Assembly (NCBI GenBank): GCA_036924855.1
Contig: JBAGRP010000001.1
Span: 3,534,001-3,598,000 of the forward strand
Source: Nitrobacteraceae bacterium AZCC 2146
GTDB taxonomy: Bacteria > Pseudomonadota > Alphaproteobacteria > Rhizobiales > Xanthobacteraceae
Direction of reading: 5' to 3'
DNA length: 64,000 nt
The translations under genes were made by a program, and so were the position numbers. Under the pieces are notes generated by a model that did not search any database, had not been told where the DNA came from, and was given only the letters and a program-made list of their open reading frames with translations. Below are positions 1-64,000 of the stretch, piece by piece (position 1 is the stretch's first letter; each line of letters begins with the position of its first letter).

Positions 1-12
1 GGAGTTTGAACG

Positions 13-333
13 ATGATTTTCGACCACCGCATCTACACCATTAAGCCAAACCGGCTCGCTCGGTTCCTGGAGACCTATGAGCGGCTGGCGCTACCACTCC
101 AGCGTAAGTATCTCGGCGAGCCCTACGGCTTTTTCGTCTCGCATATCGGCCCGCTCAGCCGGGTTGTGCATCTCTGGCAATACGAGAGCCTCACCGACCG
201 CGAGCAACGCCGCGACGCCATGGAGGCGGACTCTGAGTGGCAGGCCTACCGGCGCGTCGCGCTCGAAGAGGACACCCTCATCGACATGGAAAACCAGATC
301 CTGAAACCGGTGTCGTTCTTTGTGCCCCGGTGA
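13..333 (+). CDS. NIPSNAP-family small protein
   Basis: This 106-residue protein has the compact ferredoxin-like layout of NIPSNAP proteins: an N-terminal strand (IFDHRIYTIKP), a central HLWQYESL strand motif and a closing helix and strand (ENQILKPVSFF). The biochemical role of the family is poorly defined. In bacteria such genes often sit in catabolic clusters. A GGAG box 8 bases before the ATG supports the start. An MFS carrier gene follows 72 bases downstream on the same strand, so the two may be co-transcribed. Family assignment is fairly secure; function is not known. Confidence 0.8.
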   Translation: MIFDHRIYTIKPNRLARFLETYERLALPLQRKYLGEPYGFFVSHIGPLSRVVHLWQYESLTDREQRRDAMEADSEWQAYRRVALEEDTLIDMENQILKPVSFFVPR

Positions 334-405
334 CGGGCTGAGCGCCTGAAACAACCCGGCCAATGCCGGTCCGGCCCCGGAGACGAACTCCCAAGGACGA
401 CAGCG

Positions 406-1683
406 ATGGTCAAGGAAGCGCCTGAGTCAGTTCCCCATGCCCCGGCGGACCGGACTATGCCTCCGGCGGGCGGGCGGTTCGTCTTCGGGCGCCGGGCGAG
501 TCTGTTGGTTTCGGCGGGCGTCGTCAGCCACACGCTTTGGACAAGTGCGGCGCCCGCCCTGACGTACCGGCTCTATGCCCAGGAATGGCATCTCACCCAT
601 ACGGTGACGGCGGGAATTTTCGCGGTCTTTCCGATCGGCGTCGTTGTCATGTTAGTCGGCTTCGGCGGCATTTCCGACCATATTGGCCGCCGCGCGACAA
701 TGTTGGCGGGCCTCTTTGCTTCGCTAGTTGGCGCTCTGTTGTCCGCGGTCGCCCCTGATGTGTGGTGGGTGTTCGCCGGACGCCTCCTAATGGGCATCGG
801 CGTCGGCCTGTCGGCGAGCCCGTCTACCGCCGCGATTTTGGAGTTTAGCAGCCCGGAACATGCGAAGAGTGCAGCCTCGGTCACGATGGCAGCGCAGGCT
901 ATCGGCTTCGTTGCTGCTTTGCTTCTAGGCGGCGCCTTGACGGAATATGGGCCATGGCCGACGCACCTTTGCTTCTGGGTACTTGTTCTTTTCCTCAGCA
1001 TTCTACTGACTGCGACGTGGTTCTTGCCGCGTCATACAGTCGGCGATGCGGGCGGCGACACTCGCTCTCGGATGCCGTCCGTTCCGAAGGATGTACGTCG
1101 GGCCTTCGCGGTGTCATCGACCGCCATGATAGCGGCCTATACGTTCGGCGTGCTGGTCCTGTCGCTCGGCGGCCAAGTTGAGCATGATCTAATCGGTTCG
1201 CCCAACGCATTTCTCAACGGCGCCGTCCTTTCGCTATTTCCGATCGTAATGGGAATCGTCGGGATGATCGCTCGCTCTTTCTCACCGCGGGCCGCGCTGA
1301 CGGTCGGCGCACTGGTCTCCGGCCTGGGCATGATGCTGCTCATCCTGGCAGTCAACTTGCGCGATCTTTTGATCTACCTACTGGCGACCGCCGCTGCGGG
1401 AGGCGCATACAGCCTGCTGTTTGTCGGCGGTCTGCAAGTAATCAGCGCAGCTGCGCCCGTGTCTCAACGCGGCGGCGTACTCTCGGCCCTTTATCTCTTG
1501 GGTTATCTGTCGATGGGCGCACTCGCCCTCGTACTAGGTGCTATCGCGACAACTCGGGGGCTCAGCCTGGCCGTGGATCTCGGTGCGGCAGCAATCATTC
1601 TGACGAACGTTGCCACGCTTGTACTCACTACGACGATGCCATCCTCTAAATCCCCTCCCACCGCTCCTCCACAATCTACGTGA
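406..1683 (+). CDS. MFS transporter
   Basis: This 425-residue integral membrane protein has about twelve hydrophobic segments and a loop-2/3 signature, GGISDHIGRRATM, near residues 87-99, which is the typical major-facilitator motif. It probably moves a small organic compound across the inner membrane with proton coupling; the substrate cannot be read from sequence. The first 30 residues are polar and lie before the first helix. An AGGA box precedes the ATG. It lies just after the NIPSNAP gene and converges on the binding-protein gene at 1852. The 168-base gap after it holds no recognisable gene. Confidence 0.85.
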   Translation: MVKEAPESVPHAPADRTMPPAGGRFVFGRRASLLVSAGVVSHTLWTSAAPALTYRLYAQEWHLTHTVTAGIFAVFPIGVVVMLVGFGGISDHIGRRATMLAGLFASLVGALLSAVAPDVWWVFAGRLLMGIGVGLSASPSTAAILEFSSPEHAKSAASVTMAAQAIGFVAALLLGGALTEYGPWPTHLCFWVLVLFLSILLTATWFLPRHTVGDAGGDTRSRMPSVPKDVRRAFAVSSTAMIAAYTFGVLVLSLGGQVEHDLIGSPNAFLNGAVLSLFPIVMGIVGMIARSFSPRAALTVGALVSGLGMMLLILAVNLRDLLIYLLATAAAGGAYSLLFVGGLQVISAAAPVSQRGGVLSALYLLGYLSMGALALVLGAIATTRGLSLAVDLGAAAIILTNVATLVLTTTMPSSKSPPTAPPQST

Positions 1684-1851
1684 CGATCACACGGACGATC
1701 AGCTCGTTCCAACCCGGGGGTGACGTGACTAAGCACTTCGGCCTGAAATTCATCACCTTCGACACAAGCCGGACCGCAACCTGTCGCATGGCGCAGTCCT
1801 CGTGGCGGCCCAAAATCGACCAGACGATCTACAGGAGTGCGTGATGGCTGT

Positions 1852-3075
1852 TCACTTCTTTATCGAGGGACATTCGCTCTGCTCCAAAGAACGGTATGCC
1901 ATGTCGCCTGGAATAGTCGAAACGATATCGTAGTAGTCCCAACGGCCGCTCGAATCCGACGGCTTTTTTACGCGCGCGACGTACATGTCATGAACCATCT
2001 GACCATCAGCCCTGAGCACTCCATTCGCGGCATATGCGTCCGAGATCGGCAACTCCCTCATTTTTTTAATCACGGTCAATCCATCGTCCGAGTTCGTCGC
2101 CTGGATGGCACGCAAATAATGTCGGACCGCCGAATATGTACCCGCCTGAGCCATGGTAGGCATACGACCGTGTTTGGCGAAGAATTTCTTCGACCACTGC
2201 CTCGATGCCTCGTCCCTATTCCAGTAAAATGCCGTCACGAACTGCAGTCCCTGCGCCGTTGAAAGCCCCATTCCGTCGACATCCGTCAGATAGACAACGG
2301 GCGCAACGACGTTTTGCACCTTCGATATCTGAAACTCATTCGCTTGCTTCACCGAGTTGACCAGATCGGCTCCTCCCGTGATGAGCGCAACTACTTGTGC
2401 CCCAGATCCTTGGCCCCGCAGAAGAAAGGAGCTAAAATCGGCGGTGTTAAGGGGATAACGCACCTCTTCCACGATCTTTCCACCATTTGCTTCGACAGCC
2501 TTGCGTATCTCGGCGGCAAAGGAATGCCCAAATGCATAGTCGACGGTTAGAAGAAACCACGTGTCGGAACCCGGCTTGGTCAGCGCGCTCGCCAATCCAT
2601 GGCCATTGGTGAAGCTGTTATAGACCCATTGCACAGAAGTCGGTGAACAGGCTTTGCCGGTGAAATCTGAGGAAGCGGAGGCGTTGAGTAGAATTTTAGT
2701 TCGAGTTCTGGCCAATTCGGTCACCGCGAACCCCACCGCCGAATTCGTAATATCCGCAATTGCATCGACCTGCTCAACCTCAAACCAGCGTCTTGCGATA
2801 GCTGCTCCGATATCCGCCTTGTTTTGATGATCAGCTGACACAATTTCGATCGGGACGCCATTGATAGCGTTGCCGAATTCTTCAGCCGCCAACCGCGCGG
2901 CGACCACCGAGCCTTCTCCCGACAGATCCGCAAGGGGTCCGGAGCGATCGTTCAGGACTCCGATTCGGACGACCCCATCCGAAATCTGCGTGCTTTCCGC
3001 GCGTACATCTTCCGGCATCGCACAGTTCCAAGTTATCAGCGCGGTGAATAAGGCTTCAATGATTCTCTTTTTCAT
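1852..3075 (-). CDS. ABC transporter substrate-binding protein (branched-chain amino-acid type)
   Basis: This 407-residue periplasmic binding protein belongs to the Leu/Ile/Val-type family (peripla_BP_6). A signal peptide of about 26 residues (KKR followed by a hydrophobic stretch, with an A-x-A-like end) is followed by RIGVLNDRSGPLAD, the usual start of lobe 1. Lobe motifs such as VSADHQNKADI and FLLTVDYAFGHSF are present. No permease or ATPase gene lies nearby, so it must share a transporter encoded elsewhere. Such orphan proteins often bind aromatic acids in alphaproteobacteria. Its start codon overlaps the stop of the CoA ligase gene (TAATG), so the two are translationally coupled. A paralogue lies at 46840. 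Confidence 0.9.
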   Translation of the reverse strand: MKKRIIEALFTALITWNCAMPEDVRAESTQISDGVVRIGVLNDRSGPLADLSGEGSVVAARLAAEEFGNAINGVPIEIVSADHQNKADIGAAIARRWFEVEQVDAIADITNSAVGFAVTELARTRTKILLNASASSDFTGKACSPTSVQWVYNSFTNGHGLASALTKPGSDTWFLLTVDYAFGHSFAAEIRKAVEANGGKIVEEVRYPLNTADFSSFLLRGQGSGAQVVALITGGADLVNSVKQANEFQISKVQNVVAPVVYLTDVDGMGLSTAQGLQFVTAFYWNRDEASRQWSKKFFAKHGRMPTMAQAGTYSAVRHYLRAIQATNSDDGLTVIKKMRELPISDAYAANGVLRADGQMVHDMYVARVKKPSDSSGRWDYYDIVSTIPGDMAYRSLEQSECPSIKK

Positions 3076-4760
3076 TACAGCCCACCATTTTTTGCGATCA
3101 GAACAACTTCTTTTCGACCACCGTCGTTAGATGCAGCGAGGGAACGTAGGTGGTCGGCGTCATACACTTCATCGAAGGCGGTCAATCGTAGGTCGCGTTT
3201 CAGGATCTTGCCGAACGCGTTTCTTGGTAGGTTGGCGACGAAGACAAATCGCTTGGGAACCTTGAAACCAGCGAGCCTCTCGCGACATGCATCGTGCAGC
3301 TCTCGGCTCAGTTGCAGGCGGCCGACAGGCTCAACCGAGCTAACGAGGACGGCACAGACCATCTCACCCCATCGATCGTCGGGGAGGCCTATCACCGCGC
3401 ATTCGAGAACTTCCGGGCGCAACATCAAGATTGACTCAACTTCTGTCGAAGGGACGTTTTCGCCGCCCGTGATGATCACGTCCTTCGCCCGGTCGAGAAG
3501 TGTAATTTTGCCATCGAGATCCATCTGGCCGATGTCGCCGGTGAAAACCCAATCCAGCTCTTCGGGATCATCCGCGCACGGCTTGAAAGTGTTTGCCGTG
3601 TTGCGCGGGTCGTTGTTGTAGTAGAGAGATTGGCCAAGGGTGCGCGTGACCACGTTTCCCGCAGTGTGCGGAGCGACCGCCCTTCCCTCATCATCGACAA
3701 TGCGTACGCGGGCGACGAGTGCCGGCTCGCCCACGCTCTCTCCAAAATTGAGAAAGTCGCGGGGCTGCTGCATTGATATGGAGCAGCACTCGGTCATGCC
3801 GTAGCAGACGAGCTTTTCCGCAGACGGAAACATCTCCGCGACCTTGACACGCAAACCCTTCGGCACGGGCGCAGAAGCCATCGCGATAGAGCTGACGGTT
3901 TTGATCGGCACACCATCCCACTTTCTATGGAGCGGAGCGATAACGGCCGGGACAAGAAAAAGGCAGTCCACCAGATCATCTCGCACCGTGCGAAGGAAAA
4001 TTTCAGGATCAAACGAAGTCCCGCCAGGGAAGATGACTGTTCCGGCCTGCCAGATTATCGGCATGCATGCCCATCCCAGCCCGGCCCCATGATAGATAGG
4101 CGCCGAGCACAGGGCCTTCTGGCCCGGCCGTATATTCCAATGACTCATGATCGAGAGCATGTCGATGAGACCGCCGCCATGTGACCACGTCGCCCCTTTG
4201 GACCCCCCGGTAGTACCGCCCGTCATTACGATCATGTAGGGATCCGCCAAACTTGCGCAGGGCGGAAACGGCGAGTCTGAATGGCCGGTTTGTATTGCCT
4301 CAAAGTCGTGGATTATCACGTCGGCGGAGCAACCTTCCGTCGCGCCGCAAAAGACCGCGTGTTTGACCTCGGTGCCTTCAATGAAGTTTGCAAACACAGA
4401 ACGTCCGATGAAGGCGCTAACGTTCTGCAAGTTAATAAACTGACGTGCCTCCGGCGCGGCCAGTCTAGGATTGAGAGGGGCCGATACCGCTCCGATCATC
4501 GCGCAAGCGAAGATCGATTCTATGGCCATGACTTCGTTCCGGAAAGCCGTCGCCACGACGTCGCCCTTACCGACGCCGATGGCCTGCAGACCACGGGCAA
4601 GTCGGATGGACCGACTACGAAGTTGCGCGTAGGTGCGGCGAATTCCGTTCAGCCGATCGTCGATCGCGAGCCGCGACGGATAGATCTCCGCGGCGCGATG
4701 CAGCATGAACTCTATGCCGCCACTGGGATGGCCGAAAGTCGGCGTCATACTTGAGCGCAT
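3075..4760 (-). CDS. Acyl-CoA synthetase (AMP-forming)
   Basis: This ANL-superfamily ligase activates a carboxylic acid to its CoA thioester through an acyl-adenylate. Visible motifs are the P-loop-like TGGTTGGSKGATWSH, the A5 motif YGMTECCS, the hinge region (FTGDIGQMD, then ITGGENVPSTEVE) and the catalytic Lys motif NAFGKILKRDL near the C terminus. I start it at the ATG at 4760 because GGGGGA sits 5-6 bases before it; the in-frame ATG at 4781 touches the dyad operator. It forms an operon with the binding protein downstream. The acid substrate is unknown. The gene resembles the ligase at 44281 in context, where a GST and a binding protein are again its neighbours. Confidence 0.9.
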   Translation of the reverse strand: MRSSMTPTFGHPSGGIEFMLHRAAEIYPSRLAIDDRLNGIRRTYAQLRSRSIRLARGLQAIGVGKGDVVATAFRNEVMAIESIFACAMIGAVSAPLNPRLAAPEARQFINLQNVSAFIGRSVFANFIEGTEVKHAVFCGATEGCSADVIIHDFEAIQTGHSDSPFPPCASLADPYMIVMTGGTTGGSKGATWSHGGGLIDMLSIMSHWNIRPGQKALCSAPIYHGAGLGWACMPIIWQAGTVIFPGGTSFDPEIFLRTVRDDLVDCLFLVPAVIAPLHRKWDGVPIKTVSSIAMASAPVPKGLRVKVAEMFPSAEKLVCYGMTECCSISMQQPRDFLNFGESVGEPALVARVRIVDDEGRAVAPHTAGNVVTRTLGQSLYYNNDPRNTANTFKPCADDPEELDWVFTGDIGQMDLDGKITLLDRAKDVIITGGENVPSTEVESILMLRPEVLECAVIGLPDDRWGEMVCAVLVSSVEPVGRLQLSRELHDACRERLAGFKVPKRFVFVANLPRNAFGKILKRDLRLTAFDEVYDADHLRSLAASNDGGRKEVVLIAKNGGL

Positions 4761-4783
4761 TGCGTTCCCCCGTATTTTCATTC

Positions 4784-4799
4784 TTTACCAATCAGTAAA
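4784..4799. promoter_or_regulatory. Dyad operator between ligase and GST operons
   Basis: This is a perfect inverted repeat with arms TTTAC and GTAAA around CAATCA. It lies between the divergent ligase and GST genes. It resembles the dyad at 12537 (TGAAC, CGATCA, GTTCA), sharing the core AC-CRATCA-GT. Both are near TetR-family genes, so it is likely the operator for the TetR encoded at 7289. This is inferred from sequence only. Confidence 0.55.
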
Positions 4800-4843
4800 A
4801 AACGTATACGACTTTCCCGACCGAGTCCAGAACGGGAAAGAAG

Positions 4844-5473
4844 ATGAAATTCTACGACTGTCCGACCGCGCCAAGTCCGCGGCGCATCCGCATTTTTCTC
4901 GCCGAAAAGGGCCTGAAGATCGAGACCGTTCAAGTCGATCTCGGAAGCGGGGAGCAGTTGAGCGGCGGATTCGCCGCGATAAATCCCAATCATACAGTGC
5001 CGGTTCTAGAGCTGGACGATGGCACGCGCCTTCTCGATTCGAACTCCATAAGCATCTTCCTAGACGAGAAATTCCCTGAACCGAATTTGACGGGACGCGA
5101 TCCGAAGGAGCGAGCCGTCGTCGCAATGTGGCAGCGGGAAATGGACATCAACGGTTTGATGGCTGTTGCCGAGTGTTTTCGGAACAGTTCGAGAGGTCTC
5201 AAAGGGCGGGCGCTGACCGGTGCCGTCGGCTACGAGCAAATTCCTGAGCTGGCGGAACGAGGCCGTCAGCGGGTTCGACATTTTTTTGCCGACCTTGATC
5301 GTCGGCTTGGGCAGCGCGAATACGTTTCCGGCGACCGTTTCACGGTGGCCGACATTACGGCCTTCGTTGCGATCGATTTTGCACGCGCGATCAAGGAGTC
5401 AATTCCGCCAGAAGCCGTTAACCTTCGTCGGTGGTACACATCCGTCTCATCGCGCCCGAGTATAGTGAGTTAG
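4844..5473 (+). CDS. Glutathione S-transferase
   Basis: This is a 209-residue cytosolic-type GST. The thioredoxin-like N-terminal domain ([22 protein letters not shown]) carries the usual [11 protein letters not shown] cis-Pro segment and the [11 protein letters not shown] glutathione-binding stretch. The all-helical C-terminal domain has the hallmark [13 protein letters not shown]. It would conjugate or use glutathione on an electrophile, or cleave an ether or halide; the substrate is unknown. It is the first gene of a plus-strand operon with a second GST 10 bases downstream, then a quinone oxidoreductase and a TetR gene. The divergent ligase operon shares its promoter region. Confidence 0.9.
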
Positions 5474-5483
5474 AGGAAATCAG

Positions 5484-6173
5484 ATGAACCGCCCAATCTC
5501 TCGCGAAGATATCCCATATCTTCTTTATACGGCGGCGACCCCCAACGGCTTCAAAGCGTCCATCATGCTGGAAGAGTTGGGCGTCAGGTACGAAGTGCGC
5601 GCCATGGATCTCGCGGCTGGCGAGCAGAAGCAACCAGCGTATCTCGATCTTAATCCGAATGGACGTATTCCGACTCTGATTGATCGAAATGCCGGTGATT
5701 TCGTCGTTTTTGAATCGGGCGCAATTTTGGTTTATCTAGCCGAGAAGGCTAATCAGTTCCTCCCCACCTCGGCCAAGGGGCGCTCGGAAGTTCTGCAATG
5801 GTTGATGTTTCAGGTCGGAGGGGTCGGGCCGATGCAGGGCCAAGCAAATGTCTTCGTGCGATATTTTAGCGAGCGCCTCCCGGCCGTGATACTCCGCTAT
5901 CAAAACGAAACCCGGCGACTTTATGAGGTGCTCAACTCGCGGCTTAAGGGCCGCGAATATTTATGCGGGGACTATTCGATTGCCGACATAGCGACGTGGC
6001 CGTGGATTCGCGGTTACAAATGGCCGCGCATTAATGTCGACGGTCTAGACGATCTGATGCTTTGGGATGAACGAATGGCCGCTCGTCCTGCGTGCCAGCG
6101 TGGAGTACTCGTTCCGCAACGCATGAGTGCCGAAGAGACGGTCGCCGTCGGACGCGAAAACGTGGTTCGGTGA
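5484..6173 (+). CDS. Glutathione S-transferase, Nu class (YfcG/YghU-like)
   Basis: This is a 229-residue GST. The [18 protein letters not shown] start matches the TPNGxK signature of Nu-class enzymes such as E. coli YfcG and YghU. It continues with [25 protein letters not shown] and the class-typical [11 protein letters not shown] segment. Known Nu-class members show disulfide-bond reductase and peroxidase activity with two bound glutathiones; that activity is only inferred here. It starts 10 bases after the first GST gene and is clearly co-transcribed. Its nearest relative in the window is the GST at 43547, which also sits beside a CoA ligase. Confidence 0.9.
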
Positions 6174-6213
6174 TGCGCCTCTTCCCTCTAGATCATTTAC
6201 CTGGAAAGACCGT

Positions 6214-7203
6214 ATGAAGTCAGTTGTGTGCCGTGCTTTCGGCGAGCCGAACAGTTTGTCGTTCGAGGAGATCGAGCCGATCGTGCCCGGCCACGGCCAG
6301 GTCCGGATTGCCGTGAAAATGGCCTCCATAAATTTCTTCGATATACTCATGATCCAAGGAAAATATCAGCGAAAACCTCCCTTTCCTTTCACGGTGGGAA
6401 CCGATGCCGCCGGCGACGTGCTAGAAATCGGACCCGGAATAACCACCGTGAAGCCAGGTGATCGGGTGATGGCGTTCAATTTGTCGGGCGGCGCATTCGC
6501 GGAAGAAATGGTTGTGGCCGAAGAAAACGTCTTTCTACTGCCATCATCTATCGACTACGCGGCGGCTGCAGCATTGAAAAGCGTCTACGGTACCGCCTTG
6601 TACACCCTTCGCGATCGGGCCCGGTTGAAGCGAGATGAGACTCTCCTGGTGCTCGGCGCGGCAGGCGGGCTTGGATTAGCTTTGGTCGAGGTCGGCGCCA
6701 TTCTGGGAGCTCGCGTCATTGCAGCCGTCGGCTCCGATGAAAAAGCTGAACGCCTCCGGGGGCGGGGTGTGCGCGATATCATCGTGGTATCAAAAAACAC
6801 CTTACGCGAGTCCGTGAATGAATTCACGGGCGGAACGGGCGTCGATGTAGTTGCTGATCCCGTTGGAGGCGACCTGTTCGATCAAGCTATTAAAACGGCC
6901 GCCTGGGGCGCACGCGTTTGCGTACTGGGTTTTTCGAGCGGACGTATCCCCCAGCTCTCGGTAAACTACGCGTTGCTGAAGAGCTTCGACCTGATCGGCG
7001 TCAATTACGGCGGCTGGGTCGATCGAGATCCGCAGGCGCATCGTAGAGAAACGCGCGATTTGATTGATATGTGCGCCACCGGAACGATCAAACCGGCGAT
7101 CTATAAGGTATTTTCTCTTGACGAGGCAGCAAAGGCGATGGCGATGCTGCAGAACCGCTCTGTCGTCGGCAAGGTTCTGCTTTCCACGCGCCCCATTCAT
7201 TGA
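6214..7203 (+). CDS. NADPH:quinone oxidoreductase family protein (MDR)
   Basis: This 329-residue medium-chain reductase lacks the structural zinc site and so belongs to the quinone-oxidoreductase branch. The N-terminal GroES-like half has GTDAAGDVLEIGPGITTVKPGD. The Rossmann half has the cofactor motif LGAAGGLGLALVEVG at about residues 148-162. I start it at the ATG at 6214 (KSVVCRAFGEP); a longer reading would overlap the GST end. It is third in the GST-GST-reductase-TetR operon. It likely reduces an activated alkene or quinone with NADPH; the substrate is unknown. Paralogous reductases occur at 19545, 36581 and 49066. Confidence 0.9.
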   Translation: MKSVVCRAFGEPNSLSFEEIEPIVPGHGQVRIAVKMASINFFDILMIQGKYQRKPPFPFTVGTDAAGDVLEIGPGITTVKPGDRVMAFNLSGGAFAEEMVVAEENVFLLPSSIDYAAAAALKSVYGTALYTLRDRARLKRDETLLVLGAAGGLGLALVEVGAILGARVIAAVGSDEKAERLRGRGVRDIIVVSKNTLRESVNEFTGGTGVDVVADPVGGDLFDQAIKTAAWGARVCVLGFSSGRIPQLSVNYALLKSFDLIGVNYGGWVDRDPQAHRRETRDLIDMCATGTIKPAIYKVFSLDEAAKAMAMLQNRSVVGKVLLSTRPIH

Positions 7204-7288
7204 CAAGGATAATACTGCATGACAGACGTCGAAGTCCGATATTTTGTGCAAAGATCGATTGCCCCCCTGATTTTGCGAGGAGCGTAAG

Positions 7289-7912
7289 ATAGCCAGACCC
7301 CGCGACTTTGAAATTGACGATGTTGTGCGCAAGGCGCTCTTAGTATTCTGGCTTAAGGGCTACGAAGGTGCGTCGTTGAGCGACATTGAAGGCGCAACGG
7401 GTGTCGCTCGTACGAGCTTGTACAACGTGTTCGGCAACAAAGAGGGCCTATTCTATGCAGCCCTAGAGCGATACATCGAAGCGACAAAGAGGCTTTATGA
7501 GAAATATTTGAAGAAAGAAGATATCGAAAGCCTTGAAAAACTGATCGATGCGTACGCGCGCTCGGAGAAACTTGGTGATGTCGGTAGCTGGGGCTGTCTG
7601 ATGCTGAACACCATTACGGCGGCCGACGGCGTCAGCCCAGAAGCCCATCGGATGATCGAAGCGTTCCGGACCTACGCCATCCAAAAAATCGAGACCGTAC
7701 TCAAGGCGGCGCACTCCAATGGGGAGATTGTGGATTCCTCGATTAATTGCCACGCCTGGACCGAGTTCATCCTTGTAACCATGTGGGGAGCGAAAGCCGC
7801 CATCCGACACGCTGGTAACACGAGAGCTGCGCTTCCCGTGGCAAATACGCTCTCGCAAATTTTGCGTGGGTTGCGCACAGCGCAAAGGATTGCAACAATA
7901 GAAAAGGTATAG
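7289..7912 (+). CDS. TetR-family regulator with apparent ATA start codon
   Basis: This one-component repressor has an N-terminal helix-turn-helix (GYEGASLSDIEGATGVARTSLYNVFGNKEGLF) and a C-terminal ligand domain. The frame reads I-A-R-P-R-D-F from an ATA codon at 7289. That is exactly where TetR relatives have ATG (compare MGRPKQF in the TetR at 12437), and a GGAG box sits 6 bases upstream. No ATG, GTG or TTG lies in frame between the preceding stop (7268) and GTG 7325, and starting at that GTG would remove part of helix 1. The paralogue at 63710 has the same ATA. It closes the GST operon and probably controls the operator at 4784. Confidence 0.8.
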   Translation: MARPRDFEIDDVVRKALLVFWLKGYEGASLSDIEGATGVARTSLYNVFGNKEGLFYAALERYIEATKRLYEKYLKKEDIESLEKLIDAYARSEKLGDVGSWGCLMLNTITAADGVSPEAHRMIEAFRTYAIQKIETVLKAAHSNGEIVDSSINCHAWTEFILVTMWGAKAAIRHAGNTRAALPVANTLSQILRGLRTAQRIATIEKV

Positions 7913-8247
7913 TGCGGCCGAAGGAGGCGAAGAATAAGAAAGCTGGTCGTGTCACTTAGCCGAAAGCTTCCGAATCCATCACTTGCTCAACCTCGTCACT
8001 CGCTACGTTGGACATGATCGCCTCGGAGAACCGCTGACCACGTTGAGGCAACGCCGCCATCGTCATGAAGCGGTTGGCGCAATCGAAATTGCCTACTCTG
8101 GTGCTTTTTTCAAATATCGGACATCGATCGCACCGGTGTGATGATTTCAATCTTCGGCGTCGCCGCCGAGACATTTGGCCGCGATTCGGCCAAAAGCTTT
8201 CATGTACTCGGCATGATGGTGCGGATCTCGGCATCAGATGTTAGTAG

Positions 8248-8396
8248 ATTGCCTCAGCCTTAAGGCAGGCTAACAGCGGCACGACGATTTAGGCGGTCTA
8301 CCGTAAGATGGGAATCTCGAAATCGACATTTTATTGGTGAAGGAGGTCTACGCTGGCATGGCCGTATTTCGCCGTCATGGCGTGATGCGGCTCTCC
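8248..8396 (+). mobile_element. Decayed IS3-family OrfA fragment
   Basis: Reading from 8248 gives IASALRQANSGTTI, a stop, then AVYRKMGISKSTFYW. This is the helix-turn-helix part of an IS3-family OrfA (usually ...VCRKMGISEATFYNWKKKYGGM). After the Trp codon the frame is broken and continues one frame over as KEVYAGMA. It is thus a remnant with one nonsense and one frameshift change. The rest of the 7913-8412 gap shows no convincing gene; a 92-residue minus-strand frame at 7956-8234 was not recognised. Confidence 0.65.
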
Positions 8397-8412
8397 CGAA
8401 CCGATGGAAGGA

Positions 8413-9324
8413 TCATGCGACCTTCGCCTTGAACCATTTGACGATGCCCTCTCCGATCTCGTGAGGGTTATCCTCCATCAGCATGAAGATGCCTGGCCCT
8501 AGGTCGAGGGTATCGATGTTCTTAAAGTTGTTTGCCGCCCAGGCTGCATTCTCCGGCGTCACGAACAGTCCAGGGGTCGCGTGAATCATCAGCTTCGGAA
8601 TTGGCGATCGTTTCAGCCATTCGCTGTACGCGGCGATTACCCAGGCTGTGTCGATCGGGTCGCCGGCAAAGGACCAATCACGCGGAAGCCGGGCCATCGC
8701 GCGGCGCGATTCCCAATCCGGGAACGGGGCGCGATAGTGGTCCATCTCCTCCTCGCTCAGCTTTCGGATAGTGACGGCGGGAATCGCACTCTCCACAATC
8801 ATGTTCTGCCCCATCAGAAGTTCTGGGCCGAGCTCCGGAGAGCGGAACTTGCTGAACTCCTCAGCGATGAGCGGCCAAGTCTCCTGGAGCGTCCCCAGCG
8901 GCTTCACGGGGAACTCAGAGAACGCGACGGCGCGAACGCGTTCGGGAAATCGCCGGGCCAAGTTGAGGCCTACGAGCGCCCCCCAATCGTGGATGACCAG
9001 CGTGATATTCCGAAGGTCGAGCTGAACCACGAACTCCTCGATGAATCGGATCTGATCGAATATCCTGTACTCGATGTCGGGGTGATCGGACTTCCCGAAC
9101 CCGATGAAGTCCGGCGCGATACAGCGGCCAAGCGGCTCGATATGGGGGATGACGTTTCGCCAGCAATACGAGGAGTGGGGATTGCCGTGTAGAAATAAAA
9201 ACGGGTCGCCCGTTCCGACATCGACATAGTGAAGCCTCGAGCCGTAGAGGTTGACATAATTTTCCGCATAGGTGAACGCGGCCGAGATCGGCCTTTTTGT
9301 ATCCGTGGCGGAACTTCCTTCCAT
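8413..9324 (-). CDS. Haloalkane dehalogenase homologue with Phe at the catalytic His position
   Basis: This 303-residue alpha/beta hydrolase is closely patterned on haloalkane dehalogenases such as DhaA. It has HGNP with the halide-binding Asn48, the nucleophile motif HDWG with Asp113 and Trp114, and Glu137 in SEFPVKP. Where DhaA has GPGLHYLQED (His272), this protein has GPGIFMLMED, so the catalytic His is Phe280. The offsets 48/113/137/280 against 41/106/130/272 confirm the alignment. A His-to-Phe change in DhaA blocks hydrolysis of the alkyl-enzyme ester. A GGGAGG box supports the ATG at 9324. The paralogue at 53491 keeps the His. Element copy A lies 74 bases upstream. Confidence 0.85.
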   Translation of the reverse strand: MEGSSATDTKRPISAAFTYAENYVNLYGSRLHYVDVGTGDPFLFLHGNPHSSYCWRNVIPHIEPLGRCIAPDFIGFGKSDHPDIEYRIFDQIRFIEEFVVQLDLRNITLVIHDWGALVGLNLARRFPERVRAVAFSEFPVKPLGTLQETWPLIAEEFSKFRSPELGPELLMGQNMIVESAIPAVTIRKLSEEEMDHYRAPFPDWESRRAMARLPRDWSFAGDPIDTAWVIAAYSEWLKRSPIPKLMIHATPGLFVTPENAAWAANNFKNIDTLDLGPGIFMLMEDNPHEIGEGIVKWFKAKVA

Positions 9325-9398
9325 CACGCAGCCCTCCCGATTGAGAATATATTTTTTTTGTATTGACTGTGGACGGATGTTGGCCACTTTCTCGCCGC

Positions 9399-9444
9399 CG
9401 CATTAGACGGCAGCCCGGACTAATAGTTATTCCATAAAAGAATG
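9399..9444 (-). promoter_or_regulatory. 46-bp conserved element, copy A
   Basis: The fixed blocks, in plus-strand order, are CGCATTAGACGG, GGACTAATA, TATTCC and AAGAAT, with variable 6-, 2- and 4-base gaps. The same 46-base layout recurs at 39068-39113 and 61231-61276. ATTAG and CTAAT form an inverted repeat with 13 bases between. It lies 74 bases upstream of the dehalogenase start and points the same way relative to the gene as the other copies. Nothing recognisable is seen in the remaining 9445-9628. Confidence 0.7.
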
Positions 9445-9628
9445 AATTTGGTTGATTGCCGGCCCATCGGCCTCACTGCGTGGCCAGCGTGAGGCATAGC
9501 CAGCTCGGCGATCTTGGGGAGCATGGTGGGATGGGTTGCGCATGAACACACCGGCCCGTGCCCAGTGCTTCGGCGCCTTGCTGTCATGAACCGGCTGCAC
9601 CAGTCTTTCTAGCAGAACGCTTGATAGC

Positions 9629-10687
9629 TCACGGAATGATCCGATCCCGCTGAAAATCTGAAAACATCCGAAGAAACATCGCCTCAGTGTCCACCAGATC
9701 GTGGAATCCGAAATGGCGGGCCTTGCTCGTATCGGAGACAATGTCGTAATCCGATGCGAATACGTTGTCCGGGTAGCCCCAAGCCGCTATCTCTTCGTAG
9801 CGGTATCTTTGCAATCCGTTCTTTTCGACGATCCCATCCCATATCGGACCCTTGTCAGCCATGGACCGCGTGAGGTTGATGTGTCGTGGCGGAGCCAGCT
9901 CCATCCCGAAGAAATTGGCGAACTTAGGCCATACGTTCTGCCACCTGATAAGATCACTATTGGTGATGTTAAAAGCCTGGTTTGCGCATCTCGGATCGGT
10001 CGCCATCCACTCGACGGCCTTTGCTAGAAGCGCGGCATCTGTACATTGGTAGAGTGCGGTATAGGCTCCGGGCTTGCCTGGAAAACTGAGAGGCAGCCCC
10101 AGCGCCTTGCAGATGTTTGCATAGACAGCGATCGCCAGGGTTAGGTTCATCGGTCCTCCCGTGGAGAATCCGCAGACCGCGTGCGGTCGCCCTACCGACC
10201 ACGTCCAGCGCTTCCCTTTCTGAAATTCTTCGAGAAAGTCCTGCTGGTCGTAATAGAAATTCGGCGGCATGTGCCGCGGATCGTCCTCCTTTGTCGGAGT
10301 CTTGTACGGACCGAGGTGGTTACCGTACCATCTGGTGCCCTGAGAAAGGTGGACATGCTCGAGCGCGGGTGAGGCGGCCTCGACCGTCTTTACGAGGTTG
10401 AAGAACATGTTGGAGTTCGCCAACACCGTCTCGCTGGGATCCGAGCGCTCCGTGATAGCCAAGTAGAACAGGTGGGAGATATTCGTAAGCGGCCCGAGTT
10501 TTGCCCGACAGTCGGCCGGATCGAGAAGATCCACGGCGATGTATCTGTATTCACCGGAAATCCGCGGTTTGCGGCGCGATACGGCAATGATATCCCAGCC
10601 ACCCTGCTCAAGCAGGTGAGACAGCATGTAGCCGCCGGCCAGGCCGGAGGCACCTGTGACAAGTGCGGTACGCTTCGCCGTCGTCAT
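9629..10687 (-). CDS. PRISE-type SDR (progesterone 5-beta-reductase/iridoid synthase-like enone reductase)
   Basis: This 352-residue atypical extended SDR begins with the cofactor motif VTGASGLAGGYMLSHLLEQGGW. In place of the classical YxxxK it has the PRISE motif FYYDQQDFL (NFYYxxxDxL), followed by WSVGRPHAVCGFS. Known PRISE enzymes reduce activated C=C bonds of enones with NADPH. That supports a 1,4-enone reductase role here; the substrate is unknown. The gene is divergent from a LysR gene at 10819, its probable regulator. The 131-base gap between them holds two ATCGAT half-sites about 16 bases apart. Confidence 0.85.
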   Translation of the reverse strand: MTTAKRTALVTGASGLAGGYMLSHLLEQGGWDIIAVSRRKPRISGEYRYIAVDLLDPADCRAKLGPLTNISHLFYLAITERSDPSETVLANSNMFFNLVKTVEAASPALEHVHLSQGTRWYGNHLGPYKTPTKEDDPRHMPPNFYYDQQDFLEEFQKGKRWTWSVGRPHAVCGFSTGGPMNLTLAIAVYANICKALGLPLSFPGKPGAYTALYQCTDAALLAKAVEWMATDPRCANQAFNITNSDLIRWQNVWPKFANFFGMELAPPRHINLTRSMADKGPIWDGIVEKNGLQRYRYEEIAAWGYPDNVFASDYDIVSDTSKARHFGFHDLVDTEAMFLRMFSDFQRDRIIP

Positions 10688-10818
10688 CTATCATCTCTCC
10701 TGTACGTCACCCCGTCGTGAGATCGGGGCTTCGACCAGGATGGTTACAAGCGGGCGTGACATTGGGCAAATCGATCATTAGTATCTTGTGTATCGATCTC
10801 AGCAATGATGCCCGCTCC

Positions 10819-11766
10819 TTGAACCTAGCCTCGTCGGATTTGAACCTTCTTGTAGCTTTCGATGCATTGATGGCGGAGCGCAGCGTCACCCGCGCCGGCC
10901 AGCGCATTGGTCTGGGCCAGCCCGGCATGAGTGCAGCGCTGGCGCGCTTGCGCTTGACGTTCCGGGACGAACTGTTCGTCCGGATTCCGGGAAAGCCCAT
11001 GAGGCCGACTGCGCGCGCAATCTCGTTGCACGCGCCAATTGCCGAAATTTTGGCCCGCGTAGGTCGGGTTCTCGACGCTCAGTCAACGTTCGACCCTGCA
11101 ACCGTACGCGCAAGCATCCGCATAGCGACCGGCGACCCGGCCGGAACGCTTGTCGCACCTCGCCTGCTGAGACTGCTCTCTACGGAGGCCCCTGGGATCG
11201 ATATCCGACTTCTGGCTCTTAACAAGCGCGACGCGTTCGATCAAATCGACCGCGGCGAAATCGACCTGGTCTTCGCTTCGTTTGCCAACGCGCCGAAGCG
11301 CATCCGACGAGAACGACTTTTTACCGATACCTACGTTTGCGTCGTCAGACGCGAACAAGCGCGCCGGGCCATACATCGAACCCTCGATCTAGAAACCTAC
11401 GTGACGACCCCCCACATCCTGATGACTCTGGCGGGAGACGATCATGGGATCGTGGATGAAGCTCTGGCAAAGCTCGGACGCCGTAGGCGTGTAGCGGTGA
11501 CCGTTCCAAACACATATTTGATTCCTCGCCTCGTGGCGGAAATCGGAATGATCAGCCACCTTCCACGTCGTATCGCCGCCGAAATTCTCCGCGGCTCCGA
11601 TCTAGTGATGCTTTCGCCGCCGGTAGCGCTGCCCGAGTGGCATATCGACATGTATTGGGGAGCTGCATCGGCCTCGGATCCCACCGCATCATGGATCCGA
11701 TCCCGACTGTCCGAAATCGGGGAGCAGATCAGGCAGGTAGGTAAACCGCGGCCGCAGCGGCTTTGA
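10819..11766 (+). CDS. LysR-family transcriptional regulator (NodD-like branch)
   Basis: This is a LysR regulator with N-terminal winged helix-turn-helix (DLNLLVAFDALMAERSVTRAGQRIGLGQPGMSAALARLR) and a two-lobed effector domain. The spacing DLNLL-x-FDALM is typical of the NodD/NahR/LinR-like branch, which activates catabolic genes on binding an aromatic or flavonoid-like ligand. No in-frame ATG lies near the domain start, so I use the TTG at 10819; the true start may be slightly upstream. It is divergent from the PRISE reductase gene, the classical LysR arrangement. The effector is unknown. Confidence 0.8.
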   Translation: MNLASSDLNLLVAFDALMAERSVTRAGQRIGLGQPGMSAALARLRLTFRDELFVRIPGKPMRPTARAISLHAPIAEILARVGRVLDAQSTFDPATVRASIRIATGDPAGTLVAPRLLRLLSTEAPGIDIRLLALNKRDAFDQIDRGEIDLVFASFANAPKRIRRERLFTDTYVCVVRREQARRAIHRTLDLETYVTTPHILMTLAGDDHGIVDEALAKLGRRRRVAVTVPNTYLIPRLVAEIGMISHLPRRIAAEILRGSDLVMLSPPVALPEWHIDMYWGAASASDPTASWIRSRLSEIGEQIRQVGKPRPQRL

Positions 11767-11882
11767 CGATCGTCAAAGGCTGACAACGCTGTTCGGCAAC
11801 CCTTGAGCGCACTGCTGGCCCTGGCGAGCTACAACCAAGCTGTTTTCAAAGCACCTAGCGAATGGTGGAAGAATGGGTCGCC

Positions 11883-12437
11883 TCAAAGCCCCCGAAGCAT
11901 CCTCATGAAGTTTGCGACCTTTCCCTGGGCTAGAGATGGATCCAACTTCAAATTCTCTTCGATGCTGATTCCCGAAAAGAAAACGGATATCAAGTCGCAT
12001 ACCGCCCCAGCGTCCATTTTTGGATTTTCGGCCCGCACGTTCCTCATCACAAGTTCGCGGATCTTCTGCCGACCTTCGACGATGAGGTTGCGGGCTTCGG
12101 ACGGCATGCACTCCAACTCGCGCATGGAACTCACGGCAAAACAGCCGCGCTGTCCGCGTGCTCGGCTTGGACCTTCTTCGAGAAATCTTTGAATGTTGTC
12201 CCAACCGAGTGGCTCCGCCGCCAGGTAGTCAGTACCGTCGCGACCGTCGAGATAGTACCTGAGACATTCTAGGTAGAGCTCTTCCTTGCTCTCGAACTCC
12301 CCATAGAGCCCCGACTTGTTCACGCCAGTGGCATGCTCGAGGTCCGGCAAACTCGCTCGAGCAAATCCCTGTTTCCAGAATACCGGTAAGGCCTTCCGGA
12401 GTACCTCGTCTCGCGTGAATTGCTTGGGTCTTCCCAT
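11883..12437 (-). CDS. TetR-family regulator
   Basis: This 184-residue repressor begins MGRPKQFTRDEVLRKALPVFW and carries the helix-turn-helix ARASLPDLEHATGVNKSGLYGEFESKEEL. A Cys-containing segment (RGCFAVSS) lies in the regulatory domain, as in the AcrR/NemR-like branch. The ATG at 12437 is chosen because the N-terminal GRPK pattern begins there; the longer frame adds 21 unrelated residues. A perfect dyad (12537-12552) about 100 bases upstream is a likely self-operator. The SnoaL-like gene at 12712 lies on the other side of the dyad and may be its target. Confidence 0.85.
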   Translation of the reverse strand: MGRPKQFTRDEVLRKALPVFWKQGFARASLPDLEHATGVNKSGLYGEFESKEELYLECLRYYLDGRDGTDYLAAEPLGWDNIQRFLEEGPSRARGQRGCFAVSSMRELECMPSEARNLIVEGRQKIRELVMRNVRAENPKMDAGAVCDLISVFFSGISIEENLKLDPSLAQGKVANFMRMLRGL

Positions 12438-12536
12438 AGCCGCAATATCGTCGCTCGGCTCAAAAACTTCAATGCCCCTTTCCAGCCAACGAACTTGCAA
12501 TAGAAGATTCTTGCCCCAACAGAGATAACATTATTT

Positions 12537-12552
12537 TGAACCGATCAGTTCA
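12537..12552. promoter_or_regulatory. Dyad operator upstream of TetR and SnoaL genes
   Basis: This is a perfect inverted repeat with arms TGAAC and GTTCA around CGATCA. It has the same arm length, the same 6-base centre and almost the same core as the dyad at 4784. It lies between the divergent TetR gene (start 12437) and SnoaL-like gene (start 12712). Confidence 0.55.
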
Positions 12553-12711
12553 TAATTAACTTGATCCTCATTTGCTGCGCTTTATCGTAACCACAAGGTC
12601 GGGGCCCATCGCGGGTCGGATACGGCCCCGCGAGCGGAAACGGTCGGACTTTTTCGCCGGATTCTGCGAACGGCGCGACAACGGCAAAGCATGCAAACGA
12701 TGGAGCAACGA

Positions 12712-13113
12712 ATGACCACCAATTCCGAAGAGAAGAACAAGAAACTGGTTCTTGAGGCGTTCGATACGCTGTTCAATAAAAGGGACTACGAAGCCGCGGA
12801 GAAGTACTGGTCGCCGAATTACATCCAGCATAGCGCGCATATCCCGCCGGGGCGCGACGGACTGTTCAATCTGATTCGAGGCGTACCACCTTCGATGCGC
12901 TACGAACCCGGCCTAATCCTTGCCAACGACGACCATGTGATCGTCCACGGCCGATTTTCGAACATCGGGCTACCTAAAAATTGGATTGCTACGGACATCG
13001 TGCGCATCGCCGACGGCGTCCTCGCCGAACATTGGGATGTGCTGCAGGACGAAGCGACCAGGGCCGAGTCGCAGAGCGGATTGCCGATGTTCGGCGAGAA
13101 ATTCCCGGAATGA
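12712..13113 (+). CDS. SnoaL-like/NTF2-fold protein
   Basis: This 133-residue predicted ester-cyclase-like protein of the SnoaL/NTF2 fold has the core KLVLEAFDTLFNKRDYEAAEKYWS, then NYIQHSAHI, which is typical of the bacterial SnoaL-like clade. The fold forms a cone-shaped pocket used by cyclases, isomerases and hydrolases; no reaction can be assigned. GGAG at 12702 supports the ATG at 12712 over the two upstream ATGs. It is a close paralogue of the gene at 34687. Its 3' end overlaps the convergent GlxA reading frame by 144 bases, which is unusual. Confidence 0.85.
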   Translation: MTTNSEEKNKKLVLEAFDTLFNKRDYEAAEKYWSPNYIQHSAHIPPGRDGLFNLIRGVPPSMRYEPGLILANDDHVIVHGRFSNIGLPKNWIATDIVRIADGVLAEHWDVLQDEATRAESQSGLPMFGEKFPE

Positions 13114-14151
13114 CGGTGCGTCGCCTTGCAGAGTGGCGGGCTCCTGAGTGACGACCAGATCGGCGTCACGGAGCGCGGGCAACGAGCCCGATGGGACATC
13201 GCAGGCGGGTTGCGCGTCCCTCCGCGCTTGACGCCGCATCGCCTGCGGTGGCAGCCCGAAGGCGCGCACGAATGCCCGCCGCATTCTTTCGCGATCCGCA
13301 AAGCCCGTTTGCCGCGCAATGGTCTCGATGCTATGCCGGCTGTCTTCCAACATCAGACGGGCGGCCTCGAGACGGAGTTTCTCGATGGCCTTTGCCGGCG
13401 ACTCGCCGGTCTCTGCTGCGAACGCGCGGGTGAATTGGCGTGGGCTCAGATGGGCCACATCTGCAAGCTTTTCCACGGTCAGCTTGGCGTGGAGATTTCT
13501 CCTCGCGAATGCGAGAGCGGTTTGAATTCGGTCGGACTTCGGCTCGAGTTGGAGAAGGGCCGAGAACTGCGACTGTCCGCCGGCGCGCTTATGATGAATC
13601 ACCATCTTCTTTGCGACTGTCCGAGCGACTTCCGGACCGATATCCCCTTCGACCATCGCGAGTACTAGATCCATCGTCGCGGTCATGCCCGCTGATGTCC
13701 ATACTGAGCCGTCGATGACGAATATCCGGTCCTCCTCTACCCTTACCTTCGGAAAACGCCTCTGAAGCTCGCGCGCGTAGTCCCAATGGGTCGTCACCCG
13801 TTTGCCGTCGAGAAGACCTGCTTCGGCCAACGTGAATACACCGACACAAGTCGCCGCCACCCTGCGGGAGATCTCAAGAGCCTTCCGTAGGAACGCCAGC
13901 ATTCCCTCGGACGGACTGAACGACTGTTCCGTGCTGCCGCCAACGATAAGCGTATCGAAGAGGGAATCGTCGAACGGCTCGGTTTCGACCATCAGCCCGG
14001 CGGACGTCCGCACTGGTCCCCCGTTCTGCGAAAGAAAATGAACGTCGTAGCGGCGTTCACCAAGCTCCGAGTTCGCCACCTCGAAGACGGACATCGCGGC
14101 GAAGGTCATCACGTGAAACCCAGGAAAGGTCACCACTCCTATTCGCTGCAA
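12970..14151 (-). CDS. GlxA-type regulator (DJ-1/PfpI domain plus AraC HTH) with long C-terminal extension
   Basis: This 393-residue regulator has an N-terminal class-I-amidotransferase-like domain (residues 1-180, with Cys102 in ATCVGVF at the nucleophile-elbow position). It is followed by two AraC-type helix-turn-helix units (about residues 222-308, KLTVEKLADVAHLSPRQFTRAF and IETIARQTGFADRERMRRAF). Family members normally end soon after the second unit. Here about 80 extra residues follow and run antisense through the 3' end of the SnoaL-like gene, suggesting a lost stop codon. The domain order marks it as a transcription factor, probably ligand- or redox-responsive. The regulator half at 21199-21600 is a paralogue. 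Confidence 0.85.
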   Translation of the reverse strand: MQRIGVVTFPGFHVMTFAAMSVFEVANSELGERRYDVHFLSQNGGPVRTSAGLMVETEPFDDSLFDTLIVGGSTEQSFSPSEGMLAFLRKALEISRRVAATCVGVFTLAEAGLLDGKRVTTHWDYARELQRRFPKVRVEEDRIFVIDGSVWTSAGMTATMDLVLAMVEGDIGPEVARTVAKKMVIHHKRAGGQSQFSALLQLEPKSDRIQTALAFARRNLHAKLTVEKLADVAHLSPRQFTRAFAAETGESPAKAIEKLRLEAARLMLEDSRHSIETIARQTGFADRERMRRAFVRAFGLPPQAMRRQARRDAQPACDVPSGSLPALRDADLVVTQEPATLQGDAPSFREFLAEHRQSALRLGPGRFVLQHIPMFGEDAVGDAHDVRSNPIFR

Positions 14152-14567
14152 GGAAACCTCCCACCATCTGTTATCAATGTTTCTTTATTCGATGCTCAGT
14201 CAATCTCCGCTCGGCATAGTTCGATTGCGGAACCGGGCGTCCTCGTCAGGCACCGCCTTTGCCGGCGGCGCCACTTGTCGTCTGGCCGCTCCTTTGTGCG
14301 AAGGCGGCCCTTCGCATACGCTCCCGGCGAGAGCGCGAAATCCTTGTCGTGGATCGTGACGCGCCCGCCGGCATCGGAGAATTCGCCGCGTGGCTGGCGC
14401 GCGCCACCACGCTAACCGAGGCGACTCGGGCTACCTGGGGCATCATGCCGCACTGCAATATTTCCAACTCCACCGGCAAGCCATTGACCAAATGATGATT
14501 TTCAAAGATCGCCCCTCAACCCCGGGTATCGTCCACCCGAACCATCTTGACGCGACACCGATAGGAG
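14152..14567. other. Gap without recognised gene
   Basis: This stretch between the GlxA and TetR starts contains overlapping open frames on both strands (about 80 residues each), none with recognisable domains or good ribosome sites. I see no gene here. Confidence 0.5.
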
Positions 14568-14605
14568 GTTACCGGTAACTAATGTGTTTAGTTACTGACC
14601 GGTCA
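14568..14605. promoter_or_regulatory. Composite palindromic operator of the downstream TetR gene
   Basis: Three nested dyads are visible: GTTACCGGTAAC (14568-14579, perfect), GTAACTAA with TTAGTTAC around TGTGT (14575-14595, perfect) and TGACCGGTCA (14596-14605, perfect). ACCGGT-centred palindromes are typical TetR-family operators. The site lies 45 bases before the TetR start, so self-repression is likely. Confidence 0.65.
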
Positions 14606-14649
14606 CGCATGAGTCAAGACGTCAGTCCGGGAATTCTCTAGGAGCTTTT

Positions 14650-15225
14650 ATGACGAGTAGTCGGACGTCGCCCCGTCCCCGCGAAAGGATTGTCTCGACA
14701 GCACGAGACTTGTTTCACAGGCGTGGAATCCGCGCGGTCGGCATCGATACGATTGCCGAGATGGCGAACACCAACAAGACCACGCTGTATCGCCACTTCA
14801 CTTCGAAGGACGATTTGATCATGGAGTGCCTACGTTCCAGAGCCGAGGAAGCCAGACAATCTTGGGCTGAGATCGAGGCGAGCAATCCCGAGGATGGTCT
14901 TGCCCAGCTAAGATTTTGGGTGGTCCGCGTGCTAAAGCGCCTTGCCAATGATTGCCGCGGCTGTGAGTTCACGAACACGGCTGTCGAGCTGACCGAGGAA
15001 GATCATCCCGCGCGCACGTTCATCGGGGATTTCAAGACCGAATATCGAAATTGGCTTGCCAAGCTTTGTCACAAAGCCGGGATTGCGAGGGCCGAACTCC
15101 TGGCCGATACCCTATCGATACTACTCGAAGGGGTCCGCAGCAGCCGGCAGAACGTCGGACCGGGAGGTCCAAGTTCGCAGTTCCAGGCCATGGCGGAAGC
15201 GATCATCGAATCCTTCCGACGATAG
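14650..15225 (+). CDS. TetR-family regulator
   Basis: This is a 191-residue repressor. Its N-terminal helix-turn-helix reads RGIRAVGIDTIAEMANTNKTTLYRHFTSKDDLI; the C-terminal domain has the CRGCEFTNTAVEL segment seen in many TetR_C proteins. GGAG sits 8 bases before the ATG. The strong dyads at 14568-14605 lie just upstream. No obvious catabolic gene is adjacent on the same strand, so its target beyond itself is unclear. It belongs to a different TetR subgroup from those at 7289, 12437 and 63710. Confidence 0.88.
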   Translation: MTSSRTSPRPRERIVSTARDLFHRRGIRAVGIDTIAEMANTNKTTLYRHFTSKDDLIMECLRSRAEEARQSWAEIEASNPEDGLAQLRFWVVRVLKRLANDCRGCEFTNTAVELTEEDHPARTFIGDFKTEYRNWLAKLCHKAGIARAELLADTLSILLEGVRSSRQNVGPGGPSSQFQAMAEAIIESFRR

Positions 15226-15515
15226 GAAGGCGAAGCGCCACGGTCCGCGGCGGAATTCCATGCACCCGCGCCATATTTTCGAACATGACGACAGGCCTGA
15301 ATGCTCATGCGCTTCTCTACCCGGGAAGCAACGCAATATTCCTCGACGCCACGAGCATGCGCGCAAAATTCGATCTAGTGCGTTCCTATGTCGAAGCATG
15401 CGATGTCCCGAAACGTGGGCAAAACGTCGTTTAGCGCACAGCTTTGATCGCCTATCTTTCGCGCTTTCCAAACGCACCCTGTCAAGCGTCTTCGGAGCCG
15501 ACGAGGTTTGGCGAA

Positions 15516-16760
15516 ATGTTAGAGGTGAATGGCGAGATCGAAAAGATGGTCGAACTGCTTGGGGCTGCGCGCACCGAAATGGTCACGCATCTAGCCGCCG
15601 CTATGGCCATCACGAGAGATCCCCGGCTTCGGGGGCGACTGGGCGAAATTGCTGCAGTCGATGCAGGTCAGGAGTTCTTAATCGGTCAGCTAAAGAACCT
15701 GAGTTGGCTTAAGGTCGGAGGGCACGGGTACACCATCGATCGCAAGCGACAGGCCGGATTGTCAGCCATTGATCTTGATGAAGTGGTTCGGGCACAGCCT
15801 AGGTTCGGACTATCGCTGAAGGATTCGATGCGGCAAACGCATTCCATGAGGGACGCGTACAACATTCTTGAACCTCTCTTTCAACCGTCGCCCCTACAAT
15901 CGCGTTCGAACTTCCATGAGATCTTCAAGTGGGCTCCTCTCTTGGAACAGATGGCCTACAAGGCTGCCATTCGAATCCTACATGTTATCGATGCGCTTCG
16001 ATCCGTGGTCCGGCTCGACTTAAGCGGAGCTCCAGGGATCGGCGCCACGAGCCTGCGGGCGTACTGGCAGCTTGTGTACGCGCTGGGCCAACTGACTTTG
16101 GTCGCCTCGAGCAACGAGGCTCGCCCCTGGCTTGCGAGCATGGCCGACAGCTTCGTATGGGAGGCTTGGACTCCAAGCTTCATGCTCCTTAGAGAGCGTA
16201 CGTTCTGGCTTGCCGCCATCGCAGCGCGGTCGGCGGCTGCCTTCGGCGAATCTGTCGTAGAGGGCTATCTACGAAGGCTGTCGCAAGCCAAACATCCTAT
16301 GATGGTTTTCGACGCGCTCTTTGGATTGACGGCAATAGCCTTGGCCAACCCTTCGTCGAAGGCTCCGATCCTAGCCGAACTTACCGGTCTGCGTGATGCC
16401 AATCTCGCGCTCACCCGGGATCACAGTGTCTATCTCATCTCTTATGAAAGCGCTGTTCGCGTCTTGTCGGGACCGCCGGTCAAACACCGGGAGTTCCGCG
16501 AACTGCGTTGGCGTGCGGGCAGTGCCGACGGCATGGCGACGCGCCCTGCCCTTCTCGGCGATCCGACCGCGCTTTCAGCGTCCAGAGAGTATCTTGGATT
16601 TTCGATGTTGCCATTCGTTGCCGATAGCTCCCTCGACGAGCTTTTCCCGAAATTCCCGGCCTACTCGGAAAAGGCGCTATCCAAGGGGAAGATCGCGGCC
16701 GCTTTTCGTCGCGCATGGGTCGCGGAGTCGGAGTCTCCTGCTCGACATCTACTGAACTGA
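15516..16760 (+). CDS. Hypothetical protein
   Basis: This 414-residue, mostly helical protein has no motif that I recognise. It is rich in Ala, Leu and Arg, has no signal peptide or clear membrane segment, and contains a repeated-helix character in the middle (FWLAAIAARSAAAFGESVVEGYLRRLSQAKHP). The ATG at 15516 has GAGG upstream and is preferred to the earlier 15444 frame start. It is followed 109 bases later by an IS630 insertion. The preceding 290 bases (15226-15515) hold no recognised feature. Its coding character is plausible from length and even composition; its function is unknown. Confidence 0.55.
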   Translation: MLEVNGEIEKMVELLGAARTEMVTHLAAAMAITRDPRLRGRLGEIAAVDAGQEFLIGQLKNLSWLKVGGHGYTIDRKRQAGLSAIDLDEVVRAQPRFGLSLKDSMRQTHSMRDAYNILEPLFQPSPLQSRSNFHEIFKWAPLLEQMAYKAAIRILHVIDALRSVVRLDLSGAPGIGATSLRAYWQLVYALGQLTLVASSNEARPWLASMADSFVWEAWTPSFMLLRERTFWLAAIAARSAAAFGESVVEGYLRRLSQAKHPMMVFDALFGLTAIALANPSSKAPILAELTGLRDANLALTRDHSVYLISYESAVRVLSGPPVKHREFRELRWRAGSADGMATRPALLGDPTALSASREYLGFSMLPFVADSSLDELFPKFPAYSEKALSKGKIAAAFRRAWVAESESPARHLLN

Positions 16761-16959
16761 GCAATCCTTTTGCGGTCACCTTGATCTTCGGCGCCGGCCT
16801 GTCGTTCGAAACCGTCTGGGCCGCAAAGAAGAACGCGAGCCGGCCGTCGGGCAAGATCTCTCGGGCTAGAGCATGATCGCGTTGACCTGAATCGGTTTGG
16901 GATTCCCAAATCTGGTGGAGTGTGATTCAGAGGTGCTGTCTGAACGGGAGGCAGCATCG

Positions 16960-17409
16960 ATGGCCCGCGCTTATTCTCTGGATCTTCGTGAACGCGTTGT
17001 GGCGGCGGTTGCGGCGGGCGAGAGCTGCCGGAAGGTAGCCGCGCTCTTCAAGGTGAGCGTGGCGAGTGCGGTGAAATGGTCGCAACGCGCACGCGCCACC
17101 GGAAGCCCCGCGGCCCGCCCTATGGGTGGCAATCGACCCTATGCGCTGGCCGACCAGCGGGACTGGCTGCTGAAACGCCTTGCCGATCAGCCTGATGTGA
17201 CGTTGCGGGCGCTGGTGGCGGAGCTTGCCGGGCGCGGCATCAAGGTCAGCTATTATGCGGTGTGGCACTTCTTCGAGCATGAAGGCATCAGCTTCAAAAA
17301 AAAGCCTTCACGCCAGCGAGCAGGATCGCCCGGACGTGGCAAGGCGGCGGGCGCGATGGAAGCGCCTGCAAAACAAGCTCGATCCAGGCCGCCTCGTCTT
17401 TATCGATGA
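16960..17409 (+). CDS. IS630 transposase, N-terminal frame
   Basis: This frame encodes the DNA-binding half of the transposase: two helix-turn-helix units starting ARAYSLDLRERVVAAVAAGESCRKVAALFKVS, then the linker ending HFFEHEGISFKKK. At 17296-17303 eight consecutive A bases lie where the frame should pass into the catalytic half. Past that point this frame is out of register and ends at 17409. Many IS630 elements join two such frames by slippage on an A run. Confidence 0.8.
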   Translation: MARAYSLDLRERVVAAVAAGESCRKVAALFKVSVASAVKWSQRARATGSPAARPMGGNRPYALADQRDWLLKRLADQPDVTLRALVAELAGRGIKVSYYAVWHFFEHEGISFKKKPSRQRAGSPGRGKAAGAMEAPAKQARSRPPRLYR

Positions 17410-17902
17410 GACCTGGGCCAAGACCAACATGACGCGCACCCATGGCCGGGCGCCACGTGGCGAACGGCTGGTCGCGAAGGTGCCGCACGGTCATTGGCAA
17501 ACCCTGACCTTCCTGGCAGCGCTGCGCTCGGATCGCATCGACGCTCCCTGCGTGATCGACGGGCCGATCAACGGCGACAGCTTCCTTGCTTATGTCGAGC
17601 AGGTGCTGATCCCAGCCCTGAAGCCGGGTGACATCGTCGTCATCGACAATCTCGGCAGCCACAAGGGAAAGGCCGTTCGCCGCGCGATCCGCGCGGCCGG
17701 CGCGAAGCTGTTCTTCCTTCCGCCTTACAGTCCAGATCTCAACCCGATCGAGCAGATGTTTGCCAAGCTCAAAACCCTGCTGCGCAAGGCCGCAGAACGA
17801 ACCGTCGAAGCCACGTGGCGCAGGATCGGAGCGCTCCTCAGCGCCTTCAGCCCTCAAGAATGCGCGAACTATTTGACAAACTCCGGATACGCTTCAACGT
17901 GA
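17225..17902 (+). CDS. IS630 transposase, catalytic frame
   Basis: This overlapping frame supplies the DDE domain. FIDETWAKTNMTRTHGRAP carries the first Asp, VIDNLGSHK the second, and PPYSPDLNPIEQMFAKLK the Glu. The real product would join the upstream frame at the A8 run (17296-17303) into ISFKKSLHASEQD. From that point to the end the domain looks complete and undamaged, so the element may be active if slippage occurs. Confidence 0.8.
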   Translation: MPGAASRSAIMRCGTSSSMKASASKKSLHASEQDRPDVARRRARWKRLQNKLDPGRLVFIDETWAKTNMTRTHGRAPRGERLVAKVPHGHWQTLTFLAALRSDRIDAPCVIDGPINGDSFLAYVEQVLIPALKPGDIVVIDNLGSHKGKAVRRAIRAAGAKLFFLPPYSPDLNPIEQMFAKLKTLLRKAAERTVEATWRRIGALLSAFSPQECANYLTNSGYAST

Positions 17903-18216
17903 GGCAATCACGCTCTAGTTGTTCGTCGGCAGTCAATTTAGCCGAAGGCCGCTCCATCCTCCTCGGTAGGGACGGCGCTACGGGCACGGGTTACGAAGCA
18001 GTCGGCGCGGTCGGACTGCTTAGGGATCTCCACAGCAACTTCACTGTCCACTCGATCAACTGCGGCCTAACGAGAATGAAGGTTGCCTACCAATCTCTCA
18101 GGCCCGTCCAACTGGAAAGCTGCGCCGATATCATCTCAAGATCGATCTAACCTTCGCCAGTCGACATAAAAGACCTCTCGGGGCCGCTCCGTCGCGACGC
18201 GCGAAGGCGCCTATGT

Positions 18217-18334
18217 CCTAGAAAGTGGGATAAATGGCGTTTCCCATTTTGGCCGAACGTTCTACTTGGTTGCCGGATCGAGAGAGCTCCCTGACACGCG
18301 GCGCTCTAACCCGCGAGTTCCGGGGCCCGTTCCA
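18217..18334 (+). repeat. Duplicated promoter/start region, copy 1
   Basis: This stretch aligns with 19471-19583. The first 29 bases match at 24 positions, including AAATGGCGTTTCCC, and later blocks CTACTT, GAGAGCTC and CGAGTTC also match in order. In copy 2 these lead into the ATG of the reductase at 19545; here the start is CCTG. It appears to be the decayed head of a second reductase gene, now upstream of the hydroxyacid dehydrogenase. The gap 17918-18216 shows nothing else. Confidence 0.6.
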
Positions 18335-18352
18335 ACGAAGCCGAGGCACGCA

Positions 18353-19294
18353 TTGAAGATCGCAATCCTAGATGACTACCAGAACGTCGCGCTCAGCATC
18401 GCGGACTGGTCGGCAGTCGCCAAAAGGGCAGACATTACAGTCTTCAATGATCATATCGACCAAACCGACGCGCTAATCGAGAGGCTCCTACCGTTCGACG
18501 TGATTTGCGTCATGCGCGAGCGCACGCCCCTGCGCCGCGACATCATCGAGCGTCTGCCGCTGCTAAAGTTCATAGCTTCGACAGGTCCACGCAATATCTC
18601 TATCGATATGGCTGCCGCCAATGAGCGCGGCATTTTAGTTGCTAACACGGGCTACAGGTCGACGCCGACGATCGAATTGACATGGGCGCTGATCCTGGCC
18701 AGCGCCCGCCATCTCGTTGAAGAAAGCAACTCGATCCGCGTCGGCGGCTGGCAAACCTCGATTGGCCACGAACTCGACGGCAGAGTCCTTGGGGTCTTAG
18801 GTGTCGGGAATGTCGGCGGACAAGTCGCGAGGATCGGCCGCGCGTTCGGCATGAAGATCATCGCGTGGAGCCAGAATTTGACCGCGAAAGCGGCGGCGGC
18901 CGCGGACGCCGAGCTCGTGACGAAGGACGAACTTTTTCGGCGGGCGGATGTCGTGACTATCCACCTCATCCTGAGCGAGCGAACCCGCGGTCTCGTCGGC
19001 GCCGCCGAGCTGGCGCTCATGAAACCAACGGCGCGGTTGGTCAACACGTCGCGCGGCCCGATCATTGAGGAGCACGCACTTATCGAGGCCTTGCGCGCAC
19101 GGGCCATCGCGGGAGCCGCAATCGACGTTTTCGATACGGAGCCTTTGCCGGAGCTGCACCCGTTCCGAACCATCAAGAATCTGTTAGCGACGCCGCATAT
19201 CGGATTCGTCGCCGAAGACCTCTACCGGACTTTCTACTCCGACGCGGCGGCGGCGATCGGAGCCTGGATCGAGAAGCAGGTTCCAAGCCCGTGA
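18353..19294 (+). CDS. D-2-hydroxyacid dehydrogenase family protein
   Basis: This 313-residue NAD-dependent dehydrogenase resembles the phosphoglycerate/formate dehydrogenase family. It has the NAD-binding motif GVLGVGNVGGQVARIGRAFG (about residues 145-165), the catalytic Arg segment NTSRGPIIEE and the His region TPHIGFVAEDLY. The natural start KIAILDDYQN is preceded by TTG at 18353, which I take as the initiator; the longer GTG frame from 18266 runs through repeat copy 1. It would interconvert a 2-keto acid and a D-2-hydroxy acid. The substrate is unknown. Confidence 0.85.
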   Translation: MKIAILDDYQNVALSIADWSAVAKRADITVFNDHIDQTDALIERLLPFDVICVMRERTPLRRDIIERLPLLKFIASTGPRNISIDMAAANERGILVANTGYRSTPTIELTWALILASARHLVEESNSIRVGGWQTSIGHELDGRVLGVLGVGNVGGQVARIGRAFGMKIIAWSQNLTAKAAAAADAELVTKDELFRRADVVTIHLILSERTRGLVGAAELALMKPTARLVNTSRGPIIEEHALIEALRARAIAGAAIDVFDTEPLPELHPFRTIKNLLATPHIGFVAEDLYRTFYSDAAAAIGAWIEKQVPSP

Positions 19295-19470
19295 ATATCA
19301 GAAGGAACCCCAGCAACGAAGACGACGGATCCGGTCGGCCTCGCCATTGAGTCCTGCGTGTGCGGGAGCACAGTGCAAGGCATCGCCACCGACCGAGACG
19401 GTGCTCCCAAACTGCCGCGTTCGATGGACGTTTCGGCAATCACCATACGACCGAACGATAACTACCGTTT

Positions 19471-19583
19471 CCTACAGGGTGGCAAAAATGGCGTTTCCCG
19501 CTACCGGGGAGCAACTACTTAGTTATTAATCGAGGGAGAGCTCAATGTCACGCAGCGTTCGGTTTCACGAGTTCGGCGGTCCG
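19471..19583 (+). repeat. Duplicated promoter/start region, copy 2
   Basis: This is the partner of 18217-18334. Here it forms the leader and first codons of the reductase at 19545. It contains AACTACTTAGTT, a short dyad resembling the AACTAA/TTAGTT arms of the TetR operator at 14575, so it may carry a regulatory site. Confidence 0.6.
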
Positions 19584-20528
19584 GAGGTCCTGAAAATCGA
19601 AGATGTGGTCGTACCCGATCCCGACCACAAAGAGGTACGCTTGCGGATAATGGCTATCGGCCTGAATCGAAGTGAGGTTCTGACCCGGTCCGGCAAAGCC
19701 GCAACCAAGGCCACTCTCCCCGCGCAACTCGGCTTGGAGGCGGCGGGCGTAATCGAAGCATTGGGATCGGGTGTGGACGGTCTTGCGGTCGGCGACCGGG
19801 TGGCAATCATCCCCGGAGAGATTGGCCGTGGCTACTATGGCGAGCTTGCCCTAGCGCCGGCCAGGACGCTCGTCAAAATACCTCACAATCAGAGTTGGCA
19901 GGACGCGGCAGCGACTTGGATGGCGTTCGCCACCGCCTGGACCGGGCTGATCGACATCGCCCGCCTCTCAGCGGGGTGGACGGTGTTGATATCGGCAGCT
20001 TCGAGCAGCACCGGTCTTGCCGCGATCCAAACCGCACGCAAGGTCGGCGCGACCCCTGTTGCTCTGACCCGGACCTCCGCGAAGGCGACGGCACTACTAG
20101 AAGCGGGAGCCGCCCACATAATCGCCACCGAGGAACAAGACCTCGTAGCGGAAGTGGCTCGGTTGACCGGTGGTAAGGGCGCGGAGGTGGTGTTCGATGC
20201 AGTGGGAGGTCCAACCTTCGAAAAACTTGCCGAGGCGACGGCGATCGGAGGTTTGCTGATCGCGTACGGTCGGCTCAGTCCCGACGCTACCCCGCTGCCG
20301 CTCGCGCAGGTCTTGTGGAAGGATTTGACCGTCCGAGGATTCGGTCTCCCGACCACGATTGCGCGCGACGACAAGCTTGCGGCACTCAAACAGTTCATCG
20401 GCGACGGGCTCGCCTCCGGCGCGTTGCGACCGATCATCGCCAGAACATTTCCGTTCGATGAAATCGTGGCCGCCCATCGCTACCTCGAAACCGGACAACA
20501 ATTCGGAAAAGTGGTTGTCACCGTCTGA
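19545..20528 (+). CDS. NAD(P)H:quinone oxidoreductase / zinc-less MDR
   Basis: This 327-residue medium-chain reductase begins SRSVRFHEFGGPEVLKIEDV, the usual quinone-oxidoreductase opening. The GroES-like half has GLEAAGVIEALGSGVDGLAVGD. The cofactor region ISAASSSTGLAAIQTARKVGA carries Ser residues where the family has Gly-rich AASGGVG, so the dinucleotide loop is slightly atypical. No zinc ligands are seen. The DUF1330 gene follows 72 bases downstream and is probably co-transcribed. The substrate is likely a quinone or enone. Confidence 0.88.
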   Translation: MSRSVRFHEFGGPEVLKIEDVVVPDPDHKEVRLRIMAIGLNRSEVLTRSGKAATKATLPAQLGLEAAGVIEALGSGVDGLAVGDRVAIIPGEIGRGYYGELALAPARTLVKIPHNQSWQDAAATWMAFATAWTGLIDIARLSAGWTVLISAASSSTGLAAIQTARKVGATPVALTRTSAKATALLEAGAAHIIATEEQDLVAEVARLTGGKGAEVVFDAVGGPTFEKLAEATAIGGLLIAYGRLSPDATPLPLAQVLWKDLTVRGFGLPTTIARDDKLAALKQFIGDGLASGALRPIIARTFPFDEIVAAHRYLETGQQFGKVVVTV

Positions 20529-20600
20529 CAAAAATGATGTCCGCCATGTTTTGGTTCGCTAATCGCGACTCGGGACCAAACCTTCGAAAGGGCTGATGAA

Positions 20601-20882
20601 ATGAGCGCCTACGTGATCGTCGAAGCGAGCGTCCGCGACAAGGCTGCGCGCGACCGCTACAGCTCTCAAGTCGGACCAACCTTGCGCAAGTTCGATGGCG
20701 AAGTTCTTGCCGTCGGACCGTGGCAAGCGCTTTTTGGCGAGCCCGCATTCGAGAACGGCATGGTCGTTCGGTTTCCGGACAAGGCGACGGCTCTCGCTTG
20801 GTATCATTCTCCCGACTATCAAGCTCTACTCGAGCTTCGCGACGCGGCCCTTGACTGCCGTTTTAGAGTCGTCGGCTCATGA
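20601..20882 (+). CDS. DUF1330 family protein
   Basis: This 93-residue dimeric alpha+beta-barrel type protein has AYVIVEASVRDKAARDRY at its start, a central FDGEVLAVG and RFPDKATALAWYHSPDYQAL, which is the DUF1330 hallmark. The family function is undefined; members often accompany oxidoreductases of xenobiotic catabolism, as here. It is downstream of the reductase at 19545 on the same strand. Confidence 0.88.
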   Translation: MSAYVIVEASVRDKAARDRYSSQVGPTLRKFDGEVLAVGPWQALFGEPAFENGMVVRFPDKATALAWYHSPDYQALLELRDAALDCRFRVVGS

Positions 20883-21198
20883 CTGGCGCCGAAGCCCCGG
20901 GACCTAGTGGCCGTCACGACGATGGCGAATTCTCGTCTGTAAGCATCCTAACCGTAGCGACCTAGCCTACCTGGAGGCTGCATTGCCGATGCGCTCCTGA
21001 ATGATGACGTACTGCGCCGCTGGAAAGCCCGGACGAGCGCCGGGCGCATCACTTGGACGGACGCCGCAGGGCATGATCTAGCGATCGGGCTGTCATCCCG
21101 CGGGCTGACTCAGGCACTCGATGCATTGAGCAAGGGGCCGTAAGACGAGTTCGGCCACAGTCCGCGGAGAAGGCGGAACCATGGAAGGAAAAGGCCGA
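20883..21198. other. Gap without recognised gene
   Basis: The 316 bases between the DUF1330 gene and the GlxA fragment hold no recognisable gene, repeat or terminator. The stretch is probably decayed sequence at the edge of the mobile-element region. Confidence 0.4.
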
Positions 21199-21600
21199 TC
21201 AGAACGAAGCGAGTGGGTATGACGCGTTGCGAATCTCCTGCGGCGTTTGGCCAAAAGCGCGTAGAAACGCTCGGCGCATGCGCTCCCGGTCGCCAAAGCC
21301 AGTTTCCTTCGCGATTTCCTCGACGGGGCGCCGCCCTTGTTCCAGCGCCAGCCTGAGGTTCTCAATCGCTTTCGCGGGCGATTGCCCGGTTTCGACGTGA
21401 AACACGCGACTGAACTGCCGCGGGCTGAGGCGCGCCGCCTCGGCGAGCAGTTCCACCGACAACGGCGCATGAAGATTACGCCTGGCAAAGAGGAGCGCGT
21501 CCTGCACACGATCGGATTTCGCATCGAGCTCCAACAAGGCAGAATGTTGTGATTGGCCCCCCGCGCGGCGGTGGTGAACTACAAGCGCCTTAGCGACAAC
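21199..21600 (-). pseudogene. GlxA/AraC regulator fragment, fused in frame to IS110
   Basis: About 133 residues match the C-terminal half of the GlxA-type regulator at 12970: ALVVHHRRAGGQSQHSALLELD, then the two helix-turn-helix units LSVELLAEAARLSPRQFSRVF and VEEIAKETGFGDRERMRRAF. The DJ-1/PfpI half is missing. Upstream the same frame continues into an IS110 transposase, giving a chimeric 303-residue frame. It is probably a broken gene, though a DNA-binding product is conceivable. Confidence 0.75.
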
Positions 21601-22168
21601 GCGGGCCTGCATGAGCGTCTCGACAATGACGCGCATTGGCGCTGAACCATCGAGTTCACCCGCGACGATCTCTTCGGCCCGCAAGGCAAAGCCCCCGCTG
21701 GCTTTGCCAAACAGCACACCGAAGGTGCGCAAGAGCCCCCGGATTTCGTTCTCCAGCTTGACGCGGGTCCGAACGAGAACCTCACGAGCGGCCAACAACG
21801 ATCGAACCTCGTAGCTATCTCGGGACTTGATCCGGACGTGCTTGAACCAGCCTGTGCGAACGATCTGGGCGAGCCCAGCGGCATCATTCCGGTCGGTCTT
21901 GTTCGGCCGCATCTTCAAGGCAGCATGGCCGAGCATCCATGCAGACGATTGGGATGCCTCGATCGCGCAATTCATTCCATAGCCATACAGCCAGCGGACC
22001 AGTCTCCATCCCGACACGAACCAGATCGGGCGCGTTCTTCGACAACCAGGAACTGATTGTCTCTGGGCAGGCCGCGATCTTCTTCTCGGCCGTGATCCGT
22101 CCCGTCTCATCGACGACGCAGACAGCTGTTACTTCCTGCGAGACATCAAGTGCGACATACTTCGTCAT
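21601..22168 (-). mobile_element. IS110-family transposase fragment (frameshifted, 3' truncated)
   Basis: From 22168 the frame TKYVALDVSQEVTAVCVVDE gives the DEDD (RuvC-like) domain start of an IS110 transposase. Near 21925 one extra base shifts the family sequence (ALKMRPNKTDRNDAAGLAQIVRTGW) into the frame that runs on into the GlxA fragment. The C-terminal transposase_20 domain is absent, replaced at about 21600 by the regulator half. So it is a dead, truncated element whose end coincides with the fusion point. Confidence 0.8.
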
Positions 22169-22499
22169 GGCAGATCCCCTTCATTTGCGGCGCAAAGACC
22201 GATCCTTCGATACGATCAGTCTGGGGAGCTACCGCTCAAACGTCGAGCGCGCCACCCGCGATTACGCTAAGTGGTCCTCCCTGAAGTATGGTTTGACAAA
22301 GATGCTCATCTCATAGACGGGTTCGGTGACCGCCATGTTGGTCAGTTCGAAAACCGTGAAGGTCGCGAGTCCATCAGTTGGAACCCCGGAAAAACGATGA
22401 AACCGATGCGTTGCATGGAAATCTCAAAAATGTCGCCGCATCCGGCCAATGGATGCGGCCGTTCGGCGTTGCCGGTGGCCTGACCGCGGTTCGTCAGGC
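22169..22499. other. Gap without recognised gene
   Basis: The 331 bases upstream of the IS110 fragment, beyond its start, contain short open frames only. No domain, terminal repeat or regulatory palindrome was recognised. Confidence 0.4.
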
Positions 22500-23225
22500 C
22501 TATGGCCAGCCGCCTGTGAAATTGATCACCTGGCCGGTGGTGAAGGGCGACTTGCCCGTCGCGAAGAAGGCCACCAATTCTCCGATTTCTTTCGGATCTG
22601 CGAGACGGCCGAACGGCACAATGCGTGCGATCTCTTTACGCCCTTCCTCGTCGTCGATGAACCGGGCCCGCGGGTAGTACAGTTCGCTGTGCAGATAATT
22701 GGGTGCGATGACGTTCGCCTGGATTCCGAAGGGGGCGACTTCCTGCGCCAGCGCCTTTGCGAACGCTGTGGTCGCTGAACGCAACGTGGTGGGCACTGCG
22801 AAGCCGGGTTCTGGCCGGGTCTCCCGGGCGGATGTTATGAAAACGAACGATCCGCTGCGTCGCAGCTTCATTGCGCCGACGAATAATTGCGTCAGCTTGA
22901 TCGGTTTGACCACTACGGCCTCGAACGTCAGCCGAAAATCGTCAATCGGAATGTTCTCGATGTCGTTCTTCGAAATCGGGTGAATGTCGTTCGAGACGAT
23001 GCCGTCCGGAAGTCCCCACCTGGCGAGGACTTCCTCGTGGATTTCTTCGGGGGATTGCGACTCGAGGGCGTGCGCATTGTCGTGCTGACTCTCGAACTGC
23101 GCCCGGACGGCAACCTCGGTGAACGACGCGTCATGACAGGCGATCACGTGCCGGTCTTGAGAAAGCGACATCAGCGCGCCCGGTCCGGCATATGCGAGCA
23201 CATTGGTGATGAGGATGAGCGACAT
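22500..23225 (-). CDS. Halohydrin dehalogenase homologue lacking the catalytic Tyr
   Basis: This 241-residue SDR-fold protein has no glycine-rich cofactor motif (LITNVLAYAGPGALMSLSQ). It matches HheC-type halohydrin dehalogenases in ACHDASF, VSNDI, FITSA, NYLHSE followed by YYP, and IGELVAFFATG, and ends TGQVINFTGGWP. Those enzymes use Ser132-Tyr145-Arg149 to form an epoxide and free halide. Here Ser132 and Arg149 are present at the same numbers, but residue 145 is Pro (AVPTTLRSAT). The ATG at 23225 is preferred to the TTG at 23234. Function without the Tyr is uncertain. It is isolated among mobile-element debris. Confidence 0.8.
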   Translation of the reverse strand: MSLILITNVLAYAGPGALMSLSQDRHVIACHDASFTEVAVRAQFESQHDNAHALESQSPEEIHEEVLARWGLPDGIVSNDIHPISKNDIENIPIDDFRLTFEAVVVKPIKLTQLFVGAMKLRRSGSFVFITSARETRPEPGFAVPTTLRSATTAFAKALAQEVAPFGIQANVIAPNYLHSELYYPRARFIDDEEGRKEIARIVPFGRLADPKEIGELVAFFATGKSPFTTGQVINFTGGWP

Positions 23226-23631
23226 GCGGCACAACCCTTGCGAATGGTTTCCTGGTGTTCGGCCCGAGGTGGGCTAGACGCCCTATGGCCTACCTTAGGT
23301 TCATTCGGCCCGCAATATTGGCTCTTCTTTATTCGGCGTGTAGAGGTCAAGCACTTTCGAGCTTTCCGCCGCATCGGCATCTGACGTCTGACGTCTTTCG
23401 CGGGCCCTCGCTTCTCTTCGGGATCGGCTGCTTGGCCCTCCCAGCATGGGATCAGTAGAATGAGGCGGCCCAATCTGACGCGCGTCCTGATCGCGTTGGC
23501 GCGATCGATACAAGAGCCCAAGCGAACTCACCTCACCCATCGTCCCGCGAAGGGCGCCTTTCCACCGGCAGGCGGAACTTTGTCGTCTCCTTCCCGGCAG
23601 TCCGTTCAGACGGCTGCGGGCATGCTTTCCT
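23226..23631. other. Gap without recognised gene
   Basis: This stretch of about 400 bases between the halohydrin-dehalogenase homologue and the broken transposase has no frame I recognise. It may be the decayed 5' part of the neighbouring element. Confidence 0.4.
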
Positions 23632-24429
23632 TTGTCCAGCGACCGTAATCCGTTGGCACCGTGGGGGATTTAGATCGTATTGGCGATGGAAATCGAAGCA
23701 CCGCTGCGGACGACCGGCCGTGACGGTCAAAATACGCCAGCTTATCCGCCAGATGAGCGGCGCCAATCCGTTGTGGGGAGCGCCGAGGATCCATGGCGAG
23801 CTTCTCAAGCTTGGCATCGATGTCGGCCAGACCAGCGTGGCCAAATATATGGTGCGGAGGAGGGTTCCTCCCTCGCAGGGATGGAGGACGTTCCTTCGTA
23901 ACCATGCTGATGGGATTGCCGCGATGGACCTGTTCGTGGTGCCGACAATCTCGTTCCGGCTGCTCTATAGCTTGCTGATCATGGGTCATGGCCGGCGGCA
24001 ACTTCAGTGGGTCGGAGTTACTGCACGGCCGAATGGATCGCCAATCAGCTCACTGAGGCTTGCGGCTGGGAGCAAATCCCTCGATACCTAATCCGGGATC
24101 GCGATGGTGCATACGGAGAGATATTTATCCGCCGCGTTCGATCGATCGGCATTCGAGACCGCCCGACGTCTCCGCGTTCACCCTGGCAAAACGCATACGC
24201 AGAACGGTTGATCGGCTCGATCCGCAGGGAATGCCTCGATCATATCGTGGTGTTCGGCGAACGCTATCTGCGCCATGTGCTGCTGTCCTACATGGACTAC
24301 TATAATGGCACGCGCACTCACTTATCGTTGAACAAGGACGCGCCGATATCACGTGCCGCCGAGGCAGCGGGACGCATTCTGTGCCATCCGATCCTGGGTG
24401 GACTGCATCACCAATATGCTCGGGCTTGA
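23632..24429 (+). mobile_element. Broken integrase-core transposase (IS3/IS481-like)
   Basis: The family sequence starts in VIRWHRGGFRSYWRWKSKH and continues through TVKIRQLIRQMSGANPLWGAPRIHGELLKLG. It runs to MDLFVVPTISFRLLYSLLIMGHG, where the first catalytic Asp region lies. Near 24030 the frame shifts, and the rest (AEWIANQLTEACGWEQIPRYLIRDRDGAYG, SPWQNAYAERLIGSIRREC, YMDYYNGTRTHLSL) continues in another frame. The DDE residues are still visible, but the split and the missing N terminus make it a pseudogene. Confidence 0.8.
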
Positions 24430-24444
24430 TTTTGCGGTAGGCAC

Positions 24445-24540
24445 AGGAGCGAAGCCGGCGCCGCTTCGAACGTCACCTGGAAGAAGCCCGCCTGCCGCCG
24501 GGAAAGACCCTCGATGCGTTCGACTTCCTACAAACCGGTG
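24445..24540 (+). mobile_element. IS21 IstB fragment
   Basis: A short frame reads QERSRRRFERHLEEARLPPG then KTLDAFDF. This is the N-terminal segment of IstB helper ATPases (usually ...RHLAEARLPPGKTLDTFDFE). Both sides are unrelated, so only a fragment of about 30 codons survives. Confidence 0.6.
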
Positions 24541-24827
24541 CGTCGTCACAAGTGCCAAGGGCCCGGTGCCACAACGTCCATAATCGTTCAAGAATTGCCC
24601 TAAACTCCGATTGTCCCAAAGGTCAAAAATCGGAATAGGTCACAATGGTAGTCGCCCCGGTCTTGTTACAAGATATTGACTTTAAATCTGACCCATCGAT
24701 GTTGCTGCCATGGGTGTCCTTACGATCCCGGTATCGCATACTACTCATCGGCCCTGAATCGGGCGGCCCCGTGCTCAACCGGCCGCCTTCCTGTTTAGTT
24801 TCTCACACAGCTCGGTCAGATCCCCAA

Positions 24828-25163
24828 TCAGACCGAAGCATTCTGCTGCGCACCGCTCGCGCCTGCTTGTTCGGGTGCCGGATACGGATATGGGCCGAGT
24901 CGCAGGAACAGCACGCAGGTAATTGCCAGCGCTGTCTCGTAGAGAGTGAAGATCGGTCCATAGGAATGAAAACGATCGAAGGCTTATTCGCTTGGTGCAG
25001 GGCCAAGTCCCACTCCGATGGCGAAGGAGGAAAACATCAGGCCGTAGATCTTGCCGTATGCCTTTAGCCCGAAGTAGCGGCTCAGGGCCCTGGTCGCGGC
25101 CGGCGCCACCGCTATTCGGTCCGCAGGGGTATTCAACCGCTCGACGGTTTCGGTAAAGACTCA
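24828..25163 (-). pseudogene. MFS transporter C-terminal remnant (frameshifted)
   Basis: The minus strand reads VFTETVERLNTPADRIAVAP, then LSRYFGLKAYGKIYGLMFSS and FAIGVGLGPA. It is then interrupted and resumes in another frame as DRFHSYGPIFTLYETALAIT and CVLFLRLGPYPYPAPEQ, ending in a stop at 24828. These are the last transmembrane helices of a major-facilitator protein with a break near 25005. No N-terminal part is present. Confidence 0.65.
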
Positions 25164-25384
25164 ATACGCCCTACTTCTTTAGCGGGCCCCCAACTCGGAT
25201 GACCGCAATGCCTTGATGTAGCACGAAGAAATTCGTTCGGGGTGGAGTCCGGACCCAACGGTGTCAATGAGCGCCGGGGCTTTCCAACTCCTGCAAAAAT
25301 TCCCTTTTGGGCGTTTGATGCAACTGTCGCAAAACGTCTTTGGACGGAAACAGAAAAACTGACCGGAGTGACACTTGTTACATA

Positions 25385-25433
25385 GGAGTTGGCGCTTCGA
25401 ACGCCATCTGGAATAGCATCTAGTCGTGCCGGG
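25385..25433 (+). repeat. Second, more decayed IstB-like scrap
   Basis: The bases from 25392 (GGCGCTTCGAACGCCATCTG) match the IstB fragment at 24445 (CGCTTCGAACGTCACCTGG). They would read RSWRFERHLE before a stop. It suggests two IS21 insertions or a duplication of the debris. The surrounding 25164-25533 holds nothing else I recognise. Confidence 0.4.
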
Positions 25434-25533
25434 AATGATCGCCGTCGCTCGAATAGTGCAACAAGCCCCCCCCAAATCGGGTCGGCTCGCCGTGCTCATT
25501 GCGGGGCGTTCTTTTAGATAGGGAGTTGCGGAC

Positions 25534-25938
25534 ATGAATACGGGCCACCTTCACTCTTTTCTCGATGCCATGCATCGGCTCGATATCAAGGGAGCGGCGT
25601 CCTATATCGCTGACGATATCGTGGTGCGCACTCCGATAATGCACGAGCCGATAAAGGGTAAGGTAAAACTATTGCCCATCCTGACGCACCTGCTCGCCAT
25701 CGCTGAGACGTACGAGGCGGTAGAAGTCATGACCGGCAAAGATCATTTCGCTGTCATCCACCGGTTCAAGTTTGGCAGCGTGGAAGTTGAAGGCGTCGAC
25801 TACGTGCACCAGAACCAAGCGGAGCTCATCGACGGCCTTGCAGTCATGTGGCGCCCCCTTCCGGCTGTCGTCGCCGTCCAGGCCCTTGTGGCGCCGATTC
25901 TGGGCGTCCCCGCGCTCAAGCTCGTGCCTGCGGCCTAA
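25534..25938 (+). CDS. SnoaL-like/NTF2-fold protein
   Basis: This 134-residue protein has an NTF2-like pattern: HLHSFLDAMHRLDIKGAASYIADDIVVRTPI, then HFAVIHRFKFGSVEVEGVDYVHQN, and a C-terminal hydrophobic tail (VVAVQALVAPILGVPALKLV). The fold assignment is moderately secure; no reaction can be given. A GGGAG box precedes the ATG. It differs clearly from the SnoaL pair at 12712 and 34687. An IS5 fragment follows immediately, so its transcription context has been disturbed. Confidence 0.7.
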   Translation: MNTGHLHSFLDAMHRLDIKGAASYIADDIVVRTPIMHEPIKGKVKLLPILTHLLAIAETYEAVEVMTGKDHFAVIHRFKFGSVEVEGVDYVHQNQAELIDGLAVMWRPLPAVVAVQALVAPILGVPALKLVPAA

Positions 25939-25961
25939 GAGCCGATCCAAGAAGATTAGAT

Positions 25962-26318
25962 TCAGGAGCATTGGGTTGAGCGTGTGAGGCGCCTGAGCAT
26001 GATGCGGATCACGGCGAGGCGGACGAAGGCTGCGACGGTCCTGGTGTAGCGCTCGAAATCGCGCATCAGGCGACGATTGCGGCTGATCCAGGCGAAAGTC
26101 CGTTCGACGATCCAGCGCTTGGGTAGGACGACGAAGCGATGGAGATCGGAACGCTTGACGATCTCGATCTTCCAACATCCCGTCGCGGCGACAGTCTTCG
26201 CCATTTTTGGTCCCTGATAGCCGCCATCGGCGAAAATCCGCTCGACGAAGGGAAAGCGCCGCCGCGCCCAAAACCTGAGGAAGCTCGCAAAGCTTCGACC
26301 GATGCCGGCCGTCCTCAT
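25962..26318 (-). mobile_element. IS5-family transposase C-terminal fragment
   Basis: The frame ending at 25962 reads FVERIFADGGYQGPKMAK, WKIEIVKRSD, FVVLPKRWIVERTFAWISRN and RRLMRDFERYTRT. These are the C-terminal half of an IS5-group DDE transposase with the Asp (ADGGYQG) and Glu (VERTFAW) regions. The N-terminal half is missing upstream of about 26290. Terminal repeats were not resolved. Confidence 0.8.
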
Positions 26319-26394
26319 CCGCTAGGCGCCCAATGCTGTTTACGAGATAGATGGCGCGTTGGAAATTCGGCGAGGGTCTTGTGATCCGTCGACT

Positions 26395-27141
26395 TCACGA
26401 AGCTGTTTTGCCGCCATTGACGCCTAAGATCTGGCCCGTGACGAACGACGCATTGTCGGACGCGAGATAGACGATGGCACGGGCAATCTCCTCGGGCTTG
26501 CCTGCGCGCTTGAGCGGCACGCCCGCAATCAAGCCGGCTTTTTTGTCCGCGCTGCCGGTGAACCGGTTCAGCAGCTCGGTTTCGACTGGGCCCGGCGCAA
26601 CCGCGTTGACGCGGACACCGAACTCTGCCCCTTCGAGGGCTGCCGCCTTCGTCAATCCTTCGACCGCGTGCTTGCTGGCAGTATACATGGAAGCGCCGGG
26701 CGCGCCTCTCTGGCCCATGGTTGATGACAGATTGATGATGCTGCCGCTGCCCTGGGGCTGCATCACGCGCAATTCGTGCTTCATGCTCAGAAGCGTCCCC
26801 AGCACGTTGGTATCGAACGTGGCAGCGTAGCTTTCTTCGGATTGCTCCGTCACCGGGCCTGACTTACCTTCAGTGCCGGCGTTATTGACGGCGACGTCGA
26901 GGCGACCAAAACGCGCGACCGTTTGATCGATCAGATTGCGCACTTCGTCGTCGTGGCGCACGTCGACACGGACGAATTCAGCCTCCGTACCCAAATTGCG
27001 CAATTCAGCGGCCAGGGCCTGGCCCGCTTCGTGGCGCCGGCCGGAGACGACCATGCGGGCGCCTTCGCGCGCAAAGGCCAGGGCGGTCGCACGGCCGATG
27101 CCCGTCAGGGCGCCGGTGATCAGCACAACAGGGGTGCTCAT
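26395..27141 (-). CDS. SDR-family oxidoreductase
   Basis: This 248-residue classical SDR has the cofactor motif ITGALTGIG, a NNAG motif, catalytic Ser in NLSSTMG and YTASK (YxxxK), and ends with TGQILGVNGG. It is likely an NAD(P)-dependent alcohol/ketone oxidoreductase. GGGAG upstream favours the ATG at 27141 over two earlier ATGs. It is a close paralogue of the SDR at 30414; the two flank the large regulator at 27395 and face away from it. Two GTAAA-type repeats lie 63-82 bases upstream. Confidence 0.92.
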   Translation of the reverse strand: MSTPVVLITGALTGIGRATALAFAREGARMVVSGRRHEAGQALAAELRNLGTEAEFVRVDVRHDDEVRNLIDQTVARFGRLDVAVNNAGTEGKSGPVTEQSEESYAATFDTNVLGTLLSMKHELRVMQPQGSGSIINLSSTMGQRGAPGASMYTASKHAVEGLTKAAALEGAEFGVRVNAVAPGPVETELLNRFTGSADKKAGLIAGVPLKRAGKPEEIARAIVYLASDNASFVTGQILGVNGGKTAS

Positions 27142-27203
27142 GTACATTGCTCCCATAGCTATAGATCGCCGATAATATTGCGCTCCACACCTCGCAGGAT
27201 CGA

Positions 27204-27223
27204 GTAAAGCGTTGTGAAGCGTT
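27204..27223 (+). promoter_or_regulatory. GTAAA-type direct repeat upstream of SDR 26395
   Basis: GTAAAGCGTT is followed at once by GTGAAGCGTT, a direct repeat with a 10-base period. Similar decamers lie before the regulator (27353-27390) and before the second SDR (30257-30286). OmpR-type winged-helix proteins often bind such tandem repeats. Confidence 0.5.
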
Positions 27224-27352
27224 GTTGCGCCGGTGGCCTCTCAGAGCCTGGAACCGGCGGGTCTCCGAGGGCTCACCTACCGAACACGGCTTGCCGTCAG
27301 GCTCGGTTAGACAGCGACCGGGGGCCGGCGTAGCCTAGATCCACGATCCGAC

Positions 27353-27390
27353 GTAAATCGGTACAGCGGCGTAAATCGGTGTAAAGGGAC
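27353..27390 (+). promoter_or_regulatory. GTAAA-type direct repeats upstream of the regulator
   Basis: GTAAATCGGT occurs at 27353 and again at 27371, followed by GTAAAGGGAC at 27381. The last two are 10 bases apart. The site ends 4 bases before the regulator start, consistent with autoregulation. Confidence 0.5.
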
Positions 27391-27394
27391 CAGA

Positions 27395-30214
27395 ATGGGC
27401 GATCCGGCGGACGCCAGCACTCAGGTCCTCGCTTTCGGGCCGTTCCGGCTCCTTCCGGCGCAGCGCATGCTGCTGGAGGGCAATGCACCCGTTCGGCTCG
27501 GCAGTCGGGCACTCGACATTCTGATCGCTCTGGTTGAACGCCCCGGCGAGGTCGTCAGCAAGGAGGAACTCGTCACCCGGGCGTGGCCGAACATTTTCGT
27601 CGAGGAGACAAATCTCCGGGTGCATGTCGGTGCGCTTCGGAAGGTGCTGGGACACGGCCAGTGCGTCGGCGGGTATGTCGCGAATGTTCCTGGTCGAGGC
27701 TACAGCTTCGTCGCGCCAGTAACGCGTGAGGGCCCCCCTGCAGCCCACGGTCCGGCACGGGAGCGGCTTTACAATCTGCCGCCAATGCTGACCCGGATGA
27801 TCGGCCGTGCCCGGGTGGTCAGTGAGCTGGCGGACCACATGCCGCGCGAGCGCTTTCTGACCCTAGTCGGCGCTGGCGGCATCGGTAAGACCACAGTTGC
27901 GCTGGAGTTGGCGCAAAAATTAGACGAGCGCTACAAGGATCGTGCCCATTTCGTCGATCTGGCCTCGCTCGTAAATCCTCAACTGGTCCCCACCGCAGTG
28001 GCCTCGACATTCGAATTCCAGACCCTCTCCCAGGATCCGCTTGCCGAGCTGGTTGTCCTGCTTCGGGATAAGCAGGCCCTACTCGTGCTCGACAACTGCG
28101 AGCATTTGATTGAGGCCGTCGCAGTCCTGGCGGAAAGAATCTTCGCGCAGGCACCTGGCGTTCATATCCTTGCAACCAGCCGCGAGCCCGTGCGCGCTAC
28201 AGGCGAGTGGGTGCACCGCCTTTCGTCTTTGGAGATTCCTCCGGTTTCGCCCGCGCCCTCCGCCACGGAGGCGCTCTCCTTCTCCGCCATCCAGCTCTTT
28301 ACTCAGCGCGCTATGGCGAGCCTGGAATCGTTCAGGCTGACCGATGCGAATGCGCCGATCGTGGCCGACATCTGTCGTCGGGTCGATGGCATTCCGCTGG
28401 CCATCGAGCTCGCCGCGGGGCTGGTTGACTCCTTCGGCATTCAGGAACTGGCTGATCGGCTCGGTGATCAGCTCTCTGTCTTGACCAAGGGCCGCCGTAC
28501 GGCATTGCCGCGTCACCAGACTATGCGTGCGACATTGGACTGGAGCTATCAGCTCCTGCCGCCGGTCGAACAGGTGCTGCTCCGTCGTTTGGCGATCTTT
28601 CGGGGAACTTTTACGCTCACCTCGGCCACCGCGGCTGCTACCTGTGAAAAGCTTCGTGCGCCGGATGTGTTCGACCCCATTGCCAATCTGGTTGCCAAGT
28701 CGCTGATCACAGCCGATGTCAGCGGAGAGATAGTTCACTATCGCCTGCTCGACAACACCCGCGCCTACGCCACCGAAAAGCTCGAGCAAAGCGGCGAATA
28801 CGCAGCGATGTCCAGGCGGCGTGCGGCGTATTGTTGCGCGGTTCTCGACAATGCGGAACGTGATTGGGAGAGACAATCAAAAACTGAATGGCTCAGGAAC
28901 TATGCCAGGTGGATCGATGATGTACGTGCCGCACTCGACTGGGCCTTCTCGTCCGCTGGCGATGCGTCTCTAGGAATTGCCCTGACCGCCGCTTCAACAC
29001 CTGTCTGGTTCGCGCTGTCGTTCGTTAGAGAGTACCGGGAGCGTGCGCAGCGGGCGCTGGAAGCTATCCCCACTGCCTCGATTGCGAAGCCAGACCTGGA
29101 GATGAAGATCAACATTGCCCTTGGGGCGGCGATCTTCAATACTCAGGGCATCGTTCCGGAGATAGCCACGGCCTATGCGAGGGCGCTCGAAATCGCCGAG
29201 CACCTCGGCGCATCAACATACGCGCTGCGCGCACTGTGGGGGCTGGCGAGAGAACGCTACGTCCAAGGAGACTATCGTGCGGCCCTCAGATTCTGTGAGA
29301 GGTTCGGCCAGTTGGCTAAGACATCGGGCGACCAAGCGGCCGATCTCGTACATGATCGAATGATGGCGCTCGCGCTCCATCTCGTGGGCAGACAGGCGGA
29401 GGCGCGTCTGTATGCCGACCGGACGCTCAACCATCCGGCCGCGGTAATCCGAACGGCACACATAAGCTTCCACGAATATGACAACCGGGTGGCAGCACGC
29501 TCCCACCTCGCGCGCATACTTTGGGTCCAGGGCTTCCCGGATCAGGCGGCTGCGATAGCCCAAGAGGGTGTCGCACACGGCCTCTCGCTCGAATACCCGC
29601 CGCCGCTTTGCTACGTGCTGGCTTATGCGGCCTGTCCGATCGCATTCTGGAACGGCGATATGGCGATGGCGACAAGTTGTGTGCAGCTGTTACTCAAGCA
29701 GTCGGCGAATCTTTCCTTCGGCTATTGGCAGTCCTGGAGATATTGCTACGAACAGGTGGCGGCTCTCGGGGACGACGATGGTACCTTCGAATTCAAACAG
29801 CGTCTGGATTCTCTGCGCGCATCCGCAATAGGCCCAATTTATTCAGATTTGCTCAGCACGTTGCGCGAGGAACTGACTGGACCGGAAACAATCGCCCGCG
29901 CCGAGGCAGGTGAAGCGGGCTGGTGCGCTGCAGAGATCCTGCGCGTCAAGGGGATGCAAATTCTGAAAAAAGGCGGCCCGAATGCCGCCGAAGCAGCGGA
30001 GGTCCCGCTTCTGCGATCGCTCGACATCGCGCGGCAGCAGGGGGCCCATTCCTGGGAACTGCGTACTGCCACGAGTCTCGCGCGATTGTGGAGAGAGAGA
30101 CGCCGCATTGCGCAGGCGCGTGATCTGTTGGCGCCCGTGTACGGTCGCTTCAGCGAAGGGTTCGCGACCGCGGATTTGAGGACGGCGAAAAGCGTCATCG
30201 ACGAGCTCGCATGA
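27395..30214 (+). CDS. Winged-helix / NTPase / helical-repeat transcriptional regulator
   Basis: This 939-residue one-component regulator begins with an OmpR/CadC-type winged helix (about residues 10-108; FGPFRLLPAQRMLLE, SRALDILIALVERPGEVVSKEEL, VPGRGYSFVAPV). A STAND/NB-ARC-like NTPase follows, with P-loop VGAGGIGKTT (about 158-167), Walker B LLVLDNCEHL and the sensor TSREPV. The C-terminal 450 residues are helical repeats resembling TPRs. Such proteins couple ligand sensing to nucleotide-driven assembly on DNA. It lies between two paralogous SDR genes and upstream of the eight-gene operon, so it is the likely regulator of all three. The ligand is unknown. Confidence 0.88.
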   Translation: MGDPADASTQVLAFGPFRLLPAQRMLLEGNAPVRLGSRALDILIALVERPGEVVSKEELVTRAWPNIFVEETNLRVHVGALRKVLGHGQCVGGYVANVPGRGYSFVAPVTREGPPAAHGPARERLYNLPPMLTRMIGRARVVSELADHMPRERFLTLVGAGGIGKTTVALELAQKLDERYKDRAHFVDLASLVNPQLVPTAVASTFEFQTLSQDPLAELVVLLRDKQALLVLDNCEHLIEAVAVLAERIFAQAPGVHILATSREPVRATGEWVHRLSSLEIPPVSPAPSATEALSFSAIQLFTQRAMASLESFRLTDANAPIVADICRRVDGIPLAIELAAGLVDSFGIQELADRLGDQLSVLTKGRRTALPRHQTMRATLDWSYQLLPPVEQVLLRRLAIFRGTFTLTSATAAATCEKLRAPDVFDPIANLVAKSLITADVSGEIVHYRLLDNTRAYATEKLEQSGEYAAMSRRRAAYCCAVLDNAERDWERQSKTEWLRNYARWIDDVRAALDWAFSSAGDASLGIALTAASTPVWFALSFVREYRERAQRALEAIPTASIAKPDLEMKINIALGAAIFNTQGIVPEIATAYARALEIAEHLGASTYALRALWGLARERYVQGDYRAALRFCERFGQLAKTSGDQAADLVHDRMMALALHLVGRQAEARLYADRTLNHPAAVIRTAHISFHEYDNRVAARSHLARILWVQGFPDQAAAIAQEGVAHGLSLEYPPPLCYVLAYAACPIAFWNGDMAMATSCVQLLLKQSANLSFGYWQSWRYCYEQVAALGDDDGTFEFKQRLDSLRASAIGPIYSDLLSTLREELTGPETIARAEAGEAGWCAAEILRVKGMQILKKGGPNAAEAAEVPLLRSLDIARQQGAHSWELRTATSLARLWRERRRIAQARDLLAPVYGRFSEGFATADLRTAKSVIDELA

Positions 30215-30256
30215 CACTGCCGTTTGGCAGCCGAGCGGCTGAGCTGCTTCTCGCTG

Positions 30257-30286
30257 CAAATTTACACCGCTTTTACAACTCTTCAC
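30257..30286 (-). promoter_or_regulatory. GTAAA-type direct repeats upstream of the SDR-led operon
   Basis: On the minus strand, GTGAAGAGTT (30286), GTAAAAGCGG (30276) and GTAAATTTG (30265) follow one another at 10- and 11-base spacing. The set resembles those at 27204 and 27353. It lies 128 bases before the SDR start at 30414. Confidence 0.45.
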
Positions 30287-30413
30287 TCGCGTCAGGCCCG
30301 ATAAGCCCGCAGGCTCAAGGCGCCCGTAACTCATGCTGGCGGAAGGCTCTGAACTACCGCCGCGTCGGCCGGCCACGCTGCCGGTTTCCGGCGGCCGAAG
30401 AAAGGATTCTAAT

Positions 30414-31160
30414 ATGAGCAATCAAGTTGTCTTGATCACTGGCGGACTAACCGGCATTGGGCGCGCCGCTGCCGTCGCTTTTGCCAAGAAGGGCGCGAAG
30501 GTCATCGTTGCCGGTCGGCGTGATGAGGCCGGCAAGGCGCTCGTTGAGGAGCTCCGCGCTTTCGGCTCGGAAGCCGAATTCATCAATGCCGACGTTCGCA
30601 AGGAGGATGACGTCCGCAATATGGTCGACAAGACCGTCGCGCGATTTGGGCGTCTCGATGTCGCGGTGAACAACGCCGCCACCGAAGGTGCGGTCGGCCC
30701 GATCACGGACCAGACCGCGGAAAGCTTCGCCGCGACGTTCGACACCAATGTTGTCGGCGTGGTCCTGAGCATGAAGCACGAGGTGCGCGCCATGCAGGCC
30801 CAGGGGAGCGGCAGCATCATTAATATTTCCTCGACCTACGGGCACAAGGGCGCGGCCTATGCCTCGATCTATGCCGGCGCCAAGCACGCGGTCGAAGGCA
30901 TCACTAAGTCGGTGGCGCTCGAAGTCGCCGCGTCGGCCATTCGCGTGAATGCAGTCTCGCCTGGCCCGACGGACACAGGCATGCTGACCCGATTCACCGG
31001 CACCGCAGATAACAAGGCGGCCCTGGCGGCGCAGGTTCCGCTGGCTCGGCTCGGCCTCTCCGAGGAAGTCGCCGATGGCATCGTCTTCATCGCATCGGAT
31101 GAAGCCCGGTTCATCACCGGCCATATCCTCAGCGTCGACGGCGGCCACAGCGCCGCCTGA
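30414..31160 (+). CDS. SDR-family oxidoreductase, first gene of eight-gene operon
   Basis: This 248-residue classical SDR has ITGGLTGIG, NNAAT, ISSTYG, YAGAK as YxxxK and ends TGHILSVDGG. It is very like the SDR at 26395 (both have RRDEAG/RRHEAG-type NADP-loop regions), so the two probably act on related substrates. The ATG at 30414 gives the standard N terminus. The next gene (GlcG/HbpS) starts 88 bases on and the whole set to 35091 runs in one direction. Confidence 0.92.
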   Translation: MSNQVVLITGGLTGIGRAAAVAFAKKGAKVIVAGRRDEAGKALVEELRAFGSEAEFINADVRKEDDVRNMVDKTVARFGRLDVAVNNAATEGAVGPITDQTAESFAATFDTNVVGVVLSMKHEVRAMQAQGSGSIINISSTYGHKGAAYASIYAGAKHAVEGITKSVALEVAASAIRVNAVSPGPTDTGMLTRFTGTADNKAALAAQVPLARLGLSEEVADGIVFIASDEARFITGHILSVDGGHSAA

Positions 31161-31247
31161 CCCCGCTCGGCTGGCGGGGATTGCGCAACTATTACGCCCA
31201 CCGCCCGATCAACGCACAATGCATATCAAGTCGAAGGAGGAAGTCCG

Positions 31248-31685
31248 ATGGCTAACGTGGTGAAGAAACACAGCATTTCTTCTGAGCTCGCACAGAAAAT
31301 GGTGGATCAAGCGGTGGCGAAAGCCAGAGAACTTGGCGTTACCGAGAACGTGGCGATTCTCGATGACGGTGGCAATCTCAAGGCCTTCAGCCGGATGGAT
31401 GGGGCCCCGATCCTTTCCATCGAGATTGCGCAGAATAAAGCGTACACAGCTCTGTTCGGCGTCTCCACGCAGGACTTTTTCAACTTCATCCAGGGCGACC
31501 CGTCGCTTTTGGCTGGCATTCCTACGCTTGCGCGCGTGGCGGCGTACGGAGGAGGGTTTCCCATCAAGGTGGACGGAGAAGTTGTCGGGGCGATCGGGGT
31601 GAGCGGGGCGCCCACGGTCCAGAACGACGTCGATTGCGCGAGAGCAGCCCTAGCGCTCCTACCCGATGCGGAGCCGACTGAGTAA
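31248..31685 (+). CDS. GlcG/HbpS-family protein
   Basis: This 145-residue protein of the GlcG/HbpS (DUF336) fold has ISSELAQKMVDQAVAKARELG, then VAILDDGGNLKAFSRMDGAP, then GGFPIKVDGEVVGAIGVSGA, which is the full family pattern. HbpS from Streptomyces binds haem and cobalamin; other members accompany glycolate or diol metabolism. No signal peptide is seen, so it is cytoplasmic. AAGGAGG precedes the ATG. The hydrolase gene starts 15 bases after it. Confidence 0.9.
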   Translation: MANVVKKHSISSELAQKMVDQAVAKARELGVTENVAILDDGGNLKAFSRMDGAPILSIEIAQNKAYTALFGVSTQDFFNFIQGDPSLLAGIPTLARVAAYGGGFPIKVDGEVVGAIGVSGAPTVQNDVDCARAALALLPDAEPTE

Positions 31686-31699
31686 TAGGAGCGACCACA

Positions 31700-31762
31700 A
31701 TGGTTCATACCCGTCCAGAAATGATTCACGTCCGCCCAGAAATGGTTCATACCCACCAGACC
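31700..31762 (+). repeat. Three tandem 21-base units encoding the hydrolase N terminus
   Basis: Units at 31700, 31721 and 31742 encode MVHTRPE, MIHVRPE and MVHTHQT. Each starts with ATG. The DNA units differ at several positions, so the expansion is not very recent or has been drifting. Confidence 0.85.
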
Positions 31763-32626
31763 GCGCCGACGCAGTTCGTCGAGGCCAACGGCGTCCGCTT
31801 CGCCCATCGCCGTTTCGGTAAGCCGGACGGAGTACCGCTCGTCTTCAACCAGCACTTCACCGGGACGATGGACCATTGGGATCCGGCGGTGACCGATGGC
31901 CTCGCGACGACGCGGGAGGTAATCCTGTTCAACAACGCAGGCATTTCCAGCACGAGCGGGGAGGTGCCGGCCTCGGTCGAAGAAATGGCGGTCAACGCGG
32001 CGGCGTTCATCAGGGCGCTTGGCCTAGCCAAGGTCGACGTCCTGGGTTTTTCGCTTGGCGGCCTCGTCGCGCAGGCGCTGACTGTCGCCGAGCCTGATCT
32101 GGTCCGCCGCCTGGTCTTGGTGGGGACGGGGCCGCGGGGCGGCGAGGGCATGGCGAGCTTGACGCCTGAGGCTCAGGCCGTGTTCGGCTCGACGTATGCA
32201 CACCCGGACGAGATGTGGCTTGGCGTTTTCTTCACACCGACCGAGGCGAGCCAAGCTGCTGGCCGGGCATTTCTAAAGCGGTTCCGCCGGCGCCAAGAGG
32301 GGCGCGACCCGGAGGTGAGCGAGAAGGTCGGGCCTGCGCAGATCACCGCGATTGCTAAATGGGGTGCTCCGCGTGCGGGCACGTTTGATTATCTCCGAGG
32401 GATTACCCACCCGACGCTGGTGATCAACGGAAGCAATGACGTGATCATCTATACCGTGAATTCGTTTATTCTTCAGCAGAACTTGCCCAACGCGCAGCTC
32501 ATCCTCTATCCGGATTCCAACCACGGGTCGCAGTACCAATATCCCGCGTTGTTCGTCGCGGACGTGACGCGGTTTTTAGATGCCTTGGTACCGTTTCCAA
32601 TGCAGAAGGATACAGATCATGGCTGA
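31700..32626 (+). CDS. Alpha/beta hydrolase with repeated N terminus
   Basis: This 308-residue alpha/beta hydrolase has nucleophile elbow GFSLGG, Asp in NGSNDVI and His in DSNHGS, giving a complete Ser-Asp-His triad. It is paralogous to the hydrolase at 37836 (shared TAPTQFVEANG and FGxxxGxPLxFxQHF). Unlike that paralogue it starts with three seven-residue repeats, each beginning with Met. GGAG precedes the first ATG by 8 bases, supporting the long form. Its stop overlaps the DUF427 start. It probably hydrolyses an ester, lactone or C-C bond; the substrate is unknown. Confidence 0.9.
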   Translation: MVHTRPEMIHVRPEMVHTHQTAPTQFVEANGVRFAHRRFGKPDGVPLVFNQHFTGTMDHWDPAVTDGLATTREVILFNNAGISSTSGEVPASVEEMAVNAAAFIRALGLAKVDVLGFSLGGLVAQALTVAEPDLVRRLVLVGTGPRGGEGMASLTPEAQAVFGSTYAHPDEMWLGVFFTPTEASQAAGRAFLKRFRRRQEGRDPEVSEKVGPAQITAIAKWGAPRAGTFDYLRGITHPTLVINGSNDVIIYTVNSFILQQNLPNAQLILYPDSNHGSQYQYPALFVADVTRFLDALVPFPMQKDTDHG

Positions 32627-32987
32627 CAAGCCGATGAAGATTCCGGGGCCCGACCACCCCATTTCGATCGATGCGAACACATCTCGCGTCGTGGTCACAG
32701 TCGGCGGAAAGGTTATCGCCGACACACGGGATGCTTTGACCCTTCGCGAGGCCTCCTATTCGGCCGTTCAGTATATTCCCCGTCGGGATGTCGATATGGC
32801 CGCGCTCACGCGTAGCGAACACACGACGTATTGCCCCTACAAGGGCGACGCTTCGTACTACAGCATTCCGGCTGGCGGTGATCGTTCTCTCAATGCGGTG
32901 TGGACCTACGAGACCCCATTTGAATCGATGACGCAGATCAAGGATTACGTCGCCTTCTACCCGGACCGTGTCGACGAGATCAGCTAA
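32619..32987 (+). CDS. DUF427 domain protein
   Basis: This 122-residue single-domain DUF427 protein carries VVVTVGGKVIADTRDALTLREA, YIPRRDVDMAALTRS, TYCPYKGDASYYSI and AVWTYETPF, which together are the full family signature. The family function is not established; its beta-tent fold suggests small-molecule binding. The ATG at 32619 lies inside the hydrolase stop region (8-base overlap), so the two are translationally coupled. It is fourth in the operon. Confidence 0.92.
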   Translation: MADKPMKIPGPDHPISIDANTSRVVVTVGGKVIADTRDALTLREASYSAVQYIPRRDVDMAALTRSEHTTYCPYKGDASYYSIPAGGDRSLNAVWTYETPFESMTQIKDYVAFYPDRVDEIS

Positions 32988-33044
32988 CCGACGCCGGCGG
33001 CCTGGCTTCGGTGGCTCGGGCCGGGCGCATATGCCGCTGCGCTG

Positions 33045-33242
33045 GTGACCATCGACTTCGCGGCAAAGGCGTTTGCCATACCAACTCCGGAGGAGCGCCA
33101 AGCGCTGACACGTTGGTACGGGGGCGACCCGGCCCAGCATAGGTGCATGAGACGGATCCTGTTCGAACTGCACAAGACTAAGCGAGGCGATCGGCGCGAG
33201 GCTTTTCTCGACATGGATGATACCAGAGGAGGAGGTACATGA
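33045..33242 (+). CDS. Small hypothetical protein coupled to the amidohydrolase
   Basis: This 65-residue basic protein starts at GTG 33045 (TIDFAAKAFAIPTPEERQAL, then RWYGGDPAQHRCMRRILFEL). I do not recognise it. Support for it being real is its place in a tight operon and its stop, which overlaps the amidohydrolase start as ATGA. The amidohydrolase ribosome site GGAGGAGG lies inside its last codons. No other strand frame here is convincing. Confidence 0.45.
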   Translation: MTIDFAAKAFAIPTPEERQALTRWYGGDPAQHRCMRRILFELHKTKRGDRREAFLDMDDTRGGGT

Positions 33243-34321
33243 TTCAGGACGTATTCGTTGTCGATGCATCGGCACATAGCTACAATCTTGGAGAAGATAA
33301 TTATGCTGTAGGTCGGTATTCGAAAGCCGTTGTCGATGCCTTCTATGGCGCTCACTATGGCCTGTCCCCAGTGGGATATAGGCTTCCACGTGAAAAATTC
33401 ACGCGCGACTGGACGCTCGCGGAAACCGCAACGATGCTGTTCGTCGAAAGCGACTATGACTTCGCATGTCATCATGTCACTCCGATAAACGCTTTCAAGG
33501 ACGGTGGGTGCAGCATAGAGAAAGCCCGGGAGGCCCGCGAAAGATGGCCCAAGCGGTTTCAGGTTTATGCTGGAGTGGACCCTGTATTTCCGGAGCGGGC
33601 GCTCGACTCGCTTGAGCAACAGGTCGAGGAGTTGAAGCCGGTCGGCCTCAAGCTTTATCCGAACAGCTACTCTGCGGACGGTGTCATCGGATGGCATATG
33701 GATGATCCGGAAATCGCATTTCCGGTGTTTCAGCGGGCCCTCGATCTAGGGCTCAAGGTCGTCGCTATCCATAAGGCCATCCCCCTTGGACCTGTGCCAA
33801 TGGATCACTACCGGATGGACGACATCGATGCGGCCGCTGCAGCATTTCCCGATTTGCAGTTTGAGGTCGTGCATGGTGGTTTTGCGTTCATCGAGGAGAC
33901 GGCGTTTCAACTCGCGCGATTTCCGAACGTCTGGGTGAACCTCGAAACCACCTCGAACCTTGCGGCGGCCAAGCCGGCCGCCTTTGAGCGGGTCATGGCT
34001 GGCCTGATCGCCCACGCCGGCGAAGCCGCGCTGGACCGGATCGTGTGGGCCTCAGGTTGCAGTGTTCTACACGCTGAGCCGCCGCTCCGTTGGTTCTGGG
34101 AGCGTTTTCAGTTCTCGGAAGAGATACGTGAACAGGAAGGCCTCCCGGAAATCACTGAAGAGATCAAGCGGAAAATCCTCGGACTCAATTATCTTCGAAT
34201 GCATGGGCTTAACGCGAAAGTCCTCGCGAAGAACATCGAAGGTGACGAATTCGCCGTTGAACGGGCGAAAGGGAAGCCGGAGCCGTACGCAACCACTCTC
34301 TCAAAGGGGTTTACAGAATGA
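33239..34321 (+). CDS. Amidohydrolase-family protein
   Basis: This 360-residue TIM-barrel protein of the amidohydrolase-2 (ACMSD-like) group has DASAHSYN at the start, GLKLYPNSYSADG, AIHKAIPLGPVP, EVVHGGFAFIEET and WASGCSVLHAEPP. The N-terminal D-x-H-x-H metal site is reduced to D and one H, and the late Asp motif (GSD/GTD) reads SGC, so metal chemistry is uncertain. I recall proteins of this type beside soluble diiron monooxygenase genes together with a DUF59 protein, as here; no monooxygenase is in this window. Starts and stops overlap with both neighbours (ATGA twice). Confidence 0.85.
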   Translation: MIQDVFVVDASAHSYNLGEDNYAVGRYSKAVVDAFYGAHYGLSPVGYRLPREKFTRDWTLAETATMLFVESDYDFACHHVTPINAFKDGGCSIEKAREARERWPKRFQVYAGVDPVFPERALDSLEQQVEELKPVGLKLYPNSYSADGVIGWHMDDPEIAFPVFQRALDLGLKVVAIHKAIPLGPVPMDHYRMDDIDAAAAAFPDLQFEVVHGGFAFIEETAFQLARFPNVWVNLETTSNLAAAKPAAFERVMAGLIAHAGEAALDRIVWASGCSVLHAEPPLRWFWERFQFSEEIREQEGLPEITEEIKRKILGLNYLRMHGLNAKVLAKNIEGDEFAVERAKGKPEPYATTLSKGFTE

Positions 34322-34671
34322 CGGCAGCTTTTACGCAAGAAGATGTGATTTCACGTCTGCATGAAGTCATTGACCCATGCAGCGCTGCCACCAACGTCCC
34401 CCTGTCAATTGTCGAGATGGGAATGGTCGAGAACGTGGAGTTCGCATCGGGGAATGTGGTGGTCGCCCTTCGCATGACATCACCGCTGTGTCACGCACTG
34501 CCGTATTTCGAGATGGAAATCGAGCGTGTGCTCGCCGGCCTCCCTGGTCTCGTTGACGTCAAATGTACGTTTGACCATGGCGGGAACTGGCAACCCGATA
34601 ATATGACTGTCGGCGCTCAGCGGAAGCTTGCCGACCGACGCGAGTTCGTCCGGAGCCGGGCAGGGGTGTGA
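34318..34671 (+). CDS. DUF59/MIP18-family metal-sulfur cluster assembly protein
   Basis: This 117-residue DUF59 domain has VISRLHEVIDPCSAATNVPLSIVEMGMV and MTSPLCHALPYFEMEIERVL with the conserved Cys of TSPxC. Related proteins (SufT, PaaD, MIP18) help insert or mature iron-sulfur or diiron sites in partner enzymes. It overlaps the amidohydrolase stop by four bases (ATGA), so the two are made together. A partner metalloenzyme outside the window is likely. The insertion in DPxxG (DPCSAATNVPLS) is slightly longer than usual. Confidence 0.85.
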   Translation: MTAAFTQEDVISRLHEVIDPCSAATNVPLSIVEMGMVENVEFASGNVVVALRMTSPLCHALPYFEMEIERVLAGLPGLVDVKCTFDHGGNWQPDNMTVGAQRKLADRREFVRSRAGV

Positions 34672-34686
34672 TCGAAGGAGAATGAA

Positions 34687-35091
34687 ATGACGCAGGCAAT
34701 CGAAGAAAAGAATAAGGCTTTCGTGTTGGAGGCCTTCGAAACGCTTTTCAACAAGAGGGACTACGCCGCCGCGGAGCGTTTCTGGTCTCCGAATTACATT
34801 CAGCATAGCGCGCACATTCGGCCGGGGCGCGAGGGCCTCTTCGCGTTGGTCAAGGGCACACCCGACAGCCTCCACTACGAGAACGGTCTTACCGTCGCCA
34901 ACGGGGACTACGTGCTGCTCCACGGCCGGTTCACGGGCATGGGCCTGCCGGCAAACTGGATCGTGGTGGATATCGTGCGCCTCGAGAACGGTCAACTTGC
35001 CGAGCACTGGGACGTCATCCAGGACGAAGCGACAAGGGAAGCATCAGTTAGCGGCCTGCCCATGTTCGGGACGACATTTCCCCCGGGATGA
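34687..35091 (+). CDS. SnoaL-like/NTF2-fold protein, last gene of the operon
   Basis: This 134-residue protein is paralogous to the gene at 12712: FVLEAFETLFNKRDYAAAER, then WSPNYIQHSAHI, HGRFTGMGLPANWIVVDIVR and AEHWDVIQDEAT. AAGGAG precedes the ATG. It starts 16 bases after the DUF59 gene and closes the operon. Its fold fits a small-molecule cyclase, isomerase or hydrolase; the reaction is unknown. Confidence 0.88.
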   Translation: MTQAIEEKNKAFVLEAFETLFNKRDYAAAERFWSPNYIQHSAHIRPGREGLFALVKGTPDSLHYENGLTVANGDYVLLHGRFTGMGLPANWIVVDIVRLENGQLAEHWDVIQDEATREASVSGLPMFGTTFPPG

Positions 35092-35480
35092 TCTAGTGCG
35101 GCGTTCGAGCCGTGGTTTGCACCGGCAGAGGCAGTACGCAAGGGCGACGGCAAGCCACCGTTCGGGCAGCAACCTTTCCGGAGTGTGCCGTCAGTTTCGC
35201 TTGGAGAATTCGGGTCACGCCGGACTGGAGACGAGGAGATTAGAAGCTACGAAGCAGTTTCTAGCGGAAGCGAAATCCAACCTCGAAAATTGTGTCGCCG
35301 AGCTTGAGGAATTGCCACGCCGGCGGGCTAACAAAGACGGGCTCGGCTCACTTTTCGTCTCAGAGCGGCCTTCAGTCGCAGGCGCTCTGCGAATGTCTAT
35401 AAGGCTTCATTCCCTCGCGGGTGGCCAAGAAGCCGAAAATCGAACTGCCGATCCGATTTTAGCGGGCAGAATCGATGCCG
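35092..35480. other. Gap without recognised gene
   Basis: The 389 bases after the operon contain a plus-strand frame reading LETRRLEATKQFLAEAKSNL that I do not recognise and that lacks a start. No terminator hairpin with a T run was seen. Confidence 0.4.
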
Positions 35481-35870
35481 TCACACCGCTCGCCGGCGCC
35501 GCCGTTCGGTGACGCCGATGACCTTGACGGCTAGGAAAGCTTGCTCGTGTAGTGGGGCGCTCGCAACAATCTCCAGCCTTGGAGGTGGCGCTGTGGCGGG
35601 CGGCGCGGCGGCCGCCGGTCGTGGTAGCTCCATCGCGTGCAGTGCCTCCCGGCCAGCGGCTGTGAGCTGCCACCCGACGTTGTCGCGCAATACAAAGCGC
35701 CGGCTGAAAATATCCAGATCAGGGACGCTGGCGGCCAGGCGCTTCAAGCGTTCATTCCAGGCAGGGCCTGCGCCGGCAAGGATTGCAAGATCGGCCTTCA
35801 TCGCGGCGACCGTTGCACGGCCGTCCGGATAGCTTTCCAGAACTTTTAAAATCGCAACTTGCAACGACAC
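35481..35870 (-). CDS. Conserved hypothetical protein (rhizobial type)
   Basis: This 129-residue protein starts SLQVAILKVLESYPDGRATVAAMKADLAILAG and then GWQLTAAGREALHAME. The pattern of a winged-helix-like N-terminal domain (VLES-PDGRAT-LTAAGREAL) followed by an Ala/Pro-rich tail reminds me of small hypothetical proteins common in Bradyrhizobium; that is memory, not a search. A DNA-binding role is possible. It stands alone between two gaps. Confidence 0.6.
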   Translation of the reverse strand: MSLQVAILKVLESYPDGRATVAAMKADLAILAGAGPAWNERLKRLAASVPDLDIFSRRFVLRDNVGWQLTAAGREALHAMELPRPAAAAPPATAPPPRLEIVASAPLHEQAFLAVKVIGVTERRRRRAV

Positions 35871-35889
35871 GCGAACGCCTCACGCTGCA

Positions 35890-35945
35890 GGACGATCGAC
35901 CTTGACAGCTTTGTGACGCGTATCTGCGTCACCGATCGATCGTCC
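35890..35945. repeat. Nested perfect palindrome
   Basis: Outer arms GGACGATCGA (35890-35899) and TCGATCGTCC (35936-35945) enclose inner arms GTGACGC (35913-35919) and GCGTCAC (35926-35932). Both pairs are perfect. It lies 20 bases upstream of the hypothetical gene start at 35870. It could be an operator, a cruciform or a small-RNA stem. Confidence 0.6.
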
Positions 35946-36580
35946 ACAGAAAGGCGACCTTATCCACAGTGCACTAATGCTGGCAAGGCCGCGGTATTTG
36001 AGGGCGCCGCCGCGCGCCACTATGAGGAAGGCAGCCGGAGCTTGATCCCAGAAGCCTCGCACCGGTTAGGCCCGGCAGGTTGCCAAGCAATGCGCCGGGC
36101 CGTTTGCATTCCGAGGCCGCTCCCGGAGGTGGCTCCGGCTTTGATCCTTTTCATCTCCGGCCTGTTCACGGTGCCGCCGGCGGCGACGGATCCGGCGCAC
36201 GTCTGAGGGGCGGCCGACACGGCCCACCGGGCGGATGTTGCGGGGCGGGCCGCCTGCCCGATGGCGGGACACAAGGATTCGCCAGCGCCGGCAAAAGCGC
36301 CGCGGGAGGACCACAATGGAGGACATCTTCGAGAAGGCAATGGAGGCCGACCTCGTGGTGCGCAGGCCCGCCGCCCCTTACGGCGGCATGCTGCCGGGGA
36401 TGCGGCCTGACGTCGATGCTGTGAATAAGCACCGAATTGGCTGGAAACTGCGGAACGGTGGCTGGGCCAAAGGGCAGTGCGGTCGGGGTGGCCGCGATCC
36501 TGCCCGCTTCTCCTGCGCGCATACGTGTCGGGCTAGGTCTTGCTCATCGACGGAGCCCGCTCCGTCGCCTGAAGGCCGGC
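35946..36580. other. Gap without recognised gene
   Basis: The 635 bases hold a plus-strand frame starting at 36316 behind a good GGAGG box (MEDIFEKAMEADLVVRRPA), but it runs on antisense through the reductase gene and is not recognised. I do not call a gene. GC content is visibly higher here. Confidence 0.4.
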
Positions 36581-37636
36581 CTAGGTCTCTTCGACCTGCA
36601 GAACCACCTTGCCCAGGTGACCGCCGGATTCGATATACGCGTGAGCGGCGGCCGCGTCCGCGAGCGGAAAGACCCTGTCGAGCCGGACGCCTACGCTCCC
36701 CGAAGCGAACCATGGCCAAACGCGCTCCTCGATTTCGCCGGCAAGACGAGCCTTATCGTCAGCGGAACGCGCACGAAGCAATGAGCCGGTGAAAGTGAGC
36801 CGCTTAAACAATATCTGCTGTAGGTTCAGCGTAACTTCGGATCCTGATAGAAAGGCTATCTGAGACAGCCGACCATCGGGTTTGAGGACATCGAGATTCT
36901 TTCGAACGAACTCTCCACCGACCATGTCCAATATCACGTCAACGCCACCCTCGCCCTGAACGACCTCGACGAAGTCCTGCCGGCTCGAGTCGATCGACAC
37001 GTCGGCTCCGAGCATCTTCGCTTGACGCGCTTTTTCCGCGCTGCGACTGGTGGCAAATACCCGTGCCCCCGCCGCCTTCGCCATTGAGATAGCCGTTGTG
37101 CCGATGCCGCTAGTGCCGCCGTGCACCAACAACGTCTCGCCGGACTTCAACGCTCCACGCTCGAAAACGTTGGCGTAGACAGTGAAGAACGTCTCCGGAA
37201 CTGCCGCAGCCTCTAGAACGTCGACGCCGGCCGGGACCGGCAGGACATGACGAGCATCTACGGCCGCGTATTCCGCATACCCACCGCCAAGCAGCAGCGC
37301 GCACACCTGGTCGCCGACTCGAAAGCGCTGCACGTCTGCCCCGACACTCGCGACGGTCCCCGAAATCTCTAGACCCAGCGTCTCAGGTGTCCCAGGCGGC
37401 AATGGATAGCGCCCCTCCCGCTGTATGATGTCCGGATAGTTCACGCCCGCGGCGGCGACTCGGATCAGAACCTCGCTTGATTTAGGCGTTGGCGTCTCTA
37501 TGGAAGACAATTTCAGCGACCGAGCCGGACCGACGCCGCCCTCAATCGCGATCGCGCGCATGCTCTTCGGTATGGCAGCCTGTTGAGACATCAAGGAAAC
37601 ATCCGTGGATTGTCGAGAAGAATCTTCATCGGTCAT
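36581..37636 (-). CDS. NADPH:quinone oxidoreductase family protein (MDR)
   Basis: This 351-residue zinc-less medium-chain reductase has ETLGLEISGTVASVGADVQRFRVGD, the catalytic-domain segment GVNYPDIIQREGRYP and the NADPH motif VHGGTSGIGTTAISMAKAAGA. That layout resembles PIG3/TP53I3-type quinone reductases (AGVNxxDxxQRxGxYPxPP). The start is uncertain: the ATG at 37636 or at 37591 (just before SQQAAIPKSMRAIAIEGG). It lies 199 bases downstream of the hydrolase at 37836 on the same strand and may share its transcript. Confidence 0.9.
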   Translation of the reverse strand: MTDEDSSRQSTDVSLMSQQAAIPKSMRAIAIEGGVGPARSLKLSSIETPTPKSSEVLIRVAAAGVNYPDIIQREGRYPLPPGTPETLGLEISGTVASVGADVQRFRVGDQVCALLLGGGYAEYAAVDARHVLPVPAGVDVLEAAAVPETFFTVYANVFERGALKSGETLLVHGGTSGIGTTAISMAKAAGARVFATSRSAEKARQAKMLGADVSIDSSRQDFVEVVQGEGGVDVILDMVGGEFVRKNLDVLKPDGRLSQIAFLSGSEVTLNLQQILFKRLTFTGSLLRARSADDKARLAGEIEERVWPWFASGSVGVRLDRVFPLADAAAAHAYIESGGHLGKVVLQVEET

Positions 37637-37835
37637 GACTCTTTACGTCGAGGTAGTCGCGGAAAACTGCAGTTACGCCCGCTATCTTCGCAGACGCTTA
37701 AGGCCGGAAAAGCAGAAACGCCTTCGTTCTCGGTCAGCGCCATTCGCTGAGCCTGCAACTCTTCGCGTTCGATCATCATACCTATTCAAGCACGTGCGAT
37801 CACCTCCCGCTGAGGAGAGCCAAATGCCGACAGTT

Positions 37836-38708
37836 CTAGAGACCAGTGACCGCAACGGGTCCATCCAGGAAGATCCGCCCATGCGCCACAAAAAGCTCCG
37901 GAAACTGAAACAACGAACCATGCCCGGAATCCGGATAAACGATCAGTTGAGCGTTGGGAATTCTCTGGGAAAGTGTGAACGAATTGATGGTCGGAACCAT
38001 GATGTCATCATTCCCGTTCACGACGAGCGTCGGTTGGGTGATGGCTTTGAGTTCCGCGAACCGCTCGCCATGAGTATGACGCCATTCGGTGATTGCCGCC
38101 CGTTGCGCTGCCATCGTTTGTGCCGATGTGGACAAGTCGACGTCTTCCTTCCGCGCGTGCCGTCGCGCCCAGAATACCTTTCCGGCCGATTGACTCTTTT
38201 CCGACGGGCGAAAGAACAGATAAAGAAATGTCTCGAGTGGGCTTTGGCCGGTCTTTGGATCGGTCAAAGCGCCGAACTCCGCGTATCGTGGATCCTGCGG
38301 TGGTTCACCCGCTCGTGGTCCGGTGCCGACCAGAATGAGACGGCGGATCAGTTCGGGATGGCTTACCGCGAGCGTCTGCGCGACATATCCCCCGATCGAG
38401 AAGCCGAGCAGATCGATCTGCGAAAGTCCGAGCGCTCCGACGAAATCGGCGGCGTGCTCCGCCATCGCATCGATCGTATCTGGCGTCTCGCCGCTCGACG
38501 AAGCGACTCCTGCATTGTTGAATAGAATGACCGGCCGGCTTTCCGCAAAAGCGTCGGTGACCGCGGGATCCCAATGATCCATTCCGCCCCGAAAATGCTG
38601 CATGAAAAGAAGCGGCGTACCGCCTTCCTGTCCGAACCGGCGGTAAGCGAAGCGAATCCCATTGGCTTCAACGAACTGCGTGGGGGCCGTGACGTGTCGG
38701 TATGTCAT
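37836..38708 (-). CDS. Alpha/beta hydrolase
   Basis: This 290-residue alpha/beta hydrolase has nucleophile elbow GFSIGG, Asp in NGNDDIM and His in DSGHGS, a complete triad. It is a paralogue of the hydrolase at 31700 and begins TYRHVTAPTQFVEANGIRF. The ATG at 38708 gives the same N-terminal boundary as the paralogue; the upstream 55 codons of the open frame look unrelated. No close operon partner is certain, but the reductase at 36581 follows in the same direction. Confidence 0.9.
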   Translation of the reverse strand: MTYRHVTAPTQFVEANGIRFAYRRFGQEGGTPLLFMQHFRGGMDHWDPAVTDAFAESRPVILFNNAGVASSSGETPDTIDAMAEHAADFVGALGLSQIDLLGFSIGGYVAQTLAVSHPELIRRLILVGTGPRAGEPPQDPRYAEFGALTDPKTGQSPLETFLYLFFRPSEKSQSAGKVFWARRHARKEDVDLSTSAQTMAAQRAAITEWRHTHGERFAELKAITQPTLVVNGNDDIMVPTINSFTLSQRIPNAQLIVYPDSGHGSLFQFPELFVAHGRIFLDGPVAVTGL

Positions 38709-39067
38709 GTTTCGTTCGTCCCGTTCTGCGCTCGCGCGCGCCAAACCAATGCCCCGCCGGGAGCGGTACTCGGAAAACGCTGCGCCCTTCCCACGGTTTG
38801 GTGGTTTTAGCGATAGCTGCTTCGTGTTGTGAGGACGAAAACCCATCAAAAACGGACGCGCCAAATTTGGCATCGAGCATTAGGATTCGATCCTGTCTAC
38901 GTGAGGGTGCCGACAAGCGATGCACGTTGCAACAACTCGATCCAGTTCCCGCCGGATCAAGTGCCATCGAGGCCGCACTCCGCTGACTGCCTTCAACCAA
39001 GACGAGTAACCTTCGAGAGTCTCTCGAAACGCGCCGCCACGGCGTAATGCCAATAGGTGCGCGCAAT

Positions 39068-39113
39068 AATTCTTTTCCGGAATAGGTATTAGTCCGGGTC
39101 GCCGTCTAATGCG
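39068..39113 (+). promoter_or_regulatory. 46-bp conserved element, copy C
   Basis: On the minus strand this reads CGCATTAGACGG, six bases, GGACTAATA, two bases, TATTCC, four bases, AAGAAT, identical in layout to the copies at 9399 and 61231. Relative to a target gene it is oriented toward the plus-strand cyclopropane synthase gene, 180 bases downstream. Upstream 38709-39067 shows no gene. Confidence 0.65.
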
Positions 39114-39203
39114 CCGATAAGGCAACGGCTACGACTGCTTCAGCTCTGTTGCTTCTGGCAACATACTCAGTTCGTTCGGGTCAACGATGCGGGGGTCTTC
39201 TGC

Positions 39204-39233
39204 GAGCGGCTCTGCCCCGAGCGGCTCTGCCCC
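39204..39233 (+). repeat. 15-base tandem repeat
   Basis: GAGCGGCTCTGCCCC occurs twice in tandem, followed by a partial GAGC. It lies 60 bases before the cyclopropane synthase start. No function is evident. Confidence 0.7.
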
Positions 39234-39293
39234 GAGCTAGAGCCGCCTCAGTCAGGATATGGACAAGATTCTCAAAATGGACTTTTAACTTCG

Positions 39294-40538
39294 ATGTTAT
39301 TGCGTTTCTTTCTGGGTCAGTACATCCGGCGCGGTACGATAACTTTCACGACCGCCAAAGGCACTCGTTTCACCTGCGGCGACGGCACCGGCGAGCCGGT
39401 CGCGATCCGGTTTTTGACCGCCGCCGCCGAGCGCCGGCTTCTCCTCGACCCCGAGCTGGCGCTGGGCGAGGTCTTCATGGATGGCGCGCTGGTGATGGAG
39501 CGCGGCACGATCGCCGACCTCCTCGCCGTCGCGCTGGATCAGCCCGACATGGCGCCGCGCTGGGCCAAGCTGCAATGGTGGCTTCGCTACCTTGTCCGCC
39601 ACGTCCAGCAGTTCAACCCGCGCGGACGGTCCAGGAATAACGTCGCCCACCACTATGACCTGGATGGCCGGCTGTACTCGTTGTTTCTCGATGCCGACAA
39701 ACAGTACAGCTGCGCCTACTTCGAAACGCCGGAATCCACCCTGGACGATGCGCAACTCGCCAAGAAGCGCCACCTCGCGGCAAAATTGCTGATCAAGCAG
39801 GGCCAGCGCGTCCTCGACATCGGCTCCGGTTGGGGCGGTCTGGGGCTCTATCTGGCCGAAATGACCGGCGCCGACGTCACCGGGGTGACGTTGTCCACCG
39901 AGCAGCTTCAGGTCGCCAATACCCGCGCCGGCGAGAAGCAATTATCGGATTCCGCGAGATTTCTGCTGCAGGATTATCGCGACATTCCCGGCCCGTTCGA
40001 CCGCATCGTCTCGGTCGGGATGTTCGAACATGTCGGGGTCGACCACTACGACACCTTCTTCAAGCGCTGCGCCGAATTGCTGACTGATGACGGCGTCATG
40101 ATGCTGCATTCGATCGGACGCCCGGAGGGGCCGGGGATCACCAATCCGTGGATTGCAAAGTACATCTTCCCGGGCGGCTACATCCCTGCCCTTTCGGAAG
40201 TACTGCCGGCGATCGAGCGCGCGGGCCTGCTCGTCTCCGACATCGAAATTTTGCGGCTGCATTATGCAGAAACGCTGAAGGCGTGGCGCGAACGCTTCAT
40301 GGCGCGGCGCGAGGAAGCGGTACGGCTTTACGACGAGCGCTTTGCGCGGATGTGGGAATTCTATCTGGCGTCTTCGGAGATGTCGTTCCGCAAGCAGAAC
40401 GTGATGAACTTTCAGATCCAGATCACCAAGCGACAAGACGTCGTGCCGTTCACAAGGGACTATATCGAACCCGAAGAGGACCGGCTGCGCCAGGAAGAAA
40501 GCGGCACGCGGGCGACGATACAATTGGCCGGCGAATAA
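39294..40538 (+). CDS. Cyclopropane-fatty-acyl-phospholipid synthase family methyltransferase
   Basis: This 414-residue enzyme has the SAM-binding motif RVLDIGSGWGGLGLYLAE (about residues 178-195), HHYDLDGRLYSLFLD and QYSCAYFETP before it, and the MFEHVG and EMSFRKQNVMNFQIQ segments of cyclopropane synthases. It would transfer a methylene from S-adenosylmethionine to a double bond of a membrane phospholipid acyl chain. An N-terminal lipid-associated domain of about 150 residues is present, as in Cfa. It is not obviously part of the surrounding catabolic operons. The element copy C lies upstream. Confidence 0.92.
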   Translation: MLLRFFLGQYIRRGTITFTTAKGTRFTCGDGTGEPVAIRFLTAAAERRLLLDPELALGEVFMDGALVMERGTIADLLAVALDQPDMAPRWAKLQWWLRYLVRHVQQFNPRGRSRNNVAHHYDLDGRLYSLFLDADKQYSCAYFETPESTLDDAQLAKKRHLAAKLLIKQGQRVLDIGSGWGGLGLYLAEMTGADVTGVTLSTEQLQVANTRAGEKQLSDSARFLLQDYRDIPGPFDRIVSVGMFEHVGVDHYDTFFKRCAELLTDDGVMMLHSIGRPEGPGITNPWIAKYIFPGGYIPALSEVLPAIERAGLLVSDIEILRLHYAETLKAWRERFMARREEAVRLYDERFARMWEFYLASSEMSFRKQNVMNFQIQITKRQDVVPFTRDYIEPEEDRLRQEESGTRATIQLAGE

Positions 40539-40707
40539 CAATGGAAGAAAACATTATCGCGCTCGAAGCACAGCGGTCTTTCACACATGGTATCCTCCAA
40601 AGAGGGACTGCCCCTCATATAGCTGCGGTCTTGCAAAGAGTGTGGTAATGACTTGAGCGCTTGCGGCGCTCTGGCACGTCCGGTCCGGGCGCAAATCACG
40701 GGTCAAT

Positions 40708-42540
40708 TTATTCAAATACCTCCAAGGGAATATTTGCGGTGGTCACCGACATCGAGCGGATGATATCCAGCGACCGATTGATGCGCGGTAGCTCAGATTC
40801 AAAAAAGAAACCGCAGGAAACAAGCTTTGCGCGCGCAAGACGCCCTTCGTCGACTCGGTCTTCGGTACGCAAAATCAGGCTCGTCTGATCGAGCCACAGC
40901 CAGGAAACGACGAGATGTCCAAACGCGGCAAGCATCTCGGTCGCGTTGTAGAGAGCCGTTTCCCGGTTTGCCCGCTGTAGAGATCGGGCGATCGCCGTGA
41001 ATTCATCCCACTGGGCCGCAAGCGTAGCTGCATAAGGCTGCAATCGACTGTCGGTAGCGGCGATTTGACATGTTTCTTCTATCCGGGCGCTGAGCAGATC
41101 AAGCGCAGCACCACTATCACGGAGCAACTTTCGCCCGACAAAATCGACTCCCTGGATCCCGGTGGTGCCTTCATGGATCGGATTCAATCGATTGTCGCGA
41201 TAGAGCTGCTCCACGTCGAAATCGCGGGTGTAACCATAGCCGCCATGAATCTGGATGGCGAGATCGCATGCCACGAGCCCCCATTCCGACGACCACGTCT
41301 TTGCCGCCGGCGTCAACAGTCCAAGCAGTTGCTCAGCCCGAGCGCGCTGCTCCGCGCTCGAGGCCGTCTCACGCTCGTCCACCAACCTCGCGCAAAAGAG
41401 AACGAGGGACAGGGCGCCTTCAGCATAACATTTCTGACTAATAAGCATTCGCTTGACATCAGGATGTTCGATAATGGCATCAGGCTGCGAATGTTTTGAC
41501 TTTCTTCGGTTGCGTCCTTGGCGCCTTTGCTGAGCATACTTCACGGAAAGTATATGACTGCGTGAGGCAAGCGCCGCCGCACCTAGCCCGACCCCAATGC
41601 GCGCCTCATTCATCATACGGAACATGATAGCAAGGCCTTGTCCGCGACCGCCGACAAGATAGCCAATTGCGCCTTCACGACTTTCAGGACGGAAACGCGT
41701 CCCTTCGCCAAAATTAAGCAAACAATTGGTCGTCCCGCGATAGCCCATTTTGTGATTGAGGCCAGCGACGACGACATCATTCCGCTCTCCACGTGTCCCA
41801 TCCGGCGAAATGAGCCACTTTGGCACAAGGAAAAGCGAGATGCCTGCGGTCCCATCTGGCAAAGATCCATCAACTCCAGGAATCTTCGCGAGAACCAGAT
41901 GAAAGATATTGTCACTGATGTCGTGATCTCCGCCCGAAATCCACATCTTGTTGCCAAATAGCCGGAAGCGCTCGCCCCAAGGGCTTTCGCGTTCGAATAG
42001 TGCACGCGTACGGATGTCACCAAGAGAGGAACCGGCGTGCGGTTCCGAAAGACACATGGTGCCGAGTGCCTGTCCGGCGATTTGCGGGCGCGCAAAGGCA
42101 TCGATCTGAGCCTTGCTACCGCAAGCGACGAGCAATCGGGCGTTCGCGATAGTCAGCATCGCATAAGCCGATGTCGCGATATTGGCGGCCATGAAATGGG
42201 AGATGCTTGCCGCCTGCACTACCTCAGGAACCTGCAGTCCCTCAAGCTCGGCATGAAATGGTGCCGAGAAAAATCCAGCATTGGCGAAGGCATTAAGGGC
42301 GGCCTTGATAGCAGGTAGAACCTCCACGCCATCTGCACCAAGTTTCGGCTCGGACTGATCGGAGGCTTTGTAGTGCGGCAGGAATTGTTCGTTCGAGAGC
42401 CGTTCCGCCAGGTCGAGCAACGCTGTGATGGATTCCTCGCTATGCTCCGCAAAAGCCGCCCGGCGAAGCAGTTGGCGGAGACCCAACCAATCGAAAAGCA
42501 GGAAATTCAGATTTGCGGTATCGACGTTTCGGCTATTCAT
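40708..42540 (-). CDS. Acyl-CoA dehydrogenase, large (DmdC-like)
   Basis: This 610-residue flavoprotein has TMCLSEPHAGSSLGDIRT and KMWISGGDH, the FAD-binding core of acyl-CoA dehydrogenases, MFRMMNEARIGVGLGAAAL, and QIHGGYGYTRDFDVEQLYRDNRL followed by GTTGIQG. The long N- and C-terminal extensions give a length of about 600, typical of the 3-methylmercaptopropionyl-CoA dehydrogenase (DmdC) group, which also includes general large acyl-CoA dehydrogenases. It would introduce an alpha-beta double bond into an acyl-CoA. It is the last member of the minus-strand set beginning with the binding protein at 48033 and lies 160 bases after the SDR. Confidence 0.9.
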   Translation of the reverse strand: MNSRNVDTANLNFLLFDWLGLRQLLRRAAFAEHSEESITALLDLAERLSNEQFLPHYKASDQSEPKLGADGVEVLPAIKAALNAFANAGFFSAPFHAELEGLQVPEVVQAASISHFMAANIATSAYAMLTIANARLLVACGSKAQIDAFARPQIAGQALGTMCLSEPHAGSSLGDIRTRALFERESPWGERFRLFGNKMWISGGDHDISDNIFHLVLAKIPGVDGSLPDGTAGISLFLVPKWLISPDGTRGERNDVVVAGLNHKMGYRGTTNCLLNFGEGTRFRPESREGAIGYLVGGRGQGLAIMFRMMNEARIGVGLGAAALASRSHILSVKYAQQRRQGRNRRKSKHSQPDAIIEHPDVKRMLISQKCYAEGALSLVLFCARLVDERETASSAEQRARAEQLLGLLTPAAKTWSSEWGLVACDLAIQIHGGYGYTRDFDVEQLYRDNRLNPIHEGTTGIQGVDFVGRKLLRDSGAALDLLSARIEETCQIAATDSRLQPYAATLAAQWDEFTAIARSLQRANRETALYNATEMLAAFGHLVVSWLWLDQTSLILRTEDRVDEGRLARAKLVSCGFFFESELPRINRSLDIIRSMSVTTANIPLEVFE

Positions 42541-42700
42541 CGGTCCTGACTGCCTTTCATCACGTATGAACTAGCGGCACTGCGTGCGAGAAGAACGACT
42601 GCCCAAGATTGGCGTGGCAACGCAGTTCACAGACGACACTCGGTAGAAAACTTTCAGGCAACGGTCACCGGCTTTCGTGACGTGCATCATCATTCGTTTG

Positions 42701-43480
42701 CTAGAATGCGCTGTATCCGCCATCAATCACGATGCAATCCCCGGTGTGATAAGATGACGCCTCGCTCATAAGATAGACGGCGATCCCGGCGAAATCTTCC
42801 GGGTTTCCCAACCGCCGCATAGGAATGCGCGGCACTGCATTAGCCATGAATTTGTCATTTGCCTGCAACTCCTCGGTCATGTCGGTGTCAACCCAACCCG
42901 GAAGAATTGCGTTCGCGGTGATGCCAAAGCGAGCGTGCTCGACGGCCAATGCCTTGGTCAGCGAATTAAGGGCGGCTTTGGAGGCCGCATAGTGCTCGTT
43001 GCGTGCAGTTCCGAACAGCGCAGCCATGCTGGATGTCCCGACCAGACGGCCAAAGCGGTCTCCGCCCGCCGCCCGTTCAAGCATATGCCTGACAATTGGC
43101 TGGAATACGTAGAAGACGCCATCGAGATTGACCGAAAACATCCGCCGCCAATCCTCATCACTCCGCTCCACAAAAGCAGTCCTCCCGCTTCCGCCAATAC
43201 CCGCATTCGCAAAGCAGCCGTCGATTCGGCCAAACGCGTCCAGTGTATTCCGCGTTGCGAGTTCGGTCTGTTGACGATCTGAGACGTCGCAAAGAAACGC
43301 CTTGGCGCTGCCACCGCCTTTTTGAATGCGCGCGACGGCCGAAGCATTTTTGTCTGCATTTCGCCCCCAAATCGAAACGGCGCACCCGTGGTCCGCGAGC
43401 CCTTCGGCGATCGCAAGTCCAATTCCGGCATTACCACCCGTTACGACCGCGACGCGGTTACTGAGATCAAATCTAGACAT
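42701..43480 (-). CDS. SDR-family oxidoreductase
   Basis: This 259-residue classical SDR has VTGGNAGIG, NAGIGG, GTSSMAAL with catalytic Ser, YAASK (YxxxK), and ends TGDCIVIDGGYSAF. It is probably an NAD(P)-dependent hydroxyacyl-CoA or alcohol dehydrogenase, judged from its place between a GST/CoA-ligase operon and an acyl-CoA dehydrogenase. The ATG at 43480 (SRFDLSNRVAVVTGG) is preferred; the longer frame adds 16 unrelated residues. Confidence 0.92.
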   Translation of the reverse strand: MSRFDLSNRVAVVTGGNAGIGLAIAEGLADHGCAVSIWGRNADKNASAVARIQKGGGSAKAFLCDVSDRQQTELATRNTLDAFGRIDGCFANAGIGGSGRTAFVERSDEDWRRMFSVNLDGVFYVFQPIVRHMLERAAGGDRFGRLVGTSSMAALFGTARNEHYAASKAALNSLTKALAVEHARFGITANAILPGWVDTDMTEELQANDKFMANAVPRIPMRRLGNPEDFAGIAVYLMSEASSYHTGDCIVIDGGYSAF

Positions 43481-43546
43481 AATCAGCAGATCTCCGGACG
43501 AGATTGTGGCATCCTGGGCGCCGAGCAAAATGAAGTGAGGGATTCA

Positions 43547-44284
43547 CTAACGCTTGTCATACTGTTGACGCCCGAACAGCCGTTCCCACTCGGCGCCGGA
43601 AGGCTTCTCCTTTGTCGACGCATCAGCGAGCACGTTAAACCCTCGCCGGACACCCGGTCGATTCTTAACGCGTTCGTTCCACGCGGCGACATTCGGAAAA
43701 TCATTGAGATCAATGTTTTGCAGTTTCCGCGGTGTAATCCATGGCCAGATCGCCATATCGACGATCGAGTAGTCGTCAACGACGAATTCGCGCCCATCGA
43801 GCCGTCGATCGAGCACGCGATAGAGCCGTTTCGCCTCATTGCTGTATCGTTCAACAGCATACGGAATTCTTTCGGGGGCATAATAGTTGAAATGATGAGC
43901 TTGACCCAACATCGGTCCGAAGCCGCCCATTTGCCACATAAGCCATTGAACGCATTCTGACCGCCTGCGCGAATCGCTCGGAAAAAATCGCCCTTCTCGC
44001 TCGGCAAGGTGAAGAAGGATCGCGCCGGATTCGAACACGACCCAAGGTTGGCCGTTACGAAAGTCGACGATGGTAGGCACTTTGTTATTCGGATTGAGAG
44101 CGAGATAACTCGGTGAAAACTGATCGCCTTTTGTCGTATCTACCGGTACCAGGTTGTATGCGACTTCGGCTTCCTCAAGAAAGATCGCAACCTTACGTCC
44201 GTTGGGAGTTGGCCAACTGAAGAAATCAAGGTCCGCCGAACCATGAGGCCCGATCATTGAGCCAATATCAGGTTTCACCATCAA
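43547..44284 (-). CDS. Glutathione S-transferase, Nu class (YfcG/YghU-like)
   Basis: This 245-residue GST has SWPTPNGRKVAIFLEEAEVAYNL with the TPNGxK signature, LNPNNKVPTIVD, FESGAILLHLAEREG and QMGGFGPMLGQAHHFNYYAPE, all typical of the Nu class. It overlaps the CoA ligase stop by four bases (ATGA), so it is translationally coupled to it. The set of a CoA ligase, a Nu-class GST and a binding protein also occurs at 1852-6173. Confidence 0.92.
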   Translation of the reverse strand: MMVKPDIGSMIGPHGSADLDFFSWPTPNGRKVAIFLEEAEVAYNLVPVDTTKGDQFSPSYLALNPNNKVPTIVDFRNGQPWVVFESGAILLHLAEREGRFFPSDSRRRSECVQWLMWQMGGFGPMLGQAHHFNYYAPERIPYAVERYSNEAKRLYRVLDRRLDGREFVVDDYSIVDMAIWPWITPRKLQNIDLNDFPNVAAWNERVKNRPGVRRGFNVLADASTKEKPSGAEWERLFGRQQYDKR

Positions 44285-45816
44285 GGAACTCCATTTTCTT
44301 CGTACAAGACGCGCAGCTCCGGCTTGGAGATCTTTCCGGCAGCGGTGTGAGGGATATCATCGACAAAGCGAATGTATTTGGGCAGCTTGAATCGCGCCAA
44401 CGACGCTTCGCAACGCCCGACAATCTCCGCGCTCGTAATTTTTGCGCCCTCTCGTAAGGCAATGAAGGCACAGCCCACCTCGCCCCATTTGTCGTCCGGC
44501 ACGCCGATCACCGCCGCTTCCGCTATGCCATTGACCGCTGAAAGTACGTTCTCGATCTCTGCCGGATAGACGTTTTCTCCTCCGGAAATGTACATGTCTT
44601 TCCATCGATCTACGATATAGTAGAAGCCGTCGTCGTCCTGACGGGCGGCATCTCCAGTCAAGAACCAGTCACGGTGGAAGGCAGCGCGCGTTGCTCCGTC
44701 CTGCCGCCAATAACCCGGCGTCACGGTCGGGCCGCGGATGGCAAGTTGGCCAACATCTCCTCGGGTCACGGGTAAAAATGTCTCGTCAAAAATAGACAAC
44801 TCTCCGTGCATCACGGCTAGGCCGGCGGATCCGATCTTGTTGAAAGCTGCGTCAGCGGCCAGAACGATGCCGAGCGTCGCGGTCTCGGTCATGCCCCAAC
44901 CCTGCTGTAGTCGAATGCCTCTACCAGCATAGCTTTCAAGCAAGCTTATGGGGGACGACGCGCCACCCACCATGAGACACTTCACGTGCGACAAGTCACA
45001 CGCCGCGAACGCCGGCTGTTCGGACATCAGGGCGAAATTGGTGGGCACGCCGAACGCATGCGTAATGCGCAAGCTAGAGTCGGCCAGAATGCTAAGCGCC
45101 TGCGACGGATCGAAGCTCCGCATGATCATGTTGTGCCCACCGGCATGAAAGATAAAATTGGCCATCAAGAACAGGCCGCCGACGTGAAAAAGCGGCAAGA
45201 AAGTCAACCCGGTCGAGCCGCCGGTCACATCGGCCTTCATCATCCCATTCAAACCGGAAAAGATCGTCATTCGATGGGTGATGATCACTCCTTTAGGCCT
45301 GCCAGTCGTGCCGGACGTGTACATGATGGCAAAGACGTCGTCGTGGCTTACGCTTTCGGAAGACCTCAACGGCTCAGTGGAATTGATGCCTTGCTCAAAG
45401 GCAGATGGCGAGCCGTCGCGAAGGTCGATGATCTTCGGCACGCGGCCCGATTCACGAAGGTGGCGAGCGACGTCCTGAAATTCGTCGCCGTGAAACAGGA
45501 CTCTTGGCGCAGCATTTTCGATGATCGCGGCTATCTCGACTTCTGCCAATCTCCAGTTGAGAGGGACGAATGCTGCCCCGATCTTGCGGCACGCAAACTG
45601 AATCTCGAAGATGTCAGTGGAATTGTGGGAAAGGACCGCAACGCGATCGCCCCTGCCGACGCCGCAAACCTCACGCAGAAATCTGCCGAGCCGGGAACAC
45701 CGCGTTTCCATCTCCCGATACGTGAAGCTTCGATTCGAATGAACGTCGGTCATCGCGGGCCGATCAGGCGTACATGCCGCGTGATACGCAATCCAGTCGG
45801 GCGACAACAAGGGCAT
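44281..45816 (-). CDS. Acyl-CoA synthetase (AMP-forming)
   Basis: This 511-residue ANL ligase has the P-loop-like TSGTTGRPKGVIITHR, GWGMTETATLGI (A5), LTGDAARQDDDGFYYIVDRWKDM (A7/A8), SGGENVYPAEIENVL and the catalytic Lys motif TAAGKISKPELR. It resembles medium/long-chain or aryl acyl-CoA ligases such as FadD3 and 4-coumarate-type enzymes; the substrate is not defined. It starts 2 bases after the large GST stop and overlaps the Nu-class GST start. It is the central gene of the operon. Confidence 0.92.
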   Translation of the reverse strand: MPLLSPDWIAYHAACTPDRPAMTDVHSNRSFTYREMETRCSRLGRFLREVCGVGRGDRVAVLSHNSTDIFEIQFACRKIGAAFVPLNWRLAEVEIAAIIENAAPRVLFHGDEFQDVARHLRESGRVPKIIDLRDGSPSAFEQGINSTEPLRSSESVSHDDVFAIMYTSGTTGRPKGVIITHRMTIFSGLNGMMKADVTGGSTGLTFLPLFHVGGLFLMANFIFHAGGHNMIMRSFDPSQALSILADSSLRITHAFGVPTNFALMSEQPAFAACDLSHVKCLMVGGASSPISLLESYAGRGIRLQQGWGMTETATLGIVLAADAAFNKIGSAGLAVMHGELSIFDETFLPVTRGDVGQLAIRGPTVTPGYWRQDGATRAAFHRDWFLTGDAARQDDDGFYYIVDRWKDMYISGGENVYPAEIENVLSAVNGIAEAAVIGVPDDKWGEVGCAFIALREGAKITSAEIVGRCEASLARFKLPKYIRFVDDIPHTAAGKISKPELRVLYEENGVP

Positions 45817-45818
45817 GA

Positions 45819-46829
45819 TTAGATCGAGCCCCTAAGATGTTCCCAGCAGCCCGTTCGCTGCAGCGTCGGCTTCAGAGCCTCGCAATCGTCCGGTGCGAGT
45901 TCGGCGAACTGCTGTCTAAGAGCGTTCAGACATTTGACTTGATATTTGAAGGGCGACAACACATAGGGCAGACCCCACGCGGTCATTTCGAACCGATCGA
46001 GCCCCTTCTCATAGGCTTGCTCGTTGGCGACTAGAAACGGCAGGTACAATTCGCCCGCGATTCGAAGCAACCCTTCCGCGAAACCAGAAAGCGCCTGTTG
46101 CCGAGGGTACCAAGCGCCTTCGACACCTGACGCATCGTCGAGGCGCCGAACCCAATGGTCAGTGAAGGGCGCCAGTTCGCGCATGATGCGCATCGGCGTC
46201 GGATCGGTCGCGAGTTCGCTGAGTTGGCCGAACCACGCAAAGTCGGCGAGCGAAGGACGGGTGCCAAAGAGATATTTGGCCACCCCAACGTGCGACTCGA
46301 AGACACTGAGAATCCTCCGATAGCTCTCTTCCAGAAGCGGGTAGTTCTCCACCGTGGCACCGAGTATCGGCATGCGCGAGACTTGGCGCCGGCGGAAGTG
46401 TTCGATTTCCTCGGGACCGCCCGTCTCCGTCTCGGAGACCGCCCATTCTTCGGCCGCCCATCGCGACACGTAGGCCTGATCTTCGGGATCCCACCAGCGA
46501 AAGAGGAACAGGGGTTTGACCGCCCACTCGTCCGCGAGATCCTCAAGCAGATCGCAGACAAAGGAGACAGCTTTGTCTTCTGGAATGATTGAACGCTCGG
46601 AATAGCGACGCTCAAGATCGTGGGCAAGCGCGGTTGTTTCGGCGCGATATATCCCATCGGGATACTGGAGCACCGGAATAAGGTTGGGCTTCAGATGCTC
46701 CGTCTCCTTTCGCAACTCCTTGGTCATAATGACCCAATCGAACGGGATCCGCCGGTAACGGAGCAACGCCCGTAGCTTGATCGCGTATGGTGAGGCGGTC
46801 GATCCGATCAATCGGTAGCGTTCGCTCAT
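45819..46829 (-). CDS. Large GST-like protein
   Basis: This 336-residue protein has an N-terminal GST/thioredoxin-like domain (RLIGSTASPYAIKLRALLRYRRIPFDWV, then NLIPVLQYPDG and AETTALAHDLE) and an unusually long helical C-terminal domain with GTRPSLADFAWFGQLSEL, the GST C-terminal hallmark. Standard GSTs are 200-230 residues, so about 100 residues are extra, mostly after the hallmark. Ser in the STASPYA motif is a possible glutathione-activating residue. The ATG at 46829 starts 10 bases after the binding-protein stop. Its role in the operon is probably a glutathione-dependent step. Confidence 0.85.
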   Translation of the reverse strand: MSERYRLIGSTASPYAIKLRALLRYRRIPFDWVIMTKELRKETEHLKPNLIPVLQYPDGIYRAETTALAHDLERRYSERSIIPEDKAVSFVCDLLEDLADEWAVKPLFLFRWWDPEDQAYVSRWAAEEWAVSETETGGPEEIEHFRRRQVSRMPILGATVENYPLLEESYRRILSVFESHVGVAKYLFGTRPSLADFAWFGQLSELATDPTPMRIMRELAPFTDHWVRRLDDASGVEGAWYPRQQALSGFAEGLLRIAGELYLPFLVANEQAYEKGLDRFEMTAWGLPYVLSPFKYQVKCLNALRQQFAELAPDDCEALKPTLQRTGCWEHLRGSI

Positions 46830-46839
46830 ACGTACCACC

Positions 46840-48033
46840 TTATTTGCCGACCAGAGGACATCCACCGTCCGCCAAGGGCCGAAATGCTTCGTCGCCCGGG
46901 ATGGTTCGGACAATCGTGTAATAGTCCCACGGATACTTGGATTGGGATGGCTCCTTTACCTGTGCGAGATACATGTCATGGACCATACGTCCATCCGCTC
47001 GCACCTTTCCGTTCTTCGCGAACATGTCATTTACGGGCATGTCGCGCATGGCGCCGGCCACCGCTTTTCCATCGGTCGAGCCGGCCTTTTTGGTGGCACG
47101 CAGGTAGTGAAGAATCGACGAATAAACGCCAGCCTGAGCCATCGTCGGCATCGCTCCGACCTGGTCGAAGTAGCGCCTAGACCAGGCACGCGTTTCGTCA
47201 TTGATGTCCCAGTAGAAGCCGGTCGTCAAAAAAACTTTCTTCGCAGCCTCAAGGCCGAGCGCATGGACATCCGAAATATAAACCAAAAGCGCCACGAGCC
47301 TCTGCTTTGAAGTGATGCCGAATTCGCCCGCCTGCTTGATGCTGTTCACAAGATCAGCACCCGAGTTCGCCAGTCCGATAACATCCGCTCCGGACGCTTG
47401 TGCCTGCAACAAATGCGACGAGAAATCCGACGTGTTCAAAGGATGCCTGATGTCACCGGCGATCTTGCCGCCCTTGGCACGGACAACGTCAGTGACGTCC
47501 TGCTGGAGGGCTCGGCCAAAAGCGTAGTCCACCGCCAGGAAAAACCAGCTTTTCGCGCCTTGGTCCATGATGGCCACACCTGTGCCGTGCGCCAACGCGT
47601 AAGTGTCGTAAGTCCAATGAAAGCCGGTTTCGGAGCACGCCTTCCCCGTCAGGTCCGAAGAGCCCGCGGCCGAAACGATTGTTATTTTGCCTTTGTCCTC
47701 AGCGAGTTTTTGGACAGCGAGAGCGACGGCCGACGTCGTGAGTTCCGAAATCATCGACACGCCGTCTGCCTCGAACCACTTACGGGCGATTCCGGTCGCG
47801 ATGTCCGGCTTGTTTTGATGATCGGCGGATAGGAGCTCCACCTTCGTATCAGGTGACTCCTTCTTGAAATCCTCGATCGCCAAGCTGGCCGCTACGACAG
47901 CGCCCTTGCCCGTGATCGCTGCGTAGGGTCCTGACATGTCCGTCAGGACGCCAATCTTGAGCAGATCAGGTTCCGCCGCGCTCGCCCCGAATGAGCACAT
48001 CAAGATAGCAATAGCCGCTCCCCACCTGAACAT
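46840..48033 (-). CDS. ABC transporter substrate-binding protein (branched-chain amino-acid type)
   Basis: This 397-residue periplasmic protein has a signal peptide (FRWGAAIAILMCSFGASAAE), then LKIGVLTDMSGPYAAITGKG and LLSADHQNKPDIATGIARKW. It is paralogous to the protein at 1852; VDYAFG, SADHQNK and the C-terminal DGRMVHDMY and IPGD segments are shared. No permease or ATPase is nearby. It is the first gene of the operon that continues through the GST, ligase, GST, SDR and acyl-CoA dehydrogenase, so it presumably captures the starting compound. A GGGAG box precedes the ATG. Confidence 0.92.
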   Translation of the reverse strand: MFRWGAAIAILMCSFGASAAEPDLLKIGVLTDMSGPYAAITGKGAVVAASLAIEDFKKESPDTKVELLSADHQNKPDIATGIARKWFEADGVSMISELTTSAVALAVQKLAEDKGKITIVSAAGSSDLTGKACSETGFHWTYDTYALAHGTGVAIMDQGAKSWFFLAVDYAFGRALQQDVTDVVRAKGGKIAGDIRHPLNTSDFSSHLLQAQASGADVIGLANSGADLVNSIKQAGEFGITSKQRLVALLVYISDVHALGLEAAKKVFLTTGFYWDINDETRAWSRRYFDQVGAMPTMAQAGVYSSILHYLRATKKAGSTDGKAVAGAMRDMPVNDMFAKNGKVRADGRMVHDMYLAQVKEPSQSKYPWDYYTIVRTIPGDEAFRPLADGGCPLVGK

Positions 48034-48108
48034 TCCACTTCTCCCTGCCAGCTTATTGGATGCTGTTGGCCCAAGGCATAGCAGAGGGGGGATATTGCGC
48101 GCAATACG

Positions 48109-48130
48109 AAAGTGATTAGTGGATCACTTT
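48109..48130. promoter_or_regulatory. Dyad operator between binding-protein operon and TetR gene
   Basis: AAAGTGAT (48109-48116) and ATCACTTT (48123-48130) form a perfect 8-base inverted repeat around TAGTGG. It sits between the divergent binding-protein (start 48033) and TetR (48176) genes and is the obvious operator for both. Confidence 0.6.
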
Positions 48131-48175
48131 TCACTTTTGCATATTCATACCACATTCCGGTAGAGTTGCCGGGAA

Positions 48176-48847
48176 ATGAAAGTGACCCGCATGCCATCCG
48201 CCCCCGTTCGCCCCGGCACAGAAGCCGAAGTATCAGCACCTGCGAAAAAGAAACCGACCCGCGCCGAGAAGGTTGCCCGCAATCGGCTGGCTTTACTCCA
48301 TGCAGGCGCCGAGGTGGTTGGAGAACTCGGCTACGAGGACGCCTCAGTCGCACGGATCGCGGAACGCGCAGGGCTGGCGCACGGCACGTTCTACAAACAC
48401 TTTGAATCGCGTCAGGCGATGTTCGACGAGCTTCTGCCGAATATGGGGAAGGAACTGCTTGATGAAGTCAGGGTGCAGATCAAAGGAACGCGCGACATCA
48501 TCGAGATGGAAGATAAAGGGTTTCGCGGCTTCTTCGATTTTTTGACGAAAAATCCGGGTTTTTATCGGGTCTTGAACGAAGCGGAAGTCGCCGCGCCATC
48601 AGCATTCGATGAGCACATCTCAAATCTCGCGCGAAGCTACACAAATGCGCTCAAACGCAGTCTGCATCGAGGCGAGATAAAGGGATACGAAGACCGCGAA
48701 CTCGAAGTTATTGCCTTCGTTTTGATGGCCGCGCGTTTTTATATCTACCTACGGTTTTCCAAGACCGGGAAACGCGCAAAGCGCATCCCTGAGTGGGTCA
48801 TTTCAGCGTATATGAAATTTGTAACTCGCGGGCTGAAGGGTTCTTGA
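48176..48847 (+). CDS. TetR-family regulator
   Basis: This is a 223-residue repressor with a basic N-terminal arm (EKVARNRLALLHAGAEV) and the helix-turn-helix YEDASVARIAERAGLAHGTFYKHFESRQAMF. Regulators of this shape often sense acyl-CoA or aromatic ligands. The start may be the ATG at 48176 or 48191. It is divergent from the binding-protein-led operon, and the dyad at 48109-48130 lies in the shared promoter region, so it probably represses that operon and itself. Confidence 0.88.
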   Translation: MKVTRMPSAPVRPGTEAEVSAPAKKKPTRAEKVARNRLALLHAGAEVVGELGYEDASVARIAERAGLAHGTFYKHFESRQAMFDELLPNMGKELLDEVRVQIKGTRDIIEMEDKGFRGFFDFLTKNPGFYRVLNEAEVAAPSAFDEHISNLARSYTNALKRSLHRGEIKGYEDRELEVIAFVLMAARFYIYLRFSKTGKRAKRIPEWVISAYMKFVTRGLKGS

Positions 48848-49065
48848 TCATGACTGCGTTGCCGGCGATGTAGGCTCCATGCTGATGCACGCTCACGACG
48901 GATGTATAGACAATCTGTACCGCGCCGTCATGGGCGGCGGCAGCGCTTCCTTGCCGTATCCCAGATACTAGCCTTCCACCAGGGAACGCAGCGATTGCAG
49001 AAAGTCGTTTTGGGAGTATCACTTCCGCATCTGAGGACGCAGTTGGGTAGCCTGATAGCGTTGCA

Positions 49066-50058
49066 TCATGCTGGATCAGCGATCGTCAGCACAATCTTAC
49101 CCACGTTCAGATTCGATTCCATACGACGATGCGCATCTGATGCTTTCGACAAAGGCAGCACGCTATCGATTACCGGCATCAAACCGCCATGCCCGAAGTG
49201 CGGTAACCACTGGTCGCCGAACCGGCGCGACATCGCTTGCTTCGTCGTTTGCGTCCGCGACTTCATGACGGTTCCGATAATCTGCAAATGCCCGATGACA
49301 AGCCGCTCCATCGGAAGAGTGCCGTTCTCGAGGCCTCCCATCAGGCCAACCTGAATCAAGCGGCCGCCGTTGACGAGTGAACGGACGTTGCGCTCGAAAT
49401 AGGGAGCGCCGATGAAATCGATGATTACATCGGCCCCATGGCCCTTGGTCTCCGCGGCGATCACTTTGGCAAAATCCTCCGTTTTGCGATCAATCGCCAC
49501 GACCGCTCCGAGGCCGCGCAATCGATCGAGTTTCGCGCCGTCTGCGGTCACAATGACTTTTGCTCCGGCAGCACGCGCCATCTGGATTCCCGCCGTACCT
49601 ACCCCGCTGGCCGCGGCGTGGATTACGACGGTTTCACCGGCCTCAAGCCGGCCTAGATGGAAAATAGCCTCATGCGCAGTGATGAAGACTTCCGGGATGG
49701 CCGCTGCTTGGATGTAGTCCAAGGCGTCAGGAATGCGCAACGCCATCCGGTGATCGATTCGCGCGACTTCAGCATAGCCGCCGCCGCCCACAATTCCCAT
49801 CACGCGGTCGCCTAGCCTGAACCCCTCGGCTTCGGAGCCCATGCCAATCACCTCGCCGGCGATCTCGAGTCCCATGATCTTAGAGTCGCCGAAGTCGACC
49901 CGGCCGTAACCACCGCGCCGGTGCGTCAAATCGGCACGATTGACTCCTGTCGCATGGTTGCGGACCAAGAGATCCCCAGGACGGGTTTCTGGCTCGAGAA
50001 CGTCGACAACCTTCAGAACGTCAAACCCGCCAAATTCTTTGAGATCGATAGCCTTCAT
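49066..50058 (-). CDS. NAD(P)H:quinone oxidoreductase family protein (MDR)
   Basis: This 330-residue zinc-less medium-chain reductase begins KAIDLKEFGGFDVLKVVDVLEPE. It has NHATGVNRADLTHRRGGYG, MGLEIAGEVIGMGSEAEGFRLGD and the NADPH motif IHAAASGVGTAGIQMARAAGA, as in PIG3-type quinone reductases. The ATG at 50058 is chosen for the standard N terminus. It converges on the TetR gene and lies 80 bases downstream of the hydrolase at 50139 on the same strand, so the two are probably one operon. Confidence 0.92.
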   Translation of the reverse strand: MKAIDLKEFGGFDVLKVVDVLEPETRPGDLLVRNHATGVNRADLTHRRGGYGRVDFGDSKIMGLEIAGEVIGMGSEAEGFRLGDRVMGIVGGGGYAEVARIDHRMALRIPDALDYIQAAAIPEVFITAHEAIFHLGRLEAGETVVIHAAASGVGTAGIQMARAAGAKVIVTADGAKLDRLRGLGAVVAIDRKTEDFAKVIAAETKGHGADVIIDFIGAPYFERNVRSLVNGGRLIQVGLMGGLENGTLPMERLVIGHLQIIGTVMKSRTQTTKQAMSRRFGDQWLPHFGHGGLMPVIDSVLPLSKASDAHRRMESNLNVGKIVLTIADPA

Positions 50059-50138
50059 GTTGTCCTCATCACAGCGCGATTGGAGATACAATGAGCCCGT
50101 ACAGCCCGCCGCCGGTCGTCAAATCTATCATGCCAGTA

Positions 50139-51263
50139 TCAGTCTGCAGCCCCGAGCTTTTGCGCGAACCAGTCAGCCGCTAACTGGCGAGCTGCATCCG
50201 GTTCGTCTGCGTGGACATGCTCTGCGCCACCTTCGGCGATCGTAAAGATTCTCAGCGTCTTGTCAGCCGAGCCTACCTTGGCGAACATCTTGTGGGCTTC
50301 TTCCGGCGGGCTAGAGATATCGTGTTCCCCATGCATGATGAGGATCGGCTGCTTGAGTTTTGGGAGGACGTCAGCCAAGGTAAAGCTCTTGACCCGCTCC
50401 AGTGCCTCTTCCATCGTATTGGTGCCCATCACCCAAGGTAGCTGGAAGAACGGCACCGAAAGATGCTTTGATGCGGACGCCCAGCGCTTTTGCCAAATGG
50501 CTCCGTAGTCGTAGATCGCGCCCCACGCGAGCACCGCTTTGATCCGCGGCTCGAAGGCAGCGCCGCGCGGCGCGTAGTAACCACCTAGACTGATGCCCAT
50601 GATGCCAATACGCGACTTATCGACGTCCGGACGTGTCTCGAGATAGTCGACGACCGCCTTGGTTGGGACCTCGTAGTCCGGCCGGGAGGGGACATTTCGC
50701 AGTCGTAATGGTTCTCCCACGCCGGGCGTGTCGACGATGATAACCGAGATGCCACGCTGAACGAACTCTTCACGGATGAAGCAATAGAGCATCTCCTTGA
50801 CGACATCGAAGCCGGAATAAAAGATCACCGTCGGCGCAGGCACTTTGGTCTTAGCCGGAATCAGATAGGCCGGAAGAATTCCATCAGGAGAGTTGATCTC
50901 GACCCGCTCTATAGGAAGCGGCATGTAATCTCGTGCCTTGGCAAAGGCATCCATGGCCGCGGCATAGCTTGCGGTTTTGGCCGGTCCTGGCGGCATTTGC
51001 CGCTCACCGCAAAATCGATAGACTGCAGCGCGCAGGTAACGCGAGCCCGCACTTCGATGATATCCGGCTTTCAGATCGGCAACCGCAAGATCCTCCTGCT
51101 GCTTGGCCACGCCGTTCCATGCTTTTTCCCATGCCCCTTCGCTGCGGTCTCCCTCCCGGAGACCATCGAGCCAACGGTGCATCTCGCCGAGTTGGCCGCC
51201 AGCCCAAAGGCCCATCACGAATTGCGCGGACCAAGTGTATTGATCTGGGAAGTAGTAAAACAT
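50139..51263 (-). CDS. FrsA/DHPON-hydrolase-type alpha/beta hydrolase
   Basis: This 374-residue alpha/beta hydrolase has a helical N-terminal cap domain (about residues 1-120, WLDGLREGDRSEGAWEKAWNG) and a core with nucleophile elbow GISLGGYYAPR. Asp lies in MHGEHDISSPPEEA and His near GAEHVHADEPD. This architecture matches 2,6-dihydroxypseudooxynicotine hydrolase and related C-C or ester hydrolases. The substrate is unknown. It is divergent from the LysR gene at 51438, which probably controls it, and is followed by the quinone reductase. Confidence 0.85.
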   Translation of the reverse strand: MFYYFPDQYTWSAQFVMGLWAGGQLGEMHRWLDGLREGDRSEGAWEKAWNGVAKQQEDLAVADLKAGYHRSAGSRYLRAAVYRFCGERQMPPGPAKTASYAAAMDAFAKARDYMPLPIERVEINSPDGILPAYLIPAKTKVPAPTVIFYSGFDVVKEMLYCFIREEFVQRGISVIIVDTPGVGEPLRLRNVPSRPDYEVPTKAVVDYLETRPDVDKSRIGIMGISLGGYYAPRGAAFEPRIKAVLAWGAIYDYGAIWQKRWASASKHLSVPFFQLPWVMGTNTMEEALERVKSFTLADVLPKLKQPILIMHGEHDISSPPEEAHKMFAKVGSADKTLRIFTIAEGGAEHVHADEPDAARQLAADWFAQKLGAAD

Positions 51264-51322
51264 ATTGCCTCCGAGGGTCTCGGCGAAGCTTGGTGCTTCA
51301 TCGCTTTTCTTCGACCATGCGT

Positions 51323-51340
51323 GACTTGCATAAGTCGCAA
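51323..51340. promoter_or_regulatory. LysR-type dyad in the hydrolase/LysR divergent promoter
   Basis: GACTTGCATAAGTC (51323-51336) is a perfect dyad with arms GACTT and AAGTC around GCAT. The overlapping TTGCATAAGTCGCAA fits the LysR T-N11-A box. It lies 60 bases from the hydrolase start and about 100 from the LysR start. Confidence 0.55.
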
Positions 51341-51437
51341 GGCCGTCGAGGCCCTCGATCTAGCACTCCTAGAAGTTGCGGGTAGCCGTCGACCGGAATA
51401 GAACCTAGTCTTGGTAGGAATAGTTTGCGGACCATTC

Positions 51438-52337
51438 ATGGATAGACTTGACACGATTCAGACCTTTGTTCGGGTAGTCGAATGCGGAAGCTTTTCCGCT
51501 GCTGCACGTGAACTCGGCATCGGGCAATCTGCCGTCAGCAAACAGATTGCAGCGTTGGAAGCTCAGGTTGGAGCTGAACTGATATGGCGGTCGTCGCGTA
51601 CACTCTCCGTCACGGAAGCCGGGAGAGAGTTTTATGAGTCTTCCATTCGCTTGCTCGAGGACTTCGATGCCGCAATCTCAGGCGTTCGACAGGGGCACGC
51701 GGCCCCGAAGGGCCTTATCCGGCTCATGGCGTCGCCCACGTTCAGTCGCCTTTATATTGCGCCACGCATGCCGGAGTTTCTTGCTCTGTATCCGGAAATC
51801 TCGCTTGAACTCGTCGTCTCCAATACGCCGACCAATCTCATTGAGGACGGTATCGATCTTTGGATACATGGTTTCGAGCTTTCGGACTCAAATCTGATCG
51901 TCAAGAAAATCGCCGAAACTTCAGTCGTGACCATTGCGACTCCGACATACCTTGAGAAGCATGGCAGTCCCAGGCACCCTAGTGAGCTCGATCGGCATCT
52001 CGGCGTGATCTTTCTGCAGCAAGGGGCACCGCGTGAATGGGTATTCGCAGATGAATTCGGGCGAACGGTCAGTCTGCCCAAAACCCGCTTTCGCACGAAC
52101 GATGGCGAGCACGTGCGCATCGCAGTGCTTGCGCATCTCGGGATCGCTAACGCGCCTGCCTGGCAATTCGCGAAGGAGATCGCGTCCGGTGCTGTGAGCC
52201 GCATCCTGGTCGAATATGATCAGCCGAGATCAATTTTTGCACTCAGGCCGGGCGGGCGACGGCTGGCTACAAAAGTAAGGTGTCTTATCGAGTTTCTGGA
52301 GACAACTCTCGCCAAGGATTTGATCGTCACCGACTAG
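51438..52337 (+). CDS. LysR-family transcriptional regulator
   Basis: This 299-residue regulator has the winged helix-turn-helix DRLDTIQTFVRVVECGSFSAAARELGIGQSAVSKQIAALE and a substrate-binding domain typical of the CrgA-like branch (PKGLIRLMASPTFSRLYIAPRMPEFL). It is divergent from the hydrolase-reductase operon, so it likely controls it. The ATG at 51438 gives the standard N terminus. The effector is unknown. Confidence 0.9.
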   Translation: MDRLDTIQTFVRVVECGSFSAAARELGIGQSAVSKQIAALEAQVGAELIWRSSRTLSVTEAGREFYESSIRLLEDFDAAISGVRQGHAAPKGLIRLMASPTFSRLYIAPRMPEFLALYPEISLELVVSNTPTNLIEDGIDLWIHGFELSDSNLIVKKIAETSVVTIATPTYLEKHGSPRHPSELDRHLGVIFLQQGAPREWVFADEFGRTVSLPKTRFRTNDGEHVRIAVLAHLGIANAPAWQFAKEIASGAVSRILVEYDQPRSIFALRPGGRRLATKVRCLIEFLETTLAKDLIVTD

Positions 52338-52413
52338 CAAGTGGCCCCTAAACGCCCGTTCTATAGCAGACCTAGCATCGCCGGAAAGCGACGAGCCGGT
52401 TATGCCGCCCCAC

Positions 52414-53319
52414 TCATGCGAGCCCTTTCGAAAACGTTGCCCTAAGGCGCGGGGTCACGAAATCACAAAATGTCCGCAGCTTTTGCGGCATGAAGCGTCC
52501 GGCAGCATAGAGTAAATTGATCGGTACCGGCTCCCTCTCGAAATCCTCGAGGACAACTCGAAGCGCTCCGGATTTGCGCGCCGTCACGATCTGAAAGCAA
52601 AGCGCAGAAGTTACTCCGGCCCCAGCCAGCGCCGCGTCTAGCGCGGATGCCGCGGTATTCACAACAAAGCGCGATTGGATCGGCACGACGATTTCGGACC
52701 CGCCGGACCGGAAGGTCCACGCCGTGGGCGACATCCATCCCCCAAAGGTGACGCAGTCGTGGGTGCTCAAATCGCTCGGGACCTCCGGAACACCACGCTT
52801 GGCGAAATATGTAGGACTTCCACATACGACACGCCGGCTTGAGCCCATGCGGATGGCGACAAGGCTGCTATCTGGAAGATTACTGAGCCGGAACGCGACG
52901 TCGATCTTTTCTTGCACCAGATTCATCGTTCGATCGGCCAGTACAAGTTGGACGTTAATGCCTGGATAGGTTCTGAGAAATTCCGCAACGAGTGGGACCA
53001 CGTGAAGGCGACCGAACTCCATTGGCGCAGTCACAACGAGATCACCCTTCGGTTCGCTATACTCTCCCGACGCACTGCGCTCGGCCTCGCGCACGTCGTC
53101 GAGAATGCGCCGGCAGGCATCGACGTAAGAGCGGCCCGCGTCCGTTAATGTGAGCTGCCGACCCGAGCGATTGATCAGCCGCACGTTCAGATGGCCTTCC
53201 AGCTCCGAAACTTTACGGCTGACTGTCGTAAGCGGCTTGCCAAGCCGGCGCGCCGCTTCGGAGAGGCTGCCTGCTTCAATCGCCGTCAAAAGGACGGACA
53301 TGGCTTCTAAGCGGTCCAT
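52414..53319 (-). CDS. LysR-family transcriptional regulator
   Basis: This is a 301-residue CrgA-like LysR protein: DRLEAMSVLLTAIEAGSLSEAARRLGKPLTTVSRKVSELE followed by PKGDLVVTAPMEFGRLHVVPLVAEFL. It is divergent from the haloalkane dehalogenase gene at 53491; the 171-base gap contains two dyads. It is the probable regulator of the dehalogenase. Confidence 0.9.
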   Translation of the reverse strand: MDRLEAMSVLLTAIEAGSLSEAARRLGKPLTTVSRKVSELEGHLNVRLINRSGRQLTLTDAGRSYVDACRRILDDVREAERSASGEYSEPKGDLVVTAPMEFGRLHVVPLVAEFLRTYPGINVQLVLADRTMNLVQEKIDVAFRLSNLPDSSLVAIRMGSSRRVVCGSPTYFAKRGVPEVPSDLSTHDCVTFGGWMSPTAWTFRSGGSEIVVPIQSRFVVNTAASALDAALAGAGVTSALCFQIVTARKSGALRVVLEDFEREPVPINLLYAAGRFMPQKLRTFCDFVTPRLRATFSKGLA

Positions 53320-53340
53320 AGCGCAGCCTATTTGAGTGGG

Positions 53341-53373
53341 TTCCGAAAATCGGAAGGGTGCTTGCCAAATTTG
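53341..53373. promoter_or_regulatory. Dyads in the LysR/haloalkane-dehalogenase divergent promoter
   Basis: TTCCGA and TCGGAA surround AAA (53341-53355, perfect inverted repeat), followed by the palindrome CAAATTTG (53366-53373) within TTGCCAAATTTGCC. Either could be the LysR binding site. Confidence 0.5.
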
Positions 53374-53490
53374 CCAGATGGTCCCGCAGAGCGGAAGGGC
53401 CTATATCCCGCCGAGATGGTTGTGAGGCCGGTTTACGTCGCCCAAACCGAAGCTTTCGACGCCCGAGGCAACGAGGAAAGGATTGGACCC

Positions 53491-54396
53491 ATGTTGTCCA
53501 TCGAAGAACCGGTGAAGCTGTTTTGCGAGGTGCTTGGCAAGAAGATGGCCTATTCGGAACTCGGCAGCGGGCTACCGGTCGTCTTCCTACACGGCAATCC
53601 GGCTTCCTCTTATATCTGGCGCAACATCATGCCGCATGTCGCGCCGCAGGCCCGCTGCATCGCACCGGACCTCATTGGCATGGGAGACTCGGAAAAGCTG
53701 GAAGGCACTGATCCTGATCGTTACGGCTTCTTGCAGCATCGTCGTTTCGTCGACCGGTTGCTCGAAAAGCTCAACGTGACGAAGAACATCGTCTTGGTTG
53801 GCCATGACTGGGGCGGGGCGCTCGCCATGGATTGGGCCCGGCGCCATCCCGGTGCGATACGCGGCATCGTCTATTTCGAGACGCTCGTGCGCTCGCGAAG
53901 TTGGGACGAGATGGATCAATCAGCGCGCAGCCTCTTCGAGCGCTTACGTTCGCCCGAAGGCGAGGAACTGGTGCTGAAGGACAATGTCTTTATTGAGAAG
54001 CTCTTTCCAGCCCGAATCTTGCGGTCGCTTTCCGAATCCGAAATGGCCGTCTATCGGAGGCCCTATCTGCAGCCCGGTGAAGACCGACGCCCAACTCTCC
54101 AGTTTCCGCGCGAGATCCCAATCGATGGCGCACCGGCGCATACGGCTCAGATCGTCAAAGACTACGGCGACTGGATGGCGACGAACGACATACCTAAATT
54201 GTTTATCAACGGCGACCCAGGCGCCGTCCTCACCGGCAGCCTGCTCGAGTTCTGCCGCACCTGGCGCAATCAGGAACAGGTCACGGTCCGCGGCAACCAT
54301 TTTCTTCAGGAAGATTCGCCGCATGAGATTGGCCAGGCGATCGCCCGATGGCTCACCCGTTTGCCCGGTAGCCGCCAGGCCGCCGCGGCCTTGTAG
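53491..54396 (+). CDS. Haloalkane dehalogenase, full catalytic set
   Basis: This 301-residue alpha/beta hydrolase has HGNP with halide-binding Asn36, HDWG with nucleophile Asp106 and Trp107, Glu130 in YFET and the catalytic His270 in GNHFLQED. This is the complete set known from DhaA-type haloalkane dehalogenases, which hydrolyse carbon-halogen bonds through an alkyl-enzyme ester. The start at 53491 is taken from domain alignment; a longer in-frame start at 53332 adds 53 residues across the regulatory dyads. The paralogue at 8413 differs by Phe at the His position. Divergent from a LysR gene. Confidence 0.88.
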   Translation: MLSIEEPVKLFCEVLGKKMAYSELGSGLPVVFLHGNPASSYIWRNIMPHVAPQARCIAPDLIGMGDSEKLEGTDPDRYGFLQHRRFVDRLLEKLNVTKNIVLVGHDWGGALAMDWARRHPGAIRGIVYFETLVRSRSWDEMDQSARSLFERLRSPEGEELVLKDNVFIEKLFPARILRSLSESEMAVYRRPYLQPGEDRRPTLQFPREIPIDGAPAHTAQIVKDYGDWMATNDIPKLFINGDPGAVLTGSLLEFCRTWRNQEQVTVRGNHFLQEDSPHEIGQAIARWLTRLPGSRQAAAAL

Positions 54397-54781
54397 CTCT
54401 CCCTGGTGTCAGGGCCGCGAGTCCGATGTCGGCGCCGAAGGCCGCGACTGGTCAATCGAGGCGTAAAATTTCTTCGCAGCGCCACAAGCGACATCCATTG
54501 CTCAGCCGGATTTGAAGGCATGCAGACAAGGATTTTCGGTCGCGGCAGCACGATCAGCGGCAAGTCGTGGCGGAGAAGCGAGGCGCTCCCTTAGGGCATA
54601 GCCGTGAGGATCTTCCCAGTCAGACCGTCTATGAAACTGACGGGTTCAAGTTGATCTCCGCGAAGCCAGGTCATAAGGATCGGTCAGATCGAGGCTGCCT
54701 CGAGCCAGTTGCCGATAGCAGACATCACTCCCGAGCATCCGCCGGTCGACCGCGAGTACGGTGCAGATAGTCAACAACCAA

Positions 54782-54804
54782 TGACCCAGGCGCAGCCTGG
54801 GTCA
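54782..54804. terminator. Hairpin between convergent dehalogenase and MFS genes
   Basis: TGACCCAGGC and GCCTGGGTCA are perfect 10-base arms around GCA. The stem lies in the 455-base gap between the convergent genes ending at 54396 and 54852, which fits a bidirectional terminator, although no T run follows. The rest of that gap shows no gene. Confidence 0.5.
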
Positions 54805-54851
54805 GGTCGGTCCGCGTTGGGACGCCTGCGGACGCCATCGATGCGACCACG

Positions 54852-56246
54852 CTACACCGGAACTTCGGCTGCACCCTGCTCCGCCCGCTTATCGGCGGAC
54901 ATTTTTTCCGTTCCGGACTCGGCCTCCACTTTCGATCCCCAAACTCCCATCACTGCAACCGCCAAGCCGGCGATCAATACTGGAACGGCCAAGGCGAGGA
55001 ATATCTGTCCGAGAGATAGATTCCAGGACAGCATCAACGCTCCCAACAACCCGCTGCCAATTGCACCGACACGTCCAATAGCGTGCATCCAGCTCACGCC
55101 GGTCGCGCGGGCCGAAGTCGGAAATGATTGAGGCGACAGAGCTTGCAATCCCGTCATGCTTCCATGGAAAAAGAAACCAAGAACAAGCATAAACAGACTG
55201 AGTTCGCCGAATCCCCTGGGAGCGATTCCCACACAGGCCAAGAATATCGCCGATATCGTGAATGTAATGACAAGCAGTCTATTCGCGCTCATGCGATCCA
55301 TTGCAGCACCAAGACAAACGGATCCCACCGGCCCCGCGAGGGTAAAGATCGATGTTATTACCGCACCCTCGGCGAGGCTGAAGCCGGCGTCTTTCGTAAT
55401 CACTGGAAGCCAGCCCACGATTATATAGGTGACCAGTACTCCCATGAAGTAAGCAATACATAACATCGCGACGACGATTGCATAGCGTTTCGAAAGAAGC
55501 ACGGCCACGGAACCCGCAGGTTGATCTACCGCGACCGGCAGCCAAAACGCCGTACCCTTCGCGAAAACCGCCGTTCGGTCGATCCGACGCAAGATCGCAG
55601 GAATGGCGCCGGCCCGTCCTTTGAGAGCTAGAAAAGCAACCGACTCCGGAAGACAGATGAATAAAGCCGCCCCGAGCGCGACGGGCAGCAACCCCGCGGT
55701 CGCGAGAGCGACTTTCCATCCGAAGGTCGGAATGAGCCAGGCAGCCAAGAAGCCGGAGATGGTCGCACCGGCAGTGAATCCGCTGAAAGCTATCGTCAGA
55801 AGCAAAGATCGCTTCCGTTGAGGCGCATATTCCGCCATGAGGGTAAGCGCGGTCGGAATTACCGCACCAAGCCCTACGCCTGTCAGTGCACGCAGTACCA
55901 GGAGGCCTGGGACGCCGGTTGCAATTGCTGAAACGGCCGTGGTCAGGCCGAACCAAATAACGCTGGCAACGATGATCGGCTTACGGCCAAAGCGGTCTCC
56001 CAGCGGCCCCGCGAGCGCAGCCCCAACCGCCATGCCGAAAAAGACCGAGCTGAGTACACTGCCCATCTCAGCTCTGGATATTCCCCAAGTCCTGATAATC
56101 TCAGGAGCAGCGAGTCCCATGATACCGACATCTATTCCATCGAAAGCGATGACGAAGACAACGAGCGCCAACACTTGGATCTGATAACTACTCAGGGGTC
56201 TTTCGTCGATAAACGCGCGTACGTTGACGTTCTGATCGTCTTGCAT
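54852..56246 (-). CDS. MFS transporter (aromatic acid:H+ symporter type)
   Basis: This 464-residue protein has about twelve membrane segments. VIAFDGIDVGIMGLAAPEI resembles helix 1 of the AAHS family (VxxDGFDxxxxG), and GPLGDRFGRKP is the loop-2/3 motif. Members take up benzoate, 4-hydroxybenzoate, vanillate and similar acids; that class of substrate is inferred. The N-terminal VRAFIDERPLSSYQIQVL is also family-like. A strong hairpin (56278-56309) lies 32 bases upstream of the start. SDR genes follow upstream on the same strand. Confidence 0.88.
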   Translation of the reverse strand: MQDDQNVNVRAFIDERPLSSYQIQVLALVVFVIAFDGIDVGIMGLAAPEIIRTWGISRAEMGSVLSSVFFGMAVGAALAGPLGDRFGRKPIIVASVIWFGLTTAVSAIATGVPGLLVLRALTGVGLGAVIPTALTLMAEYAPQRKRSLLLTIAFSGFTAGATISGFLAAWLIPTFGWKVALATAGLLPVALGAALFICLPESVAFLALKGRAGAIPAILRRIDRTAVFAKGTAFWLPVAVDQPAGSVAVLLSKRYAIVVAMLCIAYFMGVLVTYIIVGWLPVITKDAGFSLAEGAVITSIFTLAGPVGSVCLGAAMDRMSANRLLVITFTISAIFLACVGIAPRGFGELSLFMLVLGFFFHGSMTGLQALSPQSFPTSARATGVSWMHAIGRVGAIGSGLLGALMLSWNLSLGQIFLALAVPVLIAGLAVAVMGVWGSKVEAESGTEKMSADKRAEQGAAEVPV

Positions 56247-56277
56247 TTCCTCACCTTTGTTTAGAGTACCTTTTCTT

Positions 56278-56309
56278 CTTACGCAGCCGAGTGCGTGCGG
56301 CTGCGTAAG
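56278..56309. repeat. Strong 12-base-arm inverted repeat before the MFS gene
   Basis: CTTACGCAGCCG and CGGCTGCGTAAG form a perfect inverted repeat around AGTGCGTG. It lies between the SDR at 56737 and the MFS gene. It could be an attenuator, terminator or operator. Confidence 0.65.
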
Positions 56310-56736
56310 CCGCCTTTCCTGATGGCGTCGCTACCGCTAAACGACTCCGATCCACACGGCCGTTTGGAAACCTTGGCACGTCGCTCCGAGATGCCTCGCA
56401 TCATCGCCTACCGGTGCTCGGCTGCCCGTCAGCGAGATTTGCGTGGCTGTGAACGGCAGCTTTTCCTCGCTTCAGAAATGTGAAATGGCAAGGAGCGTCA
56501 TGACTATACGATCCCTCGGTGATATCATGTCGATCCTAATCGGCGTAAAAAGCGTCGACATTTTTCATTTCGTACTACTCGGCGGGATACTACACACTCG
56601 TAACAGCAGCAGAAGATATCCACCTCGGCCGATAGCAATTCGATACCGACTCGATTTGAAAAACGCGATATTCAATACCGCAAGATCGTCATAACTATCG
56701 GTTCGCACCTCTGAATCTAGGTCGCCTAAAAGAAAT
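56310..56736. other. Gap without recognised gene
   Basis: The 427 bases between the hairpin and the SDR stop contain small open frames without recognisable content. The base composition is noticeably AT-richer near 56500-56700. Confidence 0.4.
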
Positions 56737-57504
56737 TCAAATTATCGAACGACCACCATCAATAAGGATCGTCTGCCCGGAAATGTACGCGCCCGCCGGA
56801 GAAGCGAGGAGTATGGCTGCGCCCACGATGTCCTCAGGCTCCGCAATTCGATTTGCCGGTGACTTCGCGGCAAAGATCTTCTCTCGATCGGGATCTCCCA
56901 CCAATGGCTTGGAGAAGTTGGTCCGCACGATGGAAGGCGCCAAGGCATTTGCACGAATGTTGAAAGCACCCCATTCGGCAGCAATGCTGCGGACGACCCC
57001 GTTCATCGCCGCTTTGGCCGCACCATATGCGCCAATGTGCTGATTGGCTCTCTGTGAGGCGATGCTCGACATCATGATGATACTACCATCCCGCCTCTCT
57101 GCCATTTCAGGGAGAAATTGGCGGACGAGTAGGAGATTGTTGCTAACTGTCGTGATTAAGAGCCTCTCGAAAAGAGGTATGTCCACTTCCGCAATCGGGC
57201 CGACGGGAACAGGTCCAGCCGCTAGGCAGATGACTATGTCGACGCGGCCAAACGCGCTCTTCGATACGCCGGCAAATCTTTCGATATCGCTTGCGCTGGT
57301 TATGTCGCAGCAGGCCCCTTTAACCTCATACCCCTCGTTGACCAAGAGCCTAGCGGCGTCTTCGGTCTCCGACTGGACATTGTTCGACACCACGATCCGG
57401 GCGTCGCACTGTGCCAAGCCGCGAGCGATTGCCAATCCCATCCCGGATGTTGAGCCGGTCAGAACAGCCACTTTTCCGGCTAGGTCGAACCCTTTAAAGC
57501 TCAT
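56737..57504 (-). CDS. SDR-family oxidoreductase
   Basis: This 255-residue classical SDR has LTGSTSGMG, an A-A-G variant of NNAG (CLAAGPVP), MMSSIAS with catalytic Ser, YGAAK (YxxxK) and ends SGQTILIDGG. It is probably a dehydrogenase of a hydroxy- or keto-compound. It is one of two SDRs in tandem (with 57633) on the same strand, followed by the MFS carrier; they may form one transcription unit. Confidence 0.9.
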   Translation of the reverse strand: MSFKGFDLAGKVAVLTGSTSGMGLAIARGLAQCDARIVVSNNVQSETEDAARLLVNEGYEVKGACCDITSASDIERFAGVSKSAFGRVDIVICLAAGPVPVGPIAEVDIPLFERLLITTVSNNLLLVRQFLPEMAERRDGSIIMMSSIASQRANQHIGAYGAAKAAMNGVVRSIAAEWGAFNIRANALAPSIVRTNFSKPLVGDPDREKIFAAKSPANRIAEPEDIVGAAILLASPAGAYISGQTILIDGGRSII

Positions 57505-57632
57505 TGTCGTCTCCTATCCATCGTGGTGCTCGTAAATAAATTTCGGCGGAGATGATCTGGCCAGTATGTCCTGAGGCGGGAGATCGGGCACTCTTTGAAA
57601 GCAGATTCCACCCCGCAGCGCCCCGGACATAC

Positions 57633-58397
57633 TCACTGGGCAAGCATGCCTCCATCGACGGCGAGGATATGCCCGGTGACCATTCCCGCAGCTGGACTGG
57701 CGAGAAATAAGACAGGACCTGTCATATCCTCTGGTTCGCCGAGTCTACCAAGTGGCGTTAAACTTTCGAACTGAGCGACCAAACTCGGTTGACTGATAAG
57801 AGCCTCGGCGAACGGAGTACGAATGATGCTGGGCGCAATTGCGTTCACGCGAATTCGAAGCGGTGCCCATTCGATGGCCCAGGAACGCGTCATGTTGACC
57901 ACGGCGCCCTTGGTCGCCTGGTAGGCAATGTTCGGATAATATCCCCCAGACAAACCGAGGACGGAAGCAGTGTTTACGATGCTCCCTCCGCGCTCTGGAT
58001 TCATTCGGCTGGCTGCGGCCCGGGCGCACAAGAGCATGCCCGTCATATTGACCGCGATCACCGCATTCCAGTCCTCCAATGGCACTGCAAAGGAAGTTCT
58101 GCGCCGGTTGATCCCCGCGTTGTTGAACAGCACGTCGATCCGTCCGAACCGTTTCAGGATGTCCGTGAATACACTTTCCACCGCGATTTCATTTGTCACG
58201 TCGACAGCGGCCCCCTCTGCAGCGGAGCCAATCCCATCCGCCGTGGCCTTGGATGCCTCCCCGTTCACGTCAAGGATGACAACGCGCGCGCCAGCGGCGG
58301 CGAAAGCGATTGCCACTGCACGCCCAATGCCGCTGCCGCCGCCGGTGACGACGGCAACTTGGCCGTCGAGTCGAAAGTCGGGAGAAATCATCGTCAT
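57633..58397 (-). CDS. SDR-family oxidoreductase
   Basis: This 254-residue classical SDR has VTGGGSGIG, NNAGIN, NTASVLGLSGG as the Ser region, YQATK as YxxxK and ends TGHILAVDGG. The Asp at the end of strand 2 (VVILDVNG) suggests NAD rather than NADP preference. The ATG at 58397 has AGG nearby and is preferred to 58454, which has no ribosome site. It lies 104 bases after the hypothetical protein gene at 58502 on the same strand. Confidence 0.9.
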   Translation of the reverse strand: MTMISPDFRLDGQVAVVTGGGSGIGRAVAIAFAAAGARVVILDVNGEASKATADGIGSAAEGAAVDVTNEIAVESVFTDILKRFGRIDVLFNNAGINRRRTSFAVPLEDWNAVIAVNMTGMLLCARAAASRMNPERGGSIVNTASVLGLSGGYYPNIAYQATKGAVVNMTRSWAIEWAPLRIRVNAIAPSIIRTPFAEALISQPSLVAQFESLTPLGRLGEPEDMTGPVLFLASPAAGMVTGHILAVDGGMLAQ

Positions 58398-58501
58398 CGC
58401 AATCCTGCCTTCTTGTGTGGCAACGAAACTGGAAGCTACAATTTTCTCAGCCATTGGAGCCGCTTGAGCGCTAAGCTTGGCGCCCCGCGACCTCCTCGCC
58501 G

Positions 58502-59221
58502 TTACTGGTCGAGAATCCGAACGTGGGAATAATCCAGGGCAAAGGACGTCGGGCCGGCCATTCGCGGTCCTTCGGGCGTTCGCCTCACGACACGTCGGAA
58601 GGTGGGAATTGTGAGTCCGTCAAACTTCTTGGGGTCGTAGACGTAGTGCGCGGCCACTCCACCGAGCACGTCTGTAACGTAGTCGAGGCGCTTGAGCATT
58701 CCCTCTTCATCGAAATAGAAGCGCTGCACGGCGCAATGAGCGGGGATATGGTCGGGATACGTTACTTCCATCACTCTCCAGACTTCGCCGCTCTCGGAAT
58801 GCGATTCCATCTCCTTGATTTCAAACCCGTGATGCGTGAGTAGAAAAGGAACCGTTAGATAATTCCACAATGCGTACCCCAAGAAGTAGGTAAGATGGAG
58901 CCGGTCCCACGGCGTAGACCGCTCATGCCCCTTGAATGAATCTCTTGGATGAAATCGTTCTTCGACGAGAGACCCGTCGGGCCGTTCAATCCATACGCGA
59001 TCGGGAGTGAAGATCCATCGTTGATCGTCCCCCGCCATATGTTCCAGCACAGTGCGTGGCTGTCGCGCGTCGATGAAGGCCGTTGGACGTCGATGGCCCG
59101 GATATCCTTTAAGATCGAGCAACGCACCCGAAAAGTTAAAGGTGACCTCGATCGCTCTAACGGCGTTCCAACGATCCATTCCTCCATGCGCCTTTACGGC
59201 CAGATCGAGAAGTTCCGACAT
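58502..59221 (-). CDS. Conserved hypothetical protein
   Basis: This 239-residue protein has no signal peptide. It has a beta-rich pattern (VEVTFNFSGALLDLKG, WIFTPDRVWIERPDGS, AVQRFYFDEEGMLKRLDYVTDVLGG, AHYVYDPKKFDGLTIPTFRRVVRR) that recalls LolA-like or START-type curved sheets that bind lipids. I do not recognise a named family. GGGAGA precedes the ATG. It is the first gene of the unit leading to the two SDRs, which suggests a role with a hydrophobic substrate. Confidence 0.65.
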   Translation of the reverse strand: MSELLDLAVKAHGGMDRWNAVRAIEVTFNFSGALLDLKGYPGHRRPTAFIDARQPRTVLEHMAGDDQRWIFTPDRVWIERPDGSLVEERFHPRDSFKGHERSTPWDRLHLTYFLGYALWNYLTVPFLLTHHGFEIKEMESHSESGEVWRVMEVTYPDHIPAHCAVQRFYFDEEGMLKRLDYVTDVLGGVAAHYVYDPKKFDGLTIPTFRRVVRRTPEGPRMAGPTSFALDYSHVRILDQ

Positions 59222-59763
59222 TTCAATTCTCCCTGAGTGCGCAGACCTGGGACACTTCGGTCGAAGCGCAGAGCCCGGCGGACGGTTCGGCTACCGGCAC
59301 CGGCCGGCGTGACCGGACAGGCCTCGTTTCAGAGCCAGACTAGACGGGCGGGAGCGATTGGGTACGCCATTTCCGCCACCTTTTAGGACTAACTTTGGAA
59401 TGTCTTGGCGGTGATCGCGGGATTAGTACCGCGCCCACGATTCGGCGACCAATCCTTCGGAGCCGACCACTGTAGTCGGAGGTCGGCTTGATGCCGAATG
59501 GAGCGGCGAAGATTTTCGCTGCGTCCAATCTCGCTGATGGCACCGTGATCGAAGGATTGCGCACAGACAGCTCAGCGCGCCAGGCGCATACTCGGGGTCT
59601 CAGCGGTAAGAATTAATCTCGATACCACAGCCTTCTGGCGATGCCAGCCGACCGCGCGGGCTCGTCACCACCCGCGCCGGGCGCGTCAGTCGCTTAGCCA
59701 TCCCGATAGAATTGTAAAGCGCAATACCTATCACGCCTCCTACCCGCGTGAGATGGGGATGAT
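59222..59763. other. Gap with decayed sequence
   Basis: These 542 bases hold no intact gene. On the minus strand a segment ending in a stop at 59600 reads DHPHLTRVGGVIGIALYNSI and SPRGRLASPEGCGIEINSYR, which looks like the end of a broken gene, but I could not assign it. Confidence 0.4.
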
Positions 59764-60040
59764 CTACAGAAAGTCTCTCAATCGCGACAGCTCTCCTATG
59801 TGCTCCGGTGAAAGAACGGCGGTCACTAGGGTGGTCTGCGGGCGCGTGTGGATTTCGTACAAGTGCTGTTGAGATGTGGGCTTAGCCTTAAATCGCTGGA
59901 TACATTCGTCCAATGTGCCCGTCGAGACTAAATACGGGTGCGCATCCTCCCCCGCCCGGATGCACTTTGTTGCTGCGCGATGGCCATTTGGTCAGGGTCG
60001 CTGGGGCATTGAAATCGATTTGGGTTTTAGGGTCGGACAT
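59764..60040 (-). pseudogene. Small conserved hypothetical, frameshifted
   Basis: From an ATG at 60040 (GGAG just upstream) the frame reads SDPKTQIDFNAPATLTKW and SRSNKVHPGG. At a run of five G bases near 59950 the pattern continues one frame over as EDAHPYLVSTGTLDECIQRF and LYEIHTRPQTTLVTAVL, ending at a natural stop after RLRDFL. The span of 277 bases is one base off a multiple of three. I believe this family is common in rhizobia; a sequencing error or a recent frameshift would explain it. Confidence 0.6.
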
Positions 60041-60139
60041 CTCACTCCTCCCCGGTTATCGACGACAAAGCTGCAGTCTCGATTGCCCCCACGGTTTCGA
60101 GCTTCTCTTCGAACATGCGCCACCAAGCATAGATGTCTG

Positions 60140-60889
<750 letters not shown>

Positions 60890-60998
60890 TCATGGGCTGG
60901 CCCGTGGGCCGTGATGAGCATGTTGAATGCAGATAGCGCGTTGCTGCAGGGTTCGGGGATGACTCGCGGCGGACCAACGGCTGCCGGCCAGCGCAGAC

Positions 60999-61124
60999 TT
61001 ATCCAGTGGTATGACCGCCGTCGACAAAGAGTCTGGCAGCTTCCCGCGCAGGTGCGAACGTCGTTGCGCGGCCGATACCGGTCAAGGCGACGGTAATGAG
61101 AGCCGTGGCCTTGCGCTCATGCAT
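60999..61124 (-). pseudogene. SDR remnant with internal deletion
   Basis: A 41-codon frame starts MHERKATALITVALTGIGRA, the N terminus of an SDR, and after about 30 residues jumps to LFVDGGHTTG, the usual SDR C terminus. About 200 residues are missing with the frame kept. It lies 106 bases downstream of the element copy B and resembles the SDRs at 26395 and 30414. No function is expected. Confidence 0.6.
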
Positions 61125-61230
61125 CGTGTTCACGATCGGAATCTCCCAGGATCGTACCGTCGCGCTGACGACCTTCGTCAGCGTCGCTTGATTGCGATCA
61201 TCGACGGGTAGTTAGCGGCAGCATCATCGC

Positions 61231-61276
61231 CGCATTAGACGGGAGAGGGGACTAATAGATATTCCGGCGAAGAATG
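61231..61276 (-). promoter_or_regulatory. 46-bp conserved element, copy B
   Basis: CGCATTAGACGG, six bases, GGACTAATA, two bases, TATTCC, four bases, AAGAAT: the same fixed layout as at 9399 and 39068. It lies between a LysR stop and the SDR remnant, oriented toward the remnant and the truncated monooxygenase. Confidence 0.7.
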
Positions 61277-61301
61277 AAGGGAGGCCCGCGCGCGTTCTGC
61301 C

Positions 61302-62222
61302 TTACGCGGTCAGAGGCTTGTTCAGTGTCTCGCTCTGCGCGGTCGGGATACATGTTTCGACAAATGAGGCGAACTCCCTCGCCTTGGCGCTCGCCATTCG
61401 CCCAGTCGGATAAACTGCCCAGAGGTCCAAGCTGGGCAGCTCCCAGTCATTCAGAACTGCTTTGACCATGCCCGACGCAAGTTCGGGAGCGAAGTTCCAC
61501 TCTGATGTAATGGCAATGCCGAGGTGGGCAAACACGGCCTCGCGCATTCCCTCCGCCGCGGTGACTTTTAGTCTCCCGCTCACCGCCACCGAAGTCTCAG
61601 CCGAGCCTTGGCGGAACGTCCACGACACGCCGCCGCCATCCGGCGTGTAAATGACGGTCTGATGCGCGATCAGCTCTGCCGGAGTTTTGGGCTCTCCGTG
61701 TTTCGCAAAATAATTTGGGGTGGCCATGACCAGCCGACGGGCCTGTCCAAGCTTCCTTGCCACCAAAGTCGAGTCCGCCAGCGAGCCACTTCGGAGAGCG
61801 ACATCGATGCCTTCCTCAACCAGGTTGATAGGCCGATCGTCCAGCACCATATCAATCTCGAGTTCGGGGTGCTTCTCCAGAAAACGACCAAGTTGACGCA
61901 TGATGTGAAGGCGCCCGAAGCAAACCGATGCGGAGATGCGCAGCTTGCCGTTCAGTGCGGCTGCTGCGCCACGCGCCGCCAAAACGGCCTCTTCAGCCTC
62001 CTCGATAGAGCGTTTTGCCCTGACATAAAAATTTCTCCCCGCTTCGGTCGGGGTCAGGCTGCGTGTGGATCGCAGGAGAAGACGAACACCGAGCCAATCC
62101 TCGAGCTGGGAAATCGCTTTGGACACCGCTGGCTGTCCCACTCTCATTTGGCCCGCCGCGGCGGAGAACGAACCCGTGTCAACAACGCGAACGAAAGTCT
62201 CCATCGCAACGTGCCGGTCCAT
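61302..62222 (-). CDS. LysR-family transcriptional regulator
   Basis: This is a 306-residue CrgA-like LysR protein: METFVRVVDTGSFSAAAGQMRVGQPAVSKAISQLE, then NGKLRISASVCFGRLHIMRQLGRFLEKHPELEID. The second ATG (62222) has GGAG 7 bases upstream and is preferred to 62228. It is divergent from the redoxin at 62324, and a perfect dyad lies between them. Downstream of it, on the same strand, come the element copy B and the SDR and monooxygenase remnants. Confidence 0.9.
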   Translation of the reverse strand: MDRHVAMETFVRVVDTGSFSAAAGQMRVGQPAVSKAISQLEDWLGVRLLLRSTRSLTPTEAGRNFYVRAKRSIEEAEEAVLAARGAAAALNGKLRISASVCFGRLHIMRQLGRFLEKHPELEIDMVLDDRPINLVEEGIDVALRSGSLADSTLVARKLGQARRLVMATPNYFAKHGEPKTPAELIAHQTVIYTPDGGGVSWTFRQGSAETSVAVSGRLKVTAAEGMREAVFAHLGIAITSEWNFAPELASGMVKAVLNDWELPSLDLWAVYPTGRMASAKAREFASFVETCIPTAQSETLNKPLTA

Positions 62223-62250
62223 ATCCATTCTCCTTTGGAATGAGCATTAT

Positions 62251-62266
62251 CACCCTGAGAAGGGTG
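62251..62266. promoter_or_regulatory. LysR-type dyad between LysR and redoxin genes
   Basis: CACCCT and AGGGTG form a perfect 6-base inverted repeat around GAGA. It sits 29 bases from the LysR start and 57 from the redoxin start. Confidence 0.55.
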
Positions 62267-62323
62267 TTGTCAGAGCGAAAGATCACCCATGATGAGGCGT
62301 GTTGACCTCCCGGAGGATACATA

Positions 62324-62950
62324 GTGACGAGATTGATATGGTCAAACGACGGGTCGGATCCACCTGACATACCCACCGAGCGCTCTAGCTCCCCCGATGA
62401 TTTCAATACGCTGGGTCTTGGCTGGCGCGTCCTGCGAGCGGGCAAAAAGGCCCCTGACTTCCGCCTTCCCGATCAACATGGCCACCACGTGAGGCTGAGA
62501 GAGCTGCTGCTGGGCGGCGCAGTTGTCCTTCGATTCTGCCGTAATGAGAATACGGCAACCTGTGTTCGCGAATTCAACTCCTTGTCGGGACTCCACATCG
62601 ATGTCAAGCGATTGGGGGCTACGTTGGTAGTTGTCGCTGTCGAACCGTTCGATCACCGCCCCTTAGGCAAAGACGCTTCGTCGTTTCCCTTTCCGATCCT
62701 GCCTGACAAAAAAGGGGATGTGGCCCAATCCTACGGATTGACCTACCAAGTGTCGGCCCGAAATCACCCGGAAACCAACGATGGCGATGGTAACCGGAAA
62801 CGGAGCCCAGCGACCATGTCCGCGCCTGCGACCTACGTCATCGATCAAACGGGACTGGTAGCCCTTGCCTTCGTCGATGTGGAGTGTCGCAGTTTGATGG
62901 ATCATGGCCAGATTCTGATGGCACTCGAATGCCTCGGTGGGCGGAAGTAA
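62324..62950 (+). CDS. AhpC/TSA-type peroxiredoxin-like protein
   Basis: This 208-residue thioredoxin-fold protein starts at GTG with GGAGG 7 bases upstream. It has LRAGKKAPDFRLPDQHGHHVRL, then VLRFCRNENTATCVREFNSL, where T-x-x-C fits the peroxidatic Cys motif of peroxiredoxins (the preceding Pro is missing), and SAPATYVIDQTGLVALAFVDVE. The Arg usually found later is not evident to me. It would reduce peroxides with thiol donors, or act in disulfide exchange. It is divergent from the LysR gene, which may respond to oxidative or electrophilic stress. Confidence 0.8.
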   Translation: MTRLIWSNDGSDPPDIPTERSSSPDDFNTLGLGWRVLRAGKKAPDFRLPDQHGHHVRLRELLLGGAVVLRFCRNENTATCVREFNSLSGLHIDVKRLGATLVVVAVEPFDHRPLGKDASSFPFPILPDKKGDVAQSYGLTYQVSARNHPETNDGDGNRKRSPATMSAPATYVIDQTGLVALAFVDVECRSLMDHGQILMALECLGGRK

Positions 62951-63038
62951 TCATGAGCGGTTTTCCGTCCAGTGAGACCCTACCGAAAGCCACTGTCTCC
63001 GCGCGAAAGGAAGATTTCCAGTAAGGCTGTGCATCGTT

Positions 63039-63710
63039 TCAATTCGTGCGGACTTTCTTTGCCTTCTCTACTTTCGGGCGAGCACCAGATCTCTCATGGG
63101 TCCGATCGAAAACCGGTGCGACACGCAATCCGCGTAGAATATGCGAAAGCGTGTTGGCGACAGGAAGCGCGGCTACCGTGCTGCCGGCATGTCGTATGGC
63201 GGCCTTCATGCCCCACATCGTAACGAAGACAAACTCGGCCCATGCATGGCAATCGATGGATCGGTCCGCGATCTCGCCTTTTGCACAGGCCGCTCTCAGC
63301 ACTGTTTCGATTTTGTCGATGGCGTAGGTTCGGAATCCCTCGATCATCCGGTGGGATTCTGAACTGACGCCTTCATTTGCCATGATGGTGTTTAGCATCA
63401 AGCAACCCCAAGGAGCAGCTTTGCCAAGCTTTTCCGAACTGGCATACGCCACCACCAGTCTTTCGAGGCTCTCAAGATCGTTGTTTTCAAGGTATTTTTC
63501 GAAAAGTTTCTTTGTCGATTCGATGTATCGTTGAAGCGCCGCGGAAAACAGGCCCTCTTTGTTTCCAAACACGTTGTACAAGCTCATGCGGGCGACGCCC
63601 GTTGCTTCCTCAATATCGGTCAACGACGCACTTTCGTATCCCTTGAACCAGAATACAAAAAGCGCCTTGCGCACAACGTGGTCAATTTCGAAGTCTCGAG
63701 GCCTGGCTAT
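63039..63710 (-). CDS. TetR-family regulator with apparent ATA start codon
   Basis: This is a close paralogue of the TetR at 7289: HTH ESASLTDIEEATGVARMSLYNVFGNKEGLF and the same PWGCLMLNTIMANEGVS and AWAEFVFVTMWGMKAAIRHAG regulatory segments. The frame reads I-A-R-P-R-D-F from an ATA at 63710 with GGAG 6 bases before it, exactly as in the paralogue. The next possible start is GTG at 63674, inside helix 1. Its C terminus (RTHERSGARPKVEKAKKVRTN) is a longer basic tail than in the paralogue. Its targets probably lie beyond the window edge. Confidence 0.8.
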   Translation of the reverse strand: MARPRDFEIDHVVRKALFVFWFKGYESASLTDIEEATGVARMSLYNVFGNKEGLFSAALQRYIESTKKLFEKYLENNDLESLERLVVAYASSEKLGKAAPWGCLMLNTIMANEGVSSESHRMIEGFRTYAIDKIETVLRAACAKGEIADRSIDCHAWAEFVFVTMWGMKAAIRHAGSTVAALPVANTLSHILRGLRVAPVFDRTHERSGARPKVEKAKKVRTN

Positions 63711-64000
63711 CTTGCGCTCCTAGAATACGTCGATATTCGCTTCAGTTTCCGCGCGTAGAAAGGGCCATTGTGCCACGCAGAATCGCCCCGCGTTGATATT
63801 AGCACCCACGTCCCGAAGATATCCATCGTCTCCAGTCACATCCCAAGAAGGGCTCGTTCCTAATCGCGATCGACCAATGTCGTTGTGTCGATTCGTTTCG
63901 AAGAGCCGAAGGCATACGCCCGTCGCCAAGCCTGGGAGCGCGCGTTCGGCAGGACTTGGTAGCAACACTCTGCCACGCAGAGCAGCACCATCCTTAATCC
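63711..64000. other. Window end without recognised gene
   Basis: The last 290 bases contain an 82-residue minus-strand open frame (63720-63968) ending just before the TetR ribosome site. I do not recognise it and cannot tell whether it is real. Confidence 0.3.

Follow-up and report, generated by a model that had tools for sequence, protein, structure and literature searches.

The window analysed here, a 64-kb stretch of the genome of Nitrobacteraceae bacterium AZCC 2146, carries on its minus strand a gene (8413..9324) for P0001, a 303-aa protein resembling the haloalkane dehalogenases (HLDs) but without their catalytic histidine. The open reading frame starts with an ATG at 9324 and consists of 303 codons and a stop that ends at 8413; a Shine-Dalgarno-like GGGAGGG (9332..9338, minus strand) can be read directly 7 nt upstream of the ATG. 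Pfam assigns the protein to Abhydrolase_1 (6.2e-24) and finds no extra domain beyond the alpha/beta hydrolase. Against the NCBIfam equivalog model for haloalkane dehalogenase, NF002938, it scores 320.5 bits and passes the curated cut-off of 241. The solved structures closest to it in sequence are AncHLD5, DhaA variants and HaloTag. The AlphaFold2 model has a mean pLDDT of 95.1 (alignment depth 84 sequences), and its top Foldseek matches are structures of DhaA, AncHLD5 and HaloTag (~1.1 Å, TM ~0.93). The alpha/beta-hydrolase fold with helical cap that marks subfamily HLD-II is present, according to Pfam and to the 1.1 Å fit of the model to DhaA.

Upstream of the P0001 gene, across a gap of 304 bp, lies a gene for a PRISE-type reductase (9629..10687, minus strand; Pfam PF22917, 4.1e-25), a possible transcriptional partner that may be co-transcribed, and then a divergent gene for a LysR-family regulator (10822..11766, plus strand; Pfam PF03466/PF00126). 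Downstream and convergent is a TetR gene (7325-7912), beyond which are found a quinone-oxidoreductase-like gene, two GSTs, an acyl-CoA ligase and a periplasmic binding protein. The annotated neighbours include none that could be recognised as halogen-related. Rfam and tRNA scans of the 64-kb window gave no matches; promoter-like sites were at the level of shuffled sequence and terminator-like sites about one standard deviation over it. The context suggests catabolism or detoxification, and a catabolic role is plausible because the window has several reductases, dehydrogenases, acyl-CoA ligases and GSTs.

The window also contains a His-containing HLD paralogue (53332..54396, plus strand; NF002938, 400.7 bits) with 36-38% identity to P0001. 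That it keeps its His had been claimed in the initial annotation, and the whole pentad is in fact kept. Apparent LysR regulators and an MFS transporter, read by eye, lie beside it. Elsewhere in the window, a TetR-family gene at 63039-63674 is 77% identical to the one at 7325-7912 in the opposite part, which suggests duplication, and similar gene sets occupy 1852-6173 and 43547-48033 (periplasmic binding protein 50%, acyl-CoA ligase 30% and GSTs 47% identical, the last for one pair). These sets of GST, ligase and reductase genes presumably recall lignin-ether catabolism. An ORF at 21199-22110 has matches to AraC-type HTH as well as to IS110 transposase models and is apparently either fused or disrupted, and a DDE_3 transposase domain lies within 17225-17902.

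HLDs use a catalytic pentad with a histidine base (PMC10503415), and the alkyl-Asp ester formed by SN2 attack is cleaved by water that the His activates (PMC11301625, PMC6331733); here and below, literature statements refer to excerpts of the cited papers. The initial annotation had proposed that P0001 has Phe at the position of this base, DhaA His272, with the other four pentad residues in place, and the alignment bears this out. Phe280 (codon TTC, 8485..8487, minus strand) falls on DhaA His272 in an alignment that is ungapped around GPGIFMLMED/GPGLHYLQED. On the same strand, Asn48 (9181..9183; the second halide-binding position), Asp113 and Trp114 (8983..8988; nucleophile and halide-binding positions) and Glu137 (8914..8916; the catalytic-acid position) correspond to DhaA Asn41, Asp106, Trp107 and Glu130.

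Three protein homology searches, of which the best 120 each of 3327, 5460 and 5844 matches were listed, gave with the query and the window paralogue a set of 232 proteins. The site is reached by 228 of these; the four left out (P0019, P0020, P0034 and P0053) are truncated proteins ending before it. At the DhaA-272 column, the 228 have 214 His, 7 Phe and 7 Trp, and the 14 non-His proteins are precisely P0001 and its 13 nearest full-length relatives. Asp113, Trp114 and Glu137 are invariant in 228/228, while Asn48 is Asn in all 14 members of this clade and, among the other 214, Asn in 184, Gln in 28, Asp in one and Ala in one. The Gln type (e.g. P0029, P0031 and P0042) is another variation of the pentad, found in homologues that have the His. 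For membership of HLD-II, the Asp nucleophile, the Asn/Trp halide pair and the Glu acid at the DhaA Glu130 position are found in 14/14 clade members; the His base, present in 214/214 of the others, is replaced by Phe (7/14) or Trp (7/14). As this defining residue is absent, P0001 is better described as HLD-like than as an HLD, despite having passed the NCBIfam equivalog cut-off.

At the DNA level, the site encodes His in 88 of 90 matches in DNA loci and Phe in two, those of the AZCC 2146 genome and of Bradyrhizobium erythrophlei GAS478 (locus L018), with the codon TTC in both. A sequencing error is very unlikely, since at least two base changes separate TTC from a His codon and since TTC recurs in L018. 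The 13 full-length relatives of P0001, with global identities of 61-91%, came from a search of 5.8 billion proteins and were among the best 120 of 3327 matches. No further full-length member appeared among the best 120 of 5460 matches to the most distant clade member, nor among the best 120 of 5844 matches in a third search with a clade profile. The search for other Phe-280 homologues that the initial annotation had recommended yields, among the matches listed, 13 full-length relatives and L018, all with Phe or Trp. A natural His-less homologue, as then described, does exist; it is not the single odd protein it had seemed, the change being a conserved clade trait accompanied by a rebuilt pocket.

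A maximum-likelihood tree was built from 51 rows, 36 of them hand-picked His-type and 15 Phe/Trp (L018 among them), with omission of the two site columns requested. In it the Phe/Trp rows form one side of one branch with support of 100/100 and a single change of label. The stem of the clade measures 0.78 changes per column, and its nearest relatives, P0016-P0018, all have His. On this tree the His is lost once. A tree of 18 rows with the site columns included requires at least two state changes, His to Phe/Trp once and Phe to Trp once, with weak inner support; more changes between Phe and Trp are possible because the Trp rows are scattered in the 51-row tree. The passage from Phe to Trp takes two base changes and would therefore point to selection for a bulky aromatic residue. 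Between the P0001 gene and L018, which are 87% identical in nucleotides, dN/dS by NG86 is 0.051/0.594 = 0.087 (YN00 0.086, LWL85 0.10), the one pair that could be compared because the other members are present as protein only. Judged from this pair, the clade gene is under purifying selection. The truncated or frame-shifted relatives P0019, P0020, P0034 and P0053, four copies in all, suggest that some strains can do without the gene, unless the assemblies are at fault.

P0015, a deep branch of the clade, differs from P0001 at 39% of positions. P0007, which is 87% identical to P0001, bears the source name Paraburkholderia, and from this single name transfer between lineages appears likely. P0013, from a Bradyrhizobium MAG, has Gln-Asp-Trp at residues 112-114, around the nucleophile, where the other 13 members have His-Asp-Trp. 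Nine of the 13 full-length relatives come with a source name, and all nine are called dehalogenases.

Strict searches found the gene in its own genome alone among 18 genus and 391 family genomes (E<=1e-75) and among 397 order and 398 phylum genomes (E<=1e-90); these sets overlap, and in the family, order and phylum sets scoring was limited to the top few candidates of each genome. A looser cut-off of E<=1e-40 gave an HLD homologue in 7 of 61 genomes, its own included. A scan of GTDB r220 (84 980 species) returned one clade member, L018, among 79 loci (from the best 80 of 122 confirmed stretches); six peptide patterns were used, so that divergent members may be missed. Positions 7000-12600 of the window match 10 of 17 other genus genomes, over ~110 bases at most. 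Over part of the gene, the 16S of the AZCC 2146 genome is 94% identical to that of GAS478, which suggests an alphaproteobacterium. There is no conserved operon, the immediate neighbours differing between the window and L018. The sole close pair common to both is a short-chain reductase (by similarity) and an HbpS-like gene (74% and 86% identity), which in the window lie at 30333-31682, ~21 kb from the P0001 gene. Just upstream of the clade gene in L018, at 5781-6000, an ORF resembles by eye a cut-short N-terminal part of a flavin monooxygenase (LDVLVVGAGFAGL). Carriage on plasmids or viruses was also considered and rejected: positions 4001-14000 of the window have no near match among plasmids, plasmid proteins include relatives below 60% identity only (142 records), and in viral contigs 37 stretches fitted one or other of two patterns without any being confirmed.

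The loss of the His is one of several changes in the active site. The 14 clade members were compared by column with 70 His-type sequences selected from those listed. In the 70, 80 columns show conservation of 95% or more. The whole clade retains 54 of these, and 23 differ in some members. At the remaining three no member has the conserved residue: the His at 280 has given way to Phe/Trp, the Phe at 176 (DhaA F168) to Ile/Met, and the Leu at 73 (DhaA L66) to Phe. Four of the 214 His-type proteins likewise have Met at 176. The Gln of column 283 (DhaA Q275) has become Met in 12 members and Ala in one, and one member retains it. Met281 (8482..8484, minus strand) occupies the column of DhaA Tyr273, in which the clade has Met (9), Leu (3) or Ala (2) and the other 214 have Phe (133), Tyr (79) or Leu (2). 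In DhaA numbering, 205 has become Leu (14/14), 209 Trp (11/14) and 211 Phe (14/14); V245, mostly Ala or Val in the 70, is Leu in 13/14, and L246, mostly Leu or Ile, is Phe in 13/14. Positions 41, 106, 107, 130 and 149 are kept in 14/14. At DhaA position 175 the clade has Ala, Ser or Met; little weight attaches to what it shows at 175 and 176, because the His-type proteins also mostly lack the Lys and Cys found there in DhaA. No new His appears at the aligned pocket positions. New polar residues include Tyr27 (13/14), His81 (13/14; Lys in the 70 His-type sequences and in P0015) and Glu/Asp156 (14/14; mostly hydrophobic in the His-type), the last adjoining the pocket residue Phe157 and aligning with DhaA T148, a tunnel-entrance residue (PMC3475669).

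At the level of sequence, P0001 belongs to a natural clade of HLD-like proteins that have Phe or Trp, stably maintained, in place of the His that activates water. The reading that we tentatively put forward, at rather less than an even chance, is that its members are covalent alkyl acceptors (traps, sensors or transferases) that have kept the alkylation half-reaction and lost hydrolysis. P0001 would bind an alkyl halide or another SN2 substrate, and Asp113 would displace a leaving group held by Asn48 and Trp114. The alkyl-Asp113 ester would then stay unhydrolysed, for want of the base and because less water enters the pocket. The protein might act as a single-turnover trap or sensor; alternatively, it might hand the alkyl group on to some acceptor that is not water, which could again be a halide, though a different one. 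A sensor, if there is one, would detect alkyl halides rather than halide ions, the initial annotation having spoken of halide. The sequence suggests a first half-reaction left intact and a second impaired twice over, by the missing base and probably by a drier pocket.

Several features were counted for covalent capture. The constancy of Asn48 in 14/14, at a position variable among relatives, suggests a retained halide site. The likeness to engineered DhaA H272F, drawn in the initial annotation, also holds: in that mutant the ester is trapped at Asp106 (PMC13376172), and another report has a change at 272 blocking hydrolysis (PMC9119580, where the names of the two residues seem to be interchanged). 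Directed evolution of probe binding in H272F led to K175M+C176G+Y273L, with 10,000-fold faster binding (the CAVER 3.0 paper, PMC3475669), and the clade has Met, Leu or Ala at the same 273 in 14/14. DhaA V245 and L246 are tunnel bottlenecks and the variant I135F+C176Y+V245F+L246I+Y273F has reduced water access (PMC3475669); the clade is bulkier at both bottlenecks (Leu, Phe), consistent with less water. Phe by itself is no guarantee of an efficient trap, since H272F needed such evolution and since HaloTag7 carries Asn at 272 (PMC8388125).

Other considerations count against a covalent acceptor. The invariance of Asp, Trp and Glu may be structural, since it extends to all 228 homologues. In DhaA the change of His to Phe alone made a slow tag (PMC3475669), and loss of the base may simply kill activity, by analogy with a fluoroacetate dehalogenase in which His to Ala leaves no appreciable activity (PMC12955510). 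The clade has lost DhaA F168, which touches the ligand in the pocket (PMC6331733), and haloalkanes may just as well have been shut out by the filling of the pocket. The new Glu/Asp156, His81 and Tyr27 could serve some other chemistry, the annotated neighbours include no recognised halogen gene, and the surroundings of the gene are not the same in the two genomes compared.

The main rival is a non-covalent binding protein or receptor, a pseudoenzyme whose pocket has been rebuilt for a hydrophobic ligand and whose catalytic residues are kept for the fold or for contacts. We regard it as somewhat unlikely. It would account for the clade-specific Phe73, Ile/Met176, Leu213, Trp217 (11/14), Phe219, and Leu253 with Phe254 (13/14), and for the tolerance in P0013 of Gln at His112, beside the nucleophile; its best precedent, by analogy, is the receptor GID1, where the active-site His was lost on descent from hormone-sensitive lipases and the Ser and Asp still hold the ligand (PMC3531792). 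Against it, Asn48 is constant where relatives vary, which suggests that the halide site is kept, and Pfam finds no extra domain, nor is a partner known. A non-hydrolytic enzyme, for instance an isomerase, a lyase or a catalyst of alkyl/halide exchange that can dispense with the base, is a more doubtful proposition. Purifying selection (one pair) on a protein with an intact nucleophile and halide cradle, a lost base and a changed pocket is what such an enzyme would present, and short-chain reductases, quinone oxidoreductases/zinc-type dehydrogenases, acyl-CoA ligases and GSTs occur in the window; yet no conserved gene partner points to a substrate, the immediate neighbours in the window and in L018 being different. 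HLDs with a mutated His carry out transhalogenation. No paper on this was found in the open-access PMC literature.

Hydrolytic dehalogenation with another base (Glu/Asp156, His81, His112, His288, Glu137 or a water network) is improbable, even with four of the five pentad residues intact. In its favour are two residues new to the clade, Glu/Asp156 beside Phe157 in 14/14 and His81, which replaces the Lys of 70/70 His-type sequences in 13/14. Position 156 is at the tunnel entrance in DhaA terms (PMC3475669) and appears far from the ester, His81 is Lys in P0015, and Gln283 has given way to Met (12/14) or Ala (1/14). His288 was correctly dismissed as a substitute in the initial annotation: it is common to the His-type relatives and is Lys in P0015. 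His112 is likewise rejected, being Gln in P0013. That the feature is an artefact or the mark of a decaying gene is extremely improbable. Truncation or frame-shift does affect P0019, P0020, P0034 and P0053, but read error, pseudogene and misalignment are for practical purposes ruled out by the recurrence of the feature in 14 proteins, at 61-91% identity to P0001, and in L018, by a dN/dS of 0.087 and by the ungapped alignment, along with a pLDDT of 95. Covalent alkyl acceptance is, then, the most likely single mechanism, though it falls short of being probable in its own right. A narrower form of it, possible but held with greater reserve, is that the clade is the bacteria's own HaloTag, a dedicated protein that removes or senses alkyl halides by having its Asp alkylated, either for good or reversibly by halide; the loss of the base, the disappearance of the aromatic residue at DhaA 273 and the narrowing of the water tunnels would then have evolved together.

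A single residue, His272, decides both hydrolysis by HLDs and its deliberate arrest in HaloTag. To our knowledge its loss is known solely as a laboratory change. A search of open-access PMC by titles and beginnings of abstracts, a collection outside which most subscription journals lie, found no report of a natural His-less HLD among the papers listed, and the excerpt of PMC7034887 has nothing on loss of the His. The clade may have escaped attention because pipelines such as EnzymeMiner 2.0, which filters by essential residues (PMC13355053), would discard its members. Automatic naming labels these proteins dehalogenases though the defining residue is absent. As the rest of the pentad is kept, the clade allows the natural use of the covalent half-reaction to be asked about directly, and it supplies candidate self-labelling scaffolds of Phe and Trp types. 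If the covalent reading is true, this would be, as far as we know, the first natural self-alkylating relative of the dehalogenases, whether a suicide scavenger, a covalent sensor or a halide-exchange enzyme.

Among known systems, GID1, the gibberellin receptor, is alike in being an alpha/beta hydrolase without its active-site His in which other catalytic residues still touch the ligand (PMC3531792). The clade shares with it the loss of the His and the retention of the other catalytic residues, as an analogy only: GID1 belongs to a different subfamily, has a Ser nucleophile, is a plant protein, and has a known ligand and partner. Fluoroacetate dehalogenases also have the alpha/beta-hydrolase fold. 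They resemble HLDs in their Asp nucleophile and in a His base whose change to Ala inactivates the enzyme (PMC12955510), and differ from the clade in a halide site of His/Trp/Tyr, in their substrate and in the presence of the base. With the HLD-II enzymes (DhaA, LinB and AncHLD5), the likeness extends to the fold (TM ~0.93), to 44-46% identity between P0001 and the DhaA/AncHLD5 structures, and to the Asp nucleophile, Asn/Trp halide pair and Glu acid at matching places. The clade departs from them in lacking the catalytic His and in alterations at DhaA positions 66, 168, 205, 211, 272 and 273 in 14/14 members, and at 209, 245, 246 and 275 in most. With HaloTag the clade has in common the sequence feature of a trap, a non-basic residue at 272 (Phe/Trp) with the remaining pentad intact, and also Met/Leu/Ala at 273. 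HaloTag is an engineered DhaA H272F (HaloTag7 has H272N, and the evolved H272F adds K175M, C176G and Y273L), whereas the clade is natural and conserved. Half of its members (7/14) have Trp at 272, and its F168 to Ile/Met, L209 to Trp and L246 to Phe are not among the HaloTag changes reported in the excerpts of the cited papers.
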